Below, one piece after another: positions 1-64,000 of a stretch of 64,000 bases of DNA (positions are counted from its first letter, which is position 1; the number at the start of each line of letters is the position of its first letter). This DNA is from Tsuneonella suprasediminis (lineage in GTDB: Bacteria; Pseudomonadota; Alphaproteobacteria; Sphingomonadales; Sphingomonadaceae): contig NZ_RAHJ01000014.1 in the NCBI RefSeq assembly GCF_003605755.1, forward strand, positions 248,001 to 312,000, read 5' to 3'. Position numbers and translations under genes: made by a program. The notes under the pieces were generated by a model. That model worked only from the letters and a program-made list of their open reading frames with translations, did not search any database and was not told where the DNA came from.

Positions 1-1075
1 TCAGCAACAGGCGCAGGTTCTTCTTGCGCGCAAAAGCAGCCTTCGCGGCATCGTCCGCCCCCGGCGCGACGACGACTTCGGTGAAGATTTCGCAGATCGC
101 CTCTGCCGTCGGGCCATCGAGCGGGACATTTGTGGCGACGATCCCGCCGAATGCCGAAACGCTGTCGCACGCCAGCGCATCGTTCCACGCCTCCAGCAAA
201 GTGCCGCGCTGCGCCACGCCGCACGGATTGGCGTGCTTCACGATCACCACCGCCGGTTCCTGCCCACCGAATTCGGCAGCCAGTTCGAACGCTGCGTTGG
301 CATCGTTGTAATTGTTATAGCTCAGTTCCTTGCCCTGCACCTGTTGCGCTTGCGGCAGACCGTTGGTGTGCGGGCCGCGCGGCAGGTACAGCGCCGCATC
401 CTGATGCGGATTTTCGCCGTAACGCAGCGTGCCCGACAGCACCCGCGTCATACTGACCTGCGGGGGGAATTTCTGCTGCTGATCGGCATAGGCGAACCAC
501 TGGCTGATCGCTGCGTCATAAGCGGCAGTGGCGGCAAATGCCTTCGCCGCCATACGCTTGCGGAATTCCAGCGTAGTCGCGCCGTTGTTGTTCGCCAGTT
601 CTTCCAGCAGTTCGGGATAGTCGGCCGGATCGGTGATGATAGTGACATAGCGATGGTTCTTCGCCGCCGAACGCACCATGCTCGGCCCGCCGATGTCGAT
701 ATTTTCGATCACGGTGTCGCGATCCGCGCCGCGCGCGACCGTGCTTTCGAACGGATAAAGGTTGACCACCACCAGATCGATCGCGCCGATCCCGTGGGTT
801 TCCATCGCCGCCGCGTGATCGGCATCGTCGCGCACCGCCAGCAGGCCGCCGTGGACCATCGGGTGCAGGGTTTTCACCCGGCCATCCATCATTTCGGGAA
901 AACCGGTGACATCGGACACATCGCGCACGTCCAGCCCGCCATCGCGCAGGGCCTTCGCCGTGCCGCCGGTGGACACCAGATCGACCCCGGCCTTCGCCAG
1001 CTTCGCGCCCAGATCGTCCAATCCGGCTTTGTCGGACACCGACAACAGTGCCCGCTTGATCGTTACGTCAGTCAC
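1..1075 (-). CDS. purH: Bifunctional IMP cyclohydrolase / AICAR formyltransferase PurH (3' end outside window)
   Basis: PurH catalyses the last two steps of de novo IMP synthesis in the cytoplasm. The visible 358 codons read [14 protein letters not shown] at the N-terminus, then [23 protein letters not shown] and NLYPFE, the hallmarks of the MGS-like cyclohydrolase domain (about residues 1-150). The start of the transformylase domain follows ([13 protein letters not shown], then VKHANPCG with the K-H pair near residue 270). The gene runs off the left edge of the window, so roughly the last third is missing. I chose the GTG at 1075 because the upstream ATG at 1086 hits a stop after four codons. 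The gene starts seven bases after the stop of the heparinase-like gene, so rpe, that gene and purH probably form one operon. The family call is secure. Confidence 0.96.
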
Positions 1076-1082
1076 CTGAATT

Positions 1083-2930
1083 TCATCCCATTTTTTTGAG
1101 CAGCCAGGAGAACGATCCCCCGCCGCGAGAAGTCAGCCCTTGCAATACGAGTTGCTGGATCGGTTGCGGGCGGCCCAGGCCATCGACCCACAGACTTTCC
1201 TCGATCGCCAGTTTCGCGTCGTCCGCTACCTGACCGAGCCGGAACTGCCAATAGCTGCCATCGCGCAAAGCCAGCCCGGCGCCCTTACCATCTTCGCTCA
1301 GCGCCAGTTCGATGCCCGGCCCGATGTGGAACCGGATGGCATAGCCGATCTTGCCGCGCTTGCCCTTCTTGCCCACCGGCAACAGCAGGTCTTCCCCGCG
1401 CAATTCGTTGCCATCGTCGCGCATGATCAGAATGCGGCGATGATCCAGCCCGAAACGCGCGGCATAGCCATTGTGGCTCGCTTCGACGCGGGTGGCCTTG
1501 CCATTGTCCAGCGTCAGCTGGCGGCGGTCCACCTCCACTTCCGCGACGCCCGAACCGACTTTGCCGTTCAGCAGGACCGCGGTGGAATTCGCATCGTCGA
1601 GCGTCAGTGTCGAATGCGCGGCAGTGGCACGCAGCCCCTGTTCGATCCGCACCGGCACCTGCCCGCCCGCAAACGCCGCACCGCCGCAGTTGACCACGAT
1701 CCGTTGGCCGTTGGCGGAAAATTCGAATGCCAGCGTCGACGCGCAACCCGTGCGCGCATGGCGGGCAAGCGGGGGCGGTGCAGCGTCGTAGATCAGCACC
1801 GACTTGCCACCGGCAACCCGCTGATAGCCCCATTGCCGCACGTTCTTCAGCGGGCGGGTTCGCACGCGACTGGCCAGAATCAGCGCGGAAATCCGCTCCG
1901 CCGAAACCGCGCCGCTGCCCTGCCACGATCCCAGCCCGCCATCCGAATGGGTCAGCCCCAGCAAAGGCGGCACCAGCAGCGCCAGCATCGCTTCCAGCGC
2001 AGAGGGCGGATCGCTCTTCACCGCTTCGTAGCAGGCGCGCAGCGTCGTAAGCAGGGCAATCGCCTGCATTTGCGCCAGCGGGCTGCGGCTGAGCACCCCG
2101 CCATCTTCCGCCACCAGTTCGCCCAGAGCGCGCAACAGGCCCGCTTCCCCGAACAGGCGGCGCGGCTTGCCTTCGGGCAGCAGCAATCCTGCCGCGACAA
2201 TGGCCGACCATCCGGCCACTTGCGCCAGCCGGTCGGACGTGCGCGCAGCATTCCGGTCGAGCCAGCGTGCCGTCTCCCCCATCGCCGCCAGCACACGGTT
2301 GCGGAAAGCGGAATCGTCGCCTGACAGGATATAGGGCGCATAGACGAACCAGTTGAGCAGGCGCGCGCCTGCATGTTCGACATGCCATGCCGCGCCCTTG
2401 CCCGGCGCAGGATTGGCATCGAGCCATGCGCGCAGGATACGCTCCGCCGTTGCCACACCCTGTTCACGCGGCGCCGCTGCTGCCAGATCGCCCAGCCAGG
2501 TGAAGCCATGAACGCATTGTTCGAACGGCGGCGTCAGTCGCGCGGCAGGGCTGAAATCGACCTGCGCGATCGGCGCCTTGACGCCATAGATCAGGAAATG
2601 CCCCGACCGCAGCGCCATGCCGGCCGCCCGGTCGCCTTCCAGTGGCTGCTGCACCGTAGCCAGCAAACGGGGTTTGGCCGGTTTGCGGAACGGCGACAGC
2701 AAAGTGGAACCGGAGACGCCCAGGCCATAGGCCATCCGCATCAGCCGCTCGCCCGCGCCCAGCGAAGGCGGGGCAAAGTCCGACAGAACCAGCGCCCGCG
2801 CCGGTTGGATCACTTCAGCGGGTTGTTCGGATGCGGTGACGACGGTGGGTTCGGGCATATCGCCGAGCGGCAAAGCGCTGTCGCTGCCGATGGCTGTGCT
2901 GCGAGGCTCCACCAACGTCGCGTCACCCAT
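1083..2930 (-). CDS. Heparinase II/III family protein
   Basis: This 615-residue protein has the two-part layout of heparinase II/III-like proteins: an alpha/alpha-toroid first half (about 90-330, with FTWLGDL and [14 protein letters not shown]) and a beta-sandwich second half (about 370-600, with [23 protein letters not shown], a typical Hepar_II_III segment around the metal and catalytic region). Family members cleave acidic polysaccharides by beta-elimination, but this rpe-purH-linked version in sphingomonads has no established substrate. I see no signal peptide in the first 40 residues, which begin acidic and polar, so an exported role is uncertain. Its ATG shares one base with the rpe stop (TGATG) and it ends seven bases before purH, so all three are probably translationally coupled. 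An activity on the cell's own envelope glycan is possible, but that is only inference. Confidence 0.85.
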
Positions 2931-3604
2931 CAGGCGGGCACCTCCGCCAGGCCTTTAAGCGCCGCGATATTGGCGGCATATCTGTCGGGGCCACCGCGGA
3001 AAGTGGCCGATCCGGCCACCAGCACATCGGCCCCGGCATCGACACATTGCCGCGCCGTGGCGGGGTCGACCCCGCCATCGACCTCCAGATGAATATCGCG
3101 CCCGGTCTTGTCGATCATCTTGCGGATCGCTTCGATCTTGCGAAGCTGGCTGGAGATAAAGCTCTGCCCGCCGAAACCGGGATTGACGCTCATCACCAGC
3201 ACCAGATCGATTTCCTCGATCAGATAATCGAGCATCTTGGCAGGGGTCGCGGGGTTCAGGCTGACGCCGGCCTTCTTGCCCAGAGCGCGGATCGCCTGCA
3301 CCGTGCGGTGGATGTGCGGCCCCGCCTCGGGGTGGACAGTAATGATGTCCGCCCCCGCATCGGCAAAGCTTTCCAGCCAGTTGTCCACCGGGCTGACCAT
3401 CAGGTGCACGTCGAACGGCTTGTCGGTATGCGGGCGCAGCGCCTTGACCACGCCTGGCCCTATCGTGAGGTTGGGGACATAGTGCCCATCCATCACATCG
3501 ATATGAATCCAGTCGCAACCGGCGGCATCGATGGCGCGCACCTCTTCGCCAAGGCACGCGAAATCGGCAGACAGGATAGACGGGGAAATCAACGGCGCAT
3601 TCAT
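2930..3604 (-). CDS. rpe: Ribulose-phosphate 3-epimerase
   Basis: Rpe interconverts ribulose 5-phosphate and xylulose 5-phosphate in the pentose phosphate pathway. The 224-residue TIM barrel shows the full set of family motifs: [10 protein letters not shown] at the N-terminus (catalytic Asp near 12), [20 protein letters not shown] (metal His and Asp), [18 protein letters not shown] and LEVDGGV near 180 with the second catalytic Asp. The open frame extends 40 codons upstream, but that stretch has no family similarity, so I start at the ATG that reads [11 protein letters not shown]. The gene is first in the probable rpe, heparinase-like, purH operon and is divergent from the M20 peptidase gene. 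Confidence 0.96.
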
Positions 3605-3722
3605 CGGCGGACCTTGCGGCTGGGTGCGTCCTCTCGAAATTGCGTTAACCTGCGCAGGAAAGGGCGACAAGCGCCCCACACCCCTTTTCCACACCGCCTC
3701 CACAGCGTAAGCTTCGGGAATC

Positions 3723-4922
3723 ATGCTTCATCCAGACTTACTCGATGCCGCCCGCGCGCTTTCCGACCGGATTGTGACTTTGCGCCGCCAGATCCATGCC
3801 GAACCCGAACTGGGTCTGGAAACGCCCAAAACACTGGCAAAAGTACGCGCCGCGCTGGCGCACCTGCCGCTCGAATGGCGCGAAGGCGGGCAGACGACCG
3901 GCGCTGTGGCCACGCTGAAATGCGGGCAGCCAGGGCGCCGCGTACTCCTGCGCGGAGATATGGATGCGCTGCCGATGGACGAACAGACCGGGCTGGACTT
4001 CGCTTCCGCAGTGCCGGGGCGGATGCATGCCTGCGGACACGATACCCACACTGCGATGCTGGCAGGCGCGGCAGAGCTGCTGGCGGCGCGCGCGAACGAG
4101 CTGTCGGGTGAAATCCAGTTCATGTTCCAGCCGGGCGAGGAAGGGTACCACGGCGCGCGCCATATGCTCGACGACGGGCTGATCGACCCGCTGCCCGAAG
4201 CGGCCTTCGCGCTGCATATCATGCCCAATGCCCGTCACGGCGCGGTGGCCGGGCGGGCGGGCGCGCTGATGGCGGCAGCGGACCAGTTCGATATTCTCGT
4301 GAAAGGCAGCGGCGGCCATGCCTCGATGCCGCACGACACCCACGATCCTGTCCCCGGCGCCTGCGCCATCGTGACAGCGCTACAGGCGATGGTCACCCGG
4401 CGGTTCAACGCCGCCGATGCCGTGGTCGTTACTGTTTCCATGATCCACGCGGGCACCGCGCATAACGTGATCGCAGACGAAGTCGCCTTGCGCGGCACGA
4501 TCCGCACATTGTCGCCCCATCACCGCGAAAAGGCCCACGCCCTGCTGGCCGAAACTGCCGAAGCGACGGCGAGGGGATATGGCCTGACCGCCGAAGTCAC
4601 TGTCACGCCCGGTTTTCCCGTGACTCTGTGCGATCCGCGCGCAGTGGCGCTGGGGCGAGCAGTGACAGACGAGCTGTTCGGCGCCGATGACTGGGTATCG
4701 CTGCCCGCGCCGATCATGGGGGCGGAAGATTTCTCTTACGTGCTCGAACAAGTGCCGGGCGCGATGTTCTTTCTGGGCGTCGCGGCAGAGGGAGACGACG
4801 ACTGGCGCAGCGCGTGTTCGATCCATTCGCCGCGGATGATGGTGGACGAAGCCGCTTTGCCCCGCGGCACCGCACTGCTGGCCGGATGCGCGATCCGGTT
4901 CCTCGAATCCGGGTTCGACTGA
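3723..4922 (+). CDS. M20 family amidohydrolase (hippurate hydrolase type)
   Basis: This 399-residue enzyme belongs to the M20 / HipO-AbgB-IAA-amino-acid hydrolase group, which cleaves N-acyl or aryl-amino-acid amides with a Mn/Zn centre. Visible signatures are [14 protein letters not shown] near the start, [34 protein letters not shown] (metal His, catalytic Asp), [17 protein letters not shown] (catalytic and metal Glu) and [12 protein letters not shown] near the end (metal His replaced by the usual AEDF motif of the group). Length fits the family. It has no signal peptide, so it is cytoplasmic. It stands alone, divergent from rpe and convergent with the helicase. The physiological amide substrate cannot be told from sequence. 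Confidence 0.9.
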
Positions 4923-5010
4923 GCGGATTACCCCACCCCACCGTCGCCCCCTTCTGTTGGTCAGGACAGGGAGGACGGGTGAAGCGATAGTTTCAGCGCA
5001 GGGGCAGCAA

Positions 5011-6876
5011 TCAGCCTTTCGGCCCGCTTCCCTTTGGCTTGCCGCCCTTCGGCCCGAACGATTTCGGTCCCGCACCTTTTGGCCCGGCGTCTTTCGCGCC
5101 GGGGCTCTTGCCGAATTTCTTGCCGGCAAATTTGCCGCCGGGCTTATGCGGCCCTTTGCCATAGGTACGCTCGCCATCGTTGGCGCGGCGTGGGCCCTTG
5201 CCACCGTGACGGGAAGGCTTGCCACCAAACTCGCGCTTGCCTGAGCGATTGTCGCGCGCGGCTTCACGCGGGCCTTCGGATGGCTCGATCAGGATTGCGG
5301 CCTGATCGTCATCACCCTGAGCGGTGCGTTCGACTGCGTCGGCAAAGCGGCTGGCAATTGCGCGCGGCACCTGAAAATGGGTTTCATTCCCACCGATACG
5401 GATCGCGCCGATTTCGTTGCGCGTGATATGTCCCCGGCGGCACAGCAGCGGCAGAATCCAGCGCGGATCGGCATTGTGCCGCCTGCCGATGGCCATGCTG
5501 AACCACACGGTATCTTCGAAGCCGGGGCGATGGCGTTCCTGCTGCGCGGCCTTGCGCGCTTCGGGGGTATTCTCGGTCAGATCTTCTGGCGCAGGCATCG
5601 CCGCGCGATGGGCGCGCACCAGTGCGGCGGCGATATCTTCCGGCGATTTTTCCGCCATCAGCCGCTGCGCCAGCGCCCGATCTTCGTCCTCGATCTCAAC
5701 CGGCTGGAGCAGCGCACCGAGCAGGCGCTCACGGTCCTGTTCCTGAATCGCAGCCTTGGTCGGCGCATCGATCCATTCGGCTTCGATCTTCGCCCCGCGC
5801 AGCATCGATTCCACCCGGCGGCGACGGGGAAAAGGGACCACGATAACCGCAGTCCCTTTCTTGCCCGCACGCCCGGTGCGGCCCGAACGGTGTTGCAGCG
5901 TTTCCGCATCGCGGGGAATCTCGACATGGATCACCAGGCTCAGCGTCGGCAGGTCGATCCCGCGCGCGGCCACGTCGGTCGCCACGCAAACCCTTGCGCG
6001 CCGGTCGCGCAATGCCTGCAACGCCTGATTGCGTTCCGACTGCGAATGTTCGCCCGACAAAGCAACGACAGCAAAGCCGCGTTCCTGCAACATGGCGTGC
6101 AGACGGCGGACGTTGTCGCGCGTGGCGCAGAACAGGATCGCGGTTTCCGCTTCGTGAAAACGCAGCAGATTGACCACCGCCGCTTCGATTTCGGCGGGTG
6201 AGACGGTGACCGCCTGATAGGCGATATCGCCGTGGCCCCGTTCGTCGCCCACGGTCGAAATACGCAGCGCATCGTTCTGATAGCGCGTTGCCAGCGCCAC
6301 GATCTGGCGCGGCATCGTGGCGGAAAACAGCAAAGTGCGCCGTTCCTGCGGGGTACCGTCGAGGATTTCTTCCAGATCTTCGCGGAAACCCATGTCGAGC
6401 ATTTCGTCCGCTTCATCGAGCACAGCGACACGCAATGCCGACAGATCGAGCGCGCCACGCTCCAGATGGTCGCGCAGGCGGCCCGGCGTGCCGACCACGA
6501 TCTGCGCCCCGCCGCGCAGATTGCGGCGTTCTTTTGATGCGTCCATCCCGCCCACACAGGTCGCGATCCGGGCACCAGCACCGGCATAGAGCCATGCCAG
6601 TTCGCGGCTGACCTGCAACGCCAGTTCACGCGTCGGCGCGATTACCAGCGCCAGCGGCGATTCGGCAGGGGGCAGTCGCCCATTCGAATCGAGCAGGTCG
6701 GCGGCAAAGGCGAGGCCGAACGCCACGGTCTTGCCCGAACCGGTCTGTGCGGAAACGATCAGGTCACGCCCGGCGGCATCGGGGGCAAGGACAGCGGCCT
6801 GCACAGCGGTGGGCGCGGCATAGCCGCGCGCGGCAATCGCCTCTGCAAGGACGGGGGGAAGGTTGGAAAAAGGCAT
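5011..6876 (-). CDS. DEAD-box ATP-dependent RNA helicase (DeaD/CsdA-like)
   Basis: A DEAD-box RNA helicase that remodels RNA or ribonucleoprotein. The motifs occur in order: Q-motif (PTAVQAAVL), motif I AQTGSGKT, Ia PTRELALQ, GG, TPGRL, motif II DEAD, motif III SAT, then ARGIDLP, HRSGRTGRAG in the second RecA domain (ends near 360). Residues 480-550 look like a DbpA/CsdA-type RNA-binding domain (RHNADPRWILPLLCRR, IGAIRIGG). The last about 60 residues are a low-complexity Lys/Gly/Pro tail of repeated (G/A)GPKxxGPKG units, as in cold-shock helicases of this order. I choose the ATG at 6876 (MPFSNLPPVLAEAI matches the family N-terminus) over an in-frame GTG three codons earlier. Confidence 0.94.
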   Translation of the reverse strand: MPFSNLPPVLAEAIAARGYAAPTAVQAAVLAPDAAGRDLIVSAQTGSGKTVAFGLAFAADLLDSNGRLPPAESPLALVIAPTRELALQVSRELAWLYAGAGARIATCVGGMDASKERRNLRGGAQIVVGTPGRLRDHLERGALDLSALRVAVLDEADEMLDMGFREDLEEILDGTPQERRTLLFSATMPRQIVALATRYQNDALRISTVGDERGHGDIAYQAVTVSPAEIEAAVVNLLRFHEAETAILFCATRDNVRRLHAMLQERGFAVVALSGEHSQSERNQALQALRDRRARVCVATDVAARGIDLPTLSLVIHVEIPRDAETLQHRSGRTGRAGKKGTAVIVVPFPRRRRVESMLRGAKIEAEWIDAPTKAAIQEQDRERLLGALLQPVEIEDEDRALAQRLMAEKSPEDIAAALVRAHRAAMPAPEDLTENTPEARKAAQQERHRPGFEDTVWFSMAIGRRHNADPRWILPLLCRRGHITRNEIGAIRIGGNETHFQVPRAIASRFADAVERTAQGDDDQAAILIEPSEGPREAARDNRSGKREFGGKPSRHGGKGPRRANDGERTYGKGPHKPGGKFAGKKFGKSPGAKDAGPKGAGPKSFGPKGGKPKGSGPKG

Positions 6877-6930
6877 GAAACTCACGAATAGTCGGCCATG
6901 TCGCGACGGCGACAGAGCGGGAGGGAAAGA

Positions 6931-8121
6931 TCAGATAGCTTGTGCGGCGGCCCATCCGCTGGACCATGCCCATTGGAAGTTATAGCCACCCAGCCAGCCC
7001 GTCACGTCGACGGCTTCACCCACTACATACAGACCTGGAACGCGTTTGGCTTCCATTGTTTTCGATGAAAGTTCCGCGGTGCTGATTCCGCCCGCCGTCA
7101 CCTCCGCCTTAGCGAAGCCTTCGGTGCCATTCGGGTGGAACCGCCATGCCGCCAGTTGCCCCCCGGCATCGCGCAGTGTGGCGTCAGCGATCCGGCCCAG
7201 CGGGTCGTTCGGTGCGAACACTCCGCTTTGCCCGACCCGCTCCGCCAGCACATTCGCCAGCCGGTCGGGCATGACGTCACGCAGCAAGGCGCGCAGCGTG
7301 GCTTGCGGACTGGCCCGCTTGGCGTCGAGCAGCCATTCGGCACTGCGGTCAGGCAGAAAATCCACCGCAACAGGGGCGCCATGCCGCCAAAACGATGACA
7401 CTTGCAGTATAGCCGGGCCGGACAGGCCGCGATGGGTGAACAGCGCCGCTTCGCGAAAAGACGCGCCGCCTGCACTGGCGACCACTTCCGCCGATACGCC
7501 CGACAGTTCGCGGAACAGGACATCGTCGCCCCCCAGCGTCAGCGGCACCAGTGCCGGACGCGGTTCCACCACTTTCAGCCCGAACTGGCGCGCCAGATCA
7601 TAAGCGAAGCCGGTCGCGCCCATCCTGGGGATCGACGGTCCGCCAGTGGCGATCACCAGCGCAGGGGCGCTGAAGCGGCCTTGTGTGGTAGTGACGGCAA
7701 ACTGCCCATCGGCGTGTGATACATCGGTGACGCCATGCCCACACACCACTGTGCCGCCACCGCGCTCCACTTCCTCCAGCAACATAGCAACGATCTGTTT
7801 CGCGGACCCGTCGCAGAACAGTTGCCCCAGCGTCTTTTCGTGCCACGCGATGCCGTACCTCTCCACCAGTGCGAGGAAATCGGCGGGGGTATAGCGGCTG
7901 AGCGCCGAGCGCGCGAAATGCGGATTGGCCGACAGGAACCGTTCGGGCACAGTGCCGATATTGGTGAAATTGCAGCGCCCGCCGCCGGAGATAAGGATTT
8001 TCTTCCCCGCCCGCTCCGCATGGTCGATCACCAGCACCCGCCGTCCGCGCAGCCCGGCTTCCGCCGCGCACATCAGCCCGGCAGCCCCGGCCCCCAGCAC
8101 AATTGCATCGTATCGCTCCAT
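6931..8121 (-). CDS. NAD(P)/FAD-dependent oxidoreductase, HI0933/YhiN family
   Basis: This 396-residue flavoprotein begins with a Rossmann dinucleotide fold (YDAIVLGAGAAGLMCAAEA, GxGxxG at 10-15; acid ending strand 2 in VLVIDHAERAGKK). It carries the family signatures ILISGGGRCNFTN, VIATGGPSIPRMGATG and the C-terminal YVVGEAVDVTGWLGGYNFQWAWSSG segment that closes the FAD site. YhiN/HI0933 proteins are widespread and conserved, but their substrate is unknown, so no specific reaction is assigned. It is monocistronic or loosely linked to the helicase gene (54-base gap to the helicase start). Confidence 0.9.
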   Translation of the reverse strand: MERYDAIVLGAGAAGLMCAAEAGLRGRRVLVIDHAERAGKKILISGGGRCNFTNIGTVPERFLSANPHFARSALSRYTPADFLALVERYGIAWHEKTLGQLFCDGSAKQIVAMLLEEVERGGGTVVCGHGVTDVSHADGQFAVTTTQGRFSAPALVIATGGPSIPRMGATGFAYDLARQFGLKVVEPRPALVPLTLGGDDVLFRELSGVSAEVVASAGGASFREAALFTHRGLSGPAILQVSSFWRHGAPVAVDFLPDRSAEWLLDAKRASPQATLRALLRDVMPDRLANVLAERVGQSGVFAPNDPLGRIADATLRDAGGQLAAWRFHPNGTEGFAKAEVTAGGISTAELSSKTMEAKRVPGLYVVGEAVDVTGWLGGYNFQWAWSSGWAAAQAI

Positions 8122-8189
8122 CGGGCGCGCATAGGGGATTTATCGCCGCCGCGCCTCCCCTTTCCGCTTCACAGGCGGCGAACCGGCGA

Positions 8190-10049
8190 TCAGCCTGCAG
8201 CACGCTCCTGAACATGGGTGATCACCGCCGGGTCTTCGATCGTCTGCGGTACGACCACATCGGCACCGTTGACGATATCGCGCAGCAAATTGCGAAGGAT
8301 CTTGCCCGAACGTGTCTTAGGCAAGCCATCGACGAAATAGATCGCACGCGGCGCGGCAATCGGCCCGATATCGCCCCGGATCGACGTGACGATTTCGTAC
8401 TTCGCTTCCTCGTGATCGGCGAAACCGGGCTTCGTCACTACGAAAGCCACCGCCATTTCCCCTTTCAGTTCGTCCGCCGCGCCGACCACCGCGCATTCGA
8501 CGACTTGCGGATGGTTGGCGACCACTTCTTCCATCTGGCCGGTGGACAGGCGATGCCCGGCAACATTGATGATATCGTCGGTCCGGCCCATGATGTGAAT
8601 AAACCCGTCTTCATCGATTTTCCCGGCATCCCCGGTGGTATAGTGGCCCGGATAATCCATGAACCCGGCTGCGAAGCGCTCGGGGTTGTTCCATAAAGTG
8701 CGGAAGGCACCGGGCGGCAATGGCTGTTCGATCAGCAAGGTGCCCACGGCACCGGCGGGCATATCCTGCCCGCCGGCATCTTTCACTTTGAAGCGATAGC
8801 CGGGCACGGCATGGCCCGCACTGCCCGCGCGGATATGTGTCTGGCCCAGCCCGTAACAAGTGGCGATCGCGGGCCAGCCCAGTTCGGTCTGCCACCAGTG
8901 ATCGATCACCGGTTTGCCCAGCTTCTCAGCGATCCACAGCAACGTGTCGGGGTCCGCCCGTTCCCCCGCGAGGAACAGCGCCTGCAAGCTGTCGAGCGAA
9001 GCCGCATCGATAAACTCTCCCTCGGGATCAGCACGACGGATCGCACGGATCGCGGTCGGGGCGGTGAACAGCACTTTCACATCGTGCTTGTCCACCAGTT
9101 GCCAGAATATGCCCGCATCGGGTGTGCCGATGGGCTTGCCTTCGAACAGCACTGTCGCGCAGCCCTTCAACAGCGGACCATAGACGATATAGCTGTGCCC
9201 CACGACCCAGCCGATATCCGACGCCGCCCAATACACATCGCCAGTATCCACACCGTAAATCGCGCCCATCGACCAGTGCAGCACAGTCGCATGACCGCCG
9301 TTGTCGCGCACGACGCCTTTGGGCGTACCGGTCGTGCCCGACGTGTAAAGGATATAGAGCGGATCGCTCGCCTTCACCGTCACGCAATCGACCGGATCGG
9401 CGGCGTCATATGCGGCGGCCCAGTCCCGGTCGCGCCCCGGCATCAGATCGGCGGCAAGCTCTTCGCGCTGAAACACGATGGTCGCCACCGGTTTGTGCGT
9501 GGCACGGCTCAGCGCGTTATCGAGCAACGGTTTATAGGCAATCGTGCGCCCTGGCTCGAACCCGCACGATGCGCTCAGCACCAGTTTCGGCTGACAGTCG
9601 TCGATCCGCTTGGCCAGTTCGGGCGCGGCGAACCCGCCGAACACCACCGAGTGCACCGCCCCAATCCGGGCGCAGGCGAGCATGGCAAACACCGCCTCGG
9701 GGATCATCGGCATATAGATCACTACGCGGTCGCCGCGTTCGACCCCTTCGGCCACCAGCATTCCTGCGGTGCGTGCGACGCGTTCCTGCAAATCGGCAAA
9801 GCTATATGTTGCCGTCGCGCCGGTTATCGGGCTTTCATAGATCAGCGCGGCAGTATCCCCGCGGCCCGCCGCGACATGGCGGTCGACCGCGTTGTGGCAG
9901 GTGTTGATTTCGCCATCGGGGAACCAGACATCGCCATCCCGGTCATGCGGAGTTTGCGGAAACTTCGCCCAGTCGAGCCCACGAGCTGCATCCATCCAGA
10001 ACGCATCGGGATCGTTCTCTGCCCGGGCAGCGATTTCGGCGAAAGTCAT
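8190..10049 (-). CDS. prpE: Propionyl-CoA synthetase (PrpE-like acyl-CoA ligase)
   Basis: A 619-residue AMP-forming acyl-CoA synthetase. It shows the N-terminal ACAS_N region (DPDAFWMDAARGLDWAKFPQ), the AMP-binding signature YTSGTTGTPKGV near 240, the acceptor-site motif WWQTELGWP near 380, YHTTGD-like YTTGDAGKIDEDG, and the C-terminal RSGKILRNLLR with the Lys that is usually acetylated for regulation. It is distinct from the second, Acs-type enzyme at 11709-13676 and resembles PrpE (propionate to propionyl-CoA). I start at ATG 10049 because GGAGAG lies eight bases upstream; the extra 11 codons of the open frame have no family similarity. It lies downstream of the DcaP-like porin gene, separated by a strong hairpin at 10068-10097. 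Confidence 0.88.
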   Translation of the reverse strand: MTFAEIAARAENDPDAFWMDAARGLDWAKFPQTPHDRDGDVWFPDGEINTCHNAVDRHVAAGRGDTAALIYESPITGATATYSFADLQERVARTAGMLVAEGVERGDRVVIYMPMIPEAVFAMLACARIGAVHSVVFGGFAAPELAKRIDDCQPKLVLSASCGFEPGRTIAYKPLLDNALSRATHKPVATIVFQREELAADLMPGRDRDWAAAYDAADPVDCVTVKASDPLYILYTSGTTGTPKGVVRDNGGHATVLHWSMGAIYGVDTGDVYWAASDIGWVVGHSYIVYGPLLKGCATVLFEGKPIGTPDAGIFWQLVDKHDVKVLFTAPTAIRAIRRADPEGEFIDAASLDSLQALFLAGERADPDTLLWIAEKLGKPVIDHWWQTELGWPAIATCYGLGQTHIRAGSAGHAVPGYRFKVKDAGGQDMPAGAVGTLLIEQPLPPGAFRTLWNNPERFAAGFMDYPGHYTTGDAGKIDEDGFIHIMGRTDDIINVAGHRLSTGQMEEVVANHPQVVECAVVGAADELKGEMAVAFVVTKPGFADHEEAKYEIVTSIRGDIGPIAAPRAIYFVDGLPKTRSGKILRNLLRDIVNGADVVVPQTIEDPAVITHVQERAAG

Positions 10050-10067
10050 CGTATGCTCTCCAAATGG

Positions 10068-10097
10068 CCGGGCGGCCCGCATAATGGGGCCGCCCGG
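10068..10097 (-). terminator. Hairpin between porin gene and prpE (attenuator or terminator)
   Basis: A perfect 11-bp stem (CCGGGCGGCCC / GGGCCGCCCGG) with an eight-base loop lies just after the porin stop codon and ends 18 bases before the prpE start. The downstream strand reads CCATTT rather than a clean U-run, so it may be a weak terminator or an mRNA-stabilising stem that lowers prpE expression relative to the porin. Confidence 0.55.
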
Positions 10098-10119
10098 AAT
10101 TCATGCAATAATGCGACCG

Positions 10120-11517
10120 CTAGAATGCATATTTGGCGGAAACCTGCACTTGCTGAAGATTTCCGTCCAGCCCTGCTTCGTTCTTGCGATTGGCGTACAT
10201 GTATTCGATCCCAAGATCGAGCTTGGGCACCGGCGAATAGATAATGTTGGCCAGCGCATTCCACACTTCATCGGTTGGGGTATTGCCGGTCAGCAGCACG
10301 GGATTATCCGCCTTGAAGTAACTGCCTGCGATGGTCGAACGCAGTTTCGGCCCCCAGAAATGGCGATAGGCGGCAAAGCCGGAATAGGTCGCTATCGGAT
10401 CGAGCTTGCCCGAAATATCGATCGCTGCATCGTTGACGATGTTCGCCCCCATATAGCGGCCCAGCCCCTTGCCCGCGGTCGCCATGAACCGCAGATCGTC
10501 TTTACCGCCCAGCGGGACCACGCCCGACACGCTGACGCCATAGGCCACCGCGCTGTCACTGGTCGGCAGGATCGCGTCGGATGCGGTCAACTGGCGCACG
10601 ATCCCGGCAATCGCAAACCCCGATTTGTCATACCGCAGCACGAGATCGGGCAGTTTGTCGTCGCCCGGCTGAATCCGCGCGCCGGTGACGCTGGTCAGCG
10701 TGGTTTCGGGATTTTCGATTGCGACCGAGAGGCCGCCTTTTGTTTTATAGCGTATCATCGGCTGGCGCACGAACACCGTGCCCGGCATCGTGCCGACAAA
10801 GTCGAGCGTATCGGGCAGAGCGGAAACATTCTGGAACGTCGACCATGCCTGACCGAACAGCCACCCGTCATACGTGATGAATGCCTGCCGCATTCTGGGA
10901 GAATAGCTGTTCGATACCCGCTGATCGCCGCCGCTGGTCGTCATGAAATCGAGTTCGAGGTGCGTCCCGACCGACTTGTCACCCACCGGCGTACTGGTCT
11001 TCACGATAATCCGGCTTTGCCGGGCGTGGAAATCGGTATCCCAGCCCGACGCAGCACCACCGACCGGGATCAGGCCCGGCAAGAGGAAGTCGCGCCCGAC
11101 CGAACCGTTCGCCATCTGCCCGCCGCTGGTGCGGATCGTTTTGCCATCCAGCTTGATATAGCCGCCCAGCGTGACTCGCGTGTCGCCCACTGAAAATCCA
11201 TCGGCAGAGCTCGTTTTTTCGACTTGCGCGACGCGGGCTTCGGTTTCCGCCTGCTGCGCCGCCAGTTGCTGGTTTTGCGCCCGCGTTGCTTCGACGGCTG
11301 AGCGTAACTGGCTGACCGCTTCGGCCTGCTGCGCGCTGGGTGCCTGCCCGGTGTTCATCTGTTGTTGCAAGGAAACGATCATCGCTTCCAGCCTATCGAG
11401 CCGCTGTTCGACCGACTCGCCGGTCTTCGCCTGAACACTGACAGGCACCAGCGCACTTGCCGTCATCAGGCATACTGCCAGCCGCACCGTCGCCTTTCGC
11501 GTCGTTCGATATTTCAC
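10120..11517 (-). CDS. DcaP-like trimeric outer-membrane porin
   Basis: A 465-residue outer-membrane protein. The signal peptide is residues 1-30 (cleavage after VQA). An N-terminal coiled coil follows (about 36-100, EQRLDRLEAMIVSLQQQ and Gln/Ala-rich heptads), then a beta-barrel that starts VTLGGYIKLD and ends in the aromatic-terminated strand VQVSAKYAF. This is the layout of the DcaP porins, which pass dicarboxylates and other small anionic compounds. The start is GTG with a GGGAGAAG ribosome site eight bases upstream. It is divergent from the acetyl-CoA synthetase gene across a 191-bp regulatory region and sits upstream of prpE. A role in organic-acid entry is inferred from that context. 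Confidence 0.85.
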   Translation of the reverse strand: MKYRTTRKATVRLAVCLMTASALVPVSVQAKTGESVEQRLDRLEAMIVSLQQQMNTGQAPSAQQAEAVSQLRSAVEATRAQNQQLAAQQAETEARVAQVEKTSSADGFSVGDTRVTLGGYIKLDGKTIRTSGGQMANGSVGRDFLLPGLIPVGGAASGWDTDFHARQSRIIVKTSTPVGDKSVGTHLELDFMTTSGGDQRVSNSYSPRMRQAFITYDGWLFGQAWSTFQNVSALPDTLDFVGTMPGTVFVRQPMIRYKTKGGLSVAIENPETTLTSVTGARIQPGDDKLPDLVLRYDKSGFAIAGIVRQLTASDAILPTSDSAVAYGVSVSGVVPLGGKDDLRFMATAGKGLGRYMGANIVNDAAIDISGKLDPIATYSGFAAYRHFWGPKLRSTIAGSYFKADNPVLLTGNTPTDEVWNALANIIYSPVPKLDLGIEYMYANRKNEAGLDGNLQQVQVSAKYAF

Positions 11518-11601
11518 TGGACTTCTCCCACACCATTATGATTTTCGGCGAGGAGAATTCGCATTCCCGCAGGGGTGTTTCTATCGGCAAATCGTCTATA
11601 C

Positions 11602-11614
11602 TACGATGGTCGTA
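11602..11614. promoter_or_regulatory. Palindrome in acs/porin divergent promoter, candidate CrbR operator
   Basis: TACGATGGTCGTA is a perfect 5-3-5 inverted repeat (TACGA / TCGTA), about 95 bases before the acs start and 85 bases before the porin start. A further TACGAT half-site begins at 11633. The NarL-type regulator encoded immediately after acs is the obvious candidate ligand. The assignment to that regulator is inference from position and symmetry. Confidence 0.45.
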
Positions 11615-11708
11615 AGGCCTCAGCGGGTAACATACGATACTATCGCCGACCGTCCCCGATCAGCGAATCGGGAAACGCGATCGGGAAGATGAAAACGGGA
11701 GTTGGATA

Positions 11709-13676
11709 ATGGCGGCAGACGTGATGACGCACGAAGACGTAGTGGCACGGCCCGCTGCGGCGGCGCAAGGCACGAACTGCACACTGGCGGATTATCAGGC
11801 GATGTATGCCCGCTCCGTCGACGATCCCGATGGTTTCTGGGCCGAACAGGCCGCTCGCCTCGATTGGGTGAAAGCACCCACGAAAATCTCCGGCTGGTCG
11901 TTCGATCCGGTCGATATCAAATGGTTCGAAGATGGCGTGCTCAACATCTGCCACAACGCAGTGGACCGCCATGTCGATGCCGGTAACGGCGACCGCACCG
12001 CGCTGATTTTCGAACCTGACAGCCCCGACAGCCCCGTCCGCACGATCACCTATGCCGAATTGCAGCGTGACGTGGCCAAAATGGCCAATACGTTCAAGAA
12101 ACTGGGCATCGCCAAGGGGGACCGGGTCACGATCTACATGCCGATGATCCCCGAAGGGGCGATGGCCATGCTCGCCTGTGCCCGGATCGGCGCCATTCAC
12201 TCCGTCGTGTTCGGCGGGTTCAGCCCCGATGCCATCGCGGGCCGGGTGGAAGATTGCGAAAGCGACTGGATCGTCACCGCCGACGAAGGGCTGCGCGGAT
12301 CGAAGTCGATTCCGCTCAAGGCCAACGTCGATGCCGCTTGCGAAAAAGCGCCGGTGAAGGGCGTGCTGGTGTTCCGCCACACCGGCGGCAATGTCGCCAT
12401 GACCGAAGGGCGCGATCACTGGTATCACGAACTGTCCGATGGCGTCGGCAGCGATTGCCCATGCGAACCGATGAATGCGGAAGATCCGCTGTTCATCCTC
12501 TACACCTCCGGCTCCACTGGCAAGCCCAAGGGCGTGGTTCACACCACCGGCGGCTATGCCGTGTGGACCGAAACCACGTTCCGCTATGTCTTCGACTATC
12601 GTCCGGGCGAGGTGTTCTGGTGCACCGCCGATATCGGCTGGGTCACCGGGCACAGCTATATCGTCTATGGCCCGCTGCAGAACGGTGCGACCGCGCTGAT
12701 GTTCGAAGGGGTGCCCAACTATCCCGATCACGACCGGTTCTGGCAAGTGATCGACAAGCACAAAGTCAACGTGTTCTACACCGCACCGACCGCGATCCGC
12801 GCGCTGATGCGCGAAGGGGAAAGCTATGTGCAGAAGCACGACCTTTCCAGCCTGCGCCTGCTTGGCAGCGTAGGCGAACCGATCAACCCCGAGGCGTGGC
12901 GCTGGTATCACGAACAGGTGGGCAAAGGGGCGATCCCGATTGTCGATACCTGGTGGCAGACCGAAACAGGCGGCATCATGATTACCACTCTGCCCGGCGC
13001 GCACGATATGAAGCCGGGCAGCGCAGGCAAGCCGTTCTTCGGCATATGCCCGCAACTGGTCGATAACGATGGCGAAGTGCTGGCCGACGAGACTGTCGGC
13101 GGCGCGACCGAAGGCAACCTGTGCATCACCCGTAGCTGGCCGGGTCAGGCCCGCACTGTCTATGGCGATCACGAACGCTTTATCCAGACGTACTTCTCCA
13201 CCTATCGCGGCAAGTATTTCACCGGTGACGGGTGCCGCCGCGATGAAGACGGGTATTACTGGATCACCGGCCGGGTGGACGATGTGATCAACGTATCGGG
13301 CCACCGTATGGGCACCGCCGAAGTGGAAAGCGCGCTGGTGCTGCACGCCCGCGTTTCCGAAGCAGCGGTCGTCGGATACCCGCACGATATCAAAGGGCAG
13401 GGCATTTACTGCTATGTCACGCTGAACGCGGGTGAAGAAGCAAGCGACGCGCTGACCGCCGAACTGCGCCAGTGGGTGCGCAAGGAAATCGGCCCGATTG
13501 CAACGCCCGACCATCTGCATTTCACACCGGGCCTGCCCAAAACCCGCAGTGGCAAGATCATGCGCCGCATCCTTCGCAAGATCGCAGAGAACGATTACGG
13601 ATCGCTGGGCGATACCTCCACTCTGGCCGATCCCAGCCTTGTCGACGGGCTGATCGAAGGGCGCATGAATCGCTGA
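11709..13676 (+). CDS. acsA: Acetyl-CoA synthetase
   Basis: AMP-forming acetate--CoA ligase, 655 residues. It shows [20 protein letters not shown] and [17 protein letters not shown] in the ACAS_N region, [19 protein letters not shown] (P-loop, near 262), [10 protein letters not shown] (acyl pocket with the Trp of acetate-specific enzymes near 413), [35 protein letters not shown] and the C-terminal [13 protein letters not shown] carrying the acetylatable Lys. The ATG at 11709 is preceded by GGGAG eight bases upstream. It is followed after four bases by the NarL-type regulator gene, so synthesis and control of acetate assimilation are probably co-transcribed. Confidence 0.96.
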
Positions 13677-13680
13677 TCCG

Positions 13681-14307
13681 ATGGCCCGGCGGATCATCAT
13701 TACAGACGATCATCCGCTGATGCGCGCAGCGATCCGCGCTTCGGTCGAACAGGTGTGGCCCGATCACGATATCGTGGAAGTATCCGGTGCCGCCTCTGCC
13801 CAGCGCGCCGTGATGGACGGACAGGTGGAACTGGTGACGCTCGACCTGCATATGGCCGACAGCGCCGGACTGGGCCCGTTGCTCGATCTGCGGAAGAGCC
13901 ATCCGGCGGTGCCGGTAGTGGTGATTTCCGCCAGTGACGATCCGCGGGTAATCTCCGGAGCGCGCGAACTGGGGGCATCAGGCTTCATCCCCAAGACTGC
14001 ATCGCTGGAAGAGATGACGGGTGCGCTCGCACTGGTGCAGAGCGGCGATCTCAGCTTCCCCGAAGTGGCAGATGAAGGCGACAGTGATGACGCCATCGTC
14101 CGCCTCGCCTCGCTGACCCCGGCGCAAACCCGCATTCTGCAGTTCGTGGCGCAAGGTCTGCTCAACAAACAGATCGCCTATGAAATGGACATCAGCGAAG
14201 CGACCGTGAAAGCGCACATCACCGCGATTTTCCGTCGTCTGGGTGTAACCAACCGAACGCAAGCGACTTTGCTGGCCCAACACCTCGACGCTTCCGGAGC
14301 GGTATAG
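13681..14307 (+). CDS. crbR: NarL/LuxR-family response regulator, CrbR/ErdR-like
   Basis: A 208-residue two-component regulator. The receiver domain (1-118) has the acid pair D9/D10, phosphoacceptor D55 in VTLDLHM, and the conserved Lys in FIPKTAS. The LuxR-type helix-turn-helix (about 145-198) reads LLNKQIAYEMDISEATVKAHI with the NRTQA end. It lies four bases after acsA and next to the gene for an SLC5-linked hybrid kinase. That pairing (SLC5 kinase, NarL regulator, acs, actP) is the known CrbS/CrbR, also called MxtR/ErdR, acetate switch. It probably activates acsA and possibly the porin and symporter genes. The name rests on context as much as on sequence. Confidence 0.82.
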   Translation: MARRIIITDDHPLMRAAIRASVEQVWPDHDIVEVSGAASAQRAVMDGQVELVTLDLHMADSAGLGPLLDLRKSHPAVPVVVISASDDPRVISGARELGASGFIPKTASLEEMTGALALVQSGDLSFPEVADEGDSDDAIVRLASLTPAQTRILQFVAQGLLNKQIAYEMDISEATVKAHITAIFRRLGVTNRTQATLLAQHLDASGAV

Positions 14308-14348
14308 ATCCGGCAACTCAGAAAGCTGGCAGCACCGCCCGCCCCGCA

Positions 14349-14461
14349 TCATTGCGAACGCAGAGAGCCAGTCCACGGGCGGAAGTCAGCCCCGCCGCAT
14401 TGGCTGTGATGAAAGTGATGTGTGATCATGGATTGCCGCCTTGCCGCACTCCTCGCAATGA
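14349..14461. repeat. Dispersed-type inverted repeat (TCATTGCGA ... TCGCAATGA)
   Basis: The 400-bp space between crbR and crbS contains no convincing gene. Its left half is bounded by TCATTGCGA (14349-14357) and the exact inverse TCGCAATGA (14453-14461). The interior (GATTGCCGCCTTGCCGCACTC) resembles the 'ATTGCGAG ... GCAATCC' mobile-like intergenic repeats common in alphaproteobacterial genomes. A second CAATGACGGGGGCG word occurs again near 14642. Copy number elsewhere cannot be seen from this window. Confidence 0.6.
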
Positions 14462-14529
14462 CGGGGGCGCGATCGTGGGATCAGCGAGGGGGAGTTCTGA
14501 GGAACGGAGGAACCGCTCTCCACCACAAT

Positions 14530-14616
14530 CGTCACCCCGGCCCCCGAGCCGGGGTCCAGCTTCCTCCAACGCACCGCCGAAGGAAAGCTGGGCCCCGGAT
14601 CAGGTCCGGGGCGACG
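14530..14616. repeat. REP-like palindromic element
   Basis: Left arm CGTCACCCCGGCCC...GTCCAGCTT (14530-14562) is answered by right arm AAGCTGGGCCCCGG...GGCGACG (14585-14616), giving a long imperfect stem with nested GC-rich hairpins. Elements of this composition (CCCCGG...CCGGGG plus a CAGCTT/AAGCTG core) are dispersed in many alphaproteobacterial genomes. It lies downstream of both crbR (plus) and crbS (minus), where it could also help to end both transcripts. Confidence 0.65.
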
Positions 14617-14709
14617 AGAGTGCGAAAGATTGGCGTTGGCACAATGACGGGGGCGGAGGTGATCGGGTATCGCATTCTGAGATGAACCGCGTTCCCACCT
14701 CACCAGCCC

Positions 14710-17700
14710 TTACTGCACCAGTGAATTGACCAGCGCCCGCAACGCTGCCGGGCTGGCGGGCTTTATCATCCGCTGGGCGCCGATACGGGCAGCAGCTCGT
14801 TCCGTCTCTTCGGTCTCTTCCGCCGTCAGCAGGATAGCCGGAGGCAATTCACCCCAGCGGGCCGCCAGAATTTCGCTCGCCACATCGCCGGTCAGCCCGT
14901 CGTCGAGGCGATAGTCGAGCACGAGCAATGCGGGGCGGAAGGCCGGATCGACATCGTCGGGATGGTTCGCAGCCACAATTGTGAAGCCCCACCTTTCCAG
15001 CAACGCGGCCATCGCTTCACGGCTTGCCGGATCGTTGTCGATACACAGCACCGGCACACCCGCGCGGACAGGTGAAGCAGGATGTATCTCTACAGGTTGC
15101 GCTTCGGGCTGAGCAGGCTCTGTCCAGTCGATACGGAACGAAAAACGGCTGCCGCGCCCCGGCTCGCTTTTGAGTTGGACCACCGTGCCCAGCATCGTCG
15201 CGATCCGTTGGACAATGGCTAGGCCCAGCCCCAGCCCGTCGCCATCGCGGTCCGGGTGCAGTCGGGTGAATTCGTCGAAAATGCGATGCCGGTCCGCCGG
15301 ATCGATTCCCGGCCCGGTGTCCGCGACAACAATTTCCACTTTGCGCCCGCGCCGCAGCGCACCCACCAGCACTTTACCACTGTCGGTATAGCGCAGCGCG
15401 TTGGTAACGAGGTTCTGCAGCACCGAAATAAACAGCCCGCGGTCGGTTTCCAGCCACAGGCCGGAAGGGATCACCCGCAGATCGAGTCCCTTGGCACGCG
15501 ATTGCACTTCGAATTCATTAGCCACATCGGCAAAGGCGCGGTCGAGCGAAAACCGCGTGCGTTTAAGCGTGACGCTACCGCCATCGAGCCGCGAAATATC
15601 GAGCAATGCCCGCAACAATCGGTCGGCCGTCAGGATCGAACGGTCGATCTGTTCCAGCAATTGCCGGTCACGCGCCTGCGCTTCGCCATGATCCATCCGT
15701 TCCGCCAATGCCCCGGCGAATAGGCGCGCGGCATTCATCGGCTGCACCAGATCGTGACTGGCAGCCGCAAGGAAACGGGTCTTCGAACGCGTCGCCGCCT
15801 CCAGCGCGGAGTTCGCTTCCACCAACTGCTGTGTGCGTTCGTACACTTTCGCTTCCAGCGCCTGTTCCGCCACGCGGTCGGCGGTGATGTCGGTATATGT
15901 CGTGACATAGCCGCCACCCGGCGCCGCATTGCCCAGCACCCGCAACACGCGCCCATCGGGCAACACGCGTTCGGTGCTGTGGCGTTTACCCGCACGCAAA
16001 TGCGCCAGCCGCTTGGCGATTTCCCCTTCGATGGAAGACGGCTCGAACCCCAGAACGCGCATGTTGTAGCGCAACAGGTCGGCAATCGGCCTGCCCGGTT
16101 CGACCAGTTCCGTGGGATAGTGGAACATGTCGACATAGCGCGTGTTCCACGCCACCAGTCGCAAATCGTCATCGACCACCGAAATACCCTGATCGATGTT
16201 TTCAATCGCGATCTGCAAGAGGCCCGCCCCGAATTGCAGCCGCTGCGACGTTTCGTCGAACATCGCCACAACCCGTTCGAGCGCGACCGGATCGCCTTCG
16301 ATCGTCGATTGGATCAGCGCCTCGGCCGACGATGCCCCCAGAATCGCACTGATCAGCCTTTCGCTCTTGTCCGCCAGCGCTCCGTCGGCGCGGTCGGTGT
16401 CGCGATAAGGGCGCCCGGTTTCCAGCCGCAGCGAGTTGAGCGCTTCGCGCGCCTGCCGCTCGCCCAGAAACTGGCTCAGCAACAGGCGGAAATCGGCCAC
16501 TTGTGCACGGGTGTCGATCAGATCGGGCGCGGCACTGGCACCATCGCGCTCGATGAACGCCATCGCCTGCACCCGGTCGACCAGACTGTCTTCCCCCGCC
16601 AGCGAAAACAGCACGAACAGCGACAGGTTGATCGTCAGGCTGATAATCATGCCAGACACCAGAGGATCGTCGGTGAGGCGGATCGATACCAGTTCCGGCC
16701 CGAATACCGGCAGCGCCAGCAACACCAGCCATGCGATGCACCCACCGGCCAATCCGGCGATCATTCCGGTCTTGTTGGCCCAGCGCCAGAAAAAGCCCAG
16801 TAACAGCCCGGGCGCGAATTGCGCCGCCCCGGCAAAAGCGATCTCTCCCAATCCGGCCAGCGTAGCATCGCTCGCCGCGCGGCCATAAAGCCAGGCAGCC
16901 GCCAGCAGCACGACAATCGATGCACGGCGGATCGGAATCAGCTTGCGGCCAATATCGCGAACATCGCCGGGCTGACGCAGCCGGTCACCGAAGAACGTCG
17001 GCACGATCAGGTCGTTGGTCACCATCCCCGACAAGGCAATACTGGTGACCACGACCATCCCGGTCGATGCCGAAAACCCGCCGATAAAGGCCAACAGTGC
17101 CAGCGTATGCGCGTCAAACTCCAGCGGCAGGTCGATCATCAGCATATCCGCGCTGGCGGTGTGGTCCATCAGCATGCGCCCGGCGAGCACCACGGGCACC
17201 ACAGCGACGCAGATCAGCGCCAGATAGCTCGGGAACAGCCAGCGCATCGCGCCCTGCATCCGGTCTGCACGCGCCTCCACAACCAGCATATGAAACTGTC
17301 GGGGAAGGCACAGAACCGCCATTGCCCCCAGAAATGTCAGCACGACAAACCGGCTGTCTATCTGAGAAAAAGAGAACTGCTGCCTCGCCGCATCGACAAC
17401 TTCGGCGCGGGATGAGTTCTCCACCAGCATGGCAATCGCGAAGATCGCCACTGCTGCGATGGCGACGAACTTCACAACCGCTTCCATCGCGATAGCCAGC
17501 ACCATCCCGCGATTGTGTTGCGTCAGGTCGAGCCGTTCAGTGCCGAACAGCACCGCGAACGCCGCCATGCTGCCCGCAACGGCCAGACCCGTGCCCCCGT
17601 CGGACAAATAGGCATCGATCCCCGGCGACAATGCAGCCAGCGTCTGGCTGACCGATTTCAGTTGCAGCGCCATATAAGGCACAGCACCGAACAGTGCTGT

Positions 17701-18066
17701 CATCGTCACCAGCGCAGCGACCCAACTGCTTTTGCCGTAACGTGCCGACAGGAAATCGGCAATCGAGGTCGAATGCTGTGCTTTACCGACTTGCAACACC
17801 CGCTCGACGAAGCCGGGGAACAGCGCGAACATGATGATCGGGCCAAGGTAGATCGGCAGGAATTGCAGTCCCGCCGAAACTGCCGTGCCGACCGCGCCGA
17901 AAAACGTCCAGCTCGTGCAATAAACGGCCAGCGCCAGTCCGAACACGAACCTGGTATGGCGATCGGCAAAGCGCGACAGCGATGGCCCGTCGGCGGCATG
18001 GGCCAGCCAGAACAGGGTTGCCGCATAGAGCACGGCGACGATAACCGGAACGTACCACCCCATCAT
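14710..18066 (-). CDS. crbS: SLC5-domain hybrid sensor histidine kinase / response regulator, CrbS/MxtR-like
   Basis: An 1118-residue inner-membrane sensor. Residues 1 to about 530 are a sodium:solute-symporter (SLC5) domain with about 13 membrane segments (WYVPVIVAVLYAATLFWLA first). A coiled linker and a PAS domain follow (about 630-760, IAIENIDQGISVVDDDLRLVAWN). Next are the HisKA H-box (FLAAASHDLVQPMNAARLF), N-box LVTNALRYT, G1 DTGPGID and G2 GLGLGLAIV, and a C-terminal receiver with phosphoacceptor Asp in LLVLDYRL. This is the CrbS/MxtR family, which senses or transports acetate and signals to CrbR; here crbR lies across the 400-bp repeat region. I start at the ATG pair at 18066/18063; the earlier open frame is not membrane-like. 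It follows actP in the same direction (118-base gap). Confidence 0.88.
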   Translation of the reverse strand: MMGWYVPVIVAVLYAATLFWLAHAADGPSLSRFADRHTRFVFGLALAVYCTSWTFFGAVGTAVSAGLQFLPIYLGPIIMFALFPGFVERVLQVGKAQHSTSIADFLSARYGKSSWVAALVTMTALFGAVPYMALQLKSVSQTLAALSPGIDAYLSDGGTGLAVAGSMAAFAVLFGTERLDLTQHNRGMVLAIAMEAVVKFVAIAAVAIFAIAMLVENSSRAEVVDAARQQFSFSQIDSRFVVLTFLGAMAVLCLPRQFHMLVVEARADRMQGAMRWLFPSYLALICVAVVPVVLAGRMLMDHTASADMLMIDLPLEFDAHTLALLAFIGGFSASTGMVVVTSIALSGMVTNDLIVPTFFGDRLRQPGDVRDIGRKLIPIRRASIVVLLAAAWLYGRAASDATLAGLGEIAFAGAAQFAPGLLLGFFWRWANKTGMIAGLAGGCIAWLVLLALPVFGPELVSIRLTDDPLVSGMIISLTINLSLFVLFSLAGEDSLVDRVQAMAFIERDGASAAPDLIDTRAQVADFRLLLSQFLGERQAREALNSLRLETGRPYRDTDRADGALADKSERLISAILGASSAEALIQSTIEGDPVALERVVAMFDETSQRLQFGAGLLQIAIENIDQGISVVDDDLRLVAWNTRYVDMFHYPTELVEPGRPIADLLRYNMRVLGFEPSSIEGEIAKRLAHLRAGKRHSTERVLPDGRVLRVLGNAAPGGGYVTTYTDITADRVAEQALEAKVYERTQQLVEANSALEAATRSKTRFLAAASHDLVQPMNAARLFAGALAERMDHGEAQARDRQLLEQIDRSILTADRLLRALLDISRLDGGSVTLKRTRFSLDRAFADVANEFEVQSRAKGLDLRVIPSGLWLETDRGLFISVLQNLVTNALRYTDSGKVLVGALRRGRKVEIVVADTGPGIDPADRHRIFDEFTRLHPDRDGDGLGLGLAIVQRIATMLGTVVQLKSEPGRGSRFSFRIDWTEPAQPEAQPVEIHPASPVRAGVPVLCIDNDPASREAMAALLERWGFTIVAANHPDDVDPAFRPALLVLDYRLDDGLTGDVASEILAARWGELPPAILLTAEETEETERAAARIGAQRMIKPASPAALRALVNSLVQ

Positions 18067-18184
18067 CGGCTGTGCGCCCCCATCTCCCTTCCGCACACAG
18101 CCTAGCGGGAAAGAACAACGGGGGCGACAGTTTCCTGCCGCCCCCGCCAAAGCTCCTCAGGTGCAACCCGGAGCTTATACTGTG

Positions 18185-19960
18185 TCAGTGAGCGTGTGCA
18201 TCCCCTGCACCGCGGGGAACGCGGATCGATTCGACCAGCGCATCGATTTCTGCAGGCGGCGGAGCGGTCATCTTCGCCACGACCAGCGCAACCGCGAAGT
18301 TGAGCACCATGCCGATGACACCGATCCCCTCTGGCGAAATACCGAACAGCCAGTTTTCCGCTACGTTGGCATCGGGATTCATCAGCTTGAAGTATGCGAT
18401 GTAGCTGAATGTGAACACCAGACCGGTGATCATCCCTGCGATCGCGCCTTCCTTGTTCATCCCCTTGGTGAAAATGCCCATGAAGATCGCCGGGAACAGC
18501 GAAGCTGCTGCCAGCCCGAAAGCGAAAGCGACCACCTGCGCCACCCATCCCGGAGGATAGATGCCGAGCACGCCCGCCACTACAATCGCTGCCGTCGCTG
18601 CCACGCGTGCAGCCAGCAATTCCCCCTTTTCCGAAATATCGGGCTTGAAGGTTTTCTTCAGCAGATCGTGAGCCACTGCCGTGGAAATCACCAGCAACAG
18701 CCCCGCCGCAGTGGACAGCGCCGCGGCCAGACCGCCAGCCGCAACCAGTGCAATCACCCAACCGGGAAGCTTGGCAATTTCGGGGTTGGCAAGCACCATG
18801 ATGTCCTTGTCGACATAGACTTCGTTGCCGTTTTCGCTGTCGATTTCATTGGTCAGCAGGCGATGGCCGTTGGGACCAGTGCCGTCCGCGAAATCAGGCG
18901 CGCCTTTGAACGGATCGCCTTTCTCGATTTCCATCTTGCCGTCGGCGTTCTTATCGACCCACGCGATCAGGCCGTTCTTCTCCCAGTTCCTGAACCATTC
19001 GGGGGCCTGCTCGTAGCTGGTGTTGTTGACTTCGTTATTGAAGTTCAACCGCGCAAAGGCGGCCACAGCCGGAGCCGTCGTGTAAAGCAGCGCGATAAAG
19101 ACCAGCGCCCACCCTGCCGATTTGCGCGCGTCCGATGCCTTGGGCACAGTGAAGAAACGCACGATCACATGCGGCAGACCGGCGGTGCCGATCATCAGCG
19201 CGGCCGTGATGCAGAACACGTCGATCATCGACTTGCTGCCATCGGTGTAAGGGCCGAAACCCATCAGTTGCAGCGACTGGTCCAGCTTCTCCAGAACATA
19301 CATCCCCGAACCGTCGTTCACCATCGAACCGAGGCCGAGTTGCGGGATCGGATTGCCGGTGATGAGGATCGAAATGAAGATCGCCGGAACCATGTAGGCA
19401 AAGATCAGCACGCAATATTGCGCCACCTGCGTATAGGTGATCCCCTTCATCCCGCCGAGAACGGCGTAGAAGAAGACGATACACATCCCGATGATAACAC
19501 CCAGCTCGATATCGACATCGAGAAACCGGCTGAACACGATACCCACGCCGCGCATCTGCCCGGCAATATATGTGAAGCTGATGAAGATCAGACAAATAAC
19601 CGCCACCGTCCGGGCCACTTTGGAATAATAGCGGGTGCCAATGAAGTCTGGCACGGTGAACTGGCCGAATTTCCGCAAATATGGTGCCAGCAACAGTGCC
19701 AGCATCACATATCCGCCGGTCCAGCCCATCAGATAGACCGAACCGTCATAGCCCATGAACGCGATCAGACCGGCCATCGAAATGAAGCTGGCCGCGCTCA
19801 TCCAGTCGGCCGCCGTCGCCATGCCGTTGGCAATCGGGTGGACACCGCCACCGGCGACATAAAATTCCTTGGTCGAACCGGCACGCGTCCAGATGGCGAT
19901 GCCGATATACAGTGCGAAGCTGAGCCCGACGAAGAGATAGATCAGTGCTTGCGTAGACAT
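18185..19960 (-). CDS. Sodium:solute symporter, ActP-like (acetate/monocarboxylate)
   Basis: A 591-residue inner-membrane symporter of the SLC5 family. About 13 membrane segments are visible; conserved pieces are FYVAGGGVHPIANGMATAADWMSAASFISMAG (sodium/substrate site region) and FTVPDFIGTRYYSK. A hydrophilic, acidic insertion (about 315-380, with VDKNADGKMEIEKGD, an EF-hand-like calcium loop) is typical of the VC2705-type symporters that pair with a DUF4212 small subunit. That partner is the next gene upstream (10-base gap). Given acs, crbS and crbR nearby, acetate or a similar short carboxylate is the likely substrate. The calcium-loop insertion is visible directly; its function is not known to me. 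Confidence 0.87.
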   Translation of the reverse strand: MSTQALIYLFVGLSFALYIGIAIWTRAGSTKEFYVAGGGVHPIANGMATAADWMSAASFISMAGLIAFMGYDGSVYLMGWTGGYVMLALLLAPYLRKFGQFTVPDFIGTRYYSKVARTVAVICLIFISFTYIAGQMRGVGIVFSRFLDVDIELGVIIGMCIVFFYAVLGGMKGITYTQVAQYCVLIFAYMVPAIFISILITGNPIPQLGLGSMVNDGSGMYVLEKLDQSLQLMGFGPYTDGSKSMIDVFCITAALMIGTAGLPHVIVRFFTVPKASDARKSAGWALVFIALLYTTAPAVAAFARLNFNNEVNNTSYEQAPEWFRNWEKNGLIAWVDKNADGKMEIEKGDPFKGAPDFADGTGPNGHRLLTNEIDSENGNEVYVDKDIMVLANPEIAKLPGWVIALVAAGGLAAALSTAAGLLLVISTAVAHDLLKKTFKPDISEKGELLAARVAATAAIVVAGVLGIYPPGWVAQVVAFAFGLAAASLFPAIFMGIFTKGMNKEGAIAGMITGLVFTFSYIAYFKLMNPDANVAENWLFGISPEGIGVIGMVLNFAVALVVAKMTAPPPAEIDALVESIRVPRGAGDAHAH

Positions 19961-19970
19961 GCGCCCCTCC

Positions 19971-20255
19971 TCAATCGTCGAGATCGTACTTGCGCTCGAT
20001 CCGTTTCATCTTCCACGTGTAGAAGAAGATCAGCGCCATAAAGACGTAGATCGAACCCTGTTGCGCGAACCAGAAACCCAGCGGGAAACCGCCGATGTGG
20101 AACTGATCGAGGAACGGGCGGAACAGGATCCCGGCGCCGAAGGACACGAGGAACCAGATAACCATCAGCGATATGAGCAGGCGGATATTTTCCCGCCAAT
20201 ATGCACCCGCCGCGCCGTTATCGGCGGGTGCGACCTTGGATTCGTCGTCGGACAT
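19971..20255 (-). CDS. DUF4212 small membrane subunit of the symporter
   Basis: A 94-residue protein with two predicted membrane helices (about 26-46 and 60-80, LLISLMVIWFLVSFGAGILF and LGFWFAQQGSIYVFMALIFFYTW) and a charged C-terminus (KMKRIERKYDLDD). These features match the DUF4212 'sodium/substrate symporter small subunit' family, which is always found beside VC2705-type SLC5 symporters. It ends ten bases before the symporter gene and is surely co-transcribed. It may be required for assembly or stability of the transporter. Confidence 0.88.
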   Translation of the reverse strand: MSDDESKVAPADNGAAGAYWRENIRLLISLMVIWFLVSFGAGILFRPFLDQFHIGGFPLGFWFAQQGSIYVFMALIFFYTWKMKRIERKYDLDD

Positions 20256-20392
20256 GAGCGTCCTCCCCCTTGGCTGTTATTCCTGCCGTGGCTTTCCCAC
20301 GATCGGCTTGCAGCCTAGGGCGCGATCATTGGTTTGGTAGCGCGACTTTGGTCTAATGCCGCAACAGCTTGAAGACTGAGGGGAAGCCCGGA

Positions 20393-21082
20393 TCAGCGCC
20401 GCAACATTTCGGCCAGTGTCGGCTCGCGTCCGGACTTATGGGCGATCTGCGCCAGCAACAGTTCTCCGCACGCCAAGGCATCGCTTACACCATCGTGCGC
20501 GGCATAATGCGGCAAGCCATACCGCACGCGCAGTGCCCCCAGTCGCACGATCTCGCCCGGCTTTCCGCCGAACCAGCGCTGCTGCAATTGCATCGTGCAA
20601 ACGAACGGAGCGACAAATGGCCCGCCGAACACGCGGCGACACGCCCGGTCGAGAAACTCCGCTTCGATCTGCGCGAAATGGGCGACCAGCACTCGTCTGG
20701 CCAGAAGAGGGAGCAATTGCGCCAGCGCCTCATCCGCGTTCAGCGCGCGGGCGGCGGCATCGTCGGTAATTCCATGAATCGCCACGCTGGCGGATGAAAG
20801 TGCCTGCGCCGGGCGAAATCGGATGCGCCTCGCCTGCCCGGCCTGCAATCGCCCCTGCGCCAGCGGCACTATCCCCGCTTCCAGAATGGCATCGCGCCTC
20901 GGCGTCAGACCATCTGTTTCGAGATCAATGCACGCCAGTTCGGCATCGCCCACCGCAGCGTCGAGCGTCGGCATCCCGGCGGCGTAAAAATCCGCCAGCG
21001 GCCCTGCGGGGGCCTGCGCCGCCGCTTTGGCAAAGGCCCGTGCGAATTTTCGACGCGGATCGCCAAACCACAGCGCCGCCAT
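20393..21082 (-). CDS. DEDD-type 3'-5' exonuclease (DnaQ-like)
   Basis: A 229-residue exonuclease-fold protein. The ExoI motif is ACIDLETDGLTPRRDAILEAG (D and E metal ligands near 67-69). ExoII lies around VLVAHFAQIEAEFLDRA (Asn-Asp position read as H-F-A-Q, followed by E), and ExoIII is H-x4-D in YAAHDGVSDALACGELLLAQ. It therefore belongs to the DEDDh group with DNA polymerase III epsilon, oligoribonuclease-like and RNase T folds. Its start is one base from the stop of the CBS/DUF294 gene. The same pair accompanies crbS/actP clusters in other proteobacteria, but a role in the acetate switch is not established. Confidence 0.82.
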   Translation of the reverse strand: MAALWFGDPRRKFARAFAKAAAQAPAGPLADFYAAGMPTLDAAVGDAELACIDLETDGLTPRRDAILEAGIVPLAQGRLQAGQARRIRFRPAQALSSASVAIHGITDDAAARALNADEALAQLLPLLARRVLVAHFAQIEAEFLDRACRRVFGGPFVAPFVCTMQLQQRWFGGKPGEIVRLGALRVRYGLPHYAAHDGVSDALACGELLLAQIAHKSGREPTLAEMLRR

Positions 21083-21083
21083 A

Positions 21084-22976
21084 TCAGGTCAGACCACCGG
21101 CAAAATCGCTCCGCAGTTTGTCCAGTTGAGTACGGATCAGGCGGAACGCATCGCGCAAATGCTCGCGATCGAAGCGCGACAATTCGCGCGGAGGCAGCAA
21201 GTTCGAAATGGGCTCGCCACGCGCCCGCTGCCCTGCCTGATGGCGGAAGCGCACATCGCACAGGAATTCGAACCCGGCCGCGAGATCGCGCGCGGCTTCG
21301 GGATGCAAGCTGCCCTCGGCGGCGGCCGCATCCAACCTTTCCAGCGTTCCGGTCGCGGAAATCCCGCGGGCAAGGGCATGGCATCGCGCGATATCGACAA
21401 TGGGTGCAATCGCCTGTCGCTTAAGGTCCAGCACATCGCCTTCATCGGCATCGTGATGCAACAGGAAGTTGCGGAAGAACCCCAGCGGCACAGCCGTAGA
21501 GGCCGCCGCCCGCGCCATGAACGACAGGAATATCCGATTGTCCCGCGCCTGCGCGAAAACACCCTCGCGCAACCGCTTCACCAGAACTTCTTCTCCCGCC
21601 AGAGGGCGCATGTCGAAGAAGATCGCGCTGTCGAGCACGGCTTGCGGATCGGGCGTGGCGATCCAGTGACCGAACCGCGATTGCCACCCTGCCAGATCAT
21701 GTCGGCAATCGGGGTTAGTGGCCATGATATCGCCCTTGCAATAGGCATAGCCTACCGCTGCCAGCCCATCGCTCAGCCGCTTTGCCAACGCTGCGAAATA
21801 ACTGTTGTGCAGCCCCTCATCATATCCGTCGCCCAGCACGAAGCCGTTATCCTGATCCGAACCCAACCCCTGCTCGTATCGGGCGAGCGAGCCGAAACAC
21901 ACCAGCGCGAACGGCACCGGCGGCGGGCCCAGTTCGGCCTGCGCCAGTTCGAGCAGACGGCAATGCGCCGCCCCGCCAATAGCGCTGGCATAGTGCGTCA
22001 CATGGCTGGCATCGACCCCGGCCGATACCAGCGCAGATACCGCGTCGGGCAGCCGCGCGGTCGCTGTCGCCAGTTCCTGCGCGCTGGCCGACCGGCCGAT
22101 CTCCGCCGGAATACGCAGCGAATGCGCCCCGAGCTGGCCGAGCACATCGCTGGCGGAAATCACCGCTACCAGCGCGCCCGATGCATCGATCACCGGCAAG
22201 TGATGGATATGCCGCCGCGTCATTTCGAGCAGTGCGGCCATTGCGGAATCCTGCAAACCGATTGTGACGGGATCGGGGGTCATGATCGCCCGGACCGGCG
22301 TTGCCAGGTCGAGCTGGACCGCCAGCACGCGCCGCCGCAAATCCTTGTCGGTCACGATGCCGAGCAGGTGCCCGTCTTCACACAACGGCAGAGTGGAAAC
22401 ATCCTCCCGCGCCATCAGTGCAGCGGCTTCCCCCACCGACAATGCAGGATCGCCCGATACGACCGCGCGCCCCGGCAGGAAGCTGCCGATCGTCGCATAG
22501 ATCGCCAGACCGCTTTCATCCCCTGCAACCGGCCCATCCCCTTCCATCCGCGCGACTGCACGGCGGAGGCGAGCGGATTCGTCGATATCGAAGAACTTGC
22601 GGAACCCCGCGCACCGATCGCGCAAGACATGAAATGTCTCACCCGGCAGGCGATAGAGCAGGCAGTCTTCTATCGCAGTCGCGGTGTTCTGCGCCGGTCC
22701 GCGCCGGATGAGTGAGGGATAGCCGAAACAGTCGCGTTCCCCCAGGCGGGCGGAAAGCTGCGTGCCACCCAGCATCAGTTCCACCGCACCGGAGCGGATC
22801 AGGGACAGCCAGTCGTTGGCATCCCCGGCTTCGGTAATGACTGTGCCGCGCCGGAAATACGCGACCTCTATCCCCTTCGCCGCGACCCGACGATGATCGT
22901 CGTCGAGCGATGCAAAAGGCTCGGTCGATTGCAGGAACGCGAGCACATCCCGCACTTCGGCGCTTTCATCTCCCAT
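21084..22976 (-). CDS. CBS and cyclic-nucleotide-binding DUF294 nucleotidyltransferase-like protein
   Basis: A 630-residue multi-domain regulator-like protein. A cNMP-binding fold comes first (about 20-115, GTVITEAGDANDWLSLIRSGAVELML). Two CBS motifs follow (about 150-275: VGEAAALMAREDVSTLPLCEDG and ALLEMTRRHIHHLPVIDASGALVAVISASDV), then a DUF294 nucleotidyltransferase-like domain (about 330-420, FGSLARYEQGLGSDQDNGFVL, a GS-x-x-R...D-x-D pattern as in GlnD and protein adenylyl/uridylyltransferases) and the DUF294_C helical domain. I start at ATG 22976; the earlier start of the open frame is a TTG overlapping sequence without family similarity. It is co-transcribed with the exonuclease. It could read energy state through CBS/cNMP domains, but the target is unknown. 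Confidence 0.85.
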   Translation of the reverse strand: MGDESAEVRDVLAFLQSTEPFASLDDDHRRVAAKGIEVAYFRRGTVITEAGDANDWLSLIRSGAVELMLGGTQLSARLGERDCFGYPSLIRRGPAQNTATAIEDCLLYRLPGETFHVLRDRCAGFRKFFDIDESARLRRAVARMEGDGPVAGDESGLAIYATIGSFLPGRAVVSGDPALSVGEAAALMAREDVSTLPLCEDGHLLGIVTDKDLRRRVLAVQLDLATPVRAIMTPDPVTIGLQDSAMAALLEMTRRHIHHLPVIDASGALVAVISASDVLGQLGAHSLRIPAEIGRSASAQELATATARLPDAVSALVSAGVDASHVTHYASAIGGAAHCRLLELAQAELGPPPVPFALVCFGSLARYEQGLGSDQDNGFVLGDGYDEGLHNSYFAALAKRLSDGLAAVGYAYCKGDIMATNPDCRHDLAGWQSRFGHWIATPDPQAVLDSAIFFDMRPLAGEEVLVKRLREGVFAQARDNRIFLSFMARAAASTAVPLGFFRNFLLHHDADEGDVLDLKRQAIAPIVDIARCHALARGISATGTLERLDAAAAEGSLHPEAARDLAAGFEFLCDVRFRHQAGQRARGEPISNLLPPRELSRFDREHLRDAFRLIRTQLDKLRSDFAGGLT

Positions 22977-23081
22977 CCCGGCATGATTGCCCGATAACGC
23001 GGAAAGGTCCAGTTGGCGAATGGTCTGATACCGACCGTCCGCGCCGATGGCGCGCAACTGCGATCAGCCTCGGGCAGCCGC

Positions 23082-25160
23082 TTACTTCTTGCCGCGCCTG
23101 ATCGGAGTGAGCGAGAGGGCAAAACCGCCCCCGCTCTTCATTGTCAGATCGAGAACGTCTTCCGACGAGACGGTTCGCGTTTCGCGGATCATCGCGAAGC
23201 GATCGCCGTCGATCCCGCCATCGGGTCCGTCGCGCCAGATTTCCGCGCGATAGCGCCCCGGCGCGAGGAACGAGAGGTCGAGCGAAACAGTGCGCGCGGC
23301 GTTATCGGTGATCCCGCCGATCCACCAGTCACCGCCCCCGCGCCTTTGCCGCGCGACGACCGCATATTCGCCAATCGCGCCTTGCAACACTTTCGTCTGT
23401 TCCCAATCGACCGGCACCCGTTCGATGAATGCCAGTGCATCGGGATGTCTGGCGTAGTTCTCCGGCAGATCGGCGGCCATCTGCACCGGCGAGTAAATCG
23501 CTACATAGTCCGCCAGTTGCCGGGCCAGCGTATTAGGGATCGGGCGACCATCGCGCCCTTCGAGGCTGACGATTCCCGGCGTCAGGTCGAACGGGCCGGA
23601 CAGCATCCGGGTGAACAGCAAGGTCGGTTCATGGCTGGGCGGGTTGGGCGGATCGCCCCACGCGTTATATTCTGTACCCCGCGCACCTTCACGGCTGACA
23701 AGGTTGGGATATGTCCGGCGCATCCCGGTATCCTTGATCGGTTCGTGCGCGTTGATCGCGATGTGATGGCGCGCCGCCGCAATCGCCACGTCTTCATGGT
23801 GGCGGGCCATGTACTGGCCATCGTGCCATTCCCATTGCTCCGTCCCGTCGGGATCTTCGCGCAGCACACCGCCGCCATCGGCGACATAGCCGGTCTTCAC
23901 CGCATGAACCCCATGCTGCTCGTAGTAGGCAAGCGCCTGATCCAGATTGCGTTCGTACAACCCGGCATTCCCTGCCGTTTCATGGTGACCCATGATCTCC
24001 ACACCTTTGCTGCGGGCATAGGCAGACACGCGATCCATGTCGAAATCGGGATAGGCTGTGGCGAATTTGAAATTGCGCCCGCTCTCGCTCCACCACCCTT
24101 CGTTCCAGCCCTCGACCAGCACCGATTTGAAACCATGGGCAGCGGCAAAATCGATGTAGCGCATCGCATGTTCGGTCGTCGCACCGTGTTTCGGCCCGGC
24201 GTTCCAGCTCCATTTATCGAGGTGCATGGCCCACCAGATACCAACGTATTTGTGCGGCTTCACCCAACTGACATCGCCCAGCCGGTTGGGTTCGTTGAGG
24301 TTCAGGATAACATCCGCTGCGGCATAGAGGCCGGGCGCATCGTCCGCGATCAGGATCGTGCGCCAGGGCGTGTTGAACGGGGCGGTGCGGCGCACTTTCC
24401 ATGGCTGCGAAGACGGCGCCAGCCGGGTGCGGAACCGCTGCCCATCGATCCGTTGCAGCCAGAAAGCGCTGTAATCCGACAGGGCCGCTTCGTGAATCGC
24501 GATATGCAACCCGTCATCCCGGCGGAAGGTAATCGGCGTGTGTGCCGTGCCCACTTCGTCGGCGGGAGTGTGGTTATAGAGATATTCGTATCGGTTCGCT
24601 TCGCCGCCGGGGATCCACCATGCGTCCGCCTTCCCCGCCAGATTGAATTCTGTCAGCTCTTCATCGATCCGCACATCGCTGAGCTGACTTTGCCGCGGGA
24701 ATACAAAGCGGAAGCCCACGCCATTGTCGAACACCCGCACGACCAGATCGATCGTACGCCGGGTTTTGCCCTGTTCGGTAATCGGCACGCGCATTTCGTT
24801 GTGCCGATCAACCACGAAGCGACTTTCCCCCCACGGCTGTTCCCACCGTTCGGAGTGGTTGGAACGGGCCGGCTCGCCCAGAGTCATGCCATGTTGCCAT
24901 TTGCCCGCACCACGCAGCATGAAACCGAGGCTTGATGGATCGATCACCGGCTTGCCATCGCGCGTCACCGAATAGACCGGCACTTGTTCGTGTATAGAAA
25001 GCACGAAACACAAGCGCCCGTTGGGGGAGCATTCCCGATAAGACGGACCGTCTGCCGCGCGCAGCATAGCCGGGCGAGCCAGCATCAGCATGGCTAGTGC
25101 CACAGCGAGAACCGTCACATATCGGTACGGCAGGCGACCGGTTGAATTTACTGCGAACAT
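23082..25160 (-). CDS. GH97 family alpha-glycosidase (SusB-like)
   Basis: A 692-residue secreted enzyme with an N-terminal signal (TGRLPYRYVTVLAVALAMLMLARPAMLRAADG). The N-terminal super-sandwich is about residues 40-290, then comes the (beta/alpha)8 barrel with SVLVEGWNEGWW, EIMGHHETAGNAGLYE, HAVKTGYVADGG and INAHEPIKDTGMRRTYPN, and REGARGTEY. The Glu in GHHET and in AHEPIKDTG fit the base residues of inverting SusB-type alpha-glucoside hydrolases, rather than the Asp nucleophile of retaining GH97 alpha-galactosidases. A C-terminal sandwich follows. I start at ATG 25160 (MFAVNSTG); the earlier codons do not encode a signal. Divergent from the MFS gene over a LacI-type operator at 25212. Probable role: hydrolysis of an alpha-glucosidic bond in the glycan used by this locus. 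Confidence 0.88.
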   Translation of the reverse strand: MFAVNSTGRLPYRYVTVLAVALAMLMLARPAMLRAADGPSYRECSPNGRLCFVLSIHEQVPVYSVTRDGKPVIDPSSLGFMLRGAGKWQHGMTLGEPARSNHSERWEQPWGESRFVVDRHNEMRVPITEQGKTRRTIDLVVRVFDNGVGFRFVFPRQSQLSDVRIDEELTEFNLAGKADAWWIPGGEANRYEYLYNHTPADEVGTAHTPITFRRDDGLHIAIHEAALSDYSAFWLQRIDGQRFRTRLAPSSQPWKVRRTAPFNTPWRTILIADDAPGLYAAADVILNLNEPNRLGDVSWVKPHKYVGIWWAMHLDKWSWNAGPKHGATTEHAMRYIDFAAAHGFKSVLVEGWNEGWWSESGRNFKFATAYPDFDMDRVSAYARSKGVEIMGHHETAGNAGLYERNLDQALAYYEQHGVHAVKTGYVADGGGVLREDPDGTEQWEWHDGQYMARHHEDVAIAAARHHIAINAHEPIKDTGMRRTYPNLVSREGARGTEYNAWGDPPNPPSHEPTLLFTRMLSGPFDLTPGIVSLEGRDGRPIPNTLARQLADYVAIYSPVQMAADLPENYARHPDALAFIERVPVDWEQTKVLQGAIGEYAVVARQRRGGGDWWIGGITDNAARTVSLDLSFLAPGRYRAEIWRDGPDGGIDGDRFAMIRETRTVSSEDVLDLTMKSGGGFALSLTPIRRGKK

Positions 25161-25211
25161 CGTCTTTTCAGGCTCCCTCTGGCATGGGATAGTGGCGAAC
25201 TTGCCGGGATC

Positions 25212-25227
25212 ATGCAACCGGTTACAT
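25212..25227. promoter_or_regulatory. LacI-type operator, site 1 (GH97 / MFS)
   Basis: ATGCAACCGGTTACAT is a near-perfect 16-bp palindrome with the CG centre typical of LacI-family operators. It lies between the divergent GH97 and MFS genes, 52 bases before the GH97 ATG and about 100 before the MFS GTG. It matches the sites at 27668 and 34146 at 13 or more of 16 positions, so one regulator, most likely the LacI protein at 26619, probably controls all three. Confidence 0.75.
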
Positions 25228-25327
25228 TTTCAGGCGCGGCCTGAGGGTTAGGCGGGGAGAGTATAGGGATGGACAGGCAGCGAAGGCCGCACAGACCCGG
25301 TGTGCTAACTGTGAAAGCGGCGCATCT

Positions 25328-26554
25328 GTGAACGCCCTTCACGACGATCGGCCCCCTCGCGGCCGTGGCGCACAATCGACACGATTCCTCGTGCTCTATG
25401 CTCTGGCTGCCGCCGGCGGCGCGGCTTCCTATGCACCGTTTCTTTCGATCCTGCTGCCACTGCAAGTAAACGCGCAGTGGGGGGCGGAGGGGATTCGCGT
25501 GCTGTCCTATTGTGCGTTTATCGGCGCGGTAGCGGCCAGCGTGTCGAATATCGTCGTGGGCTGGCTGAGCGATCTGACCGGTTCGCGCCGCGGATGGATT
25601 GTCGGAGGCCTGATTTTGTCGAGTGTGCTGCTGCTTTCGATGCGCTTTGCCGAAAATATGTCCACGTTGCTGGCGATGATCGTCGTGTGGCAGATTGGGT
25701 TGAACATGATGCTCAACCCGCTGATGGCGATGGCGGGGGATCATATCCCGGACGAACAGAAGGGGATGTTGGGGGGCATGCTGGCGCTCTCACCCGCCGT
25801 TGGCGCGCTGGTCGGAGCGCTGGTGACAATCCCCGGTTTTGCCGATGCGGGACTGCGCGCAACGCTGATTACGGCCATAACCACGCTTCTGATCGTTCCA
25901 CTGCTTGCCTTTGGCCGACCGGTCGCGATCCCGGCATTGGTTACCCCTGTTGCTGCCGATACGGCATCGGGCACTTTGCCTCCCCTCATCACCGGACACG
26001 CCGTGCGCCGGATGTGGCTGTCTCGTTTGCTGATACAGATCGGTGAAGCGACCATGTTCGCCTTCCTGCTTATGTGGTTTATTTCGCTGGACCACACGCT
26101 GACCGAGAGCTTCACCGCCCGCCTGTTCACAGTCGTGCTTTTCGCTGCGGTCCCGCTGGCGATGGCAGTCGGCCAGTGGTCGGATCGTGCAGGGAAACCG
26201 TTCATGCCGCTGGTTGTTCTTTCGGGCATTGCCGCTTGCGGAATGCTGACCATTGCGCTGTCGACCACATCGACAGGCGGAGCGATCGGATATGTCATTT
26301 TCGGACTCTCGGCAGGGGTGTTTCTTGCCCTTCATTCGGGGCAGACGCTCCGCATCCTGCCTCGGCCGCAGACGCGGGGCCGAGACCTCGGCCTCTTCAA
26401 CCTCACCAACACTGTGCCTTCGCTCATTATGCCCTGGCTGACGCTGGCGCTGGTGCCATTGTTCGGGTTCGGGACGCTGTTCATGATACTGGCCGGTCTG
26501 TGCGCCATCGCATGCGTTCTTTTGGCGACGATACGGGGCAAGGCCACAGCATGA
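25328..26554 (+). CDS. MFS transporter, probable sugar/oligosaccharide permease
   Basis: A 408-residue major facilitator protein with about 12 membrane helices (first FLVLYALAAAGGAASYAPFLSILLPL). The loop 2-3 signature is VGWLSDLTGSRRGWIVGG and a matching loop appears in the second half (VGQWSDRAGKPFMPLVVL). Start is a GTG at 25328; no better ATG occurs before the first helix. It lies between GH97 and the lacI-type regulator gene, so it probably imports the mono- or disaccharide released in the periplasm by GH97, GH144 and GH3. The direction of transport and exact substrate cannot be read from sequence. Confidence 0.83.
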   Translation: MNALHDDRPPRGRGAQSTRFLVLYALAAAGGAASYAPFLSILLPLQVNAQWGAEGIRVLSYCAFIGAVAASVSNIVVGWLSDLTGSRRGWIVGGLILSSVLLLSMRFAENMSTLLAMIVVWQIGLNMMLNPLMAMAGDHIPDEQKGMLGGMLALSPAVGALVGALVTIPGFADAGLRATLITAITTLLIVPLLAFGRPVAIPALVTPVAADTASGTLPPLITGHAVRRMWLSRLLIQIGEATMFAFLLMWFISLDHTLTESFTARLFTVVLFAAVPLAMAVGQWSDRAGKPFMPLVVLSGIAACGMLTIALSTTSTGGAIGYVIFGLSAGVFLALHSGQTLRILPRPQTRGRDLGLFNLTNTVPSLIMPWLTLALVPLFGFGTLFMILAGLCAIACVLLATIRGKATA

Positions 26555-26568
26555 TCTTCATTCGCAGC

Positions 26569-26589
26569 ATGGGTGGATTTGACACCCAT
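26569..26589 (+). terminator. Hairpin between MFS and lacI-type genes
   Basis: ATGGGTG and CACCCAT form a seven-bp stem around a seven-base loop, followed by TTCAGTT. It follows the MFS stop by 14 bases and could be a weak terminator or processing site that separates MFS from regulator expression. There is no clean U-run. Confidence 0.3.
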
Positions 26590-26618
26590 TTCAGTTACAA
26601 GTCGGAAATGGCTGGGGC

Positions 26619-27620
26619 ATGGTAACAATCAGAGAGGTGGCGAAAGCCGCCGGAGTATCGGTCGCGACGGCGTCGCGCGCACTTAACGGTCTGTCGATCG
26701 TGACCGCCGAAACACGCGCCAGGATCGAAGCCGCCGCCGCAGAACTCAATTATGTTCCGCACAGCGGCGCCCGCAGCCTGACGCGGCGCAAGACCGATGC
26801 CATCGGTGTGATCCTGCCCGATCTGTTCGGGGAATTCTTTTCCGAGATGATCCGCGGCATCGATATGGCGGTGCATGGCGCGGGCAAGCATCTGCTGCTC
26901 GGCAACATGCATGGCAGCACGGAAGAGACCGTGCTGGCCATCAAATCAATGCGCGGCCGGGTCGATGGATTGCTGGTGATGCCGCCCAATTCGCGGGCGG
27001 AATCGCTGGGGGATACAGCCACATGGCAAATCCCCACCGTTCTGCTCAACGCTCAGCCACAAAACGGCGATATCCCGTTCGTGTCGGTCGATAACTATTC
27101 CGGGGCGCGGATGGTTACCGAACACCTGATCGAACGGGGCGCGCGCAAGATCGTGCATATTTCCGGCCCTGCCAGCAACCGCGACGCGAGCGAGCGGATG
27201 CAGGGATATCGCGACGTACTGCGCGAACGACTGGGCGATACCCATCCGATCATTCTTCCCGGCAACTTCCGCGAAGATGCCGGGCGCAATGCCGCGCAAT
27301 TGCTGCTCAACCGGGATTTCGCCTTCGAGGCGGTGTTCGCAGCGAACGACATGATGGCGGTCGACCTGATAGCTGAGCTGACCCGCGCGGGGGTGCGCGT
27401 CGGGCGCGATGTACTGGTGGCCGGGTTCGACGATATTCCGCTGGCGCGCTACATATCGCCTCAGCTGACCACCGTGCATTCGGATATCACCCGCCTGGGA
27501 TCGTCCGCAGCAATGATGCTGTTACGTCTGCTGAGCGGAGAGGAACTGGGCACCGATGCGGGAATAACCATTTCCCCCACACTTGCCGTTCGTGCGTCCA
27601 CCACAGGCGCATCGGTTTAA
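26619..27620 (+). CDS. LacI-family transcriptional regulator
   Basis: A 333-residue regulator. The LacI helix-turn-helix is VTIREVAKAAGVSVATASRALNG (2-24), with the hinge helix YVPHSGARSLTRRKT (about 47-61). The periplasmic-binding-protein-like effector domain starts at IGVILPDLFGEFFSEMIRGI and includes VSVDNYSGARMVTEHLIERG, VFAANDMMAVDLI and LVAGFDDIPLARYISPQLTTV. It sits among carbohydrate genes and beside three copies of a CG-centred palindrome, so it probably represses GH97/MFS, the esterase operon and the TBDR/GH3 pair until a sugar from the target glycan binds. The inducer is unknown. Confidence 0.93.
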   Translation: MVTIREVAKAAGVSVATASRALNGLSIVTAETRARIEAAAAELNYVPHSGARSLTRRKTDAIGVILPDLFGEFFSEMIRGIDMAVHGAGKHLLLGNMHGSTEETVLAIKSMRGRVDGLLVMPPNSRAESLGDTATWQIPTVLLNAQPQNGDIPFVSVDNYSGARMVTEHLIERGARKIVHISGPASNRDASERMQGYRDVLRERLGDTHPIILPGNFREDAGRNAAQLLLNRDFAFEAVFAANDMMAVDLIAELTRAGVRVGRDVLVAGFDDIPLARYISPQLTTVHSDITRLGSSAAMMLLRLLSGEELGTDAGITISPTLAVRASTTGASV

Positions 27621-27667
27621 CCCGATGCGAATGCGAAGGCCCCGGATACAACGGCTTGTGCCGAATT

Positions 27668-27683
27668 ATGTAACCGATTACAT
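27668..27683. promoter_or_regulatory. LacI-type operator, site 2 (esterase operon)
   Basis: ATGTAACCGATTACAT lies 25 bases before the esterase ATG and about 50 after the lacI-type stop. It is a 16-bp palindrome broken only at the centre (GA instead of GG). The position close to the start codon suggests repression by blocking RNA polymerase. Confidence 0.75.
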
Positions 27684-27707
27684 TGGCCGATCAGGAGAGG
27701 AACTGTA

Positions 27708-28472
27708 ATGAACATCGCCATCCCCAAAATCCTGCTCGCCTGCGTCTCAGCAGTCCTGCTGTCGGCATGTGTCACTCCGCAGTCGCGTGCTGCCGAGCCG
27801 CTGGCGGTCGGCCAGCATCCACAACCGGCGATCGAGGCGGATGGATATCCGTATCAGTTATTCCTCCCCGCCGGGGCCACACCCGCAGCGGCGAAGGACA
27901 CCGGCCAGACATTTCCGCTGTTAATCTTCCTGCACGGATCGGGGGAGCGCGGAGACGATATCGCACGGGTCAAAGTCCACGGCCCACCCAAAGTGGCCGA
28001 TGCCGACCCCAATTTCCCGTTCATCCTCGTCTCGCCTCTGCTGCCTGCGGAACAGGATTGGGATATCGCCAAGCTCGACCATATCGTCGACCATATCGTC
28101 GCCTCTCTCCCGGTAGATCGCAGTCGTATTTATCTGACAGGGTTGAGCCGGGGCGGGCACGCCACCTGGCGCTGGGCCGCGGCAGAGCCCAACCGCTTCG
28201 CGGCGATCGCTCCGGTCGCGGGACGCGGCGACACGACCACCGCCTGCGCGCTGCGGAACCTGCCTGTCTGGGCATTTCACGGCGACCGCGACGATGTCGT
28301 CTCACCAGAAGGCAGCTTTGCCATGTCGCGGGCGATCCGGGCCTGTGGCGGACGCATTTCGCGGCTGACGATCTATCCGGATCTGGGGCATAATGCCTGG
28401 GATCCCGCCTATGCCGAGCCAGCCCTCTATCTCTGGCTGCTGTCGCACCGTCTGAACGTATCCGTGAAGTAA
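27708..28472 (+). CDS. Alpha/beta-hydrolase lipoprotein (carbohydrate-esterase-like)
   Basis: A 254-residue serine hydrolase of the dienelactone-hydrolase / CE1-like type. It has a lipoprotein signal (LLSACVTP, Cys at 23), the oxyanion strand LLIFLHGSGERGDD (about 78-91), the nucleophile elbow GLSRGG near 147, an Asp in FHGDRDDVVSP and a His in DLGHNAW. It is expected to be anchored in the periplasm or outer membrane. The next gene, another small lipoprotein, starts 12 bases later. Placed between the regulator and GH144, it may remove ester groups (acetyl or succinyl) from the glycan, which is inference. Strong ribosome site AGGAGAGG. Confidence 0.82.
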   Translation: MNIAIPKILLACVSAVLLSACVTPQSRAAEPLAVGQHPQPAIEADGYPYQLFLPAGATPAAAKDTGQTFPLLIFLHGSGERGDDIARVKVHGPPKVADADPNFPFILVSPLLPAEQDWDIAKLDHIVDHIVASLPVDRSRIYLTGLSRGGHATWRWAAAEPNRFAAIAPVAGRGDTTTACALRNLPVWAFHGDRDDVVSPEGSFAMSRAIRACGGRISRLTIYPDLGHNAWDPAYAEPALYLWLLSHRLNVSVK

Positions 28473-28484
28473 CTGGCTGCGACT

Positions 28485-29369
28485 GTGCTCCGCGGTTTGC
28501 TTGCACTTGTCCTCGCCACCTTGCTGGCAGCTTGTGTCACCACTCCGCAAGGCGGCATTGCCACGTCCGGCGAAATCCGTGCGATGACTTATAACATCCG
28601 TCTGGACCTTGCATCGGACGGGGCAAATGCATGGCCCCATCGTGCGGACATGGTCGCGGCGGTGATCCGGCGCGAGGCCCCCGATATTATCGGAATGCAG
28701 GAGGTTCTGCTGCATCAGAAGCGCGACCTCCAAACCGCTCTGCCAGACTACACATTCATCGGTGTGGGCCGCGACGATGGAGTGGAAGCAGGGGAGTTTT
28801 CTCCCCTCGGCTGGCGGAAAGAGCGGTTTGAAGCGATCGATGCGGGCGCGTTCTGGCTCTCCCCCACACCGGGGGTGCCCGGCAAGGGGTGGGACGCGGC
28901 CTATCCCCGCATCGCGACGTGGGCCGTGTTGCGCGACCGGCGGAGCGGACAGCGGATACGCGTACTCAATACGCATTTCGACCATGTCGGCACCATCGCC
29001 CGCGACCGCAGCGCACATATGATCGCGGACTGGGTGGGGCAGGCGGAGTTCGCAGGTAAGCCAACCATTGTGATGGGCGATTTCAACGCCGGGCTATCCA
29101 GTGCGCCGATGGCGATCCTGACAGGCGCAAACAGGGTGCGTTTGCGCGATTCCCGCAACGCCAGCGAAAGCGCTCCGTACGGGCCGCCGGGGACATTCAC
29201 CGGCTTCCATTTCGATGCTGCCGATGCCGAAGCAATCGACCATATCTTGGTATCGCCCGGATTCAGAGTGCTGCGCTATGCAGTGATTACGCAGCATTGG
29301 ACGGGGCGCTTACCGTCCGATCACTATCCGGTCGTTACCGATCTGAAGATGGGTCGGCAGGGCGACTGA
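28485..29369 (+). CDS. Endonuclease/exonuclease/phosphatase-family lipoprotein
   Basis: A 294-residue protein with a lipoprotein signal (LATLLAACVTT) and the EEP fold shared by sphingomyelinases, inositol phosphatases and nucleases. Motifs are AMTYNIRLDLASDG (metal Asn), PDIIGMQEVL (metal Glu), VLNTHFDHVG (catalytic His), VMGDFNAGLSS (D-x-N) and a C-terminal SDHYPVVTDL (catalytic Asp-His). It starts at GTG 28485 with a weak ribosome site, probably coupled to the esterase gene. Secreted EEP proteins hydrolyse phosphodiesters or phosphomonoesters. In a beta-glucan locus, removal of phosphoglycerol-type substituents is a plausible but untested role. Confidence 0.84.
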   Translation: MLRGLLALVLATLLAACVTTPQGGIATSGEIRAMTYNIRLDLASDGANAWPHRADMVAAVIRREAPDIIGMQEVLLHQKRDLQTALPDYTFIGVGRDDGVEAGEFSPLGWRKERFEAIDAGAFWLSPTPGVPGKGWDAAYPRIATWAVLRDRRSGQRIRVLNTHFDHVGTIARDRSAHMIADWVGQAEFAGKPTIVMGDFNAGLSSAPMAILTGANRVRLRDSRNASESAPYGPPGTFTGFHFDAADAEAIDHILVSPGFRVLRYAVITQHWTGRLPSDHYPVVTDLKMGRQGD

Positions 29370-29422
29370 CAGGGCACGGGCCCGGCCAGCAGCTCTGCCG
29401 ACCGGACAGCTACAAAGGGAGC

Positions 29423-30916
29423 TCAATCCGCCGGTTGGTCCAGCCAGCCGCCCTTGAACCCCAACCGCTCCAGACCGCGACGGATATGCGGATTTTTCCG
29501 CATGGTTTTCCAGACCAGGCCGCTGCGATGGTTTTCCATCATCGCCAGGATCGGGCCCTGATCGATGCCCAGATAATCGTTGGCCACCCAGCCCAGCTTC
29601 GGATCGGTCTGCCCGGTGGTGGAGCCGGCTTCGACGAAGGTGAAGCTGGGATTGATCGCGTCCTTGAACCCATAGCGGGTGTAGAGGCGATCTCCATACT
29701 TGTCCTTCATCGCCATCAGCGCCGGGATCGCGACTTCAGGCGCGAAGGCGACTGAGCCGCCTGCCGCGGTCGGTACGATAGTACCGTCGTCGATCACACG
29801 GATCGCGCTGACGCCTCGCGCCGAATAGGTCAGGAAATCGCGCGGCTTGCCGTTTACCGAGTACTCGCCGCGCGAGTATTTCGGGCCGTCCGACGCGGTC
29901 CAGCCCCAGATATCGCCGCTGTAATCCTTCCATTCGTTGGGATTATCCGCGCCATATGCCCGCTGGCTCAACGTGGCGAAGCGGCTGTTGCGGAAATAGT
30001 CGCTGCCTTTCCCGCGCATAAAGTCGTCCTGAATGCCGCGGAAATCGACCCACACGTGGCTGTATTGGTGGCCGAACATCGGTTCGAACTGGAGGTGTTC
30101 GTATCCGTAGAACGTGCCCCAGTCGTCGTTCAGCTTCTTCGCCCAGCCCTGATCCCACGCATCCTTGCCGACCGGGTGGGTGGGGGAACCGAGCGCCAGA
30201 ACATAGACCAGCATACCTTCGTTGTAGCCGATCCAGTCGGCCCGTTCCCAGCCATCCTCTGGCTTCCACCCCATCGTGATGCCGTGGGAATCGGGCAGGT
30301 TGATCGCCTGCGTACCGGTGGTGTTGCGCTGCGCCCAGTCCCATTCGACCCGGCGATAGATCTTTTCCGCCAGATCGCGAATTTCCGCCTCGACCGGATT
30401 GTCGCGGTCGTAATAGCTCTGCGCGAACAGCGCGCCGCCCAGAAACAGCGTCGTATCGACCGTGGAAAGCTCGTTGGTCTTGTACCGCGTGCCGTCGTCG
30501 TACCGCAGGAAGTGGTAGAAGAAGCCTTTGTAACCTGTCTTGCCCGATGCCTCCGGCCCTTGCGGGGCGTTCCAGTAAAACGCCAGACAGTCGCGGGTGC
30601 GCTGCGCGGCCTGATCGCGCGTGACATAGCCACGCTCGGCGCCGATCCCGTAAGCGGTCAGCGCGAACCCGGTGGCCGCAATCGACGAAAAGGTGCGGTT
30701 CGGCCACCGATCGGGCGCGAGGCAGCGTTCGGTATCGGTGGTATCCCAGAAATAGCGAAAAGTGCGCTGCGTCAGCTCTTCCGAAAATGCCTCCACCGCC
30801 TGTGGCGAGGCCTGCGCCGGTTCAATGGGGGCAGGCGCGGGGGCGGGGGCGGGAATAGTAGCGCACGATGCCAGCAAAGTGGCACAGGCAAGCGTAGCGA
30901 AGGCGGCAGGCTTCAT
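29423..30916 (-). CDS. GH144-type glucoamylase-family lipoprotein (endo-beta-1,2-glucanase candidate)
   Basis: A 497-residue lipoprotein (LLASCATIP, Cys at 18) followed by a Pro/Ala linker and an (alpha/alpha)6 barrel of the Glycoamylase (PF10091-like) group. Typical pieces are LTQRTFRYFWDTTD, SSIAATGFALTAYGIGAERGYV, ELSTVDTTLFLGGAL, MLVYVLALGSPTHPV, FGHQYSHVWVDFRGIQDDFMR, and FVEAGSTTGQTDPKLGWVANDYLGIDQGPILAMMENHRSGLVW near the end. Characterised proteins of this kind include GH144 enzymes that cut beta-1,2-glucan to sophoro-oligosaccharides, and this is my preferred function. It is convergent with the EEP gene and downstream of the TBDR gene but separated from it by a strong terminator, so it may depend on read-through or its own promoter. 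Confidence 0.83.
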   Translation of the reverse strand: MKPAAFATLACATLLASCATIPAPAPAPAPIEPAQASPQAVEAFSEELTQRTFRYFWDTTDTERCLAPDRWPNRTFSSIAATGFALTAYGIGAERGYVTRDQAAQRTRDCLAFYWNAPQGPEASGKTGYKGFFYHFLRYDDGTRYKTNELSTVDTTLFLGGALFAQSYYDRDNPVEAEIRDLAEKIYRRVEWDWAQRNTTGTQAINLPDSHGITMGWKPEDGWERADWIGYNEGMLVYVLALGSPTHPVGKDAWDQGWAKKLNDDWGTFYGYEHLQFEPMFGHQYSHVWVDFRGIQDDFMRGKGSDYFRNSRFATLSQRAYGADNPNEWKDYSGDIWGWTASDGPKYSRGEYSVNGKPRDFLTYSARGVSAIRVIDDGTIVPTAAGGSVAFAPEVAIPALMAMKDKYGDRLYTRYGFKDAINPSFTFVEAGSTTGQTDPKLGWVANDYLGIDQGPILAMMENHRSGLVWKTMRKNPHIRRGLERLGFKGGWLDQPAD

Positions 30917-30945
30917 GGCGTTGTCACCTTAATCTCTTTCACGAC

Positions 30946-30992
30946 AATAAAAAATCAGGCGCGCGGTCAGAGGGAGCGACCGCGCGCCTGTT
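30946..30992 (-). terminator. Rho-independent terminator after the TBDR gene
   Basis: On the minus strand a perfect 12-bp stem (AGGCGCGCGGTC / GACCGCGCGCCT) with a nine-base loop is followed by GATTTTTTATT. It lies about ten bases after the TBDR stop codon at 31001 and about 30 bases before the GH144 start, so it should sharply reduce GH144 expression from the TBDR promoter. Confidence 0.88.
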
Positions 30993-31000
30993 CACCAGTC

Positions 31001-34000
31001 CTAGAATTCAAAACCGACCGAGAACTTGAATGTACGCGGGGGGTTACTTCCCGTGCCGACTCCGTTGATCTGCAGATAACGCGGATCATTCGGATTGGTG
31101 AAATAATTGGTGTAGTTGCGATCGTTGAACAGGTTGATGATGTCCATCCGCAAGCGCAACCGCGACTGATCGTTGATGAAGGGGAACGCGATGTATTTCG
31201 TGACCGCGACATCCATCTGGCGGAAGCCCCACCGGTCGCCGTTGCCATTCGCTTCGTTCGAAACCACATCGCGCGAGGGGTTTTCCCCACCCGTGTTGAT
31301 GAAGCTCTTCACATACGGCGGCGAAGCAATCACGAATTTGCCCGACAGCGCCGCGCCGATCGGCAGATCGACCGACCCGGCCAGCACCAGGCGATGCTTG
31401 CGTACCCCATTGGAGCGAGTCCACGGATAATCGTCAATCGATGGATAATCGAGCGCGAAGGTTTCGCCGAAGTTCCGGTTCTCTTCAGCCAGCGTATATG
31501 TGTACGTCCCGCTGAAGCTCCACGGAGATGCCTGTGTGTAGTTCTTGACCAGCTTGAGATAACCACTGTCGGCATTGGTCGCGAGACCATTGGTGCCGAT
31601 AATGATCGACCCAAAGCCCGGAGGGGTATAGCCCCAGGGCGTTTCGGGTGTGGCTGGTGCAGGGGGGAAGAAGCTCCCGTCTTCCCGGCGATTGCCGATC
31701 AAGTAGGCGAAACCATCCCGGCTGGAGATATGGGTGTACCCGACCTCCGCAGTGAACAACGGAGCCAGCTGGCCGCGCAGGCCCAAGCTGAACTGGTCCG
31801 AATACGGCACTTTCAGATCGTTGTTGATGAAGCGCAGTTCGCGCCCGCCACCCGCACCGGCGTTGGCAACGAGTTGTGCGCGGCCTTCTTCGGTCAGATA
31901 GATCGGATCGAACGGCACACAAGTCGGGCTGGCGGTGCAAGTGTTGTTCGGATCGCCCGTCAGGAAGTTGAACGTGCGCGTGGTGTAGGAACCGACGCTG
32001 ATTTCCTGCTGGAGGAAGTCGAACTGGTTACGGTCGTACGACCGGCCATAACCGCCGAACAGTACGAAACGATGTGCATCGTCGATGGCATAGGAGAACC
32101 CGATGCGCGGCTGGAACGCCCCCTTGAACGGGTGGCGGTTTTTGCCGTTCGAGATAAAGTCGTTGATGTTGTAATCGGCGCCGACAAGATTCGGATAATT
32201 CTCAGGCGACACCGCCGCCACCGCGTCTGCCGGGGTTACGAAGTCGAGATAGGCGGGCGTCTCTTCGTAATCCCACCGTACACCGAGATTGAGCGTCAGC
32301 CGGTCGGTAACGTCCCAGTCATCCTGAATATACAAACCCAACTGGAAATTCTTCGATTCGACAACCGGGCTGCCGTTGCCCGTGTCATAGCCGAACTGGA
32401 CGCGGTACGGGATCGTATCGTTGAAGGAGCCGCCATTCGGATTGTACGCTGTGTTGTAGGTGTACACCGGGTTGAAGTTGCCGAGCTGTTGCGAACGCAG
32501 CGTCACCCACTTGGCCTTCACCCCCATTTTAATGGTGTGGTTTTCCAGCCCGACCCAGGTGAAGTCGTTCTGAATTCCGAAGCCCTTCTGCCCCTTGTCC
32601 TGATAATTGGAACCGCCACCCACGCGCAATATGTTGTCCGCACGATAGACAGTTGGCGACGATGGGTTTTCAAGGTTCGGGCCAGCATAATTGAACTGGT
32701 AGCCATTGCCGAAAACGAGCGGCGTCGGCGCCCATTTCACATCTTCATATGTCAGTTTCAGATCGTTGATGAAACTGTCCGCTGTATGCTCCCACCGCAG
32801 CAGGCCGCGCTTCTCCTGCACATCCTGCGAACTGATGGTAGAACGCGCATTGCTTCCGCTGCTCAGGAATTCGCCGCTTTCCTTGCGGTATTTGCCCGAC
32901 ACTTCGATCAGGTCGCGCGAAGTCGGTGATACGTCGATCTTACCGAAATAGAGATCTTCGTCGAAAGTCGCGTTGGTTGGCCCGAATTCGCTCTGATATT
33001 CTGTCGGGAAGTACGACACATCGAAGTCGCCGCCCGGACGAATGTCACGCGGCAGTTCGCGACGCTTCCCTTCGTAGGTGAAGAAGAAGTGCGCGACATC
33101 CTTCACGATCGGGCCACCAATAGCACCACCGAACTGATAATCTGTCGACGGGGCCTTTGCGCCAGACTTCAGTTCAGTCGGGGTCGAATCACGCAGGCTT
33201 TCATCGGTGTAATCGATGAAAGCTTCGCCGTGGAATTCGTTGGTGCCCGACTTGGTCGCTGCAGTGATCGCCACCGAGCTGACCTGATCGAACTCCGCCT
33301 TATAGTTGGAGCTGATGACCCGGTATTCGCCAATTGCGAGCTGTGGGAACGGGTTGCCTTCGGACGAATCCTGACCGGTAATGCCGTTCTTGAGGACATA
33401 GTCCTTCTGCCCGACGCCATCGATAAACACATTCACCGTGCGGCTGTTCTGGGCGCCGCCCTGAATGCGCGACTGGCCATTGGGGTTGGCCACTTCCACA
33501 CCAGGGGCAAGGTCTGCAAAAGCCAGGAAGTTGCGGTTATTCTGCGGCAATTGTTCGATTTCACGCGGGGTGATGTTTGCGCCCACCGCGCCGCCTTCCA
33601 GCGTGCGGATGCGCGAACCGGTCACGATGATCGCGTTGTCATCCTGCCCCTCGGCCACAGGCTGCGTTTCGGCTGTGGCCAGATCGTCCAGATCGAGGAC
33701 AGCGTCCTGCGCCACCGACAGCACAAAATTATCCGTCCGGCGCACACCATTCTCGGTGGTGAATTCGAGATAGTAAGTTCCTGCAGGCAGCGAGGCGAAG
33801 TTATAATTGCCCGCTCCATCCACTGTCACGGTGCGGCGGAAACCGGTGTTGGTTTCGATGACCGTGACTTGCGTTGCGCCCGTCACGTGGCCGCGCAGCG
33901 AAGCATTCACCTGTTGTGCGTGGGCCGGAACTGCCAGACCGACAGCCATAGCGCCCCCGGCAGCGCCAAGCGCAAGCGCGGTGGCAAGCTTACGGACGGT

Positions 34001-34033
34001 GAACGAACGCGCGTTTAGGTGGAACACCTTCAT
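31001..34033 (-). CDS. TonB-dependent receptor, Oar-like, with carboxypeptidase-regulatory-like domain
   Basis: A 1010-residue outer-membrane receptor for glycan uptake. The signal peptide ends at VPAHAQ (about 40). A carboxypeptidase-regulatory-like beta-sandwich follows (about 45-120, ASLRGHVTGATQVTVIETNT, GAGNYNFASLPAGTYYLEFT). The TonB-box-like stretch is DDNAIIVTGSRI, then come the plug (ITPREIEQLPQNNRNFLAFADLAPGV, FIDGVGQKDYVLKNG) and a 22-strand barrel ending FKFSVGFEF. The start at 34033 is set by GGGGAGGAG seven bases upstream; the track's longer frame is not needed. No SusD partner exists here. It is divergent from the GH3 gene over a LacI-type operator, so the two are probably co-induced. 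Likely cargo is the oligosaccharide handled by GH144, GH3 and GH97. Confidence 0.9.
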   Translation of the reverse strand: MKVFHLNARSFTVRKLATALALGAAGGAMAVGLAVPAHAQQVNASLRGHVTGATQVTVIETNTGFRRTVTVDGAGNYNFASLPAGTYYLEFTTENGVRRTDNFVLSVAQDAVLDLDDLATAETQPVAEGQDDNAIIVTGSRIRTLEGGAVGANITPREIEQLPQNNRNFLAFADLAPGVEVANPNGQSRIQGGAQNSRTVNVFIDGVGQKDYVLKNGITGQDSSEGNPFPQLAIGEYRVISSNYKAEFDQVSSVAITAATKSGTNEFHGEAFIDYTDESLRDSTPTELKSGAKAPSTDYQFGGAIGGPIVKDVAHFFFTYEGKRRELPRDIRPGGDFDVSYFPTEYQSEFGPTNATFDEDLYFGKIDVSPTSRDLIEVSGKYRKESGEFLSSGSNARSTISSQDVQEKRGLLRWEHTADSFINDLKLTYEDVKWAPTPLVFGNGYQFNYAGPNLENPSSPTVYRADNILRVGGGSNYQDKGQKGFGIQNDFTWVGLENHTIKMGVKAKWVTLRSQQLGNFNPVYTYNTAYNPNGGSFNDTIPYRVQFGYDTGNGSPVVESKNFQLGLYIQDDWDVTDRLTLNLGVRWDYEETPAYLDFVTPADAVAAVSPENYPNLVGADYNINDFISNGKNRHPFKGAFQPRIGFSYAIDDAHRFVLFGGYGRSYDRNQFDFLQQEISVGSYTTRTFNFLTGDPNNTCTASPTCVPFDPIYLTEEGRAQLVANAGAGGGRELRFINNDLKVPYSDQFSLGLRGQLAPLFTAEVGYTHISSRDGFAYLIGNRREDGSFFPPAPATPETPWGYTPPGFGSIIIGTNGLATNADSGYLKLVKNYTQASPWSFSGTYTYTLAEENRNFGETFALDYPSIDDYPWTRSNGVRKHRLVLAGSVDLPIGAALSGKFVIASPPYVKSFINTGGENPSRDVVSNEANGNGDRWGFRQMDVAVTKYIAFPFINDQSRLRLRMDIINLFNDRNYTNYFTNPNDPRYLQINGVGTGSNPPRTFKFSVGFEF

Positions 34034-34145
34034 CAAACTCCTCCCCTGATGGCCCGGCGCATTGCCGCGACCGCTAATGAACGCCGGCTTCTTCCCCGGC
34101 TGTTCGAATCGAAATTGCCTGCCCGAATCAAATTTGGCATGTGGC

Positions 34146-34161
34146 TTGTAACCGGTTTCAT
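34146..34161. promoter_or_regulatory. LacI-type operator, site 3 (TBDR / GH3)
   Basis: TTGTAACCGGTTTCAT is the third copy of the 16-bp CG-centred palindrome. It lies in the 223-bp divergent region between the TBDR and GH3 genes, 113 bases before the TBDR ATG and 96 before the GH3 ATG. One shared operator can therefore control uptake and final hydrolysis together. The rest of this region shows no other clear feature. Confidence 0.75.
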
Positions 34162-34256
34162 ATTGTCTGTATAGCCATGCCCGACAAGAGCGAATCCGAA
34201 CATCCGGGAAATCGATGGCCGCCGCTTTTCCGCCGGGGCCGATATGGGAGGGACGA

Positions 34257-36608
34257 ATGAGCCGTTTCGGCAAGACATTGATGGCAAGCGCAATTTCACT
34301 GGCAATGGCGAGCTGTGCCAGTGCGCGGGCCGATACGCCGCAACCGATAAATGCCAGTGGAAACGCGCCTGCCGTCGCTGCGGATACCGCTGTTCCGATC
34401 GAGAAGGCCACACCTGCCTGGGCGCACAACGATCCGAAGATGAATGCGTTCATCGACAACCTGATCGCGCAGATGACGCTGCAGGAAAAAATCGGCCAGC
34501 TCACGCTGCTCACCAGCGACTGGGAATCGACCGGGCCGACGATGCGCGACAGTTACAAGCAGGATATCGCCGCCGGTCGGGTCGGCGCGATCTTCAATGC
34601 CTACACCGCCAAATACACCCGCGAGCTGCAACAGGCAGCTGTCGAAGGGACCCGTCTGAAAATCCCTCTGCTGTTCGGGTATGACGTGATCCACGGGCAC
34701 CGCACCATTTTCCCGATCTCGCTGGGCGAAGCGGCCAGCTGGGATATGGCGGCAGTGGAAAAATCGGCGCGCGTGTCCGCCGAGGAAGCTTCGGCAGAGG
34801 GCATTCACTGGACCTTCTCGCCAATGGTCGATGTCTCGCGCGATCCGCGCTGGGGCCGCATTTCGGAAGGGGCGGGCGAAGACGTCTATCTCGGCAGCAA
34901 AGTCGCCGTGGCGCGTGTGCACGGTTATCAGGGCACCGATCTTGCCGCGACCGATACAGTGCTGGCCACGACCAAGCATTACGCCGCCTATGGCGCGGCG
35001 CAGGCGGGGCGTGATTACAACACCGTCGACATTTCAGAGCGCACGCTGCGCGATGTCTACCTCCCACCGTTCAAGGCAACGGTGGATGCCGGTGTCGCGA
35101 CGATCATGACATCGTTCAACGAATACGATGGCATCCCGGCCAGCGGCAGCAAATATCTGCTGACCGATGTTCTGCGCGACCAATGGGGCTTCGACGGGTT
35201 CGTGGTGACCGACTACACCTCGATCAACGAGATGGTTCCGCACGGTTATTCCAAGGATCTCGCACAAGCTGGCGAACAAGCGATCAACGCCGGGGTCGAT
35301 ATGGACATGCAAGGTGCCGTGTTCATGGAAAATCTTGAGAAATCGGTGAAAGAAGGCCGCGTCAGCCAGGCAACCGTCGACCGCGCTGTGCGCCGGGTGC
35401 TGGAAATGAAATACCGCCTCGGCCTGTTCGACGATCCCTATCGCTATTCCAACGAAGCGCGCGAGAAGGCGACGCTCTATAAGCCGGAATTTCTGGAGGC
35501 TGCGCGCGATGTGGCGCGCAAGTCGATGGTTCTGCTGAAGAATGAAAACAACGCGCTGCCGCTGACGGCGTCCGCCAAATCGATCGCGCTGATCGGCCCC
35601 CTGGGCGACAGCAAGACCGATATGATCGGCAGCTGGTCCGCCGCGGGTGACCGCCAGACCCGGCCGATTACAGTGCTTCAGGGCCTTAAGGAACGCGCAC
35701 CCAAAGGAACCACAGTGGCATATGCCAAAGGTGCCAGCTACGAGTTCGCGGACGCAGGCAAGACCGATGGCTTTGCCGAAGCACTGGCACTGGCCAGCAA
35801 GTCGGACGTGATTATCGCCGCAATGGGCGAGAAATGGGATATGACCGGGGAAGCGGCCAGTCGCACCTCGCTCGATCTGCCGGGCAATCAACAGGCCCTG
35901 CTCGAACAGCTTGTGGCCACCGGGAAACCGGTGATCCTGCTGCTGATGAGCGGCCGCCCCAATACGGTCGGCTGGGCGGATCAGCACGTCGCCGCCATTC
36001 TTGAGGCGTGGTATCCCGGCACAATGGCGGGCAAGGCAGTCGCGGATGTTCTGTTCGGCGATTACAACCCCTCGGGCAAACTGCCGATGACTTTCCCGCG
36101 CACGGTCGGGCAGGTTCCGCTCTACTACGATCAGAAGAACACCGGTCGCCCGATCGAACTGGGTGAGCCGGGGGCAAAATATGTGTCCCGTTATCTGAAC
36201 ACGCCCAACACGCCGCTGTATCGTTTCGGTTACGGGTTGAGCTACACCAGCTTCTCCTATTCACCGGTAACTCTGTCGGCCCCGTCGATGGCTGCCAACG
36301 GCGCCATCACGGCCAGCGCAACAATCACTAACACCGGCAAGCGCGCGGGCGAGGAAGTTGTGCAGCTCTATGTTCGCGACCTCGTCGGTTCGGTCACCCG
36401 TCCGGTGCAGGAATTGAAGGGCTTCGAGAAAATCATGCTCAAGCCGGGCGAAAGCCGCAACGTCAGCTTCACCCTCCGCCCCGCCGATCTGGCATTCACC
36501 CGCGCCGATATGTCGCATGGGTGGGAACCGGGCGAATTCCAGCTCTGGATCGCCCCTTCCTCCGGCGCAAAGGCGAGCACACCGGTCACTTTCACTGTAA
36601 CCGAGTAA
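34257..36608 (+). CDS. GH3 family beta-glucosidase (BglX-like)
   Basis: A 783-residue periplasmic glycosidase. The N-terminus has a signal (ISLAMASCASARA; MASC could be a lipobox). The GH3 N-domain barrel contains EKIGQLTLL, DVIHGHRTIFPISLGEAASWD, FSPMVDVSRDPRWGRISEG, TTKHYAAYG and the nucleophile Asp in GFVVTDYTSINEM (about 300). The GH3 C-domain includes KSMVLLKNENNALPL and MGEKWDMTGEAASRTSLDLPG, and the fibronectin-III-like end has EVVQLYVRDLVGSVTRPVQELKGFEK. I start at ATG 34257 behind GGGAGG. BglX-type enzymes release glucose from short beta-gluco-oligosaccharides including sophorose. A 54-bp palindromic structure follows the stop. Confidence 0.92.
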   Translation: MSRFGKTLMASAISLAMASCASARADTPQPINASGNAPAVAADTAVPIEKATPAWAHNDPKMNAFIDNLIAQMTLQEKIGQLTLLTSDWESTGPTMRDSYKQDIAAGRVGAIFNAYTAKYTRELQQAAVEGTRLKIPLLFGYDVIHGHRTIFPISLGEAASWDMAAVEKSARVSAEEASAEGIHWTFSPMVDVSRDPRWGRISEGAGEDVYLGSKVAVARVHGYQGTDLAATDTVLATTKHYAAYGAAQAGRDYNTVDISERTLRDVYLPPFKATVDAGVATIMTSFNEYDGIPASGSKYLLTDVLRDQWGFDGFVVTDYTSINEMVPHGYSKDLAQAGEQAINAGVDMDMQGAVFMENLEKSVKEGRVSQATVDRAVRRVLEMKYRLGLFDDPYRYSNEAREKATLYKPEFLEAARDVARKSMVLLKNENNALPLTASAKSIALIGPLGDSKTDMIGSWSAAGDRQTRPITVLQGLKERAPKGTTVAYAKGASYEFADAGKTDGFAEALALASKSDVIIAAMGEKWDMTGEAASRTSLDLPGNQQALLEQLVATGKPVILLLMSGRPNTVGWADQHVAAILEAWYPGTMAGKAVADVLFGDYNPSGKLPMTFPRTVGQVPLYYDQKNTGRPIELGEPGAKYVSRYLNTPNTPLYRFGYGLSYTSFSYSPVTLSAPSMAANGAITASATITNTGKRAGEEVVQLYVRDLVGSVTRPVQELKGFEKIMLKPGESRNVSFTLRPADLAFTRADMSHGWEPGEFQLWIAPSSGAKASTPVTFTVTE

Positions 36609-36617
36609 AAATGTGGC

Positions 36618-36672
36618 GAGTGGGCAAGGTGCTCTGGCCGGGAATAATGCCCGGTAACGCATCTGCCCACTC
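36618..36672. terminator. Branched inverted repeat between convergent GH3 and DUF5060 genes
   Basis: GAGTGGGCA (36618-36626) pairs with TGCCCACTC (36664-36672), and inside it CCGGG (36638-36642) pairs with CCCGG (36650-36654). It lies between two convergent stop codons and is symmetric, so it may end transcripts from both sides, though no U-run follows. Confidence 0.4.
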
Positions 36673-36725
36673 AGAACATCGGCCCCACATCCACGGCCAT
36701 TACTTCACGCTAATGGATCCTGAGC

Positions 36726-38321
36726 CTAACCGTTGCCGCCAATCCGGCGCAGCCTGATCGCCTGATAGGGTCGCTGCGGCAAGGCGATCGCGCCGGTCGA
36801 TGGCGCGTGAAGTTCGTACTCATTCCCGCGCGACAGTTCGATAACGCCGTCGACTTCGGTGACGGTCATGTTCCAGGTGTCGAGAATATCCGCCTTGTAT
36901 GAACCGGCGGCGCTGTCTTCGCGCGCGGGCAGGGCGACGGTCCATTCCGCCGGGCGCGTGTCACCGAAATAGACAAGGTAATATTCGCCTTCCTTGCCGG
37001 CGACATGATAATTCCACCACGGCTGGATCGGATCGATACCGGGGGCAGGCCCTTCTTCCATGATGCGTTTCAGAAACGCGAGGCGCGGCGCGCTCTCCCC
37101 TTGCAGGGTGCCGCCTTGCCCCAGCCACGAATGATCGGGGTTGCCACTGGCGGCGTATGTTTCGCTGTGGCCGACATACGTGCCGCCGATCAGGCCGTGC
37201 CAGAACCGTTCGACCATTTTTTCAGCCGACAGATTGCCCCACCGCTTGTCGATATCGCCTTCGTAAACCACTTCGTCGAAGATCACCGGTTTCAGCGCGA
37301 ACGCACGGTGGAGTTCGGCGCGGATGCTATCGTCCACTGCCGCGCCATTCTGGATGCTGGCATGAGTGATCCACGGCTTGCGATGGTCGTAATACCGGCG
37401 GATATTGTGGATCGATCGCAAACGGTCGTGCGGATCGGCATCGACAAGTGTGCGGAACAGATGGTCCCAATCCTCTTCCGATTTCGATTCGATCAGATCG
37501 AACTCGTTCGCCATCGACCACCAGACATTGCGAAATGCCCCGAAACGCGCGGCGACATAGCGGACATAGGCTTCGTCATCGCTGCGCGACATGTCGGAAT
37601 ATCCGCGCACGGGATCGTAAGGCTGGTAAAGAATGACATCGGCCTGAATGCCCAGATCGCCCAGCCGCCGGATCTTGTCTTCGAACCGCCGGAAATAGGC
37701 CGGATCGAAACGGGTCGCATCCCAGTCTTTTGGCCCTGCCCCCGTCCGCACGAACGGATCGGTGGCCACCGATGCGACATTGGGGAAAACCAGCATCCGC
37801 ATCTTGTTGAACGGCGCCCCGGCCAGCGTGGCCAGCGTTTGCCGACATTTTTCGGCCGATTGCAGCGCCCATGAATAGCTGGTCGTGCCGATCTGGCGGA
37901 AAGGGGTGCCATCGGCATGGACGAAGTGAAACCCGTCGTCGCTGACCACCACCGGGCCGTGATTGCCCGACTGCGGCGCAGTGGCGATGCACTCGCCAGT
38001 CAGCCCGGACAGAGACGGTGCGTTGCTGCGGCTGTTCCATCGCCACACGCCCGTTTCAGGCGGGCTGAAACGCACGCGATACACGCCGTCCCCATCATAG
38101 AAGCCCGGCACTTCGATTGTCCGGCCGGCGCCTTCGAAAACAATCGACAGCTGCGTATCGCGGAAGGGATTGCCCCCCGCCGGACCGTTCAGGGCAACTT
38201 CGTAAAAGCCCCACTGTTCGATTTCGCCCTGCCCGCGCACTTTCGCAAGCGCAGGCTGGACAAAGCCCACCGCCCCCAGCGCCACGGCATTGGTGAAAAC
38301 CGCTCTGCGACTGATGTTCAC
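36726..38321 (-). CDS. DUF5060-type glycoside hydrolase (TIM-barrel, Tat-exported)
   Basis: A 531-residue enzyme with a twin-arginine type signal (ISRRAVFTNAVALGAVGFVQPALA). An N-terminal beta-sandwich resembling DUF5060 follows (about 30-125, EQWGFYEVALNGPAGGNPFRDT, DGVYRVRFSPPETGVW). The (beta/alpha)8 domain has IGTTSYSWALQS, MRMLVFPNVASVATDPF, VWWSMANEFDLIES with the probable acid/base Glu, and KPVIFDEVVYEGDIDKRWG with the probable nucleophile Glu. A C-terminal sandwich ends the protein. Relatives act on pectic side chains, but the specificity of this one is unknown. The start is GTG behind AGGAGAGG. It is the last gene of the GH28, aldose dehydrogenase, DUF5060 operon. Confidence 0.8.
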   Translation of the reverse strand: MNISRRAVFTNAVALGAVGFVQPALAKVRGQGEIEQWGFYEVALNGPAGGNPFRDTQLSIVFEGAGRTIEVPGFYDGDGVYRVRFSPPETGVWRWNSRSNAPSLSGLTGECIATAPQSGNHGPVVVSDDGFHFVHADGTPFRQIGTTSYSWALQSAEKCRQTLATLAGAPFNKMRMLVFPNVASVATDPFVRTGAGPKDWDATRFDPAYFRRFEDKIRRLGDLGIQADVILYQPYDPVRGYSDMSRSDDEAYVRYVAARFGAFRNVWWSMANEFDLIESKSEEDWDHLFRTLVDADPHDRLRSIHNIRRYYDHRKPWITHASIQNGAAVDDSIRAELHRAFALKPVIFDEVVYEGDIDKRWGNLSAEKMVERFWHGLIGGTYVGHSETYAASGNPDHSWLGQGGTLQGESAPRLAFLKRIMEEGPAPGIDPIQPWWNYHVAGKEGEYYLVYFGDTRPAEWTVALPAREDSAAGSYKADILDTWNMTVTEVDGVIELSRGNEYELHAPSTGAIALPQRPYQAIRLRRIGGNG

Positions 38322-38355
38322 GATAATGCCTCTCCTCTTCCGCGATGCATGGGGT

Positions 38356-39351
38356 TCAGCCCGACCGCTGAAGTCCCCCTTGCAGCAAGCCCTGATTCGC
38401 GAGGTCTTCCCACAGCGCGTCGGGGATCGTGATGGCCATCAGATCGATCGCCGCATCGACCTGCCTGACCGACGCCATGCCCGGCACCACGGTTGACACC
38501 TGCGGATGCACCAGCGGAAATTGCACCGCCGCCGCGATCAGCGGGACACCGTGCGCTTCGCAGATATCCTCTATCCGGCCCACCCGTTCCACAATCGCCG
38601 GGGGTGCCGGTTCATAGTTGAAATTGGGCGGCGTTCCCCCGCCGCGAACCCCCTTGGCCAGAATGCCCGAGTTATACGGCCCGGCCACGACCAGCTTCAC
38701 CCCTTTTCGGGCGCATAGCGGCAGCAGGCTGTCTGACGCCTCCTGTTCCAGCAAGGTGTAACGCCCGGCCAGCATGATAATATCGATCTCGCCCGCGTGG
38801 ATCATCTCTTCGCAGACGGCGATTTCGTTCACACCGATGCCGATCTGCGAAACATCCCCGGCGTCGCGCAATTCGCGCATCGCCCGATAACCGCCTTCCA
38901 TGAATTCAGCGAACAGGCGCGGGTGATCGGCCCCGTGGGCAAACGCCCCGATATCATGAGCATAGAGGATATCGATCCGCGCGCGCTTCAGCCGCGTCAG
39001 GCTTTCCTCATACGATCGCATAACCGCGTCGTAGCTATAGTCGAAAACGCTTTCGAACGGCTCCGGCGACACGAACGCCTGTCGCAAGGAAGACAGATCG
39101 GCATCGGGCCGTGGATCGAGCCGCCGCCCAACCTTCGTGGACAGAATAGCGGTTCCTTCAGGATCCAGTTCCGCCAGCGCAGCGCCCAGCCGCTTTTCAC
39201 TCAGCCCGAACCCATAATGCGGCGCGGTATCGTAATAGCGAATACCCGCCTGCCATGCGCGGTGAACCACCGCGCGCGCATCCTCATCCGTCATCGGCCG
39301 GAAAAGGTTGCCGATCGATGCGGCGCCAAATCCCAGATCCTGCGGGCCCAT
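38356..39351 (-). CDS. Aldo/keto reductase, D-threo-aldose / L-fucose 1-dehydrogenase type
   Basis: A 331-residue aldo/keto reductase. Catalytic tetrad pieces are visible: YYDTAPHYGFGLSEKRLG (Asp and Tyr, about 39-47), LSTKVGRRL (Lys near 72) and DILYAHDIG (His near 130). The fold and length fit the subgroup containing D-threo-aldose 1-dehydrogenase and L-fucose dehydrogenase, which oxidise a sugar at C1 to the lactone. Its ATG shares one base with the stop of the GH28 gene (TGATG; an in-frame GTG three bases upstream is possible), so translation is coupled. It probably oxidises a deoxysugar liberated by the GH28, GH78 and related enzymes. Exact sugar (fucose, rhamnose, galactose epimers) is not decidable. 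Confidence 0.82.
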   Translation of the reverse strand: MGPQDLGFGAASIGNLFRPMTDEDARAVVHRAWQAGIRYYDTAPHYGFGLSEKRLGAALAELDPEGTAILSTKVGRRLDPRPDADLSSLRQAFVSPEPFESVFDYSYDAVMRSYEESLTRLKRARIDILYAHDIGAFAHGADHPRLFAEFMEGGYRAMRELRDAGDVSQIGIGVNEIAVCEEMIHAGEIDIIMLAGRYTLLEQEASDSLLPLCARKGVKLVVAGPYNSGILAKGVRGGGTPPNFNYEPAPPAIVERVGRIEDICEAHGVPLIAAAVQFPLVHPQVSTVVPGMASVRQVDAAIDLMAITIPDALWEDLANQGLLQGGLQRSG

Positions 39352-40979
39352 CACGCCAGCCTTTCCATATGTTCGACGGTAATGTTGCGGCTGTCCTTAC
39401 GCGACACCGCCTCTTTCCCTGCGGCGGACGAAAGAACATTCCTGATGATCGCGCCTTCGACATGGCGCAAGGCAACCGCCGGGCGCGCATCGTTGCTTTC
39501 GGTCGTAAAGCGACAGTCCTGCACGATCAGTCGCCGCGCATGGCGCGCCCAGACACCTTGCGCGGGCAATGTCTTGAGGTAGCTGACCTCAAGGCTCGTC
39601 TCGCGCCGGTATTCGGGTTCCCGCGCGGCATCTTCGGGTGTGCCTCCCCCTCGCGCGCTCATCGTGATCCCGGCGAAAGTCACGTCTTCGACCGGCGAAT
39701 CCGCGATGCCTTCGACTCCGCACGGATAGCGCGCATCCGCGCCCGATATCTGGCAATCTTCGAACCGGACCCGACGGATGCCCTGTATCGGGGAACCTTT
39801 GGGCGCACGCATACGCGCGCCGTGATGCACGAAAAGCGGGTGATTGACAGGATCGCGGATCGTGACACCGGACACAGTCACATCTTCCATGATGCCGCCA
39901 TCGACGATCCCCACCAGAATTCCCCGCGAATTGGTACAGATGCAATCGCTGATCTGTATATTGCGGAAGCCGCCGGTCGTTTCCGTGCCGAGCTTGATCC
40001 GCCCGAGAACGCCTATCCCGTCGGGCGAGCCATAGCCGGATTTGCGATACGTCCCGTCGAGCAGCGATCCCATCTGATATCCGCTGGTCTTGCAGCCGCG
40101 AATCTGGATATCCTCGCAGATAACGGCGCGACCCAGTGCATAGCTGCTTTTCAGCACGATGGCGTCGTCTTTCGGGGCGTTGACCGTGCAATTGGTGACG
40201 CGCACATCGCGGCAGCAGTCGATATCGATCCCGTCGCGGTCGGTATCCACCACGACGCCGTCGATCGCCATATTCGTGCAACCGTGGGCGATGATCCCGA
40301 AATGGCCGCCCTGCAGGATCGTGAAATCCTGCAATTGCACCCCGGTGCAGTTCATCAGGCCGATAGTCTTGTTGGCCCGCCCGACCTGATCCGCCTCATG
40401 CTTGTTACGCAGCATCAGTTCCCTGGGGCTGATGCCCAGCGCCTTTGCCGATTGCCAGCTATCGCGTTTCCACCAGTGGTCGCCGGGGCCGGCACGGTCC
40501 AGCCCCGCGCCATAGATCAGACCGCGCCCGACGATGGCGATATTGGTCGCGCCATCGGCATAGATCAGGCTGTTGTGCACATGGGTGATGCCGAAATCCT
40601 GAAACTGCTGCTCCAGATAGTTTTCCGGCGGGTCGTAGTTCTGGCCATATGCGCTGGGGTCCGCCGCCTCAATCACTGCCCCTTCGGACAGCGCGAGCGT
40701 GACATTGTCGAGCAAGCGGATCGAGAAACTGAGATATCGCCCCGGCGGAACGCTGACTACGCCGCCGCCCCTCTTCGCCGCCGCCGCGATGGCGGCATTG
40801 ATCGCGCCGCTGTCGATAACATAGCCATTACCACGCGCGCCGTGATTGCGAATATCCTCTACCACGCCGGTGGCCATCGCCCGGGCCGTTGCCGCGGGGC
40901 AGGCCGCGAGAGCCGCCATCAGGCCGATTGCAGATCGTCTATCGAGCGATAAGTCTGCGCTTGCGCCTTCTTTAAACAT
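39351..40979 (-). CDS. GH28 family pectin-degrading glycosidase (first of two paralogues)
   Basis: A 542-residue right-handed beta-helix enzyme with a Tat-like signal (LDRRSAIGLMAALAACPAATARA). The PbH1 repeats contain VVDTDRDGIDIDCCRDV, NCTVNAPKDDAIVLKSSYAL (the catalytic D-D) and GRIKLGTE (the RIK motif of GH28). The usual GHG catalytic His motif is not seen: the equivalent stretch reads KTSGYQMGSLLDG. Members hydrolyse polygalacturonan or rhamnogalacturonan, and the missing His hints at an altered subsite or exo specificity. Its ATG lies inside a GntR-type operator (40977-40992) without a clear ribosome site. The protein is close to the paralogue at 45990-47621. First gene of its operon. 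Confidence 0.87.
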   Translation of the reverse strand: MFKEGASADLSLDRRSAIGLMAALAACPAATARAMATGVVEDIRNHGARGNGYVIDSGAINAAIAAAAKRGGGVVSVPPGRYLSFSIRLLDNVTLALSEGAVIEAADPSAYGQNYDPPENYLEQQFQDFGITHVHNSLIYADGATNIAIVGRGLIYGAGLDRAGPGDHWWKRDSWQSAKALGISPRELMLRNKHEADQVGRANKTIGLMNCTGVQLQDFTILQGGHFGIIAHGCTNMAIDGVVVDTDRDGIDIDCCRDVRVTNCTVNAPKDDAIVLKSSYALGRAVICEDIQIRGCKTSGYQMGSLLDGTYRKSGYGSPDGIGVLGRIKLGTETTGGFRNIQISDCICTNSRGILVGIVDGGIMEDVTVSGVTIRDPVNHPLFVHHGARMRAPKGSPIQGIRRVRFEDCQISGADARYPCGVEGIADSPVEDVTFAGITMSARGGGTPEDAAREPEYRRETSLEVSYLKTLPAQGVWARHARRLIVQDCRFTTESNDARPAVALRHVEGAIIRNVLSSAAGKEAVSRKDSRNITVEHMERLA

Positions 40980-40992
40980 AAGACATCATATG
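40977..40992. promoter_or_regulatory. GntR-type operator, site 1 (GH28-1 / SDR divergent)
   Basis: CATAAGACATCATATG, matching the 16-bp consensus CATAATACATCWTATG at 15 positions. It lies between the divergent GH28 operon and the SDR / beta-helix operon, and its left end is the start codon region of GH28. One site can control both operons. Confidence 0.7.
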
Positions 40993-41063
40993 AATTCGCA
41001 TCTGGCATGTCTATGCTGAAGTTTAGCGAAGATACCGTACCACACCACTTGGGAGAGAACTGC

Positions 41064-41792
41064 ATGTCGCGTCTTGAAGGCAAGGTTGCCCTGATCACAG
41101 CTGCCGGACAGGGCATCGGCCGCGCCACCGCCGAAGCTTTCGTGCGCGAGGGCGCGCGCGTCATCGCAACCGATGTCCGCGCCGACGCGCTCGACGGACT
41201 GGAAGGGGCCGAATGCCGCCAGCTCGACGTCACCAACCCGGACGCCGTGAAGGCAATCGCAGCCGACCTCCCCGACATCAACGTGCTCTACAATTGCGCC
41301 GGCTACGTCCACGCCGGCACGATCCTCGACTGCGAGGAAGACGCGTGGGACTTCTCATACAACCTCAATGTCACCGCCCAATACCGCATGATCCGCGCGG
41401 TTCTGCCTAACATGCTCGCGCTTGGCGGCGGGTCGATCATCAACATGTCGTCCGTCTGCTCCAGCATCAAGGCGGTGAACAATCGCTTTGCCTATGGGGC
41501 CACGAAAGCGGCGGTGATCGGGCTGACCAAGTCGGTCGCGATCGATTATGTGACCAAAGGCATTCGCTGCAATGCGATCTGCCCCGGAACGGTCGAAACA
41601 CCGTCGCTGATCCAGCGCCTTCACGACACCGGCGATTTTGAGAAGGCCTATGCCGAATTCACTGCCCGACAGGCGATGGGCCGCTTTGGCCGGGTCGGGG
41701 AACTGGCTGCACTGGCGGTCTATCTCGCGTCGGATGAAAGCGCATTTACCACCGGCACGGTGAATGTCATCGACGGCGGCTGGGTCAACTGA
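41064..41792 (+). CDS. SDR dehydrogenase, 2-keto-3-deoxy-sugar-acid type
   Basis: A 242-residue classical short-chain dehydrogenase. Cofactor motif is LITAAGQGIGRATAEAF (TGxxxGxG variant, about 10-20), acid tail IATDVRADAL pointing to NAD, then NCAG, catalytic Ser in NMSSVCSSIKAV, YGATKAAVIGLTK (Tyr/Lys), and ICPGTVETPS. It resembles the DHRS6-like group that includes 2-keto-3-deoxy-L-fuconate and -rhamnonate 4-dehydrogenases. With the aldose dehydrogenase and the enolase-family dehydratase it would supply the third step of a non-phosphorylative deoxysugar pathway. Start chosen at ATG 41064 behind GGGAGAG. Followed after 35 bases by the beta-helix gene. Confidence 0.8.
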   Translation: MSRLEGKVALITAAGQGIGRATAEAFVREGARVIATDVRADALDGLEGAECRQLDVTNPDAVKAIAADLPDINVLYNCAGYVHAGTILDCEEDAWDFSYNLNVTAQYRMIRAVLPNMLALGGGSIINMSSVCSSIKAVNNRFAYGATKAAVIGLTKSVAIDYVTKGIRCNAICPGTVETPSLIQRLHDTGDFEKAYAEFTARQAMGRFGRVGELAALAVYLASDESAFTTGTVNVIDGGWVN

Positions 41793-41827
41793 CCTGCGCC
41801 GCAATATAATAACAAGGAGAGAACCCC

Positions 41828-43822
41828 ATGATCGGCAAGGCCGTTCGAACCATCCCATTCGCGGCGGGGCTGTTGTGTGCCACCTCTGCAATGGCACAAG
41901 TGACGATCCACCTTTCGCCCAAAGGTAATGACAGCAATCCCGGAACGGAAGCGAAGCCTGTAAAGTCGCTTGAGAAGGCGCAGGAACTGGTTCGTGCCAA
42001 AAATGCTTCCAACGATGTGACTGTGATCCTAGCGGATGGCACTTACCGGCTGACGAAGCCGCTGATCTTCCGCCAGGCGGATGGCGGACAGAAAGGTTAC
42101 TCCGTCGAGTGGCGCGCGGCAGATGGCGCGCATCCGACGATCACGTCCGGCATAACCGTCACCGGATTTCGCCCATATGACAAGGAACGCCACATTTATG
42201 TCGCGGATACACCCAAGGGGCTGGATACGCGGCAAATCTGGATCAACGGCACACGCGGCGAAAGCCCGTTTGTCGAGATCCCGCTGGAAGACCTGAAATT
42301 CAGCGCGACCGGTTTCGAAGTAACCAATCCGGAATATTCCTGGCTTGCCGACATCGCCCACCCCGACCGGGTAGAGGCGGAGGCGACCGGCATCTTTACC
42401 GACCGGTACTCCCCGGTGGAATCGATCGATGGCACGCGCTTCACTATGTCGCAGCCGGCGTGGGACAACAACACATGGGGCTATGACACGGCCAGCCAGC
42501 CCCTGTTTCCCGAAGAGTCGCGGTTCTTCCTTCGCGGGGCGTTGGAATTCATCGGCAAAGTGGGCCAATGGCACTCGCGCTGGCACCAGTGGGTAATCCA
42601 TCCCGACGAAGGCAAGCTGTATTTACGTACCGGCCAGGACGAAAACATCTCCGATCTCGATGTCGTCGTCCCCACGCTGGAAGTGCTTGTATCGATCAGC
42701 GGCACCCCCGATGCTCCGATTGAGAAGCTGTCCTTCCGCGGGCTGCGGTTCTCGCACACGTCGTGGCTCGGCCCGTCGCGCGACACCGGATACGCCAACC
42801 AGCAAAGCGGTGCCTACCTGAGCGATATCTCGCCGCTTCATCCCGACGATGCCTGGAAGAACTGCGGCTGGGGCTGTGTCGAATTCGAATCGATGCGCCT
42901 GAAATGGCACCAAATTCCGGGTGCGGTTCAGGTGTCGGCTGCACGCGACATCACGTTCGAAGGCAACACTTTCAGCCAGCTTGGACAAGTGGCGCTGGGC
43001 ATCGGCAATGAGCCGCTGGCCCACGAAACCGGGGTCGGGCTTGCAACATCGAATATTCGCGTTGCGCGCAATCGCTTTGCCGTGCTGGCAGGCGGCGCGA
43101 TTATGGCCGGAGGGGTGCGAACCGATGCCCACCACCCGTCTGACCCTGCGCTGATCAATCGCGACCTGCGGATCGAAGACAATGTGATCCATCTGGTCAG
43201 CCAGGATTACAAAGACAATGCCGCGATTCTCTCCACCTATTTCGACGGGGCGACAATCGCGCACAACGACATCAGCGGAGCGCCTTATGACGCGATCGCT
43301 ACCGGCTGGGGCTGGGGTTATAACGATGCAGGCGGCAACCCCAATTACGATAAGAACCAGAAGGGCTATGTCCATAACCCGCGCTTTCAAACATCCACCA
43401 CACTGCGTAACACCGTGGTCGAAGGCAATCGCATCCATGGCGTGAAACAATGGTATATGGATGGCGGTGCGATCTACAATCTGTCGGCCAATCCGAACGC
43501 GATTATCCGCCGCAATCACATTTTCGACATCAACGGCAAGATCGCGATCTACCTGGATGAAGGCAGCAAGCACTTCACGGTCACGGAGAATGTGGTCGAC
43601 ACCGACGGCGTGTGGCTGAACATCAATACCGCCGGGAAGATGTACGATCAGGGCATCTCCACCGACAATCGTGCGCTGGGCAACTGGCGCAATTCGCTGA
43701 AAACCGGCGGGCGCTGGCTGCCAGACGTCGGCAATGATGCGCGGGGCAACCATCTGGTGCCGGACTCGGACTGGCCCGCTGAAGCCTTGAAGGTGATTGA
43801 GGAAGCCGGCCCTCGAAACTGA
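41828..43822 (+). CDS. Secreted right-handed parallel beta-helix protein (GH141-like candidate)
   Basis: A 664-residue protein with a Sec signal (FAAGLLCATSAMAQ). It opens HLSPKGNDSNPGTEAKPVKSLEKAQELV and LADGTYRLTKPLIF, the standard entry into a parallel beta-helix, then has an inserted sandwich-like region (about 110-270, with SWLADIAHPDRVEAEATGIF). The long helix follows with PbH1 repeats (LSFRGLRFSHTSW, NTFSQLGQVALGIGNE, NVIHLVSQDYKDNAAILSTYFDG, NHIFDINGKIAIYLDEG). The layout is like GH141 and pectin-active beta-helix enzymes; no catalytic residue can be assigned from sequence alone. It is co-transcribed with the SDR and ends at a bidirectional terminator. Probably acts on a pectic side chain. 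Confidence 0.72.
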   Translation: MIGKAVRTIPFAAGLLCATSAMAQVTIHLSPKGNDSNPGTEAKPVKSLEKAQELVRAKNASNDVTVILADGTYRLTKPLIFRQADGGQKGYSVEWRAADGAHPTITSGITVTGFRPYDKERHIYVADTPKGLDTRQIWINGTRGESPFVEIPLEDLKFSATGFEVTNPEYSWLADIAHPDRVEAEATGIFTDRYSPVESIDGTRFTMSQPAWDNNTWGYDTASQPLFPEESRFFLRGALEFIGKVGQWHSRWHQWVIHPDEGKLYLRTGQDENISDLDVVVPTLEVLVSISGTPDAPIEKLSFRGLRFSHTSWLGPSRDTGYANQQSGAYLSDISPLHPDDAWKNCGWGCVEFESMRLKWHQIPGAVQVSAARDITFEGNTFSQLGQVALGIGNEPLAHETGVGLATSNIRVARNRFAVLAGGAIMAGGVRTDAHHPSDPALINRDLRIEDNVIHLVSQDYKDNAAILSTYFDGATIAHNDISGAPYDAIATGWGWGYNDAGGNPNYDKNQKGYVHNPRFQTSTTLRNTVVEGNRIHGVKQWYMDGGAIYNLSANPNAIIRRNHIFDINGKIAIYLDEGSKHFTVTENVVDTDGVWLNINTAGKMYDQGISTDNRALGNWRNSLKTGGRWLPDVGNDARGNHLVPDSDWPAEALKVIEEAGPRN

Positions 43823-43837
43823 CCGGCCTGCACATAC

Positions 43838-43874
43838 AAAAAGGGGCGCGTCCTTATCGGGCGCGCCCCTTTTT
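43838..43874. terminator. Bidirectional rho-independent terminator
   Basis: AAAAAGGGGCGCG (43838-43850) is the exact inverse of CGCGCCCCTTTTT (43862-43874), with an inner TCC/GGG extension and loop TTATC. T-runs occur on both strands. It lies between the convergent beta-helix and GH2 genes and should stop transcripts from both. Confidence 0.93.
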
Positions 43875-43902
43875 ATTGATAGCCGTTCGTATGGAAGGCG
43901 GC

Positions 43903-45993
43903 TCAGGGTCGCAGATCGTACCGCCAACCAACCTTGTCGGTCAGCAGCCTGCCATCCGGGGTGCGCGCGCGTGCCTCCACCAGATTGGCGCCATCTGCCA
44001 GTTCGACGGTCCATTTGGCCATGCGATCTTCCACATTCACGGAAGTCCATTCGCCACCGTTCAGGCGCACTTCGATCGCTGGCAGGTTGGAAAAAGCCAT
44101 CGCTTTAACCTGCCGGGTACGCTTCTGCGTGTCACGACTGCTGGCGATGTGCAGCATCGGTTTTTCGGCCCAGTTGGCCTGATACCAGTAATAGGCATCT
44201 TTGGGCGTGCGATCCTCTGTAATCAGACCCTTGTCGTTGATGGCAGGCCGATCCCCTTCGTTCCGCTTGAACGATGGAAAATCGATCGCGACCCAGACGA
44301 AGGTGGACCATAAGAACGGCCGCTTCTTCATCTCCAGCCAGTGCTTGATGTGGAAATCGGTCTGGTATTGTTCGGGATGCCAGTAACCATTCGATTCCGG
44401 GCGCTTCACAACCGGATCTTCCTGATGGCGGATCGAGCCGCCCGCACCGTACTCGCTCACACCGATCGGCCGGTTTGGCATCTTGGTATGGAGTTCGTCC
44501 GCCCAGGGGCCAATGTCTTCCGACTTGGTCCAGTACCAGCCGAAATACCGGTTGTAAGACACCGTATCGCTGTGCTGCGCGATGGGATCGTCATCGTCCA
44601 GACAGCAATGGGCATATGTAGTAGGGCGATATGGGTCCAGCGTATGCGCAGTCTTGTTCAGATCGGCCAGAAGACGGTTCGACGCGGCATCCGACACGCG
44701 GATTTCGTTCCCGATACCCCACAGCGCCACAGACGGATTGTTGGTGTGCTGCGCGATCAGTTCTTTCATTTGCTGGACGAGGTTTTCACGAAAGGCATCA
44801 GACTGGTCGTGATCGTCGATCAGTGGCACTTCGGTCAGAATCAGCATGCCCAGTTCGTCCGCCCGATCATACACGCGTGGGGGATGCTGCATATGCGCCA
44901 GACGGATACCGGTTGCGCCCATTTCATCGATCAGGCGCATATCCTCGTCGATCTCGCCATCGGTCACGATAGGCCCCCGGCCGAAACGCGTCGGCATCTG
45001 CATATTCACGCCATAAAGAGGATAGCGCTCGCCGTTGAGCAGAAAGGTGCCATCCGTTTTGACAGCAACCGTCCTGATGCCAAGCGGCACAGACTGGCTG
45101 TCGATAGCCGCATCCCCTTCGATGATCCGGCTGCGTATCCGGTAGAGATAAGGGTCTGCCCGGCCCCGCCATAGCTTCGGATTCGCTACGGTAAAGGAAG
45201 CGGGCATCGCGCGCTTCTCACCCGCGGCAAGCTGCACACCATCACGCTGAGTGGCCACCGCCACGCCAGCGGCATCGACGATCTGCGTTTCAAGCTCGAA
45301 CCGGGTCGGCTGGGAACGCGAATTCACCAGTTCCACGGTCGTGCCGATTCTTGCGGAGCCTTTACCGATCGACTCGGTCCACCCGCGGATCGCCGGGCCG
45401 GCATGGTTCATCCGGTCGAAATGCAGGTCGGGCACTTCAATCAGCCGAACCTCGCGATAGAGACCTCCGAACACATTGAAGTCACCGTTGAGAGGGGAAA
45501 TCTCAGGATTTTTGGAATTATCGACACGCACGGCAAGAATGTTCCGCCCTGCCTTCAGGTATTCCGTGACGTCAAAGCGGAATGCAGCATATCCTCCGCG
45601 GTGCATCCCGACCTTGCGCCCGTTCAGCCAGACATCGGCCTTTAACGTCGCCCCTCCAAAATGGAGGATCTGGCGTTTGCCAACTGTGGATGCATGATCG
45701 AACATCAGGCGATACCACGCAGGCCCGCGATAGTATTTTCCTTCGGGCTCCCCACGTGCCTTTGCCCCGCCAATCCCGGAATCCACGGCATTGTAGGTAT
45801 GCGGGACAGTAACGCTGGCCCAGCCGTCGTCATCATAAGTCTGGGCAGATGCGCCCGCAGGGTCGCCTTTGATGAATTGCCACCCGTCGTGAAGGGGCAC
45901 TCCTTCCGCGGCACTCACTGGCTGAGCAAGCGCGATGGTTGCGAGAATGGCCAGAGCAATCCTGCCAACGAGATTGGTAATCAGGTGCGTCAT
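43903..45993 (-). CDS. GH2 family glycosidase (beta-galactosidase / beta-glucuronidase group)
   Basis: A 696-residue secreted GH2 enzyme with a Sec signal (ALAILATIALAQPVSAAEG). Domain order is sugar-binding N-domain (about 30-185, TVPHTYNAVDSG, YYRGPAWYRLMF, GGATLKADVWLNGRKVGMHRGGYAAFRFDVT), immunoglobulin-like domain (to about 290), then TIM barrel: YGVNMQ, ATGIRLAHMQHP, ALWGIGNEIRVSD with acid/base Glu and PIGVSEYGAGGSI with the nucleophile Glu. A C-terminal domain with RQVKAMAFSNLPAIEVRLNG follows (DUF4982-like). Substrate is likely a beta-galactoside or beta-uronide of pectin. Its ATG overlaps the GH28-2 stop (ATGA), so the two are translationally coupled. Confidence 0.9.
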   Translation of the reverse strand: MTHLITNLVGRIALAILATIALAQPVSAAEGVPLHDGWQFIKGDPAGASAQTYDDDGWASVTVPHTYNAVDSGIGGAKARGEPEGKYYRGPAWYRLMFDHASTVGKRQILHFGGATLKADVWLNGRKVGMHRGGYAAFRFDVTEYLKAGRNILAVRVDNSKNPEISPLNGDFNVFGGLYREVRLIEVPDLHFDRMNHAGPAIRGWTESIGKGSARIGTTVELVNSRSQPTRFELETQIVDAAGVAVATQRDGVQLAAGEKRAMPASFTVANPKLWRGRADPYLYRIRSRIIEGDAAIDSQSVPLGIRTVAVKTDGTFLLNGERYPLYGVNMQMPTRFGRGPIVTDGEIDEDMRLIDEMGATGIRLAHMQHPPRVYDRADELGMLILTEVPLIDDHDQSDAFRENLVQQMKELIAQHTNNPSVALWGIGNEIRVSDAASNRLLADLNKTAHTLDPYRPTTYAHCCLDDDDPIAQHSDTVSYNRYFGWYWTKSEDIGPWADELHTKMPNRPIGVSEYGAGGSIRHQEDPVVKRPESNGYWHPEQYQTDFHIKHWLEMKKRPFLWSTFVWVAIDFPSFKRNEGDRPAINDKGLITEDRTPKDAYYWYQANWAEKPMLHIASSRDTQKRTRQVKAMAFSNLPAIEVRLNGGEWTSVNVEDRMAKWTVELADGANLVEARARTPDGRLLTDKVGWRYDLRP

Positions 45994-47621
45994 GTCGCAC
46001 TCTCCAGAACGGATACGTCACGGACGGCCACATTCCGGCAATCCTTGGCAATACGGACAGCACGCTTTGCGTCTTTGGTCGAAACAAGATCGTCGATCAC
46101 AGCGCCCTGCACGTTCTCGAACGCAATTGTCGGACGCGCATCCGCGCTCTCCACTTCAACCCGCATATCGGTGACACCCAGATTACGCACGTGTCGCGCA
46201 TAAAGGCCGTGAGCTGGCAAAATACCCATAAAGCTGGGCTCCAGACTCGAAGTGCGGCGCTCAGGCACCGCGCGCGCCGCATCGGCCGCACTGCCGCCAC
46301 CGGCAGCTGTAATATGCACCCCGCTCAGGCTCACATCTTCGATGATGCCATCCTCGATCCCGACCACGCCGCAGGGATATTCCATTCGCGCGCCCGACAC
46401 CTGAATATCGGAAAAGCGCACCCGCCTGACCCGCGCGACGCCTGCGCCACGTGGTGCGCGATTGCGCGCCGAGAGCCGCAGGAACAGCGGATGGTTCACA
46501 GGATTTCGCAAGCTGACATCGCGCACAGTCACGTCTTCCAGCACACCGCCATCGATCGCGCCCATTTGGATACCGCGCGAATTCTCGCACATGCAGTCGG
46601 CAATCAGAATGTTGCGGAAACCGGCAACCGAATCCGTACCCAGCTTGATGCGCCCCAGCACACCGACATTGTCCGGCGCCATGTAAGGCGATTTCTGATA
46701 GGTGCCATCGAGCACGGTGCCGAGCAGATAGCCGCTGGTTTTGCAGCCGATGATCTGAATATCTTCGCAGAACCGCGCCTCTTGCAGCGCATAACTGCTT
46801 TTCAGCACGATAGCGTCGTCTTTCGGGGCGTTGACGGTGCAATTCACCACTTTTGCATCGCGACAGCAATCGAGATCGATGCCGTCGCGATCGGTATCGA
46901 CAGTCAGCCCCTCGATCCGCACATTGGTGCAGCCAAGCACGTAACAGGCAAAATGCCCACCCTGCAGGATGCTGAAATCTTCGAGCACGACATTGCGGCA
47001 CCGCGTCAGCCCGATAGCCTTGTTACCACGCCCTTCGTACTTCATTTCCAGCGGGATAGCGCGGCGCGCTTCGTCGGCTGTCATTCCCAGCTCTGACGGA
47101 GACTTCCAGCCCTTGATCCCATGCCAGCGCGGCGGTGGTCCTTCGCGATCCAGCCCGCGACCAAAGATCATGCCGTACCCGACGATAGCGATATCGGTCA
47201 CTCCGTCGCCGTAGATCAGGCTGTTGTGAAAGTGAGCAAGGCCGTAATCGACCAGTTGTTCCTCGAACACGCCTTCGGGCAGATCGTATTGCCCTGCGTG
47301 TTTGTCGGGATCGGCGGCAACGATCACCGATCCCGGCATAAGCACCAGCGTGATGTGGCTCTTCAAACGGATGGAAAAGCACAGATACTCGCCCGGCGGC
47401 ACGACGATAGTACCGCCACCCTTGGCGCTGGCCGCTTCTATCGCGCGATTGATAGCGTTGGAATCGATCGCTTTCCCATCGCCAACCGCGCCATAGTCCC
47501 GGATATCGTGAAAGCCGGACAGGCTGCCAGCCGCCCGGATCGGGACCGAGCTCGCAGCAAATGCGGCCCCCAGCCCATAAAGCGCGGTACGACGGCTGAA
47601 TTCGGCAAATCCTTCAGGCAA
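45990..47621 (-). CDS. GH28 family pectin-degrading glycosidase (second paralogue)
   Basis: A 543-residue paralogue of the GH28 protein at 39351-40979. It has a twin-arginine signal (FSRRTALYGLGAAFAASSVPIRAA), TVDTDRDGIDLDCCRDA, NCTVNAPKDDAIVLKSSYAL and GRIKLGTD. As in the paralogue, the GHG motif is replaced (KTSGYLLGTVLDG). DNA identity to the paralogue is very high around the D-D motif. No ATG or GTG is in frame before the signal; the TTG at 47621 has GGGAG eight bases upstream and places the twin arginines at 10-11, so I use it. A GntR-type operator lies 27 bases upstream, giving GH28-2/GH2 its own promoter although the gene before it points the same way. Confidence 0.86.
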   Translation of the reverse strand: MPEGFAEFSRRTALYGLGAAFAASSVPIRAAGSLSGFHDIRDYGAVGDGKAIDSNAINRAIEAASAKGGGTIVVPPGEYLCFSIRLKSHITLVLMPGSVIVAADPDKHAGQYDLPEGVFEEQLVDYGLAHFHNSLIYGDGVTDIAIVGYGMIFGRGLDREGPPPRWHGIKGWKSPSELGMTADEARRAIPLEMKYEGRGNKAIGLTRCRNVVLEDFSILQGGHFACYVLGCTNVRIEGLTVDTDRDGIDLDCCRDAKVVNCTVNAPKDDAIVLKSSYALQEARFCEDIQIIGCKTSGYLLGTVLDGTYQKSPYMAPDNVGVLGRIKLGTDSVAGFRNILIADCMCENSRGIQMGAIDGGVLEDVTVRDVSLRNPVNHPLFLRLSARNRAPRGAGVARVRRVRFSDIQVSGARMEYPCGVVGIEDGIIEDVSLSGVHITAAGGGSAADAARAVPERRTSSLEPSFMGILPAHGLYARHVRNLGVTDMRVEVESADARPTIAFENVQGAVIDDLVSTKDAKRAVRIAKDCRNVAVRDVSVLESAT

Positions 47622-47647
47622 CAGATATTCTCCCAGTCCATTTTCAT

Positions 47648-47663
47648 CGTATGATGTATTATG
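47648..47663. promoter_or_regulatory. GntR-type operator, site 2 (GH28-2 / GH2)
   Basis: On the minus strand CATAATACATCATACG, 15 of 16 matches to the consensus. It lies between the kinase gene stop (47693) and the GH28-2 TTG start (47621), marking an independent promoter inside a co-directional series. Confidence 0.72.
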
Positions 47664-47692
47664 TTTGGCTGGAAAACAAGCCCGCTTTCGGA

Positions 47693-48499
47693 TCAGCCGA
47701 TGATACAGCGCCCCTTGTCCAGATAGACGACAAGATCGGCGTGCGATGGCATGGTTTTAAGGATCGAACGGGTAATCCGCTCGTAATGACTGATGAAGCG
47801 GGCGATTTCCGCATCGCTCATAATCAGCGCCGAATCGCGCCCTTCTTCCACCATGCGCCGGGCCAGCGTGCGTTCCTGCTCGACCCGCCACTGATGCACA
47901 ACTTCAAAGCCCGGCGCTGCCAGAAGGATCAGGCGGTCGATACGACGGAACAAAGCCTGATATTGCCCTGCGAGGAAATCGTTCACTGCCGTTCGCCAGT
48001 GACCTGCAGGATCTTCATCCGCTTCCAGTGCATTCACAGGGGTAGCCAAGTCGTCTCGCGCGACTTCTGTCGCGCCAACGCACCACCCTTCGAACAACAG
48101 CACGTCAACCCGGCCATCGACAACCGGCCACAGGTGACGGGGAACCGGTTCGTCGCTAGCCTTGTCGAACCGCGGCAAGGCAACCGTTTCGCCGGCCCGG
48201 ATGGCATCGATCACCGCCATGCCAAGCGCCACATCATGGGTTCCTGGAACACCGCGAGTGACGAAAAGCGGGTGGATATTGCGCGCCAGCTCCCGCCGCG
48301 CCTCCGTGCCAAGATAGAGATCGTCTAGCGAAAGCGTGGCGACCTTCAGTCCATCGCGCGCAAGGCGTTCCGCCAATTGGCCTGCGAGAGTCGACTTTCC
48401 GCTGCCCTGAGCGCCGCAGATGCCCACGACGATTGGCCGATCACCGTCCGACAGCCAACCCTCTATCGCCGGAGCGACGATATCAGGCAACGCGGTCAA
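47693..48499 (-). CDS. P-loop sugar-acid kinase, D-glycerate 3-kinase-like
   Basis: A protein of about 268 residues in the uridine-kinase / D-glycerate 3-kinase group of P-loop kinases. Walker A is GAQGSGKST (about 29-37), followed by LSLDDLYL (Walker B-like / substrate Asp), NIHPLFVTRGVPGTHD (the characteristic loop of glycerate 3-kinases), LPRFDKASDE and LLFEGWCVG. The C-terminus carries QWRVEQERTL. The gene overlaps the end of the 2-hydroxyacid dehydrogenase gene; no ATG is available. TTG 48499 has AGGA six bases upstream; TTGs at 48517 and 48490 are alternatives. With the dehydrogenase it would turn hydroxypyruvate or glyoxylate-derived glycerate into phosphoglycerate, entering central metabolism. 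Confidence 0.8.
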   Translation of the reverse strand: MTALPDIVAPAIEGWLSDGDRPIVVGICGAQGSGKSTLAGQLAERLARDGLKVATLSLDDLYLGTEARRELARNIHPLFVTRGVPGTHDVALGMAVIDAIRAGETVALPRFDKASDEPVPRHLWPVVDGRVDVLLFEGWCVGATEVARDDLATPVNALEADEDPAGHWRTAVNDFLAGQYQALFRRIDRLILLAAPGFEVVHQWRVEQERTLARRMVEEGRDSALIMSDAEIARFISHYERITRSILKTMPSHADLVVYLDKGRCIIG

Positions 48500-49439
48500 G
48501 CGGTTCCTGCCCGGCAAAAAAGCGGTCGAGATTGTCGGTAACCTTCATGCCCATCGCCTCGCGTGTTTCCAGTGTGGCCGAACCCAGATGGGGCAGCAGC
48601 ACCACATTGGGCAAATTCACCAGACCCGGATGCACTTTGGGCTCGCTTTCGAAAACGTCGAGGCCTGCCGCCGCAATCGTGCCGTCGCGCAACGCATCGG
48701 CCAACGCCGCTTCGTCAACCAAAGTGCCTCTGCCGGTATTCAGCAGAACCGCGTTCGGCTTCATGCATTTCAGCATTGCCGCATCGATCATGTGGAGGGT
48801 TTCCGCACCGCCCGGCGCATGCAGGGACACAACATCCGAAATGGCCAGAAGGTCGGCCAGCGACGCGTGATAGCTGCCTTCGGGCATGTCCGGCTTCGGA
48901 GTGCGACTATAATAGGCGATGGTCATGCCGAATGCCTTCGCGCGGTCGGCCACTGCCCGTGCGATCCGGCCGAACCCGACCAGCCCCAGAACTTTGCCCG
49001 ACAGCGAAGAGCCCAACAGATGCGTGGGCCGCCAGCCGGTCCACTCCCCGGCCCGCAATTCACGCTCCCCTTCGCCCGCACGACGTGTCGCCATGAGCAG
49101 CAGAGTCATCGCGATATCGGCGGTGGCATCGGTCAGCACGTCGGGCGTGTTGGTGACTATAATGCCAGCGCGCCGCGCCGCATCCAGATCGACATGTTCG
49201 ATACCGGCACCGAAGTTGCCGATAATCCGGGCACGCACACCGGCGCCTTCGATTGCGGAGGCCCCCAGTCGATCGGTCACTGTCGGGCACACGGCATCGT
49301 ATTCCCGCATGGCCGCGGCCAGTGCATCCGGCCCGAGCGGCACGTCATTTTCGTTCAATGTCACGTCATAGCTTTGCGCCAACCGCTGTTCGACCGATTC
49401 GGGCCAGCGTCGGGACAACAGGATCCGGGGCTTGTTCAT
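48483..49439 (-). CDS. D-2-hydroxyacid dehydrogenase (glyoxylate/hydroxypyruvate reductase type)
   Basis: A 318-residue D-isomer-specific 2-hydroxyacid dehydrogenase. The cofactor motif is GLVGFGRIARAVADRAKAFG (about 150), substrate and catalytic residues lie in LHAPGGAETLHMID, LNTGRGTLVDEAALADAL (Arg near 232), GLDVFESEPKVHP (Glu near 261) and LLPHLGSATLETREAM (His near 280). It fits GhrB / glyoxylate-hydroxypyruvate reductases. The ribosome site TAGGAGG contains the stop of the preceding crotonase gene, so translation is closely coupled. Its partner kinase gene overlaps its 3' end. Together they suggest that the operon delivers a C2-C3 ketoacid (glyoxylate, hydroxypyruvate or tartronate semialdehyde) as an end product. 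Confidence 0.88.
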   Translation of the reverse strand: MNKPRILLSRRWPESVEQRLAQSYDVTLNENDVPLGPDALAAAMREYDAVCPTVTDRLGASAIEGAGVRARIIGNFGAGIEHVDLDAARRAGIIVTNTPDVLTDATADIAMTLLLMATRRAGEGERELRAGEWTGWRPTHLLGSSLSGKVLGLVGFGRIARAVADRAKAFGMTIAYYSRTPKPDMPEGSYHASLADLLAISDVVSLHAPGGAETLHMIDAAMLKCMKPNAVLLNTGRGTLVDEAALADALRDGTIAAAGLDVFESEPKVHPGLVNLPNVVLLPHLGSATLETREAMGMKVTDNLDRFFAGQEPLDRVA

Positions 49440-49447
49440 GAATCCTC

Positions 49448-50218
49448 CTATCGCCGCCGAAACCGCGCGTCACGCCGTTCGGCAAAGGCCGCGCGACCTT
49501 CCGCCGCATCCTGAGTGGCGAAGCAGATCGCCTGCAGATCGCGCTCGTACTCAATTGCCTTGTCCCATGGCATAGTATGCGCGGCCCGCAAGTTCAGCTT
49601 GGCCGTTTCAGCTGCAATCGGCGCGCGGCTTGCAATGGTAGCGGCCACTTCCATCGCGCGCGGCATCAGCGCCGATGGCGTGTGCACCTCGCTTACGATA
49701 CCCCAGTTTCTGGCAAGCTCCGCATCGATCATATCGCCGGTCAGAACCATCATCGCCGCATTGGACGATCCCGCGCAATAGGACAGCCCGGCCGCCATGC
49801 CGCCGCCGCCGATCCAGCCAAGCTTGATTTCCGGCGCGGCAAAGCGGGCATTGTCGGATGCGATGCGGATATCGGCAGCCATGGCCGATTCCAGCCCCCC
49901 ACCCAGAGCGTAGCCATTGATCGCAGCGACCACCGGCTTGCGACAGGCGCGCAGCGCATCGCAGTAATCGTCACGATTGCGGAAATCCCACGGCGTCGCA
50001 TAGCTATCGAGCGTGGAAATATCCGAGCCAACAGAAAATGCCTTTTCGCCAGCGCCAGTAACGACGACACAGCGAACAGCGTCACTGTCATTGCATTCCG
50101 ACACAGCATCGATCAGCGCCGCCGCCATCTCCGGCGTCAGGGCATTCAGTTTTTCAGGCCGGTTGAAAGTGATCGTGGCCACATGGTCGCGCACGTCGAA
50201 AATCAGGGTATCGGTCAT
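49448..50218 (-). CDS. Enoyl-CoA hydratase / isomerase (crotonase) family protein
   Basis: A 256-residue crotonase-fold protein. The oxyanion-hole strands are EKAFSVGSDISTL (about 58-70) and NGYALGGGLESAMAADIRIA (about 97-116). The first catalytic Glu equivalent is in RFAAPEIKLGWIGGGG (about 128), but the position of the second Glu of classical hydratases is Met (NAAMMVLTGD). A simple enoyl-CoA hydratase reaction is therefore doubtful; isomerase, decarboxylase, hydrolase or retro-aldol/Claisen chemistry is as likely. It overlaps the upstream SBP-like gene by four bases (ATGA) and lies in the operon with a CoA-transferase that would make its CoA substrate. Confidence 0.84.
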   Translation of the reverse strand: MTDTLIFDVRDHVATITFNRPEKLNALTPEMAAALIDAVSECNDSDAVRCVVVTGAGEKAFSVGSDISTLDSYATPWDFRNRDDYCDALRACRKPVVAAINGYALGGGLESAMAADIRIASDNARFAAPEIKLGWIGGGGMAAGLSYCAGSSNAAMMVLTGDMIDAELARNWGIVSEVHTPSALMPRAMEVAATIASRAPIAAETAKLNLRAAHTMPWDKAIEYERDLQAICFATQDAAEGRAAFAERRDARFRRR

Positions 50219-51351
50219 GTTTCGGCTCCCGCCGGATGGTTCTGTTGATACAACTGCTCGATCGCGTCCAGCGTCGGTTCGGCATCGTCACCCGCCAGCA
50301 ATGCCTCTCGCAAAACGCGGGACGCAGCGGTCTGAAATGCGATCGCGCCATTGTGGCGTGGGCGCAGAGATGCCTGTTCCAGTGTCGGCAAAGTTGCAGC
50401 GAAGAAGTTGCCGTTCGCTGCATTCACGCCCGGATCGCGCCATGCCGAACGGAAAGCGGGCTGACCGTCATGGGCCGGCAGAAACCCGCGTTGCCCACTG
50501 TCGGACATCAGCCAGCGAATATGATTCAGCAACGCGGGAGTCACATGGCAACGGCGCGATATTCCAATCCCGGTTCCACCCAGAATCGATCCGATACGCC
50601 CGCTCGGACCGCAAGGTGCATTGCCGAATGTCACCCCACGCGTGGCATAATTCACGTAACCATAAATGAGCGGGCACAAGTCCGGCCCATCGCCCGCCGA
50701 CATCGCTTCCAACATAGTGATCGGGTTCATTCCCGCCGCGACGCGCGTGGGATTGCCAGTCAGTGCCGCCATGACAGCGAACGCCTCCCTGCCGATAGCG
50801 CGATCGACAAAGTTGTCGCGCGGGGCAGGCGCGTCGAACCCGAATGCCGCGCAGATCGACTGAAAGCTCAGCAAGGCATGCGGCCCCGCCAGCGACAGCG
50901 CAACCTTGCGCGTTTCAGCCAGGGAAACCAGCTGCGCCCAGGTCGTAGGAACATCGTCGACGCTTCCGTTGCGCCAGGCCATGACTTGCGTCGCGGCATC
51001 CAGCGGCAAGGCCCAATACTTCCCCGCATAGCGATAGCTGGCTAGTGAAGGCCCTGCGATCGCGTGCCGCCACGCAGCAAGCTCGCTTTCGTCGAAGAGT
51101 GTATCAACCGGAACAAGGCAATCGGATGCGACCGCCTCGCCCACATGCGGATGGTCGAGCACGACAAGATCGTATCTCTCGCACAATTCGACAATCGGAT
51201 GGGATTCGAACCCCTCCAATGGGTGACGGTCCCATTGCAGCGATAAACCCTCAGCGTCGTGCGCTGCCCGCGCCAGAGCATTGTAGCCACGCGGATGGTC
51301 CCAGGTCAGCCCGCGATAAGCAGGCGCGAGCGCATCGGTAGTGGATGTCAT
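50215..51351 (-). CDS. Orphan solute-binding-protein-like protein without signal peptide
   Basis: A 378-residue protein that reads like a type-2 periplasmic sugar-binding protein: GLTWDHPRGYNALARAAHDAEGLSLQWDRHPLEGF, YDLVVLDHPHVGEAVA, LVPVDTLFDE, YAGKYWALPLDAATQVMAWRN, LGGTGIGISRRC, and NFFAATLPTLEQASLRPRHNG. Yet the N-terminus (MTSTTDALAPAYRGL) has no Sec, Tat or lipoprotein signal, and no ABC permease or ATPase is nearby. The frame cannot be extended to give a signal because it overlaps the CoA-transferase gene at ATGA. It may serve as a cytoplasmic binding, chaperone or sensor protein for a pathway intermediate, or as a CoA-transferase partner. That function is unknown to me. Confidence 0.7.
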   Translation of the reverse strand: MTSTTDALAPAYRGLTWDHPRGYNALARAAHDAEGLSLQWDRHPLEGFESHPIVELCERYDLVVLDHPHVGEAVASDCLVPVDTLFDESELAAWRHAIAGPSLASYRYAGKYWALPLDAATQVMAWRNGSVDDVPTTWAQLVSLAETRKVALSLAGPHALLSFQSICAAFGFDAPAPRDNFVDRAIGREAFAVMAALTGNPTRVAAGMNPITMLEAMSAGDGPDLCPLIYGYVNYATRGVTFGNAPCGPSGRIGSILGGTGIGISRRCHVTPALLNHIRWLMSDSGQRGFLPAHDGQPAFRSAWRDPGVNAANGNFFAATLPTLEQASLRPRHNGAIAFQTAASRVLREALLAGDDAEPTLDAIEQLYQQNHPAGAET

Positions 51352-52538
51352 GCGTGCTGCCGCACCACACCGGATTCGATCAGCGCATCGATCGCGTCGT
51401 CGCTCATGCCCGCTTCCTTCATCACTTCCCGGCTGTGTTCACCAACCAGCGGCGCGCCACGTTCCACTGCACACGGTGTGCGCGAGAACCGGATCGGGAA
51501 GCCAGGCACTTTCAGATGCCCCTCTGTCGGGTGGTCGTATTCGATGAAGGTTCCGTTGTGCTTGATCTGGGGGTCGTTGATCAGATCCTCGTAGCCATAG
51601 ACAGGCCCCGCCCAGATATCGCGCGCGCGCATCTCGGCCAGCCATTCCGCGCTGCTTTTTTTCAGCAGATGCCCTTTCACCCTTGCGAAAATCTCGTCGC
51701 GCCTGATCCAGCCATCGGTTTCGTCGCTCAGCCCGGCAAAGAATTCGTCTTCAAACAACTGTTCCAGCTTGGCCAGCGATGCCATTGCCACAGTGATATA
51801 ACCGTCAGACGTCGCGAAAACGCCATATGGTGCACGGATATACGAATGGGCATGCGGCTCAGCCGATCGCGCCTGCGGTTTGCCGCCCACAGAGAACACC
51901 GACAGTTCCTGCATCTGGATCGTCGCAATCGCATCGAGCATGTTGACCTGCACCAATTGTCCTTCCCCCGTCCTTTCACGGTGGAACAGAGCGGCCAGCG
52001 CGCCCTCAAATGCAGAATAGGCGGCAATTGCGTCGACCAGATATTGCCCTGCCGCAGAGGGAGGCGCTCCCGCCGATCCGGTCGACATCATTGCGCCCGA
52101 CATGCCCTGCAGCAACAGATCCTGCCCGGGCAGATCTTTGTATGGTCCGTCTTCACCATAACCCGACATCGAAATATAGATCAGTCGCGGATTGATCGCG
52201 GAAAGCGTCTCGTAATCCACTCCCAACCGCTCCGCCACACCGGGGCGGTAGTTCTGCAGAAATACGTCGGCCTCGCGGACCATGTCGATCAGAATTGCCT
52301 TGCCTTCGGGGGCCTTCAGATCGACCGCCAGCGAACGCTTGTTCCGGTTCAGCGACAGGAACGAGACATTGATTTTGTTGCCCGTGGCCCCGCCTGCCGA
52401 TGCGTGGCGCTGCCATTCGCCGCTGGTCGGCTCCACCTTGATAACATCCGCCCCCATGTCACCCATGCGTTGCGCCGCGAACGGGCCCGCCATTGCGATG
52501 GAGCAATCGAGAACGCGTATTCCTTCGAGGATTTTCAT
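51348..52538 (-). CDS. CaiB/BaiF (family III) CoA-transferase
   Basis: A 396-residue family III CoA-transferase. Motifs are ILEGIRVLDCSIAMAGPFAAQRMGDMGADVIKVE (N-terminal CoA-binding region), LSLNRNKRSLAVDLKAPEGKAI, VFLQNYRPGVAERLGVDYE, ISMSGYGEDGPYKDLPGQDLLLQGMSG with the catalytic Asp in GQDLL (near 160), and GEGQLVQVNMLDA. It moves CoA between carboxylates without forming free thioesters. I start at ATG 52538 with GGAAAG upstream, rather than at a TTG five codons earlier. Donor and acceptor acids are unknown; neighbours suggest a sugar-derived acid as acceptor. Coupled to the SBP-like gene by ATGA. Confidence 0.9.
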   Translation of the reverse strand: MKILEGIRVLDCSIAMAGPFAAQRMGDMGADVIKVEPTSGEWQRHASAGGATGNKINVSFLSLNRNKRSLAVDLKAPEGKAILIDMVREADVFLQNYRPGVAERLGVDYETLSAINPRLIYISMSGYGEDGPYKDLPGQDLLLQGMSGAMMSTGSAGAPPSAAGQYLVDAIAAYSAFEGALAALFHRERTGEGQLVQVNMLDAIATIQMQELSVFSVGGKPQARSAEPHAHSYIRAPYGVFATSDGYITVAMASLAKLEQLFEDEFFAGLSDETDGWIRRDEIFARVKGHLLKKSSAEWLAEMRARDIWAGPVYGYEDLINDPQIKHNGTFIEYDHPTEGHLKVPGFPIRFSRTPCAVERGAPLVGEHSREVMKEAGMSDDAIDALIESGVVRQHA

Positions 52539-52557
52539 CTGTTTGCTTTCCAAACTA

Positions 52558-53304
52558 TCAATTCATGATCCATCCGCCATTCACGTGCAGCGTCTGACCG
52601 GTGATGAAGCCGGACTCGTCGCTGGTGAAGAATGCGATGGCATTGGCAATGTCGCCCGCGTGCCCACGGCGCTTGATCGCCTGGGCATCGAGTACCATGC
52701 GTTCATAACCTTCTGGATCGGGATGAATTTTCTCGGCATCGGTGGGAAAGGCGCCCGGTGCGATGGCATTGACCGTCACGCCCGCAGGCCCGAACTCGCG
52801 CGCCCATGCACGCGTCAGCCCGATCAGCGCCATCTTGGACGCCACATAAGGCGACAGGTTCTCCCAACCGCCCGACACCGTGATGCTGGAGATATTGATA
52901 ATCCTGCCAAAACCGCGCTCTTTCATGCCCGGAAGGCACACCTGCACAGCCAGTACGCCAGCATCGACATTGACACGCTGGACAGCCTGATACTCCTCCA
53001 GCGTGAATTCCTCGAACCGCTTGGCAGGATATATCCCGGCGTTGTTGATCACGATATCGAACCCGCCGACCTCTGCAAGAAGCCCCTCCAGCACGGTGCG
53101 ATATGCGACGAGATCGCCCATATCGGCATCGGATGTCAGCAGCCGCCCCGGCCCGCGATTTCGCGCCGCCTGCTTCAGCACCGCCAGCTTGGCGCGATTG
53201 CGATCAACGGCGACGACAGTCGCCCCACATTCGATCATCAGCAGAGTAGTTTCGAAGCCCAGCCCACCTGCCGCGCCGGTATAGAGAACAGTCCGACCTT
53301 TCAT
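52558..53304 (-). CDS. SDR family oxidoreductase
   Basis: A 248-residue classical SDR: TVLYTGAAGGLGFETTLLM (cofactor loop, about 5-23), VVAVDRNRAKL (Asp for NAD), DIVINNAGIYPAKRFEEFTLEEY (NNAG), IINISSITVSGG (Ser), SPYVASKMALIGLTRAW (Tyr-Lys) and the PGAFPT turn after NAIA. It differs clearly from the SDR at 41064. In its operon it would oxidise a hydroxyl of a sugar acid or its lactone before CoA activation, which is inference. The start overlaps the DUF4432 stop (ATGA). Confidence 0.87.
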   Translation of the reverse strand: MKGRTVLYTGAAGGLGFETTLLMIECGATVVAVDRNRAKLAVLKQAARNRGPGRLLTSDADMGDLVAYRTVLEGLLAEVGGFDIVINNAGIYPAKRFEEFTLEEYQAVQRVNVDAGVLAVQVCLPGMKERGFGRIINISSITVSGGWENLSPYVASKMALIGLTRAWAREFGPAGVTVNAIAPGAFPTDAEKIHPDPEGYERMVLDAQAIKRRGHAGDIANAIAFFTSDESGFITGQTLHVNGGWIMN

Positions 53305-54491
53305 GCCCCGGCCTCCGCTTCAATGGAGATGGGCGGATAGTGACCCGACGGCTTGGGATAGTCTTCGTTCGGTTGGCGACACACTGCTTCGATCCGGCGC
53401 ACCGCATCGTGAACGGCGCTATCATCGGGCAAAATGCGGAACACGCTGTCGTAACGGCGCTCCTCGCCATGCTCGAGCCAGATCAGCTCGCCACGCTCCC
53501 GCGCGAAGTCCTTCCCCAGCACGTGGTTGGTTGCAGGCTCTATCCCCATCGCATAATGGCCCGCATGAAGGTTTTGCCATTCGTACATCGAAGGGAACTG
53601 GCTTTTCAGGGTTTCCACTTCAAAGCCGAACCCCATCGCCTCGTTCACAATGGCCACGTTGACCCGCCCGCCAGTGTCAGGTGCCATATCGTGCTGCCAG
53701 ACCTGTTCGTGGAAATTGGGGATCGGCGCCGGTATGTGGCGGTAGCCGGTATTCTGACGCTGGTAATCGGCTTCATGCGCGGCCCAGATAACATCGCGCA
53801 CCGGCGCGATATAGCGCGAGCCTTCTGCCACGACCGGATGGCTGACATTGATGTGATAGCAATACATGTGCGGCGTGCGGTAAAAGCCGTGGTTGATCAC
53901 GCGGTCGTGCAGCCTGATCTCATTGCCACCGACATCGGCCTCGATCCGGCGGATCAAGTGAAGATCCTCTCCGAAAACGGTGGACTGCTGCACCACACCT
54001 TCGGCCCAAAGGACGCATTCGTCGCCCTGCCATTCCTCGCCATATCCAGTCAGTCGCGCGGGTATCGTCCCGACCCGGCCATGGAGAGAGGATGAAACCT
54101 TCTCTCGTGGGCCATAATGATAATGGTCGGCGGCGTCCTCATGCATAAACAACACGTGGTCGAGCCCGCACGTGATCAGCAACCCCGACATCGACCGGAA
54201 CCAACCAAGACCGCCTTCACCTTCGTACTCATGAAGCGCGGGATTGCGAAAACCCGATGGTGAATGCCAACCGACCGCGCGGCCATTATGCTCGCACTCG
54301 GCGATATCCATCGCCCGGTCGACCAGCACCGTAAACCGAAGGCCACTGCCGGTACGAAATTCGAGCTGGCGATTTCCCCGCTCGACCCCGTCGCCCAATG
54401 TCGAAAGGCGTACTCCCGCGAACTGCGAAAGCGAACCAGACCGACTGGCTAATTCGCGTCGACTGATGGTCTTGCCGAAAAGCTGTGGCAC
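53301..54491 (-). CDS. DUF4432 family protein, aldose 1-epimerase-like
   Basis: A 396-residue protein of the galactose-mutarotase fold. The N-terminus reads PQLFGKTISRRELASRSGSLSQFAGVRLSTLGDG, the usual beginning of DUF4432 proteins, then FTVLVDRAMDIAECEHNGRAVGWHSPSGF, LLITCGLDH, LHGRVGTIPA (binding His) and HMYCYHINVSHPV. Family members are thought to be sugar epimerases or mutarotases but are little studied. The start is GTG 54491 behind GGGAGAGG; the longer frame would run through the GntR-type operator at 54513. It is the first gene of the seven-gene CoA-transferase operon, which is divergent from the mutarotase gene. Confidence 0.85.
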   Translation of the reverse strand: MPQLFGKTISRRELASRSGSLSQFAGVRLSTLGDGVERGNRQLEFRTGSGLRFTVLVDRAMDIAECEHNGRAVGWHSPSGFRNPALHEYEGEGGLGWFRSMSGLLITCGLDHVLFMHEDAADHYHYGPREKVSSSLHGRVGTIPARLTGYGEEWQGDECVLWAEGVVQQSTVFGEDLHLIRRIEADVGGNEIRLHDRVINHGFYRTPHMYCYHINVSHPVVAEGSRYIAPVRDVIWAAHEADYQRQNTGYRHIPAPIPNFHEQVWQHDMAPDTGGRVNVAIVNEAMGFGFEVETLKSQFPSMYEWQNLHAGHYAMGIEPATNHVLGKDFARERGELIWLEHGEERRYDSVFRILPDDSAVHDAVRRIEAVCRQPNEDYPKPSGHYPPISIEAEAGA

Positions 54492-54512
54492 AATCCTCTC
54501 CCGCCCTTCATA

Positions 54513-54528
54513 CATAAGATGTATTATG
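54513..54528. promoter_or_regulatory. GntR-type operator, site 3 (CoA operon / mutarotase)
   Basis: CATAAGATGTATTATG (its complement is CATAATACATCTTATG, a full consensus match). It lies 22 bases before the DUF4432 GTG and 89 before the mutarotase ATG, so it can control both divergent units. The symmetric outer arms are CATAA / TTATG. Confidence 0.78.
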
Positions 54529-54616
54529 TTTAGGGCAGGTTTCTCATGTCCGTCAATCGCTCTCGTCAAACGAATTCGATTGGCGCAATCAGAGATGAGA
54601 GAAACGGGAGAGTGGA

Positions 54617-54973
54617 ATGGCCATCGAACGACGTTGCTTCGCAGTCGATCTTCACAACGATGCCGAAATGATTGCGGCCTATCGTCGCTGGCACGAACCC
54701 GGCGGCCCGCCCGCAGCGGTGACCAAAGCGATCCGCGCCGACGGGGTCATCTCGCTACAGATATGGCAGATTGCCGACCGTATGTTTATGATTATGGAGC
54801 AGGATAGCGAACGCGCACCCGATCCCGAAATAAAAAAACAACGCGACGCTGCAAATCCCGAAGTCGCAGAGTGGGACCGGATGATGGCCGCATTTCAAAA
54901 GCCGCTATCATCTTTTCCCGATCAGACCTGGGTGGAGATGGAGCATATTTATGACCTGCGCGATCAGCCCTGA
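54617..54973 (+). CDS. L-rhamnose mutarotase family protein
   Basis: A 118-residue protein of the RhaM-type family (ferredoxin-like dimer). Visible features are RRCFAVDLHNDAEMIAAYRRWHEPG with the conserved W-H-E, ISLQIWQIADRMFMIMEQD, and ALSSFPDQTWVEMEHIYDL-type C-terminus (DQTWVEMEHIYDL). RhaM proteins interconvert alpha- and beta-L-rhamnopyranose; relatives act on other 6-deoxy sugars such as fucose. Its neighbourhood with a GH78 alpha-L-rhamnosidase makes rhamnose the first guess. It overlaps the convergent GntR gene by ten bases at the 3' ends, so no terminator separates them. Confidence 0.88.
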   Translation: MAIERRCFAVDLHNDAEMIAAYRRWHEPGGPPAAVTKAIRADGVISLQIWQIADRMFMIMEQDSERAPDPEIKKQRDAANPEVAEWDRMMAAFQKPLSSFPDQTWVEMEHIYDLRDQP

Positions 54974-55710
54974 GCTTTGCGAACCGAATCGGTCCGCCGC
55001 TTTGTCCACGAGCCAGAGATGTGCTCCCGCATAGCTGCCCCAGCAGCATCGGGATCACGCGCCATGATAGCGTCGAACACTTTGCGATGGGCCGCTTGTG
55101 TCAGTTTGACATGTTCGACACTGAGCTTGCCTGAATAGGCATGAGTGCGGAGTGCTTCGGACTGGATTCCATCGATGATGGCCTTGCTCAACCGGTCACC
55201 CGACATACACATAATGATGTCGTGAAAACGCAGGTCTTCGTGAACATAGGCGGAGGGAATAGTGACGAGCTCCTCCAATTTTTCGATCTGGACTGCGAGT
55301 TCCTCACGCTGTTCATTGGTCCCTTCACGCGCCGCATTGGCGGCCATTTCCGATTCAAGCAGGACGCGCACCTGGGAGAGATTATCCAGATAACGCAAGC
55401 CATCCTCACCCTTGAACAGAGCGGACAGAATAACCGGATCGAGCATGTTCCAGGCCTGATTTTCACGAACGATCGTGCCGCGCCCTTGCTGCGTCACGAC
55501 TAAGCCTTTCTCTATCAGGGCGGTTGTCGCTTCGCGCACAACCGTCCGGCTTACCTCGTACATCTCGCAAAGCATATTCTCTGGCGGCAAGGCTGTGCCG
55601 ACCGGATAGGTTCCGGCGACGATCAGGTTCACCAGATCCTCCACCACCGCGGTGGATAGCCGTGGCCGACGCCTTGCTCGCGGAGGAGTTCCGACAGTTT
55701 CCTTGGTCAT
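54964..55710 (-). CDS. GntR/FadR-family regulator with FCD domain
   Basis: A 248-residue regulator. The GntR winged helix (about 18-85) reads VVEDLVNLIVAGTYPVGTALPPE, CEMYEVSRTVVREATTALIEKGLVVTQQGRGTIV. The helical FCD effector domain (about 100-235) has the metal ligand pattern in DLRFHDIIMCMSG and AHRKVFDAIMARDPDAA. Start is ATG 55710; the 37-codon upward extension of the frame has no homology. It faces the enolase-family gene across a 146-bp region that contains one of five matching 16-bp sites, so it is probably autoregulated and the repressor of the whole 36.7-61.1 kb regulon. The inducer is probably a sugar acid, as is usual for FCD proteins. Confidence 0.92.
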   Translation of the reverse strand: MTKETVGTPPRARRRPRLSTAVVEDLVNLIVAGTYPVGTALPPENMLCEMYEVSRTVVREATTALIEKGLVVTQQGRGTIVRENQAWNMLDPVILSALFKGEDGLRYLDNLSQVRVLLESEMAANAAREGTNEQREELAVQIEKLEELVTIPSAYVHEDLRFHDIIMCMSGDRLSKAIIDGIQSEALRTHAYSGKLSVEHVKLTQAAHRKVFDAIMARDPDAAGAAMREHISGSWTKRRTDSVRKAQG

Positions 55711-55783
55711 ATTCTTGCCCCGATGGGAAGTGAATCGATTCCTTTCCGCTTGTCCTTCAACCAAAATCACGTCAAGGGCTTGC

Positions 55784-55812
55784 TTGTTGCAAAAGATAAT
55801 ACATACTATGTT
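55784..55812 (+). promoter_or_regulatory. Promoter with GntR-type operator, site 4 (gntR / sugar-acid dehydratase)
   Basis: The operator GATAATACATACTATG occupies 55795-55810 (13 of 16 consensus positions). A possible sigma-70 promoter reads TTGTTG (55784-55789), 17-base spacer, TATGTT (55807-55812) towards the dehydratase gene, so the operator overlaps the spacer and -10. Binding would block RNA polymerase. Confidence 0.6.
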
Positions 55813-55856
55813 TTCAAACAAAGGGGCTGTCAGGCCTGTTACGGGGTGCGAAAGGC

Positions 55857-57005
55857 ATGAAAGTTACCGGCTATCGTTCACTGGTCACCACTCACGATTG
55901 GGGGCGTCCGGTTGGCGATGTAAACGGAATCATTCAGGACGGGATTACGGAAGTTCCCGTTCTGCTGCTCGAAACGGACGGCGGACTGACAGGCGTTGGC
56001 CTTGGCCAGCATGCCGATGTCGCACGCGTTTTCCGCGCAGTGGAGGGCAAAGATCCACGGGCAGTAACTGCGATCTATGATGCGATGCTGTCGCAGGTCT
56101 TCAAGAGCGGTCACGCTGGCGCAACGTTCGGTGCCATTGCCGCAGTCGACATGGCTCTATGGGATCTCAAGGCCAAGATGGCGGACGAACCTCTCTGGCG
56201 AACTCTGGGGGCGTTAGACCGATTTATCACCGGTTATGCATCTGGTTTGTGCCACGGCCTTTCCGATGATGAGTTCGCCGCCCACTATCAAAGCTGGGGC
56301 GATCGCGGATTCTCATCGGCTAAGGTCAAGGGCGGCGCAAATCTGACGCGCGATATCGAGCGCCTTAAAACCGTTCGGGACATTATGTCGAAAAACAGCG
56401 CACGTCCGGGCCTTATGCTGGATGTAAACGAAGCCTGGAATGCCAAGCAGGCGATCCGCCATCTCCATGAAATCGAGATGCAGCTTGATCTCACGTGGAT
56501 CGAAGAACCGGTGCGGCGCTGGGACGCCGCCGGGCTTGCCAATGTTTCCAAGGCCTGCCGCGCAGCAGTAGCCTCAGGCGAAAATCTTACGGGGCTCGAC
56601 CAGTATGCCCCTCTGTTCGAAGCAGGCGCGCTCGATGTAGTTCAGACAGGCAGTGTCTGGGGCATCACTCACTTTCTGCGCGTGGCCCTTGCTGCTCATT
56701 CGCGCAATCTGCCCATTTCTCCTGTGGGCTACGATGCCAATCCCGTGGCCCATGCAGCGGCGGCGGTTCCCAACCTGATCGGCATCGAAGTGCAGGACTG
56801 GAAGTGGCCCGCCGGCCTGTCCGTCGATCAGTCTGTCGAGAGCGGCGGAATCAGACTCGGTGATCGTCCGGGTCTTGGTATCGAAGTGAACGAGGCCGAG
56901 TTGGAGCCTAAGGCGGGCGACGGATGGGCGGCGACCGAGGGGCCTCACTGCAGGCCGCCACAGGCAGGGCTCCAACTGGCACCCACAGGCCATATTCAGA
57001 AGTAA
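55857..57005 (+). CDS. Enolase-superfamily sugar-acid dehydratase (mandelate racemase subgroup)
   Basis: A 382-residue mandelate racemase / muconate lactonising enzyme family protein. The barrel shows the K-x-K motif (SAKVKGGANLTRD, about 155), metal ligands Asp in LMLDVNEAWN (about 185), Glu in TWIEEPVRRWD (about 211) and Glu in ASGENLTGLDQY (about 237), then DVVQTGSVWGITHFL. The His general base of the subgroup is not evident; the corresponding strand end reads ISPVGYDANP. It should abstract the alpha-proton of a sugar acid and eliminate water to a 2-keto-3-deoxy acid, but identity (fuconate, rhamnonate or another) is open. It starts at ATG 55857 and is followed by an MFS gene. Confidence 0.84.
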   Translation: MKVTGYRSLVTTHDWGRPVGDVNGIIQDGITEVPVLLLETDGGLTGVGLGQHADVARVFRAVEGKDPRAVTAIYDAMLSQVFKSGHAGATFGAIAAVDMALWDLKAKMADEPLWRTLGALDRFITGYASGLCHGLSDDEFAAHYQSWGDRGFSSAKVKGGANLTRDIERLKTVRDIMSKNSARPGLMLDVNEAWNAKQAIRHLHEIEMQLDLTWIEEPVRRWDAAGLANVSKACRAAVASGENLTGLDQYAPLFEAGALDVVQTGSVWGITHFLRVALAAHSRNLPISPVGYDANPVAHAAAAVPNLIGIEVQDWKWPAGLSVDQSVESGGIRLGDRPGLGIEVNEAELEPKAGDGWAATEGPHCRPPQAGLQLAPTGHIQK

Positions 57006-57040
57006 GCTGCACGCAAAATAAAATAAAACGGGAGAGACAA

Positions 57041-58300
57041 ATGGGAACCGCAAAGGCCCCGGCTGATAACTACCTGCTGGGCCCGCAGCGCATGAGGCTG
57101 CAGCTTTCTTTGATGGTGAACTTCTTCCTGCTGATGGCGCTCTACAGCGGTGTCCTTGGCGTGCTGTTGCCCAATCAGATCGCGGAACTGGATGAAGGGT
57201 CCAAGGCCAATAATCTGGCGTTACTGTTTGCAGTGACATCGATCTTCTCGACACTTGCCACCCCGATTGCCGGCGCACTGTCAGATCGCACGCGCAGCCG
57301 GTGGGGCAAACGTTCGCCGTGGATTGCCATCGGTTCGTTGTTCGGATCTCTCGCGCTTTTCGGCGTATCATGGATGACCAGTTTCTGGTCGCTGATGGTG
57401 CTCTGGGTGATGGCGGCCATCGCTTACAACTCAATGCAACCGGCAATGACGACACTGATAGCGGACCGCTTTGCACCCGAATCCCGTGGTTCGGTTTCCG
57501 GTCTGGTCGGGGCGGGCATGACTGGCGGATTGACAGCAGGCACAGTTGTTGCCGGTTATCTCGCCGGTGAACGCGTGCTGGCCTATGGGCTGTTCGCAGG
57601 CGCAGTTCTGGTGTCGTGCCTTGCGTTTGTGGCCATCAATCGCGAGCCAGCCAGTGACGCCATGCCCCGCCGCCCCATTGTGTGGGGAGAATTCTTCAGG
57701 GGCTTCTGGATTTCCCCCAAGAAGCATCCCGATTTTGCGTGGGCCTTTGCAAGCCGCTTCCTGATTTACATGGGATATCAGGCCGTGGCCGCCTATCTCC
57801 TGTACATCCTTCGCGATTACATCGGCCTTGCGGATGAGGCATCGAATATCGCCATCGCGAATCTCGCCATGGTTACGCTTGTCTGTCTCGTCACTTCGTC
57901 GCTTATCTCTGGCTGGCTGTCGGACAAGTTCCAGCGTCGCAAGCCATTCGTCATTCTCGGCAGCCTGATCATGGGGTGCGCGATGATCGCACCTCTCATC
58001 TCCCCCGATATGGGCGGCATGTGGACATATGCTGCGGTCATCGGCGTGGGCTACGGAATGTTCATGTCCATAGACATGGCGTTAATGACTCAGGTTCTGC
58101 CCGAAAGCGCCTTGGGCGACGAAGGCAAAGATCTGGGAATCCTGACCACCGCTGTGAATATTCCGCAAATTCTTAGCCCCATCATGGCCGCTATCTTGCT
58201 GAATTTATTTGCGAATGATTACAGTACGATTTTCTGGGCAGCGGTGATTTTCGTGTTCGCATCGGCGTTTTGCGTAATGCCGATCCGATCAGTCCGTTGA
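57041..58300 (+). CDS. MFS sugar symporter (GPH / sugar:cation type)
   Basis: A 419-residue transporter with 12 predicted helices. The loop 2-3 motif SDRTRSRWGKRSPWIAIG is characteristic of the sugar:cation and GPH-like symporters, and the second-half equivalent is SGWLSDKFQRRKPFVILG. A central loop reads WGEFFRGFWISPKKHPDFAW. It begins at ATG 57041 behind GGGAGAG, 36 bases after the dehydratase, so the two are co-transcribed. Probably imports the monosaccharide or uronide set free in the periplasm. Confidence 0.87.
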   Translation: MGTAKAPADNYLLGPQRMRLQLSLMVNFFLLMALYSGVLGVLLPNQIAELDEGSKANNLALLFAVTSIFSTLATPIAGALSDRTRSRWGKRSPWIAIGSLFGSLALFGVSWMTSFWSLMVLWVMAAIAYNSMQPAMTTLIADRFAPESRGSVSGLVGAGMTGGLTAGTVVAGYLAGERVLAYGLFAGAVLVSCLAFVAINREPASDAMPRRPIVWGEFFRGFWISPKKHPDFAWAFASRFLIYMGYQAVAAYLLYILRDYIGLADEASNIAIANLAMVTLVCLVTSSLISGWLSDKFQRRKPFVILGSLIMGCAMIAPLISPDMGGMWTYAAVIGVGYGMFMSIDMALMTQVLPESALGDEGKDLGILTTAVNIPQILSPIMAAILLNLFANDYSTIFWAAVIFVFASAFCVMPIRSVR

Positions 58301-58325
58301 AAAATCATTCATCATATGTATGATG
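58297..58325 (+). promoter_or_regulatory. Promoter with GntR-type operator, site 5 (pectin-locus TBDR)
   Basis: CATCATATGTATGATG (58310-58325) is a palindrome with seven-base arms and two-base centre. A possible promoter is TTGAAA (58297-58302), 16-base spacer, TATGAT (58319-58324), so the operator covers the -10. The TBDR ATG lies 70 bases downstream. Confidence 0.62.
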
Positions 58326-58330
58326 TCATT

Positions 58331-58344
58331 TGACACCTGTGTCA
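58331..58344. promoter_or_regulatory. Second palindrome in the TBDR leader
   Basis: TGACACCTGTGTCA is a perfect 14-bp inverted repeat (TGACAC / GTGTCA) six bases after the GntR-type operator and 51 before the TBDR ATG. It is unlike the other sites in this window and may bind a second regulator. Confidence 0.45.
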
Positions 58345-58395
58345 TTTCAACGCAGTAGGATCGAAACCAAAACAATTTTTCGGAGAGGGAGTTTC

Positions 58396-61143
58396 ATGGC
58401 GTTCAAGACCATTATCTATCGCTCGACCTTGTTGAGCGCCGCAAGCACGGCAGCAATGCTCGTGGCAAGCCCTGCCGCAGCGCAGGACGCGACAGCAGAA
58501 AGCCAGCTGTCACAAGATCAGAATGATGCCGCGTCGGACAACGCAATCATCGTGACCGGCATCCGGGCTTCACAGCAAGCCTCCATCGACATCAAGCGTA
58601 ACTCGGTTGCTGTTGTCGATTCGATCGTTGCTGAAGATCTGGGCAAGTTGCCCGACCAGAACGTCGCCGAATCGCTTCAGCGTATCCCCGGCGTCACCAT
58701 CGAGCGGAACCGCGGCGAGGGACGTTTCGTCACCGTTCGTGGATTTGGCCCCAAGTTCAACGCCGTCACGGTCAATGGCCGCACACTGGCGACCGACAAC
58801 AATGGCCGCGAATTTTCGTTCGACGTGCTGCCTTCCGAAATCATCTCGGGTGCGGACGTCTACAAGTCGCCGCAGGCCAATCTTAACGGCTCGTCCATTG
58901 GCGCAACGGTGGACGTGAAGACCCTTCATCCGCTGGATCAGAAGGAAGATTTTACGTTAGCGGCTAGCGCGAACGCGATGTGGTCGGAAATGCGGGATTC
59001 CATCAACCCCGAGTTTTCGGGCGTTGCCAGTTGGCAGAACGAACCCGGCACATTTGGCCTGGCGCTTTCCGGGGTCTATTCGAAGCAGAAAAACCGCAAC
59101 GATGAATTCACCATCGGGGCGGGCCACGTCCACCGGTCCAGCACAGATAGCTATTACAACGCGGGCGACGTCTCCGGCGGTCGAATTGGCCCTGATGTTG
59201 AGCCGTTCAGCAATGTGTCTATGCCCTCCAACTTGTCGCCTTTCTTCTTCGAACGCGATCTGGAGCGCTGGGCAGTAAACGCTTCAGCACAAATGCGGCC
59301 GAGCGAGACGATGACCGTTACCATCGATGCGCTGCACGCCGACGCGAAGTTCATCGAAGAGCAGATCGGCCTTGCCTACGATTTTTCCGGTGGAACGCTT
59401 GTCGATCAAGTGGTCGAAAATGGCGAGGCGGTCTATCAACGGTATGAAGGCGGCTTCGTCGATCAGATCATCCAGCACGACGATCGCAGTGTAACCACCG
59501 ATCAGTTTGGTGTGAACGTCGACTGGAAACCGACCGACACCTTCCAGATGCGGTTCGACGGATCATATTCCAAGGCCGAGCGTCGCGGTAAAGAAAGCAA
59601 CGACTTCACCACGATCCGCCGCAAAAACGTCGATCTTTATTTCGATCGTCGGTCAGGCAGCCCGATATATGACTATGGCTTCTCAAGCCCCAATTACGGG
59701 AATGCAGCCACCAATCCGCAGGGCATCACCGCTCACTATTACATCTGGGGCGGCGGCGCGGACATCGACGACGAGATTCTGGAATACAGGGTCGACGCCG
59801 AATGGAATCCGGGGAAAGGCCCGCTGACCTTCTCTGGCGGCATGTTCAAGAACAACCGCACCAAGACCATCACTGGAGCTGAAATGCCCTTCGGCCAGCA
59901 GTGCGCCTATTGCGGATCGGACAGGACCCTCCCCGAATCGCTCTTCTCGCCCACTGACCGAGACTTCTTCTCGGGCTATGACGGTGATATTCTTCGGGAC
60001 TGGGTCTATTACGATCCGCGTGCTCTGATCCTGCTGATCAACCAGTATGCTCAGGAAGATGGCCGCACGTTCGATCCAGCCGTATTCTCCCCTTCTGCCT
60101 CTTCCGAAGTCGACGAAGATGTATGGGGCGGCTACCTGATGGCCGACTGGGGAACCCAGCTTGGCGGCATGGATCTGACCGTCAATGCGGGCCTGCGTTA
60201 CGAAAACACCAAGTACACCTCGTCCGGCGCATCGCGCACTGTGTTGAGCGCCATGCCGAACGGTCAGGGCCAGAACATCATTGTCGTGTCCGACGTCATA
60301 CCGGTGAGCTTTCGTGGCGAGTATGAAGACTGGCTGCCGTCGCTCAACGTCAAGCTTGGCGTAACGCCCGACTTCATCGTGCGTCTGGCTGCATCGAAAG
60401 TCATGACACGCCCGACTTTGTCGGACCTGTCACCCCGCCAGTCGATTCAGACCAATCCGGGCAACGAAACGATCCGTCGCGGCAACCCCGATCTGCAGCC
60501 TTTCCGGGCCAAGCAGGTTGAACTGGGAGCGGAATGGTATTTCGCAAACAACTCGCTGCTGTCAGGGGCCGTATTCTACAAGAAAATCGATTCCTTCGTC
60601 ACACTCGTCACCACGCCACAAGTGGTTGACCAGGTCACCTTCCAGGTCACCGTGCCAGACAATGGCGAAGGCGCGACGGTCAAGGGATTCGAGATCGGCT
60701 ACCGCCAGTCGTTCGCCAACTGGCTGCCTGCACCCTTCGACGGGTTCGGTGTCCAGACCAGCTTCAACTATACGGACTCCGATGCTCAATACACGAACGC
60801 GGTGGCGAACGTGGACTTCGGCCTCGAAGGGCTTTCGGAATACTCGTACAGTCTGGTTGGTTATTACGAAAAGAACGGTCTGCAGGCACGCCTCGCCTAT
60901 ACATATCGCGACAACTTCCTGCAGGTTGCATCGGGTCGCAATGGCGAACCGGAATATTTCGATGCCTATGGCCAGTTGGATGCCAGTGTCTCGTACGACC
61001 TGACCGACAACTTCACTGTGTATGCCGACGTCATCAACCTGAACAACGCAAAAGAGTTCCTCTACTCGGTGTCGCCTGACCGGACGAAAGAATATCGCCA
61101 GACCGGCCGCCGTGTTTCCGCAGGTGTACGCGTACGCTTTTAA
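58396..61143 (+). CDS. TonB-dependent receptor (Caulobacter/Xanthomonas type)
   Basis: A 915-residue outer-membrane receptor with a signal peptide (STAAMLVASPAAAQD). The TonB-box region is SDNAIIVTGIRASQQASIDIKRNS, the plug reads VVDSIVAEDLGKLPDQNVAESLQRIPGVTIERNRGEG and FVTVRGFGPKFNAVTVNGR, and the barrel ends RRVSAGVRVRF. This is the TonB-Xanth-Caul subfamily, which serves oligosaccharide uptake in the absence of SusD. Start is ATG 58396 behind GGAGAGGGAG. It is controlled by its own GntR-type operator and ends at a strong terminator. Likely cargo is pectic (rhamnogalacturonan) oligosaccharides released outside. Confidence 0.93.
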   Translation: MAFKTIIYRSTLLSAASTAAMLVASPAAAQDATAESQLSQDQNDAASDNAIIVTGIRASQQASIDIKRNSVAVVDSIVAEDLGKLPDQNVAESLQRIPGVTIERNRGEGRFVTVRGFGPKFNAVTVNGRTLATDNNGREFSFDVLPSEIISGADVYKSPQANLNGSSIGATVDVKTLHPLDQKEDFTLAASANAMWSEMRDSINPEFSGVASWQNEPGTFGLALSGVYSKQKNRNDEFTIGAGHVHRSSTDSYYNAGDVSGGRIGPDVEPFSNVSMPSNLSPFFFERDLERWAVNASAQMRPSETMTVTIDALHADAKFIEEQIGLAYDFSGGTLVDQVVENGEAVYQRYEGGFVDQIIQHDDRSVTTDQFGVNVDWKPTDTFQMRFDGSYSKAERRGKESNDFTTIRRKNVDLYFDRRSGSPIYDYGFSSPNYGNAATNPQGITAHYYIWGGGADIDDEILEYRVDAEWNPGKGPLTFSGGMFKNNRTKTITGAEMPFGQQCAYCGSDRTLPESLFSPTDRDFFSGYDGDILRDWVYYDPRALILLINQYAQEDGRTFDPAVFSPSASSEVDEDVWGGYLMADWGTQLGGMDLTVNAGLRYENTKYTSSGASRTVLSAMPNGQGQNIIVVSDVIPVSFRGEYEDWLPSLNVKLGVTPDFIVRLAASKVMTRPTLSDLSPRQSIQTNPGNETIRRGNPDLQPFRAKQVELGAEWYFANNSLLSGAVFYKKIDSFVTLVTTPQVVDQVTFQVTVPDNGEGATVKGFEIGYRQSFANWLPAPFDGFGVQTSFNYTDSDAQYTNAVANVDFGLEGLSEYSYSLVGYYEKNGLQARLAYTYRDNFLQVASGRNGEPEYFDAYGQLDASVSYDLTDNFTVYADVINLNNAKEFLYSVSPDRTKEYRQTGRRVSAGVRVRF

Positions 61144-61173
61144 TCATCAGTCCCCTCCAGGACGAAAAACTGC

Positions 61174-61207
61174 GCCCCGGCTTGCCATCGCAAGCCGGGG
61201 CATTCTT
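61174..61207 (+). terminator. Rho-independent terminator after TBDR
   Basis: GCCCCGGCTTGC (61174-61185) and GCAAGCCGGGGC (61190-61201) form a perfect 12-bp stem with loop CATC, followed by ATTCTTT. It lies 30 bases after the TBDR stop. Confidence 0.85.
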
Positions 61208-61289
61208 TATGTGAGGGCTTGGCGTAGCGGGCAGCAAGCAGACGCAGCGGTGCCGCAGGCGGTGTAATTCCCTCGCCTGCGGGCTCCAG

Positions 61290-64000
61290 TCAGCGAGTGA
61301 ATTGGAAGCGGCCGCCTACAATCTCGAACGAAGTGCATTCGTTTGCAGTCGCAAGAGCCAATACGCGCGGATCATCCTCGATACACTGGCCATCGATCAG
61401 CCAGCCGCCTGCGGGCAACTCAACCTCGGCGACAGTATTGGCAGGCACCGTCAACGACAACGCCGTGAGGCCAGATGCATCGCCGTTGGTCGTGGTTTCG
61501 ATCACACCCATAACGGAATCGTATCGAGCTGAAACGCGCCCCACATCGGGCAACCAGAGCGGCCTCACCGCTATTCGCCGGAATCCGGGCACGGCCGGTG
61601 CGATCCCAGCCAGCCGTCGATAGAAGAACCCGACTACCGCACCGAAAGCATAATGGTTGTAGCTGTTCATCGACAGGTCGCCGGTATCGCCGTTCCATCG
61701 CTCCCACACCGTGGTGGCACCCTGCGTGGGCATATAGCCCCAACTGGGATACCCGGTCTGCAACAACAGGCCGGAAACGTCCTCCATATGCCCCGCATCG
61801 GCCAGAACATCGAGCAGGTACGGTGTGCCCAGAAACCCGGTGGACAACTTCATACCGCGACGGTGAATATCGTCAGAGAGGATTTTGGCCGCCTGCTGCC
61901 GAAGGCCAACGGGAACCAGCCCGAAGGCAAGCGAGAGCACCTGACTGGTCTGGCTGCCATTCCCGCAGGTTCCGTCGGCAGCCACAAACTCACGAACGTA
62001 GGCTGCGCCAATCCCTTCCCGCAAAGATGAAAAACGCCCCGCAGCATGTTCGCGGCCAGAGACCCTCGCCATCTGCGCTATAAGTTCGGCAGACCAGGCC
62101 CAATACGCCGTTGCACACAAGGCACGGGGTGTCGTTTCATCATCAGGCTTGATTGCGTCGACCGACAGCCAATCGCCCAAGTCCAGCCCGCGTTCGTGGC
62201 GCCAGACCAGATCGGGATTGTGCTGCTCCAGATGGTCCATCCAGCGCAGCATCGCGTCCCAGTTCTCTTCGATGACCGCCGTGTCGCCATATCGCTGCCA
62301 AAGCTGCCACGGGAGAATAATGCCCGCCTCGCTCCAGCCTGCAGTGGCAACATCGGGGAACGATTGTGGTTGCGGGACGACAATCGGATAGGCACCGTCT
62401 TCCCGCTGCGCCGCACGCGCTTCCATCAGAAAGCGCCGGATAAACGGATCGACTTCCATGTTGAACGCCGCGGCATCGAGGAACACCTGAATGTCCCCCA
62501 TCCATCCCATGCGTTCATCCCGCTGCGGACAATCGGTGGGCACCGAGAAGAAATTGCTCCGCTGGCTCCAGAGTGCGTTATTCCAGATTTGCTGCAGCAA
62601 CGGGGCATCGTGGAATGTCATCGTACCAGTTTCTCGGCAGGCGCTGTAAACCACTACGCCTTCGGCATCTTCGGCCGTTAAATCGCCGGGATATCCTTCA
62701 ATCTCAACATATCGAAAGCCATGGTAGGAGAAGCTCGGTTCGAATGTCTCCTGCCCGTCGCCCGCCAGAATGAAGCGATCAGTCGCGCGTGCCAGTCGCA
62801 GGTTGGACTGATCCACCGTACCATCGGCATTGAGCAGTTCGGCGAAGCGCATGGTGATCTGCGTTCCTGCTGGCCCAACCGCCGACAGGCGCACCCAGCC
62901 GGAGAAATTCTGCCCGAAGTCGAGGACATAGCGCCCGGCGACAGGCTGGCTTATCGCAATCGGGCGAAGATTGTCCATGCGTCTTAGCACTGGCGCGGTC
63001 TGCGCCTCCAGCCGCGCCTCTGGCGCTTCACCGACCAGCGCTTCGACCCAACTCGCATCGTCGAACTCCGGCCTGTCCCACCCCGGCTGTTCGAGCCGCG
63101 CGTCGCGCGTCTCTCCGTCATAGATTTCCGATACCAGGACCGGCGCCACCGCAGACCTCCACCCCGGCCCTGTCGCTATTTTCTGCCTGCGGCCATCGGA
63201 GAATTCGACATACAGTATCGCTGAGAAACGACGCGGAGGTGGGCCAAACCCATACCGTTCGATCCGCCAGCCGAAGGGCGACGCATACCAGCCATCGCCG
63301 ATCATCGCACCAATGGCATTCGTACCCTGGCGCACCAACTCGGTCACGTCATAGCATTGATATAACAGGTGATCGGATGCCACCGTCATTTCCGGTGCAA
63401 GGATCGCTTCTTCGGTTGCACGACCATTGATAGAAACTTTGTACGCCCCAAGAGCTGTTGCGTACAGTCGAGCAGACACGACCGGCGCATCGAGATTGAA
63501 TTCGTGCCGCAGCAGTATGGCTGGTTCGCTTGGGCGTGGATAGCCCTGGACCCACGATCCGCTGGGCTGCGGAACTTGCCACTCGCCACTACCGAAATCC
63601 GGTTGGCACCAGCCCGGCGGTGGATCGGGCATCACACGCCACGCAGTGTCTGCAATCCGATCGGTGGATCCATCGGCGCGATGTACACGGATCAACGCCG
63701 CGAAAGCACCACCATCGACCGGGAAGAACCCCTCGGTGTCGGCTTCGACCAAAGCACATATAACGTTCCGGCCCGGACGAATTTCGCCATGATATTCACC
63801 AAGCACGCCCCAGAATGGCAAATCGCTGTCCCACCCGAACGGCCAGTTCGGTTTGCAGGCGCTGCCATTGATCCAGACGCCGCGCAGGTGATCCTTGCCC
63901 GACACCAGCACGTCGCAGTCCACCAGATCGGCGGGTGCATCGAATTCCAGACGAAAGCCATGCGGCCTCGGGTCCAGTGCGACTTCGCTCCACAGCCATG
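61290..64000 (-). CDS. GH78 family alpha-L-rhamnosidase (5' end outside window)
   Basis: The visible 903 residues are the main part of a GH78 enzyme that removes terminal alpha-L-rhamnose. The frame continues past the window end (upstream residues read LWSEVALDPRPHGFRLEF), so the start and any signal peptide are missing. Visible domains are the N-terminal accessory beta-sandwiches (VWINGSACKPN, FNLDAPVVSARLYATALGAYKVSING, TNAIGAMIGDGWYASPFGW), a rhamnosidase concanavalin-like domain (RYVLDFGQNFSGWVRL), and the (alpha/alpha)6 barrel with the signature PTDCPQRDERMGWMGDIQVF holding the catalytic Glu, ending SMNSYNHYAFGAVVGFFYR. It is convergent with the TBDR and probably part of the same rhamnogalacturonan pathway. 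Confidence 0.93.
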   Translation of the reverse strand, partial: WLWSEVALDPRPHGFRLEFDAPADLVDCDVLVSGKDHLRGVWINGSACKPNWPFGWDSDLPFWGVLGEYHGEIRPGRNVICALVEADTEGFFPVDGGAFAALIRVHRADGSTDRIADTAWRVMPDPPPGWCQPDFGSGEWQVPQPSGSWVQGYPRPSEPAILLRHEFNLDAPVVSARLYATALGAYKVSINGRATEEAILAPEMTVASDHLLYQCYDVTELVRQGTNAIGAMIGDGWYASPFGWRIERYGFGPPPRRFSAILYVEFSDGRRQKIATGPGWRSAVAPVLVSEIYDGETRDARLEQPGWDRPEFDDASWVEALVGEAPEARLEAQTAPVLRRMDNLRPIAISQPVAGRYVLDFGQNFSGWVRLSAVGPAGTQITMRFAELLNADGTVDQSNLRLARATDRFILAGDGQETFEPSFSYHGFRYVEIEGYPGDLTAEDAEGVVVYSACRETGTMTFHDAPLLQQIWNNALWSQRSNFFSVPTDCPQRDERMGWMGDIQVFLDAAAFNMEVDPFIRRFLMEARAAQREDGAYPIVVPQPQSFPDVATAGWSEAGIILPWQLWQRYGDTAVIEENWDAMLRWMDHLEQHNPDLVWRHERGLDLGDWLSVDAIKPDDETTPRALCATAYWAWSAELIAQMARVSGREHAAGRFSSLREGIGAAYVREFVAADGTCGNGSQTSQVLSLAFGLVPVGLRQQAAKILSDDIHRRGMKLSTGFLGTPYLLDVLADAGHMEDVSGLLLQTGYPSWGYMPTQGATTVWERWNGDTGDLSMNSYNHYAFGAVVGFFYRRLAGIAPAVPGFRRIAVRPLWLPDVGRVSARYDSVMGVIETTTNGDASGLTALSLTVPANTVAEVELPAGGWLIDGQCIEDDPRVLALATANECTSFEIVGGRFQFTR

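Follow-up and report, generated by a model that had tools for sequence, protein, structure and literature searches.

A seven-gene operon in a pectin locus of Tsuneonella suprasediminis as a candidate module for sugar-acid breakdown through CoA thioesters

The window, i.e., the whole stretch of 64,000 nucleotides of Tsuneonella suprasediminis DNA that was analyzed, carries a seven-gene operon. All seven genes lie on the minus strand at the positions originally predicted, and the families first proposed for them were upheld by Pfam, NCBIfam, and PDB sequence searches. Gene 1 (53301-54491) encodes a DUF4432 aldose-1-epimerase-like protein (PF14486, E 2.6e-95), and the PDB sequence search returned a solved relative, 3ty1, termed a "hypothetical aldose 1-epimerase" (E 6.8e-32). 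It is followed by a classical SDR (52558-53304; PF13561, E 1.1e-52) with FabG-like top PDB matches and a YxxxK motif in its translation, presumably a sugar or sugar-acid dehydrogenase. A class III CoA-transferase of the CaiB/BaiF family (CaiB; 51348-52538), an SBP-like protein (SBPc; 50215-51351; PF13416, E 8.1e-8), and a crotonase of the enoyl-CoA hydratase family (49448-50218; PF00378, E 4.1e-58) come next. The last two genes encode a D-2-hydroxyacid dehydrogenase resembling glyoxylate/hydroxypyruvate reductases (48483-49439; PF02826, E 4.3e-58), which scored 299.5 bits against the NCBIfam glyoxylate reductase model, under its cut-off of 455, and a P-loop kinase (47693-48499) with the Walker A motif GAQGSGKST. 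Among solved structures, D-glycerate 3-kinase (GLYK) is nearest to this kinase (7xpc, E 1.4e-19; also 6ckg, E 9e-16); the two are related by sequence, and activity on D-glycerate is predicted.

True ATGA overlaps occur at three junctions (DUF4432/SDR, CaiB/SBPc, and SBPc/crotonase) rather than at the four originally predicted; the kinase gene begins with TTG at 48499 and shares 17 nt with the reductase gene. The SDR and CaiB genes are separated by 19 nt (CaiB ATG at 52538), and the crotonase and reductase genes by 8 nt that include a GGAGG site. The seven-gene operon is real.

It lies in a pectin locus. Directly downstream lies a GH28/rhamnogalacturonase-like gene (45990-47621, minus strand; PF12708, PF00295), followed by a GH2 glycosidase gene (43903-45993, minus; PF02836). 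On the other side are genes for a RhaM-family (L-rhamnose mutarotase) protein (54617-54973, plus; PF05336, E 1.9e-18), a GntR/FCD-family regulator (54964-55710, minus; PF00392, PF07729; ATG at 55710), and an enolase-superfamily acid-sugar dehydratase of the galactarate/talarate-dehydratase-like type (55857-57005, plus; PF13378), which matched NF047820 at E 5.2e-46 and 157 bits, under the cut-off of 500. The locus continues with an MFS transporter-like gene (56924-58300, plus; its homologous cluster, c14, includes L036:18549-19880, which scored as MFS_1), a TonB-dependent receptor gene (58330-61143, plus; cluster c18, whose member L041:16801-19524 scored as a TonB receptor), and an alpha-L-rhamnosidase gene (61290-63923, minus; PF17389, E 5.4e-112).

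An operator-like palindrome, ATAATACATNNNATGTAT, matches the window 7 times, at four sites, whereas 0.21 matches would be expected from shuffled sequence. An exact match precedes the operon (54507-54527), and the others lie between the regulator and enolase genes (55796-55816; counterparts in L015, L029, L030, L039, and L040), in front of the TonB-dependent receptor gene (58304-58324; counterparts in L029, L031, L039, and L040), and ahead of the GH28-like gene at 39351-40979 (40978-40995). Searching with the shorter core ATACATNNNATGTAT and allowing 2 mismatches added one match, at 22625, outside the locus. These sites back the original prediction of a shared regulator, presumably the GntR/FCD protein; judged from sequence, the operon is probably co-regulated with the pectin genes through the common operator-like site.

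Comparison of gene neighborhoods showed that Tsuneonella flava and further sphingomonads, including other genera, carry the seven-gene set with its order unchanged, so the arrangement is not due to chance. At least 570 relatives of SBPc were confirmed in sphingomonads, rhizobia, roseobacters, Azospirillum, Streptomyces, and Acidobacteria MAGs, with more distant ones in Bacteroidota. From these, the best-scoring 80 loci in GTDB genomes were picked by SBPc, which is therefore present in 80/80 as the selection criterion. CaiB was found in 77 and the crotonase in 78 of these best-scoring 80 loci. In 75 of the 77 loci that carry CaiB alongside SBPc, the two genes share a strand and are no more than 150 bp apart; the same holds for SBPc and the crotonase in 75/78. 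DUF4432 (60/80) and SDR (64/80) were also common, and sugar ABC transporter genes often accompany the module. The reductase/kinase pair was missing from the covered stretch in 62 of the same 80 loci. Since that pair is mostly absent whereas CaiB, SBPc, and the crotonase are nearly constant, we set aside the idea of seven genes acting as one unit: the widespread core is smaller and consists of DUF4432, SDR, CaiB, SBPc, and crotonase.

The company of this core differs between hosts. Three Azospirillum loci (L057, L066, and L069) have a single run of SDR, CaiB, SBPc, crotonase, FAH, ALDH2, and ABC transporter genes, in which no known sugar-acid dehydratase (IlvD/EDD, enolase, or UxaA) was found; such a run would form an oxidative route towards 2-oxoglutarate. 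The SDR there is a different one, reaching only 61-63 bits to that of the window or of Sinorhizobium. Single runs in Shinella (L020), Microvirga (L103), and an Acetobacteraceae genome (L104) hold SDR, a gene annotated as SMP-30/gluconolactonase, SBPc, CaiB, crotonase, and sugar ABC transporter genes. FAH occurs in 40 and ALDH2, which stays under every NCBIfam cut-off, in 8 of the best-scoring 80 of at least 570 loci. The nearest solved structures to this FAH are 9kkt (an unnamed FAH protein) and then 2-keto-3-deoxy-D-arabinonate dehydratase (E 7.5e-16).

The operon in the window has no lactonase, FAH, or ALDH gene. Elsewhere in the same genome (C13:326-329 kb), an FAH gene of this kind (52-56% identical) and ALDH (51 and 59%) lie in a run headed by the operator with 1 mismatch, and they are predicted to belong to the same regulon.

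CaiB covers the PF02515 profile over its full length (positions 1-366 of 366; E 8.4e-106). The column that we take to be the catalytic Asp169 of formyl-CoA transferase holds Asp in 73/74 aligned rows, with a gap in the other, and the active-site His/Arg loop RSAEPHAHxYIRAPYG is mostly conserved over 73 rows. A glycine-rich loop or a GNxH motif marks the formyl-CoA and acetyl-CoA:oxalate CoA-transferase subgroups in the excerpts of PMC3720670; both were missing at this loop position in the 73 aligned rows. The carnitine CoA-transferase model gave 148 bits against a cut-off of 413.

The AlphaFold2 model of SBPc (pLDDT 93.9) has the two-lobe maltose-binding-protein fold, with Foldseek TM scores of 0.69-0.79 to MalE3 (0.79) and MBP (query-normalized, best 50 rows). 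A signal peptide or lipoprotein export signal was not found on the window's SBPc. Indeed, in 68/72 loci the CaiB stop is followed within 15 codons by the conserved TW motif of SBPc, which leaves no room for a signal peptide, and N-terminal hydrophobicity was 0.15-1.07 in five SBPc proteins versus 1.87-2.44 in four true receptors. The conservation of SBPc is not unusual: its mean identity was 65.5% against 72.1% for the RbsB receptor over the 12 loci that have RbsB, and 55.4% against 70.5% for CaiB over 65 loci. SBPc appears to be a transporter-like protein shifted into the cell interior, and it probably partners the CoA-transferase in the cytosol.

The best PDB match of the crotonase is an enoyl-CoA hydratase (5xzd, E 4.5e-53). 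Glu110 and Glu130 of the crotonase, presumably equivalent to the hydratase residues Glu144 and Glu164, are each kept in 64/65 aligned rows, with a gap in one. Of 10 distant loci viewed, 8 have MaoC, a non-homologous enzyme for the same hydratase reaction, in place of the crotonase; this exchange tracks phylogeny as well as chemistry. The position of Gln162, named as catalytic together with Glu144 in the rat enzyme (excerpts of PMC9007349), holds Ala in 60/65 rows, Leu in 3, Ser in 1, and a gap in 1. The crotonase had been proposed to cleave or rearrange its substrate; the two conserved glutamates and the MaoC substitution favor (de)hydration rather than cleavage, despite the missing Gln162 equivalent.

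Taken together, we tentatively favor, at somewhat less than an even chance, a sugar-acid catabolic module that works through CoA thioesters. DUF4432 would provide a sugar, either neutral or acidic, in the correct anomeric form, and the SDR would oxidize this sugar to a lactone or acid. SBPc would capture the sugar acid while CaiB places CoA on its carboxylate, and the crotonase would remove water at C2-C3 to give a 2-keto-3-deoxy acyl-CoA in its enol form. This product would hand its CoA to the next sugar acid, so that CoA would act catalytically, as it does in the CaiB/CaiD cycle for carnitine and the FCOCT/OXC cycle for oxalate. The freed 2-keto-3-deoxy acid may then be taken towards 2-oxoglutarate by an FAH-family dehydratase resembling KdaD and by an aldehyde dehydrogenase; alternatively, a C3 unit may be converted by the reductase to D-glycerate and by the kinase to phosphoglycerate. 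The original interpretation is therefore partly supported, and its order of oxidation, CoA activation, and crotonase reaction agrees with the gene company in many genomes. Several observations speak against the model: a simple Weimberg-type route leaves the reductase/kinase pair unexplained, and a second dehydration system beside the enolase-superfamily enzyme seems redundant unless two acids are handled. The same applies to the lack of FAH, ALDH, and lactonase genes in the operon itself, the altered Gln162 position, the ordinary conservation of SBPc, the different SDR in Azospirillum, the choice of the 80 loci by SBPc, and the phylogenetic pattern of the MaoC exchange.

As for the sugar, a link to rhamnose or fucose had been considered and is not supported. 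NCBIfam models revealed a separate oxidative L-rhamnose gene set at C13:312409-319459, 0.4-7.5 kb past the window end, so the operon probably serves another sugar and L-rhamnose is unlikely. Candidate substrates are acids of other pectin sugars in which the C3 hydroxyl points to the left: those derived from D-galacturonate, and those of D-galactose, L-arabinose, and D-xylose.

A route of beta-keto cleavage, in which the SDR oxidizes C3, CaiB forms a 3-keto acyl-CoA, and the crotonase fold performs a retro-Claisen hydrolysis, is unlikely. By the logic of oxidative deoxyribonate catabolism, it would release a short acyl-CoA together with either glyceryl-CoA or glycerate, the latter being taken by the kinase. 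Both hydratase glutamates are retained in the crotonase, whereas retro-Claisen crotonases, to our knowledge, lack them, and MaoC takes the place of the crotonase in most distant loci viewed. Moreover, thiolase, beta-keto acid cleavage enzyme, and CoA synthetase are all missing among the operon genes, and GLYK was not found in 61 of the best-scoring 80 of at least 570 loci. This route would account for the presence of both SDR and GLYK and for the lost Gln162 equivalent of plain hydratases. It also has a precedent in excerpts of PMC6365646, where glycerate kinase is important for deoxyribonate catabolism, glyceryl-CoA is proposed, and Klebsiella michiganensis has a CoA-bound variant with a CoA-transferase.

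We give little credence to the reading that the module has no bearing on the sugars and acts on a non-sugar acid set free in their niche (oxalate, lactate, an aromatic acid, or an ester side chain). The top NCBIfam models for CaiB (succinate-glutarate, formyl-CoA, and mesaconate CoA-transferase, all under cut-off) and a TRAP-receptor-like gene that precedes the module in Sinorhizobium meliloti 4H41 (L084) would suit it, but the frequent DUF4432, SDR, and sugar ABC transporter genes, together with the lactonase-like genes of some loci, point to sugars.

It is improbable that a hydroxyl of a sugar acid is inverted or shifted by CaiB and the crotonase through an enoyl-CoA (dehydration-rehydration, i.e., epimerization), with the product feeding the enolase-superfamily dehydratase. 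The hydratase glutamates and the adjoining dehydratase gene are consistent with this, but the three Azospirillum runs have FAH and ALDH directly next and no other sugar-acid dehydratase, and an enolase gene lies near the core in only 7/80 loci at 150 bits (13 in a looser cluster). Finally, SBPc is most improbably an ordinary ABC sugar receptor merely travelling with the operon: a complete MBP fold, a weak Pfam SBP_bac_8 match, and a conservation no greater than that of RbsB would fit, but the short distance to the TW motif, the low N-terminal hydrophobicity, the Bacteroidota stretches viewed without an annotated ABC permease or ATPase, and the true receptors encoded separately in other loci argue against it.

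Beyond the favored CoA-thioester module, it is possible but rather doubtful that the core represents an undescribed and widespread kind of sugar-acid dehydration, in which CaiB has a cytosolic MBP-fold partner that presents the acid and the hydratase is matched to C3 (crotonase for C3-left, MaoC for C3-right). Crotonases yield (3S)- and PaaZ-type hydratases (3R)-hydroxyacyl-CoA in the excerpts of PMC9007349. This reading makes a sharp stereochemical prediction, namely that the choice of crotonase or MaoC depends on C3 configuration. If true, it would be a dehydration strategy additional to the IlvD/EDD, enolase, and UxaA dehydratases, and an undescribed chemical route for breaking down plant-cell-wall sugar. 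It would also assign a role to proteins listed as transporter receptors in the records viewed. We know of no earlier periplasmic-binding-protein fold as the partner of a CoA-transferase, so SBPc would be the first.

As originally predicted, no published pathway with this gene set was found in the open-access literature. Sugar-acid breakdown is mostly described as CoA-free. The oxidative L-rhamnose pathway LRA1-6, which uses RhmD and a hydrolase and no CoA, is encoded in the same superlocus past the window end and is distinct from the operon. Weimberg-type oxidative pentose pathways combine a dehydrogenase, a KdaD/XylX-like FAH protein, and an aldehyde dehydrogenase; some loci encode putative counterparts of these, the dehydrogenase being of SDR type, and the Azospirillum runs have CaiB-SBPc-crotonase in place of the IlvD/EDD, enolase, or UxaA dehydratase. 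In the carnitine CaiB/CaiD cycle, a class III CoA-transferase and a crotonase dehydrate a hydroxy acid and CoA is recycled from the product, as in our model, but the substrate is a betaine, the CoA-transferase belongs to another subfamily, and there is no SBP-like partner. The oxalate FCOCT/OXC system likewise recycles CoA from product to next acid by a class III CoA-transferase; in the excerpts of PMC3720670, its second enzyme is a thiamin-dependent decarboxylase, and its CoA-transferases differ from CaiB in the loop described above. Although CoA thioesters had been regarded as foreign to sugar-acid breakdown, genetic evidence for them exists for deoxyribonate (Price et al. 2019, excerpts of PMC6365646). 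The passages on that pathway include a thiolase together with either a CoA synthetase or an enzyme that cleaves beta-keto acids, and are without the CaiB/SBP-like pair or crotonase of the operon. With its CoA-bound sugar-acid breakdown, SDR, CoA-transferase (in K. michiganensis), and glycerate kinase, oxidative deoxyribonate catabolism is the nearest published pathway.

The original prediction of a seven-gene operon holds with small corrections, the families and their order being as claimed. Genes for a DUF4432 protein, an SDR, a class III CoA-transferase (CaiB), an SBP-like protein (SBPc), a crotonase, a D-2-hydroxyacid dehydrogenase (the reductase), and a GLYK-like kinase run from 54491 to 47693 on the minus strand of the window (G000:C13:248001-312000), within a genome of 3.30 Mb. 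Three of the four predicted ATGA overlaps are present; the kinase starts at TTG and overlaps the upstream gene by 17 nt, and the remaining gaps are 19 nt and 8 nt. Among the best 80 of at least 570 relatives, 49 of 74 loci have a CaiB stop codon that permits an NTGA overlap, and 25 do not.

To the right of the operon lie a RhaM-family gene, a GntR/FCD regulator, an enolase-superfamily dehydratase, an MFS transporter, a TonB receptor, and an alpha-L-rhamnosidase; to its left are GH28-like, GH2, and beta-helix proteins, an aldo/keto reductase, and a protein with an apiosidase-like domain. The dehydratase (55857-57005), which adjoins the operon in several sphingomonads, is nearest to galactarate/talarate dehydratase, at a score far under the cut-off. 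The left half of the window holds GH97 and an outer-membrane beta-barrel (OMP_b-brl_4) protein (23082-25217 and 31001-34513), a region that, together with a LacI regulator (26619-27620), is probably a separate polysaccharide locus. In addition, a 686-aa ORF at 11640-13700, with no Pfam match, is flanked by a DcaP-type porin and a sensor kinase, and the opposite strand bears an ORF almost as long, so that either strand may be the coding one.

A comparison of gene neighborhoods recovered the seven-gene order in G004, a genome of the same genus, and in G066, a relative in which an FAH gene is inserted; a third relative, G039, carries the five core genes. SBPc was detected in 5 of the 197 relatives searched (own genome counted). 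Of 385 genomes drawn evenly from the class and queried with the more distant SBPc of locus L017, 6 (own included) gave full-length matches and 24 gave short weak matches only. A scan of genome contigs confirmed at least 570 SBPc relatives, the best 80 of which were kept for locus counts. With bit-score thresholds that we chose, and with contig ends shortening some loci, these best 80 contained SBPc (80), crotonase (78), CaiB (77), SDR (64), DUF4432 (60), FAH (40), SP-isomerase (30), Gfo/Idh/MocA (29), GLYK (19), reductase (18), RhaM (18), ALDH2 (8), and MaoC (1). In the same best 80 of at least 570, CaiB and SBPc lie on the same strand no more than 150 bp apart in 75 of 77 loci, and the same holds for SBPc and the crotonase, likewise neighbors, in 75 of 78. 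Together, these counts and this adjacency delimit a core of five genes. The two genes that end the window operon, reductase and kinase, occur as a pair in 18 of these best 80 loci and the Gfo plus SP-isomerase pair in 29, with both in none (hypergeometric P 8e-5), a mutual exclusion that is probably in part taxonomic.

SBPc matches no NCBIfam family and SBP_bac_8 weakly. An AlphaFold2 model with 50 family members as input reached a pLDDT of 93.9 and a pTM of 0.92, and the best 50 Foldseek rows comprised MalE3, MBP, and other sugar receptors (TM 0.69-0.79, 14-19% identity). No more than 15 codons separate the CaiB stop from the first conserved SBPc motif in 68 of 72 loci (from the best 80 of at least 570, with 3 of the 80 left out for motif or strand and 5 further lacking CaiB upstream). 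A hydrophobic core is missing from five SBPc N-termini and present in four true receptors. Among 50 sequences, each 39-93% identical to the window protein, 55 columns are invariant, the many polar ones including His19, Arg21, Asp66, His67, His69, Tyr106, Asp118, Gln122, His158, Gln297, Arg330, and Arg332. An argument from exceptional conservation was dropped, since SBPc is less conserved than RbsB, a true ABC sugar receptor (mean identity 65.5% vs 72.1% in 12 shared loci), CaiB (55.4% vs 70.5%, 65 loci), and crotonase (55.6% vs 68.4%, 59 loci). A search for defense-system membership with the SBP-like protein gave no match. In the Bacteroidota Rufibacter and Persicobacter, two copies each of the CaiB and SBP-like genes lie together, and the annotation of the stretches viewed, for which the plasmid gene tables are incomplete, lists neither an ABC permease nor an ATPase. 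We infer that SBPc stays in the cytosol and serves the CoA-transferase as a binding subunit or presenter.

Of 74 aligned CaiB rows, 73 keep the catalytic Asp and one has a gap; of 65 crotonase rows, 64 keep each of the two hydratase glutamates, again with one gap. To these counts 7 of the 80 loci contribute no CaiB and 16 no crotonase (ORF caller, or gene absent), and the matching residue counts for SBPc cover 69 loci plus the window. The position of crotonase Gln162 is Ala in 60 of 65 rows, which counts against a plain hydratase. That CoA activates a sugar acid of some kind is the best reading and a likely one; dehydration of the resulting thioester is a more tentative proposal, to which we give slightly less than even chances.

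Loci elsewhere bear on this reading. In Azospirillum (L057, L066, and L069), a LacI gene faces an SDR-CaiB-SBPc-crotonase-FAH-ALDH2-receptor-permease-permease-ATPase run, whose SDR is not the type in the window (61-63 bits). The FAH of such loci is most like 9kkt, with a weaker resemblance to 2-keto-3-deoxy-D-arabinonate dehydratase. We read the run as an oxidative sugar route leading towards 2-oxoglutarate in which CaiB-SBPc-crotonase would occupy the sugar-acid dehydratase slot. Immediately before SBPc-CaiB in Shinella, Microvirga, and an Acetobacteraceae MAG lies a gene annotated as or matching SMP-30/gluconolactonase, for which no NCBIfam lactonase model matched. A 360-aa protein without a Pfam match (L020:6002-7084), with homologues in L103 and L104, sits within an SDR-lactonase-SBPc-CaiB run.

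Ten distant loci (L017, L018, and L021-L028), with SBPc 32-41% identical, carry MaoC, a hydratase non-homologous to crotonase, in 8 of 10, Gfo/Idh/MocA in 8 of 10, RhaM in 4 of 10, and RhaT in 2 of 10; a crotonase is annotated in one, L028. For the Rufibacter MaoC, PaaZ is the top-scoring model. In Fischer projection, the C3 hydroxyl lies to the right in L-rhamnonate and L-fuconate and to the left in D-galactonate, galactarate, D-xylonate, and L-arabinonate. According to PMC9007349, crotonases give (3S)-hydroxyacyl-CoA and PaaZ-type hydratases (3R)-hydroxyacyl-CoA. From these products and the hydroxyl side, we predict that MaoC would pair with rhamnose-type sugars and crotonase with other pectin sugars. 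A second SBP-like protein (SBPc2), accompanied by a second CaiB, Gfo/Idh/MocA, and MaoC, occurs on the Rufibacter/Persicobacter plasmids (L026 and L027) and in L017 and L018; given RhaT in L026 and L027, this group is possibly a sister module for L-rhamnose.

A palindrome, ATAATACATNNNATGTAT, has 7 matches in the window (both strands, four places) vs 0.21 expected. Counterparts with at most 2 mismatches occur at loci L015, L029-L032, L036, L039, and L040, and none was found at that limit in L047. Genome-wide, three matches have at most 1 mismatch: the operon, the regulator, and C13:321543, where a gene run starts that encodes two halves of a transketolase, an FGGY kinase, an MFS protein, an FAH protein, and an aldehyde dehydrogenase. 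At up to 3 mismatches there were 16 matches vs 6 for a reversed control pattern, and therefore only low-mismatch sites are trusted.

Galacturonate, apiose, and L-rhamnose were weighed as candidate substrates. For galacturonate as sole substrate, UxaC, GD_AH_C, and KduI were sought in the own genome and none was found; with one DHDPS-family and one HpcH/HpaI protein there, the standard routes look absent. UxaC and GD_AH_C are, however, present in G004, G066, and G039, which carry the core, so their absence here is not decisive. An apiosidase-like domain lies in the window at 36726-38321, in a DUF5060 and DUF5605 protein inside a sphingomonad pectin locus, and a stronger one lies beyond it (PF13204, E 2.9e-100; L112:8172-9419). 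At C13:319-329 kb (L112:11473-16911, L113:1271-4053), a gene run that opens with a copy of the operator seen at the operon encodes an AP-endonuclease-2-type isomerase, a split transketolase, and an FGGY kinase, then FAH and an aldehyde dehydrogenase; with the PF13204 gene it suggests a rhamnogalacturonan II or apiogalacturonan superlocus. We take the isomerase, transketolase, and kinase to be in the style of D-apiose catabolism; going by their family roles, they could process apiose without the operon, which counts against this sugar. The best model for the FGGY kinase is glycerol kinase, below cut-off, and the AP-endonuclease-2 protein shows no detectable relation to its rhizobial-locus counterpart (E 0.075). 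L-Rhamnose is unlikely, since the genome's own oxidative set lies beyond the window at C13:312-319 kb and the operon is thus not required for it: L-rhamnose 1-dehydrogenase (465 bits, cut-off 400), L-rhamnonate dehydratase (747, cut-off 393), 2,4-didehydro-3-deoxy-L-rhamnonate hydrolase (471, slightly below the 500 cut-off), a fuconolactonase-like protein (91, cut-off 400), and L-lactate dehydrogenase LldD (622, cut-off 550). The original pathway idea holds in part: CoA activation of a sugar acid stays the favored reading, a rhamnose/fucose context does not.

A published pathway with this gene set was not found in the open literature, most subscription papers lying outside its reach. The nearest system in print is the CoA-bound catabolism of deoxyribonate (PMC6365646). 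GNxH or glycine-rich loops are associated with oxalate CoA-transferases (PMC3720670), whereas the operon CaiB has RSAEPHAHxYIRAPYG instead, and another substrate is accordingly to be expected.
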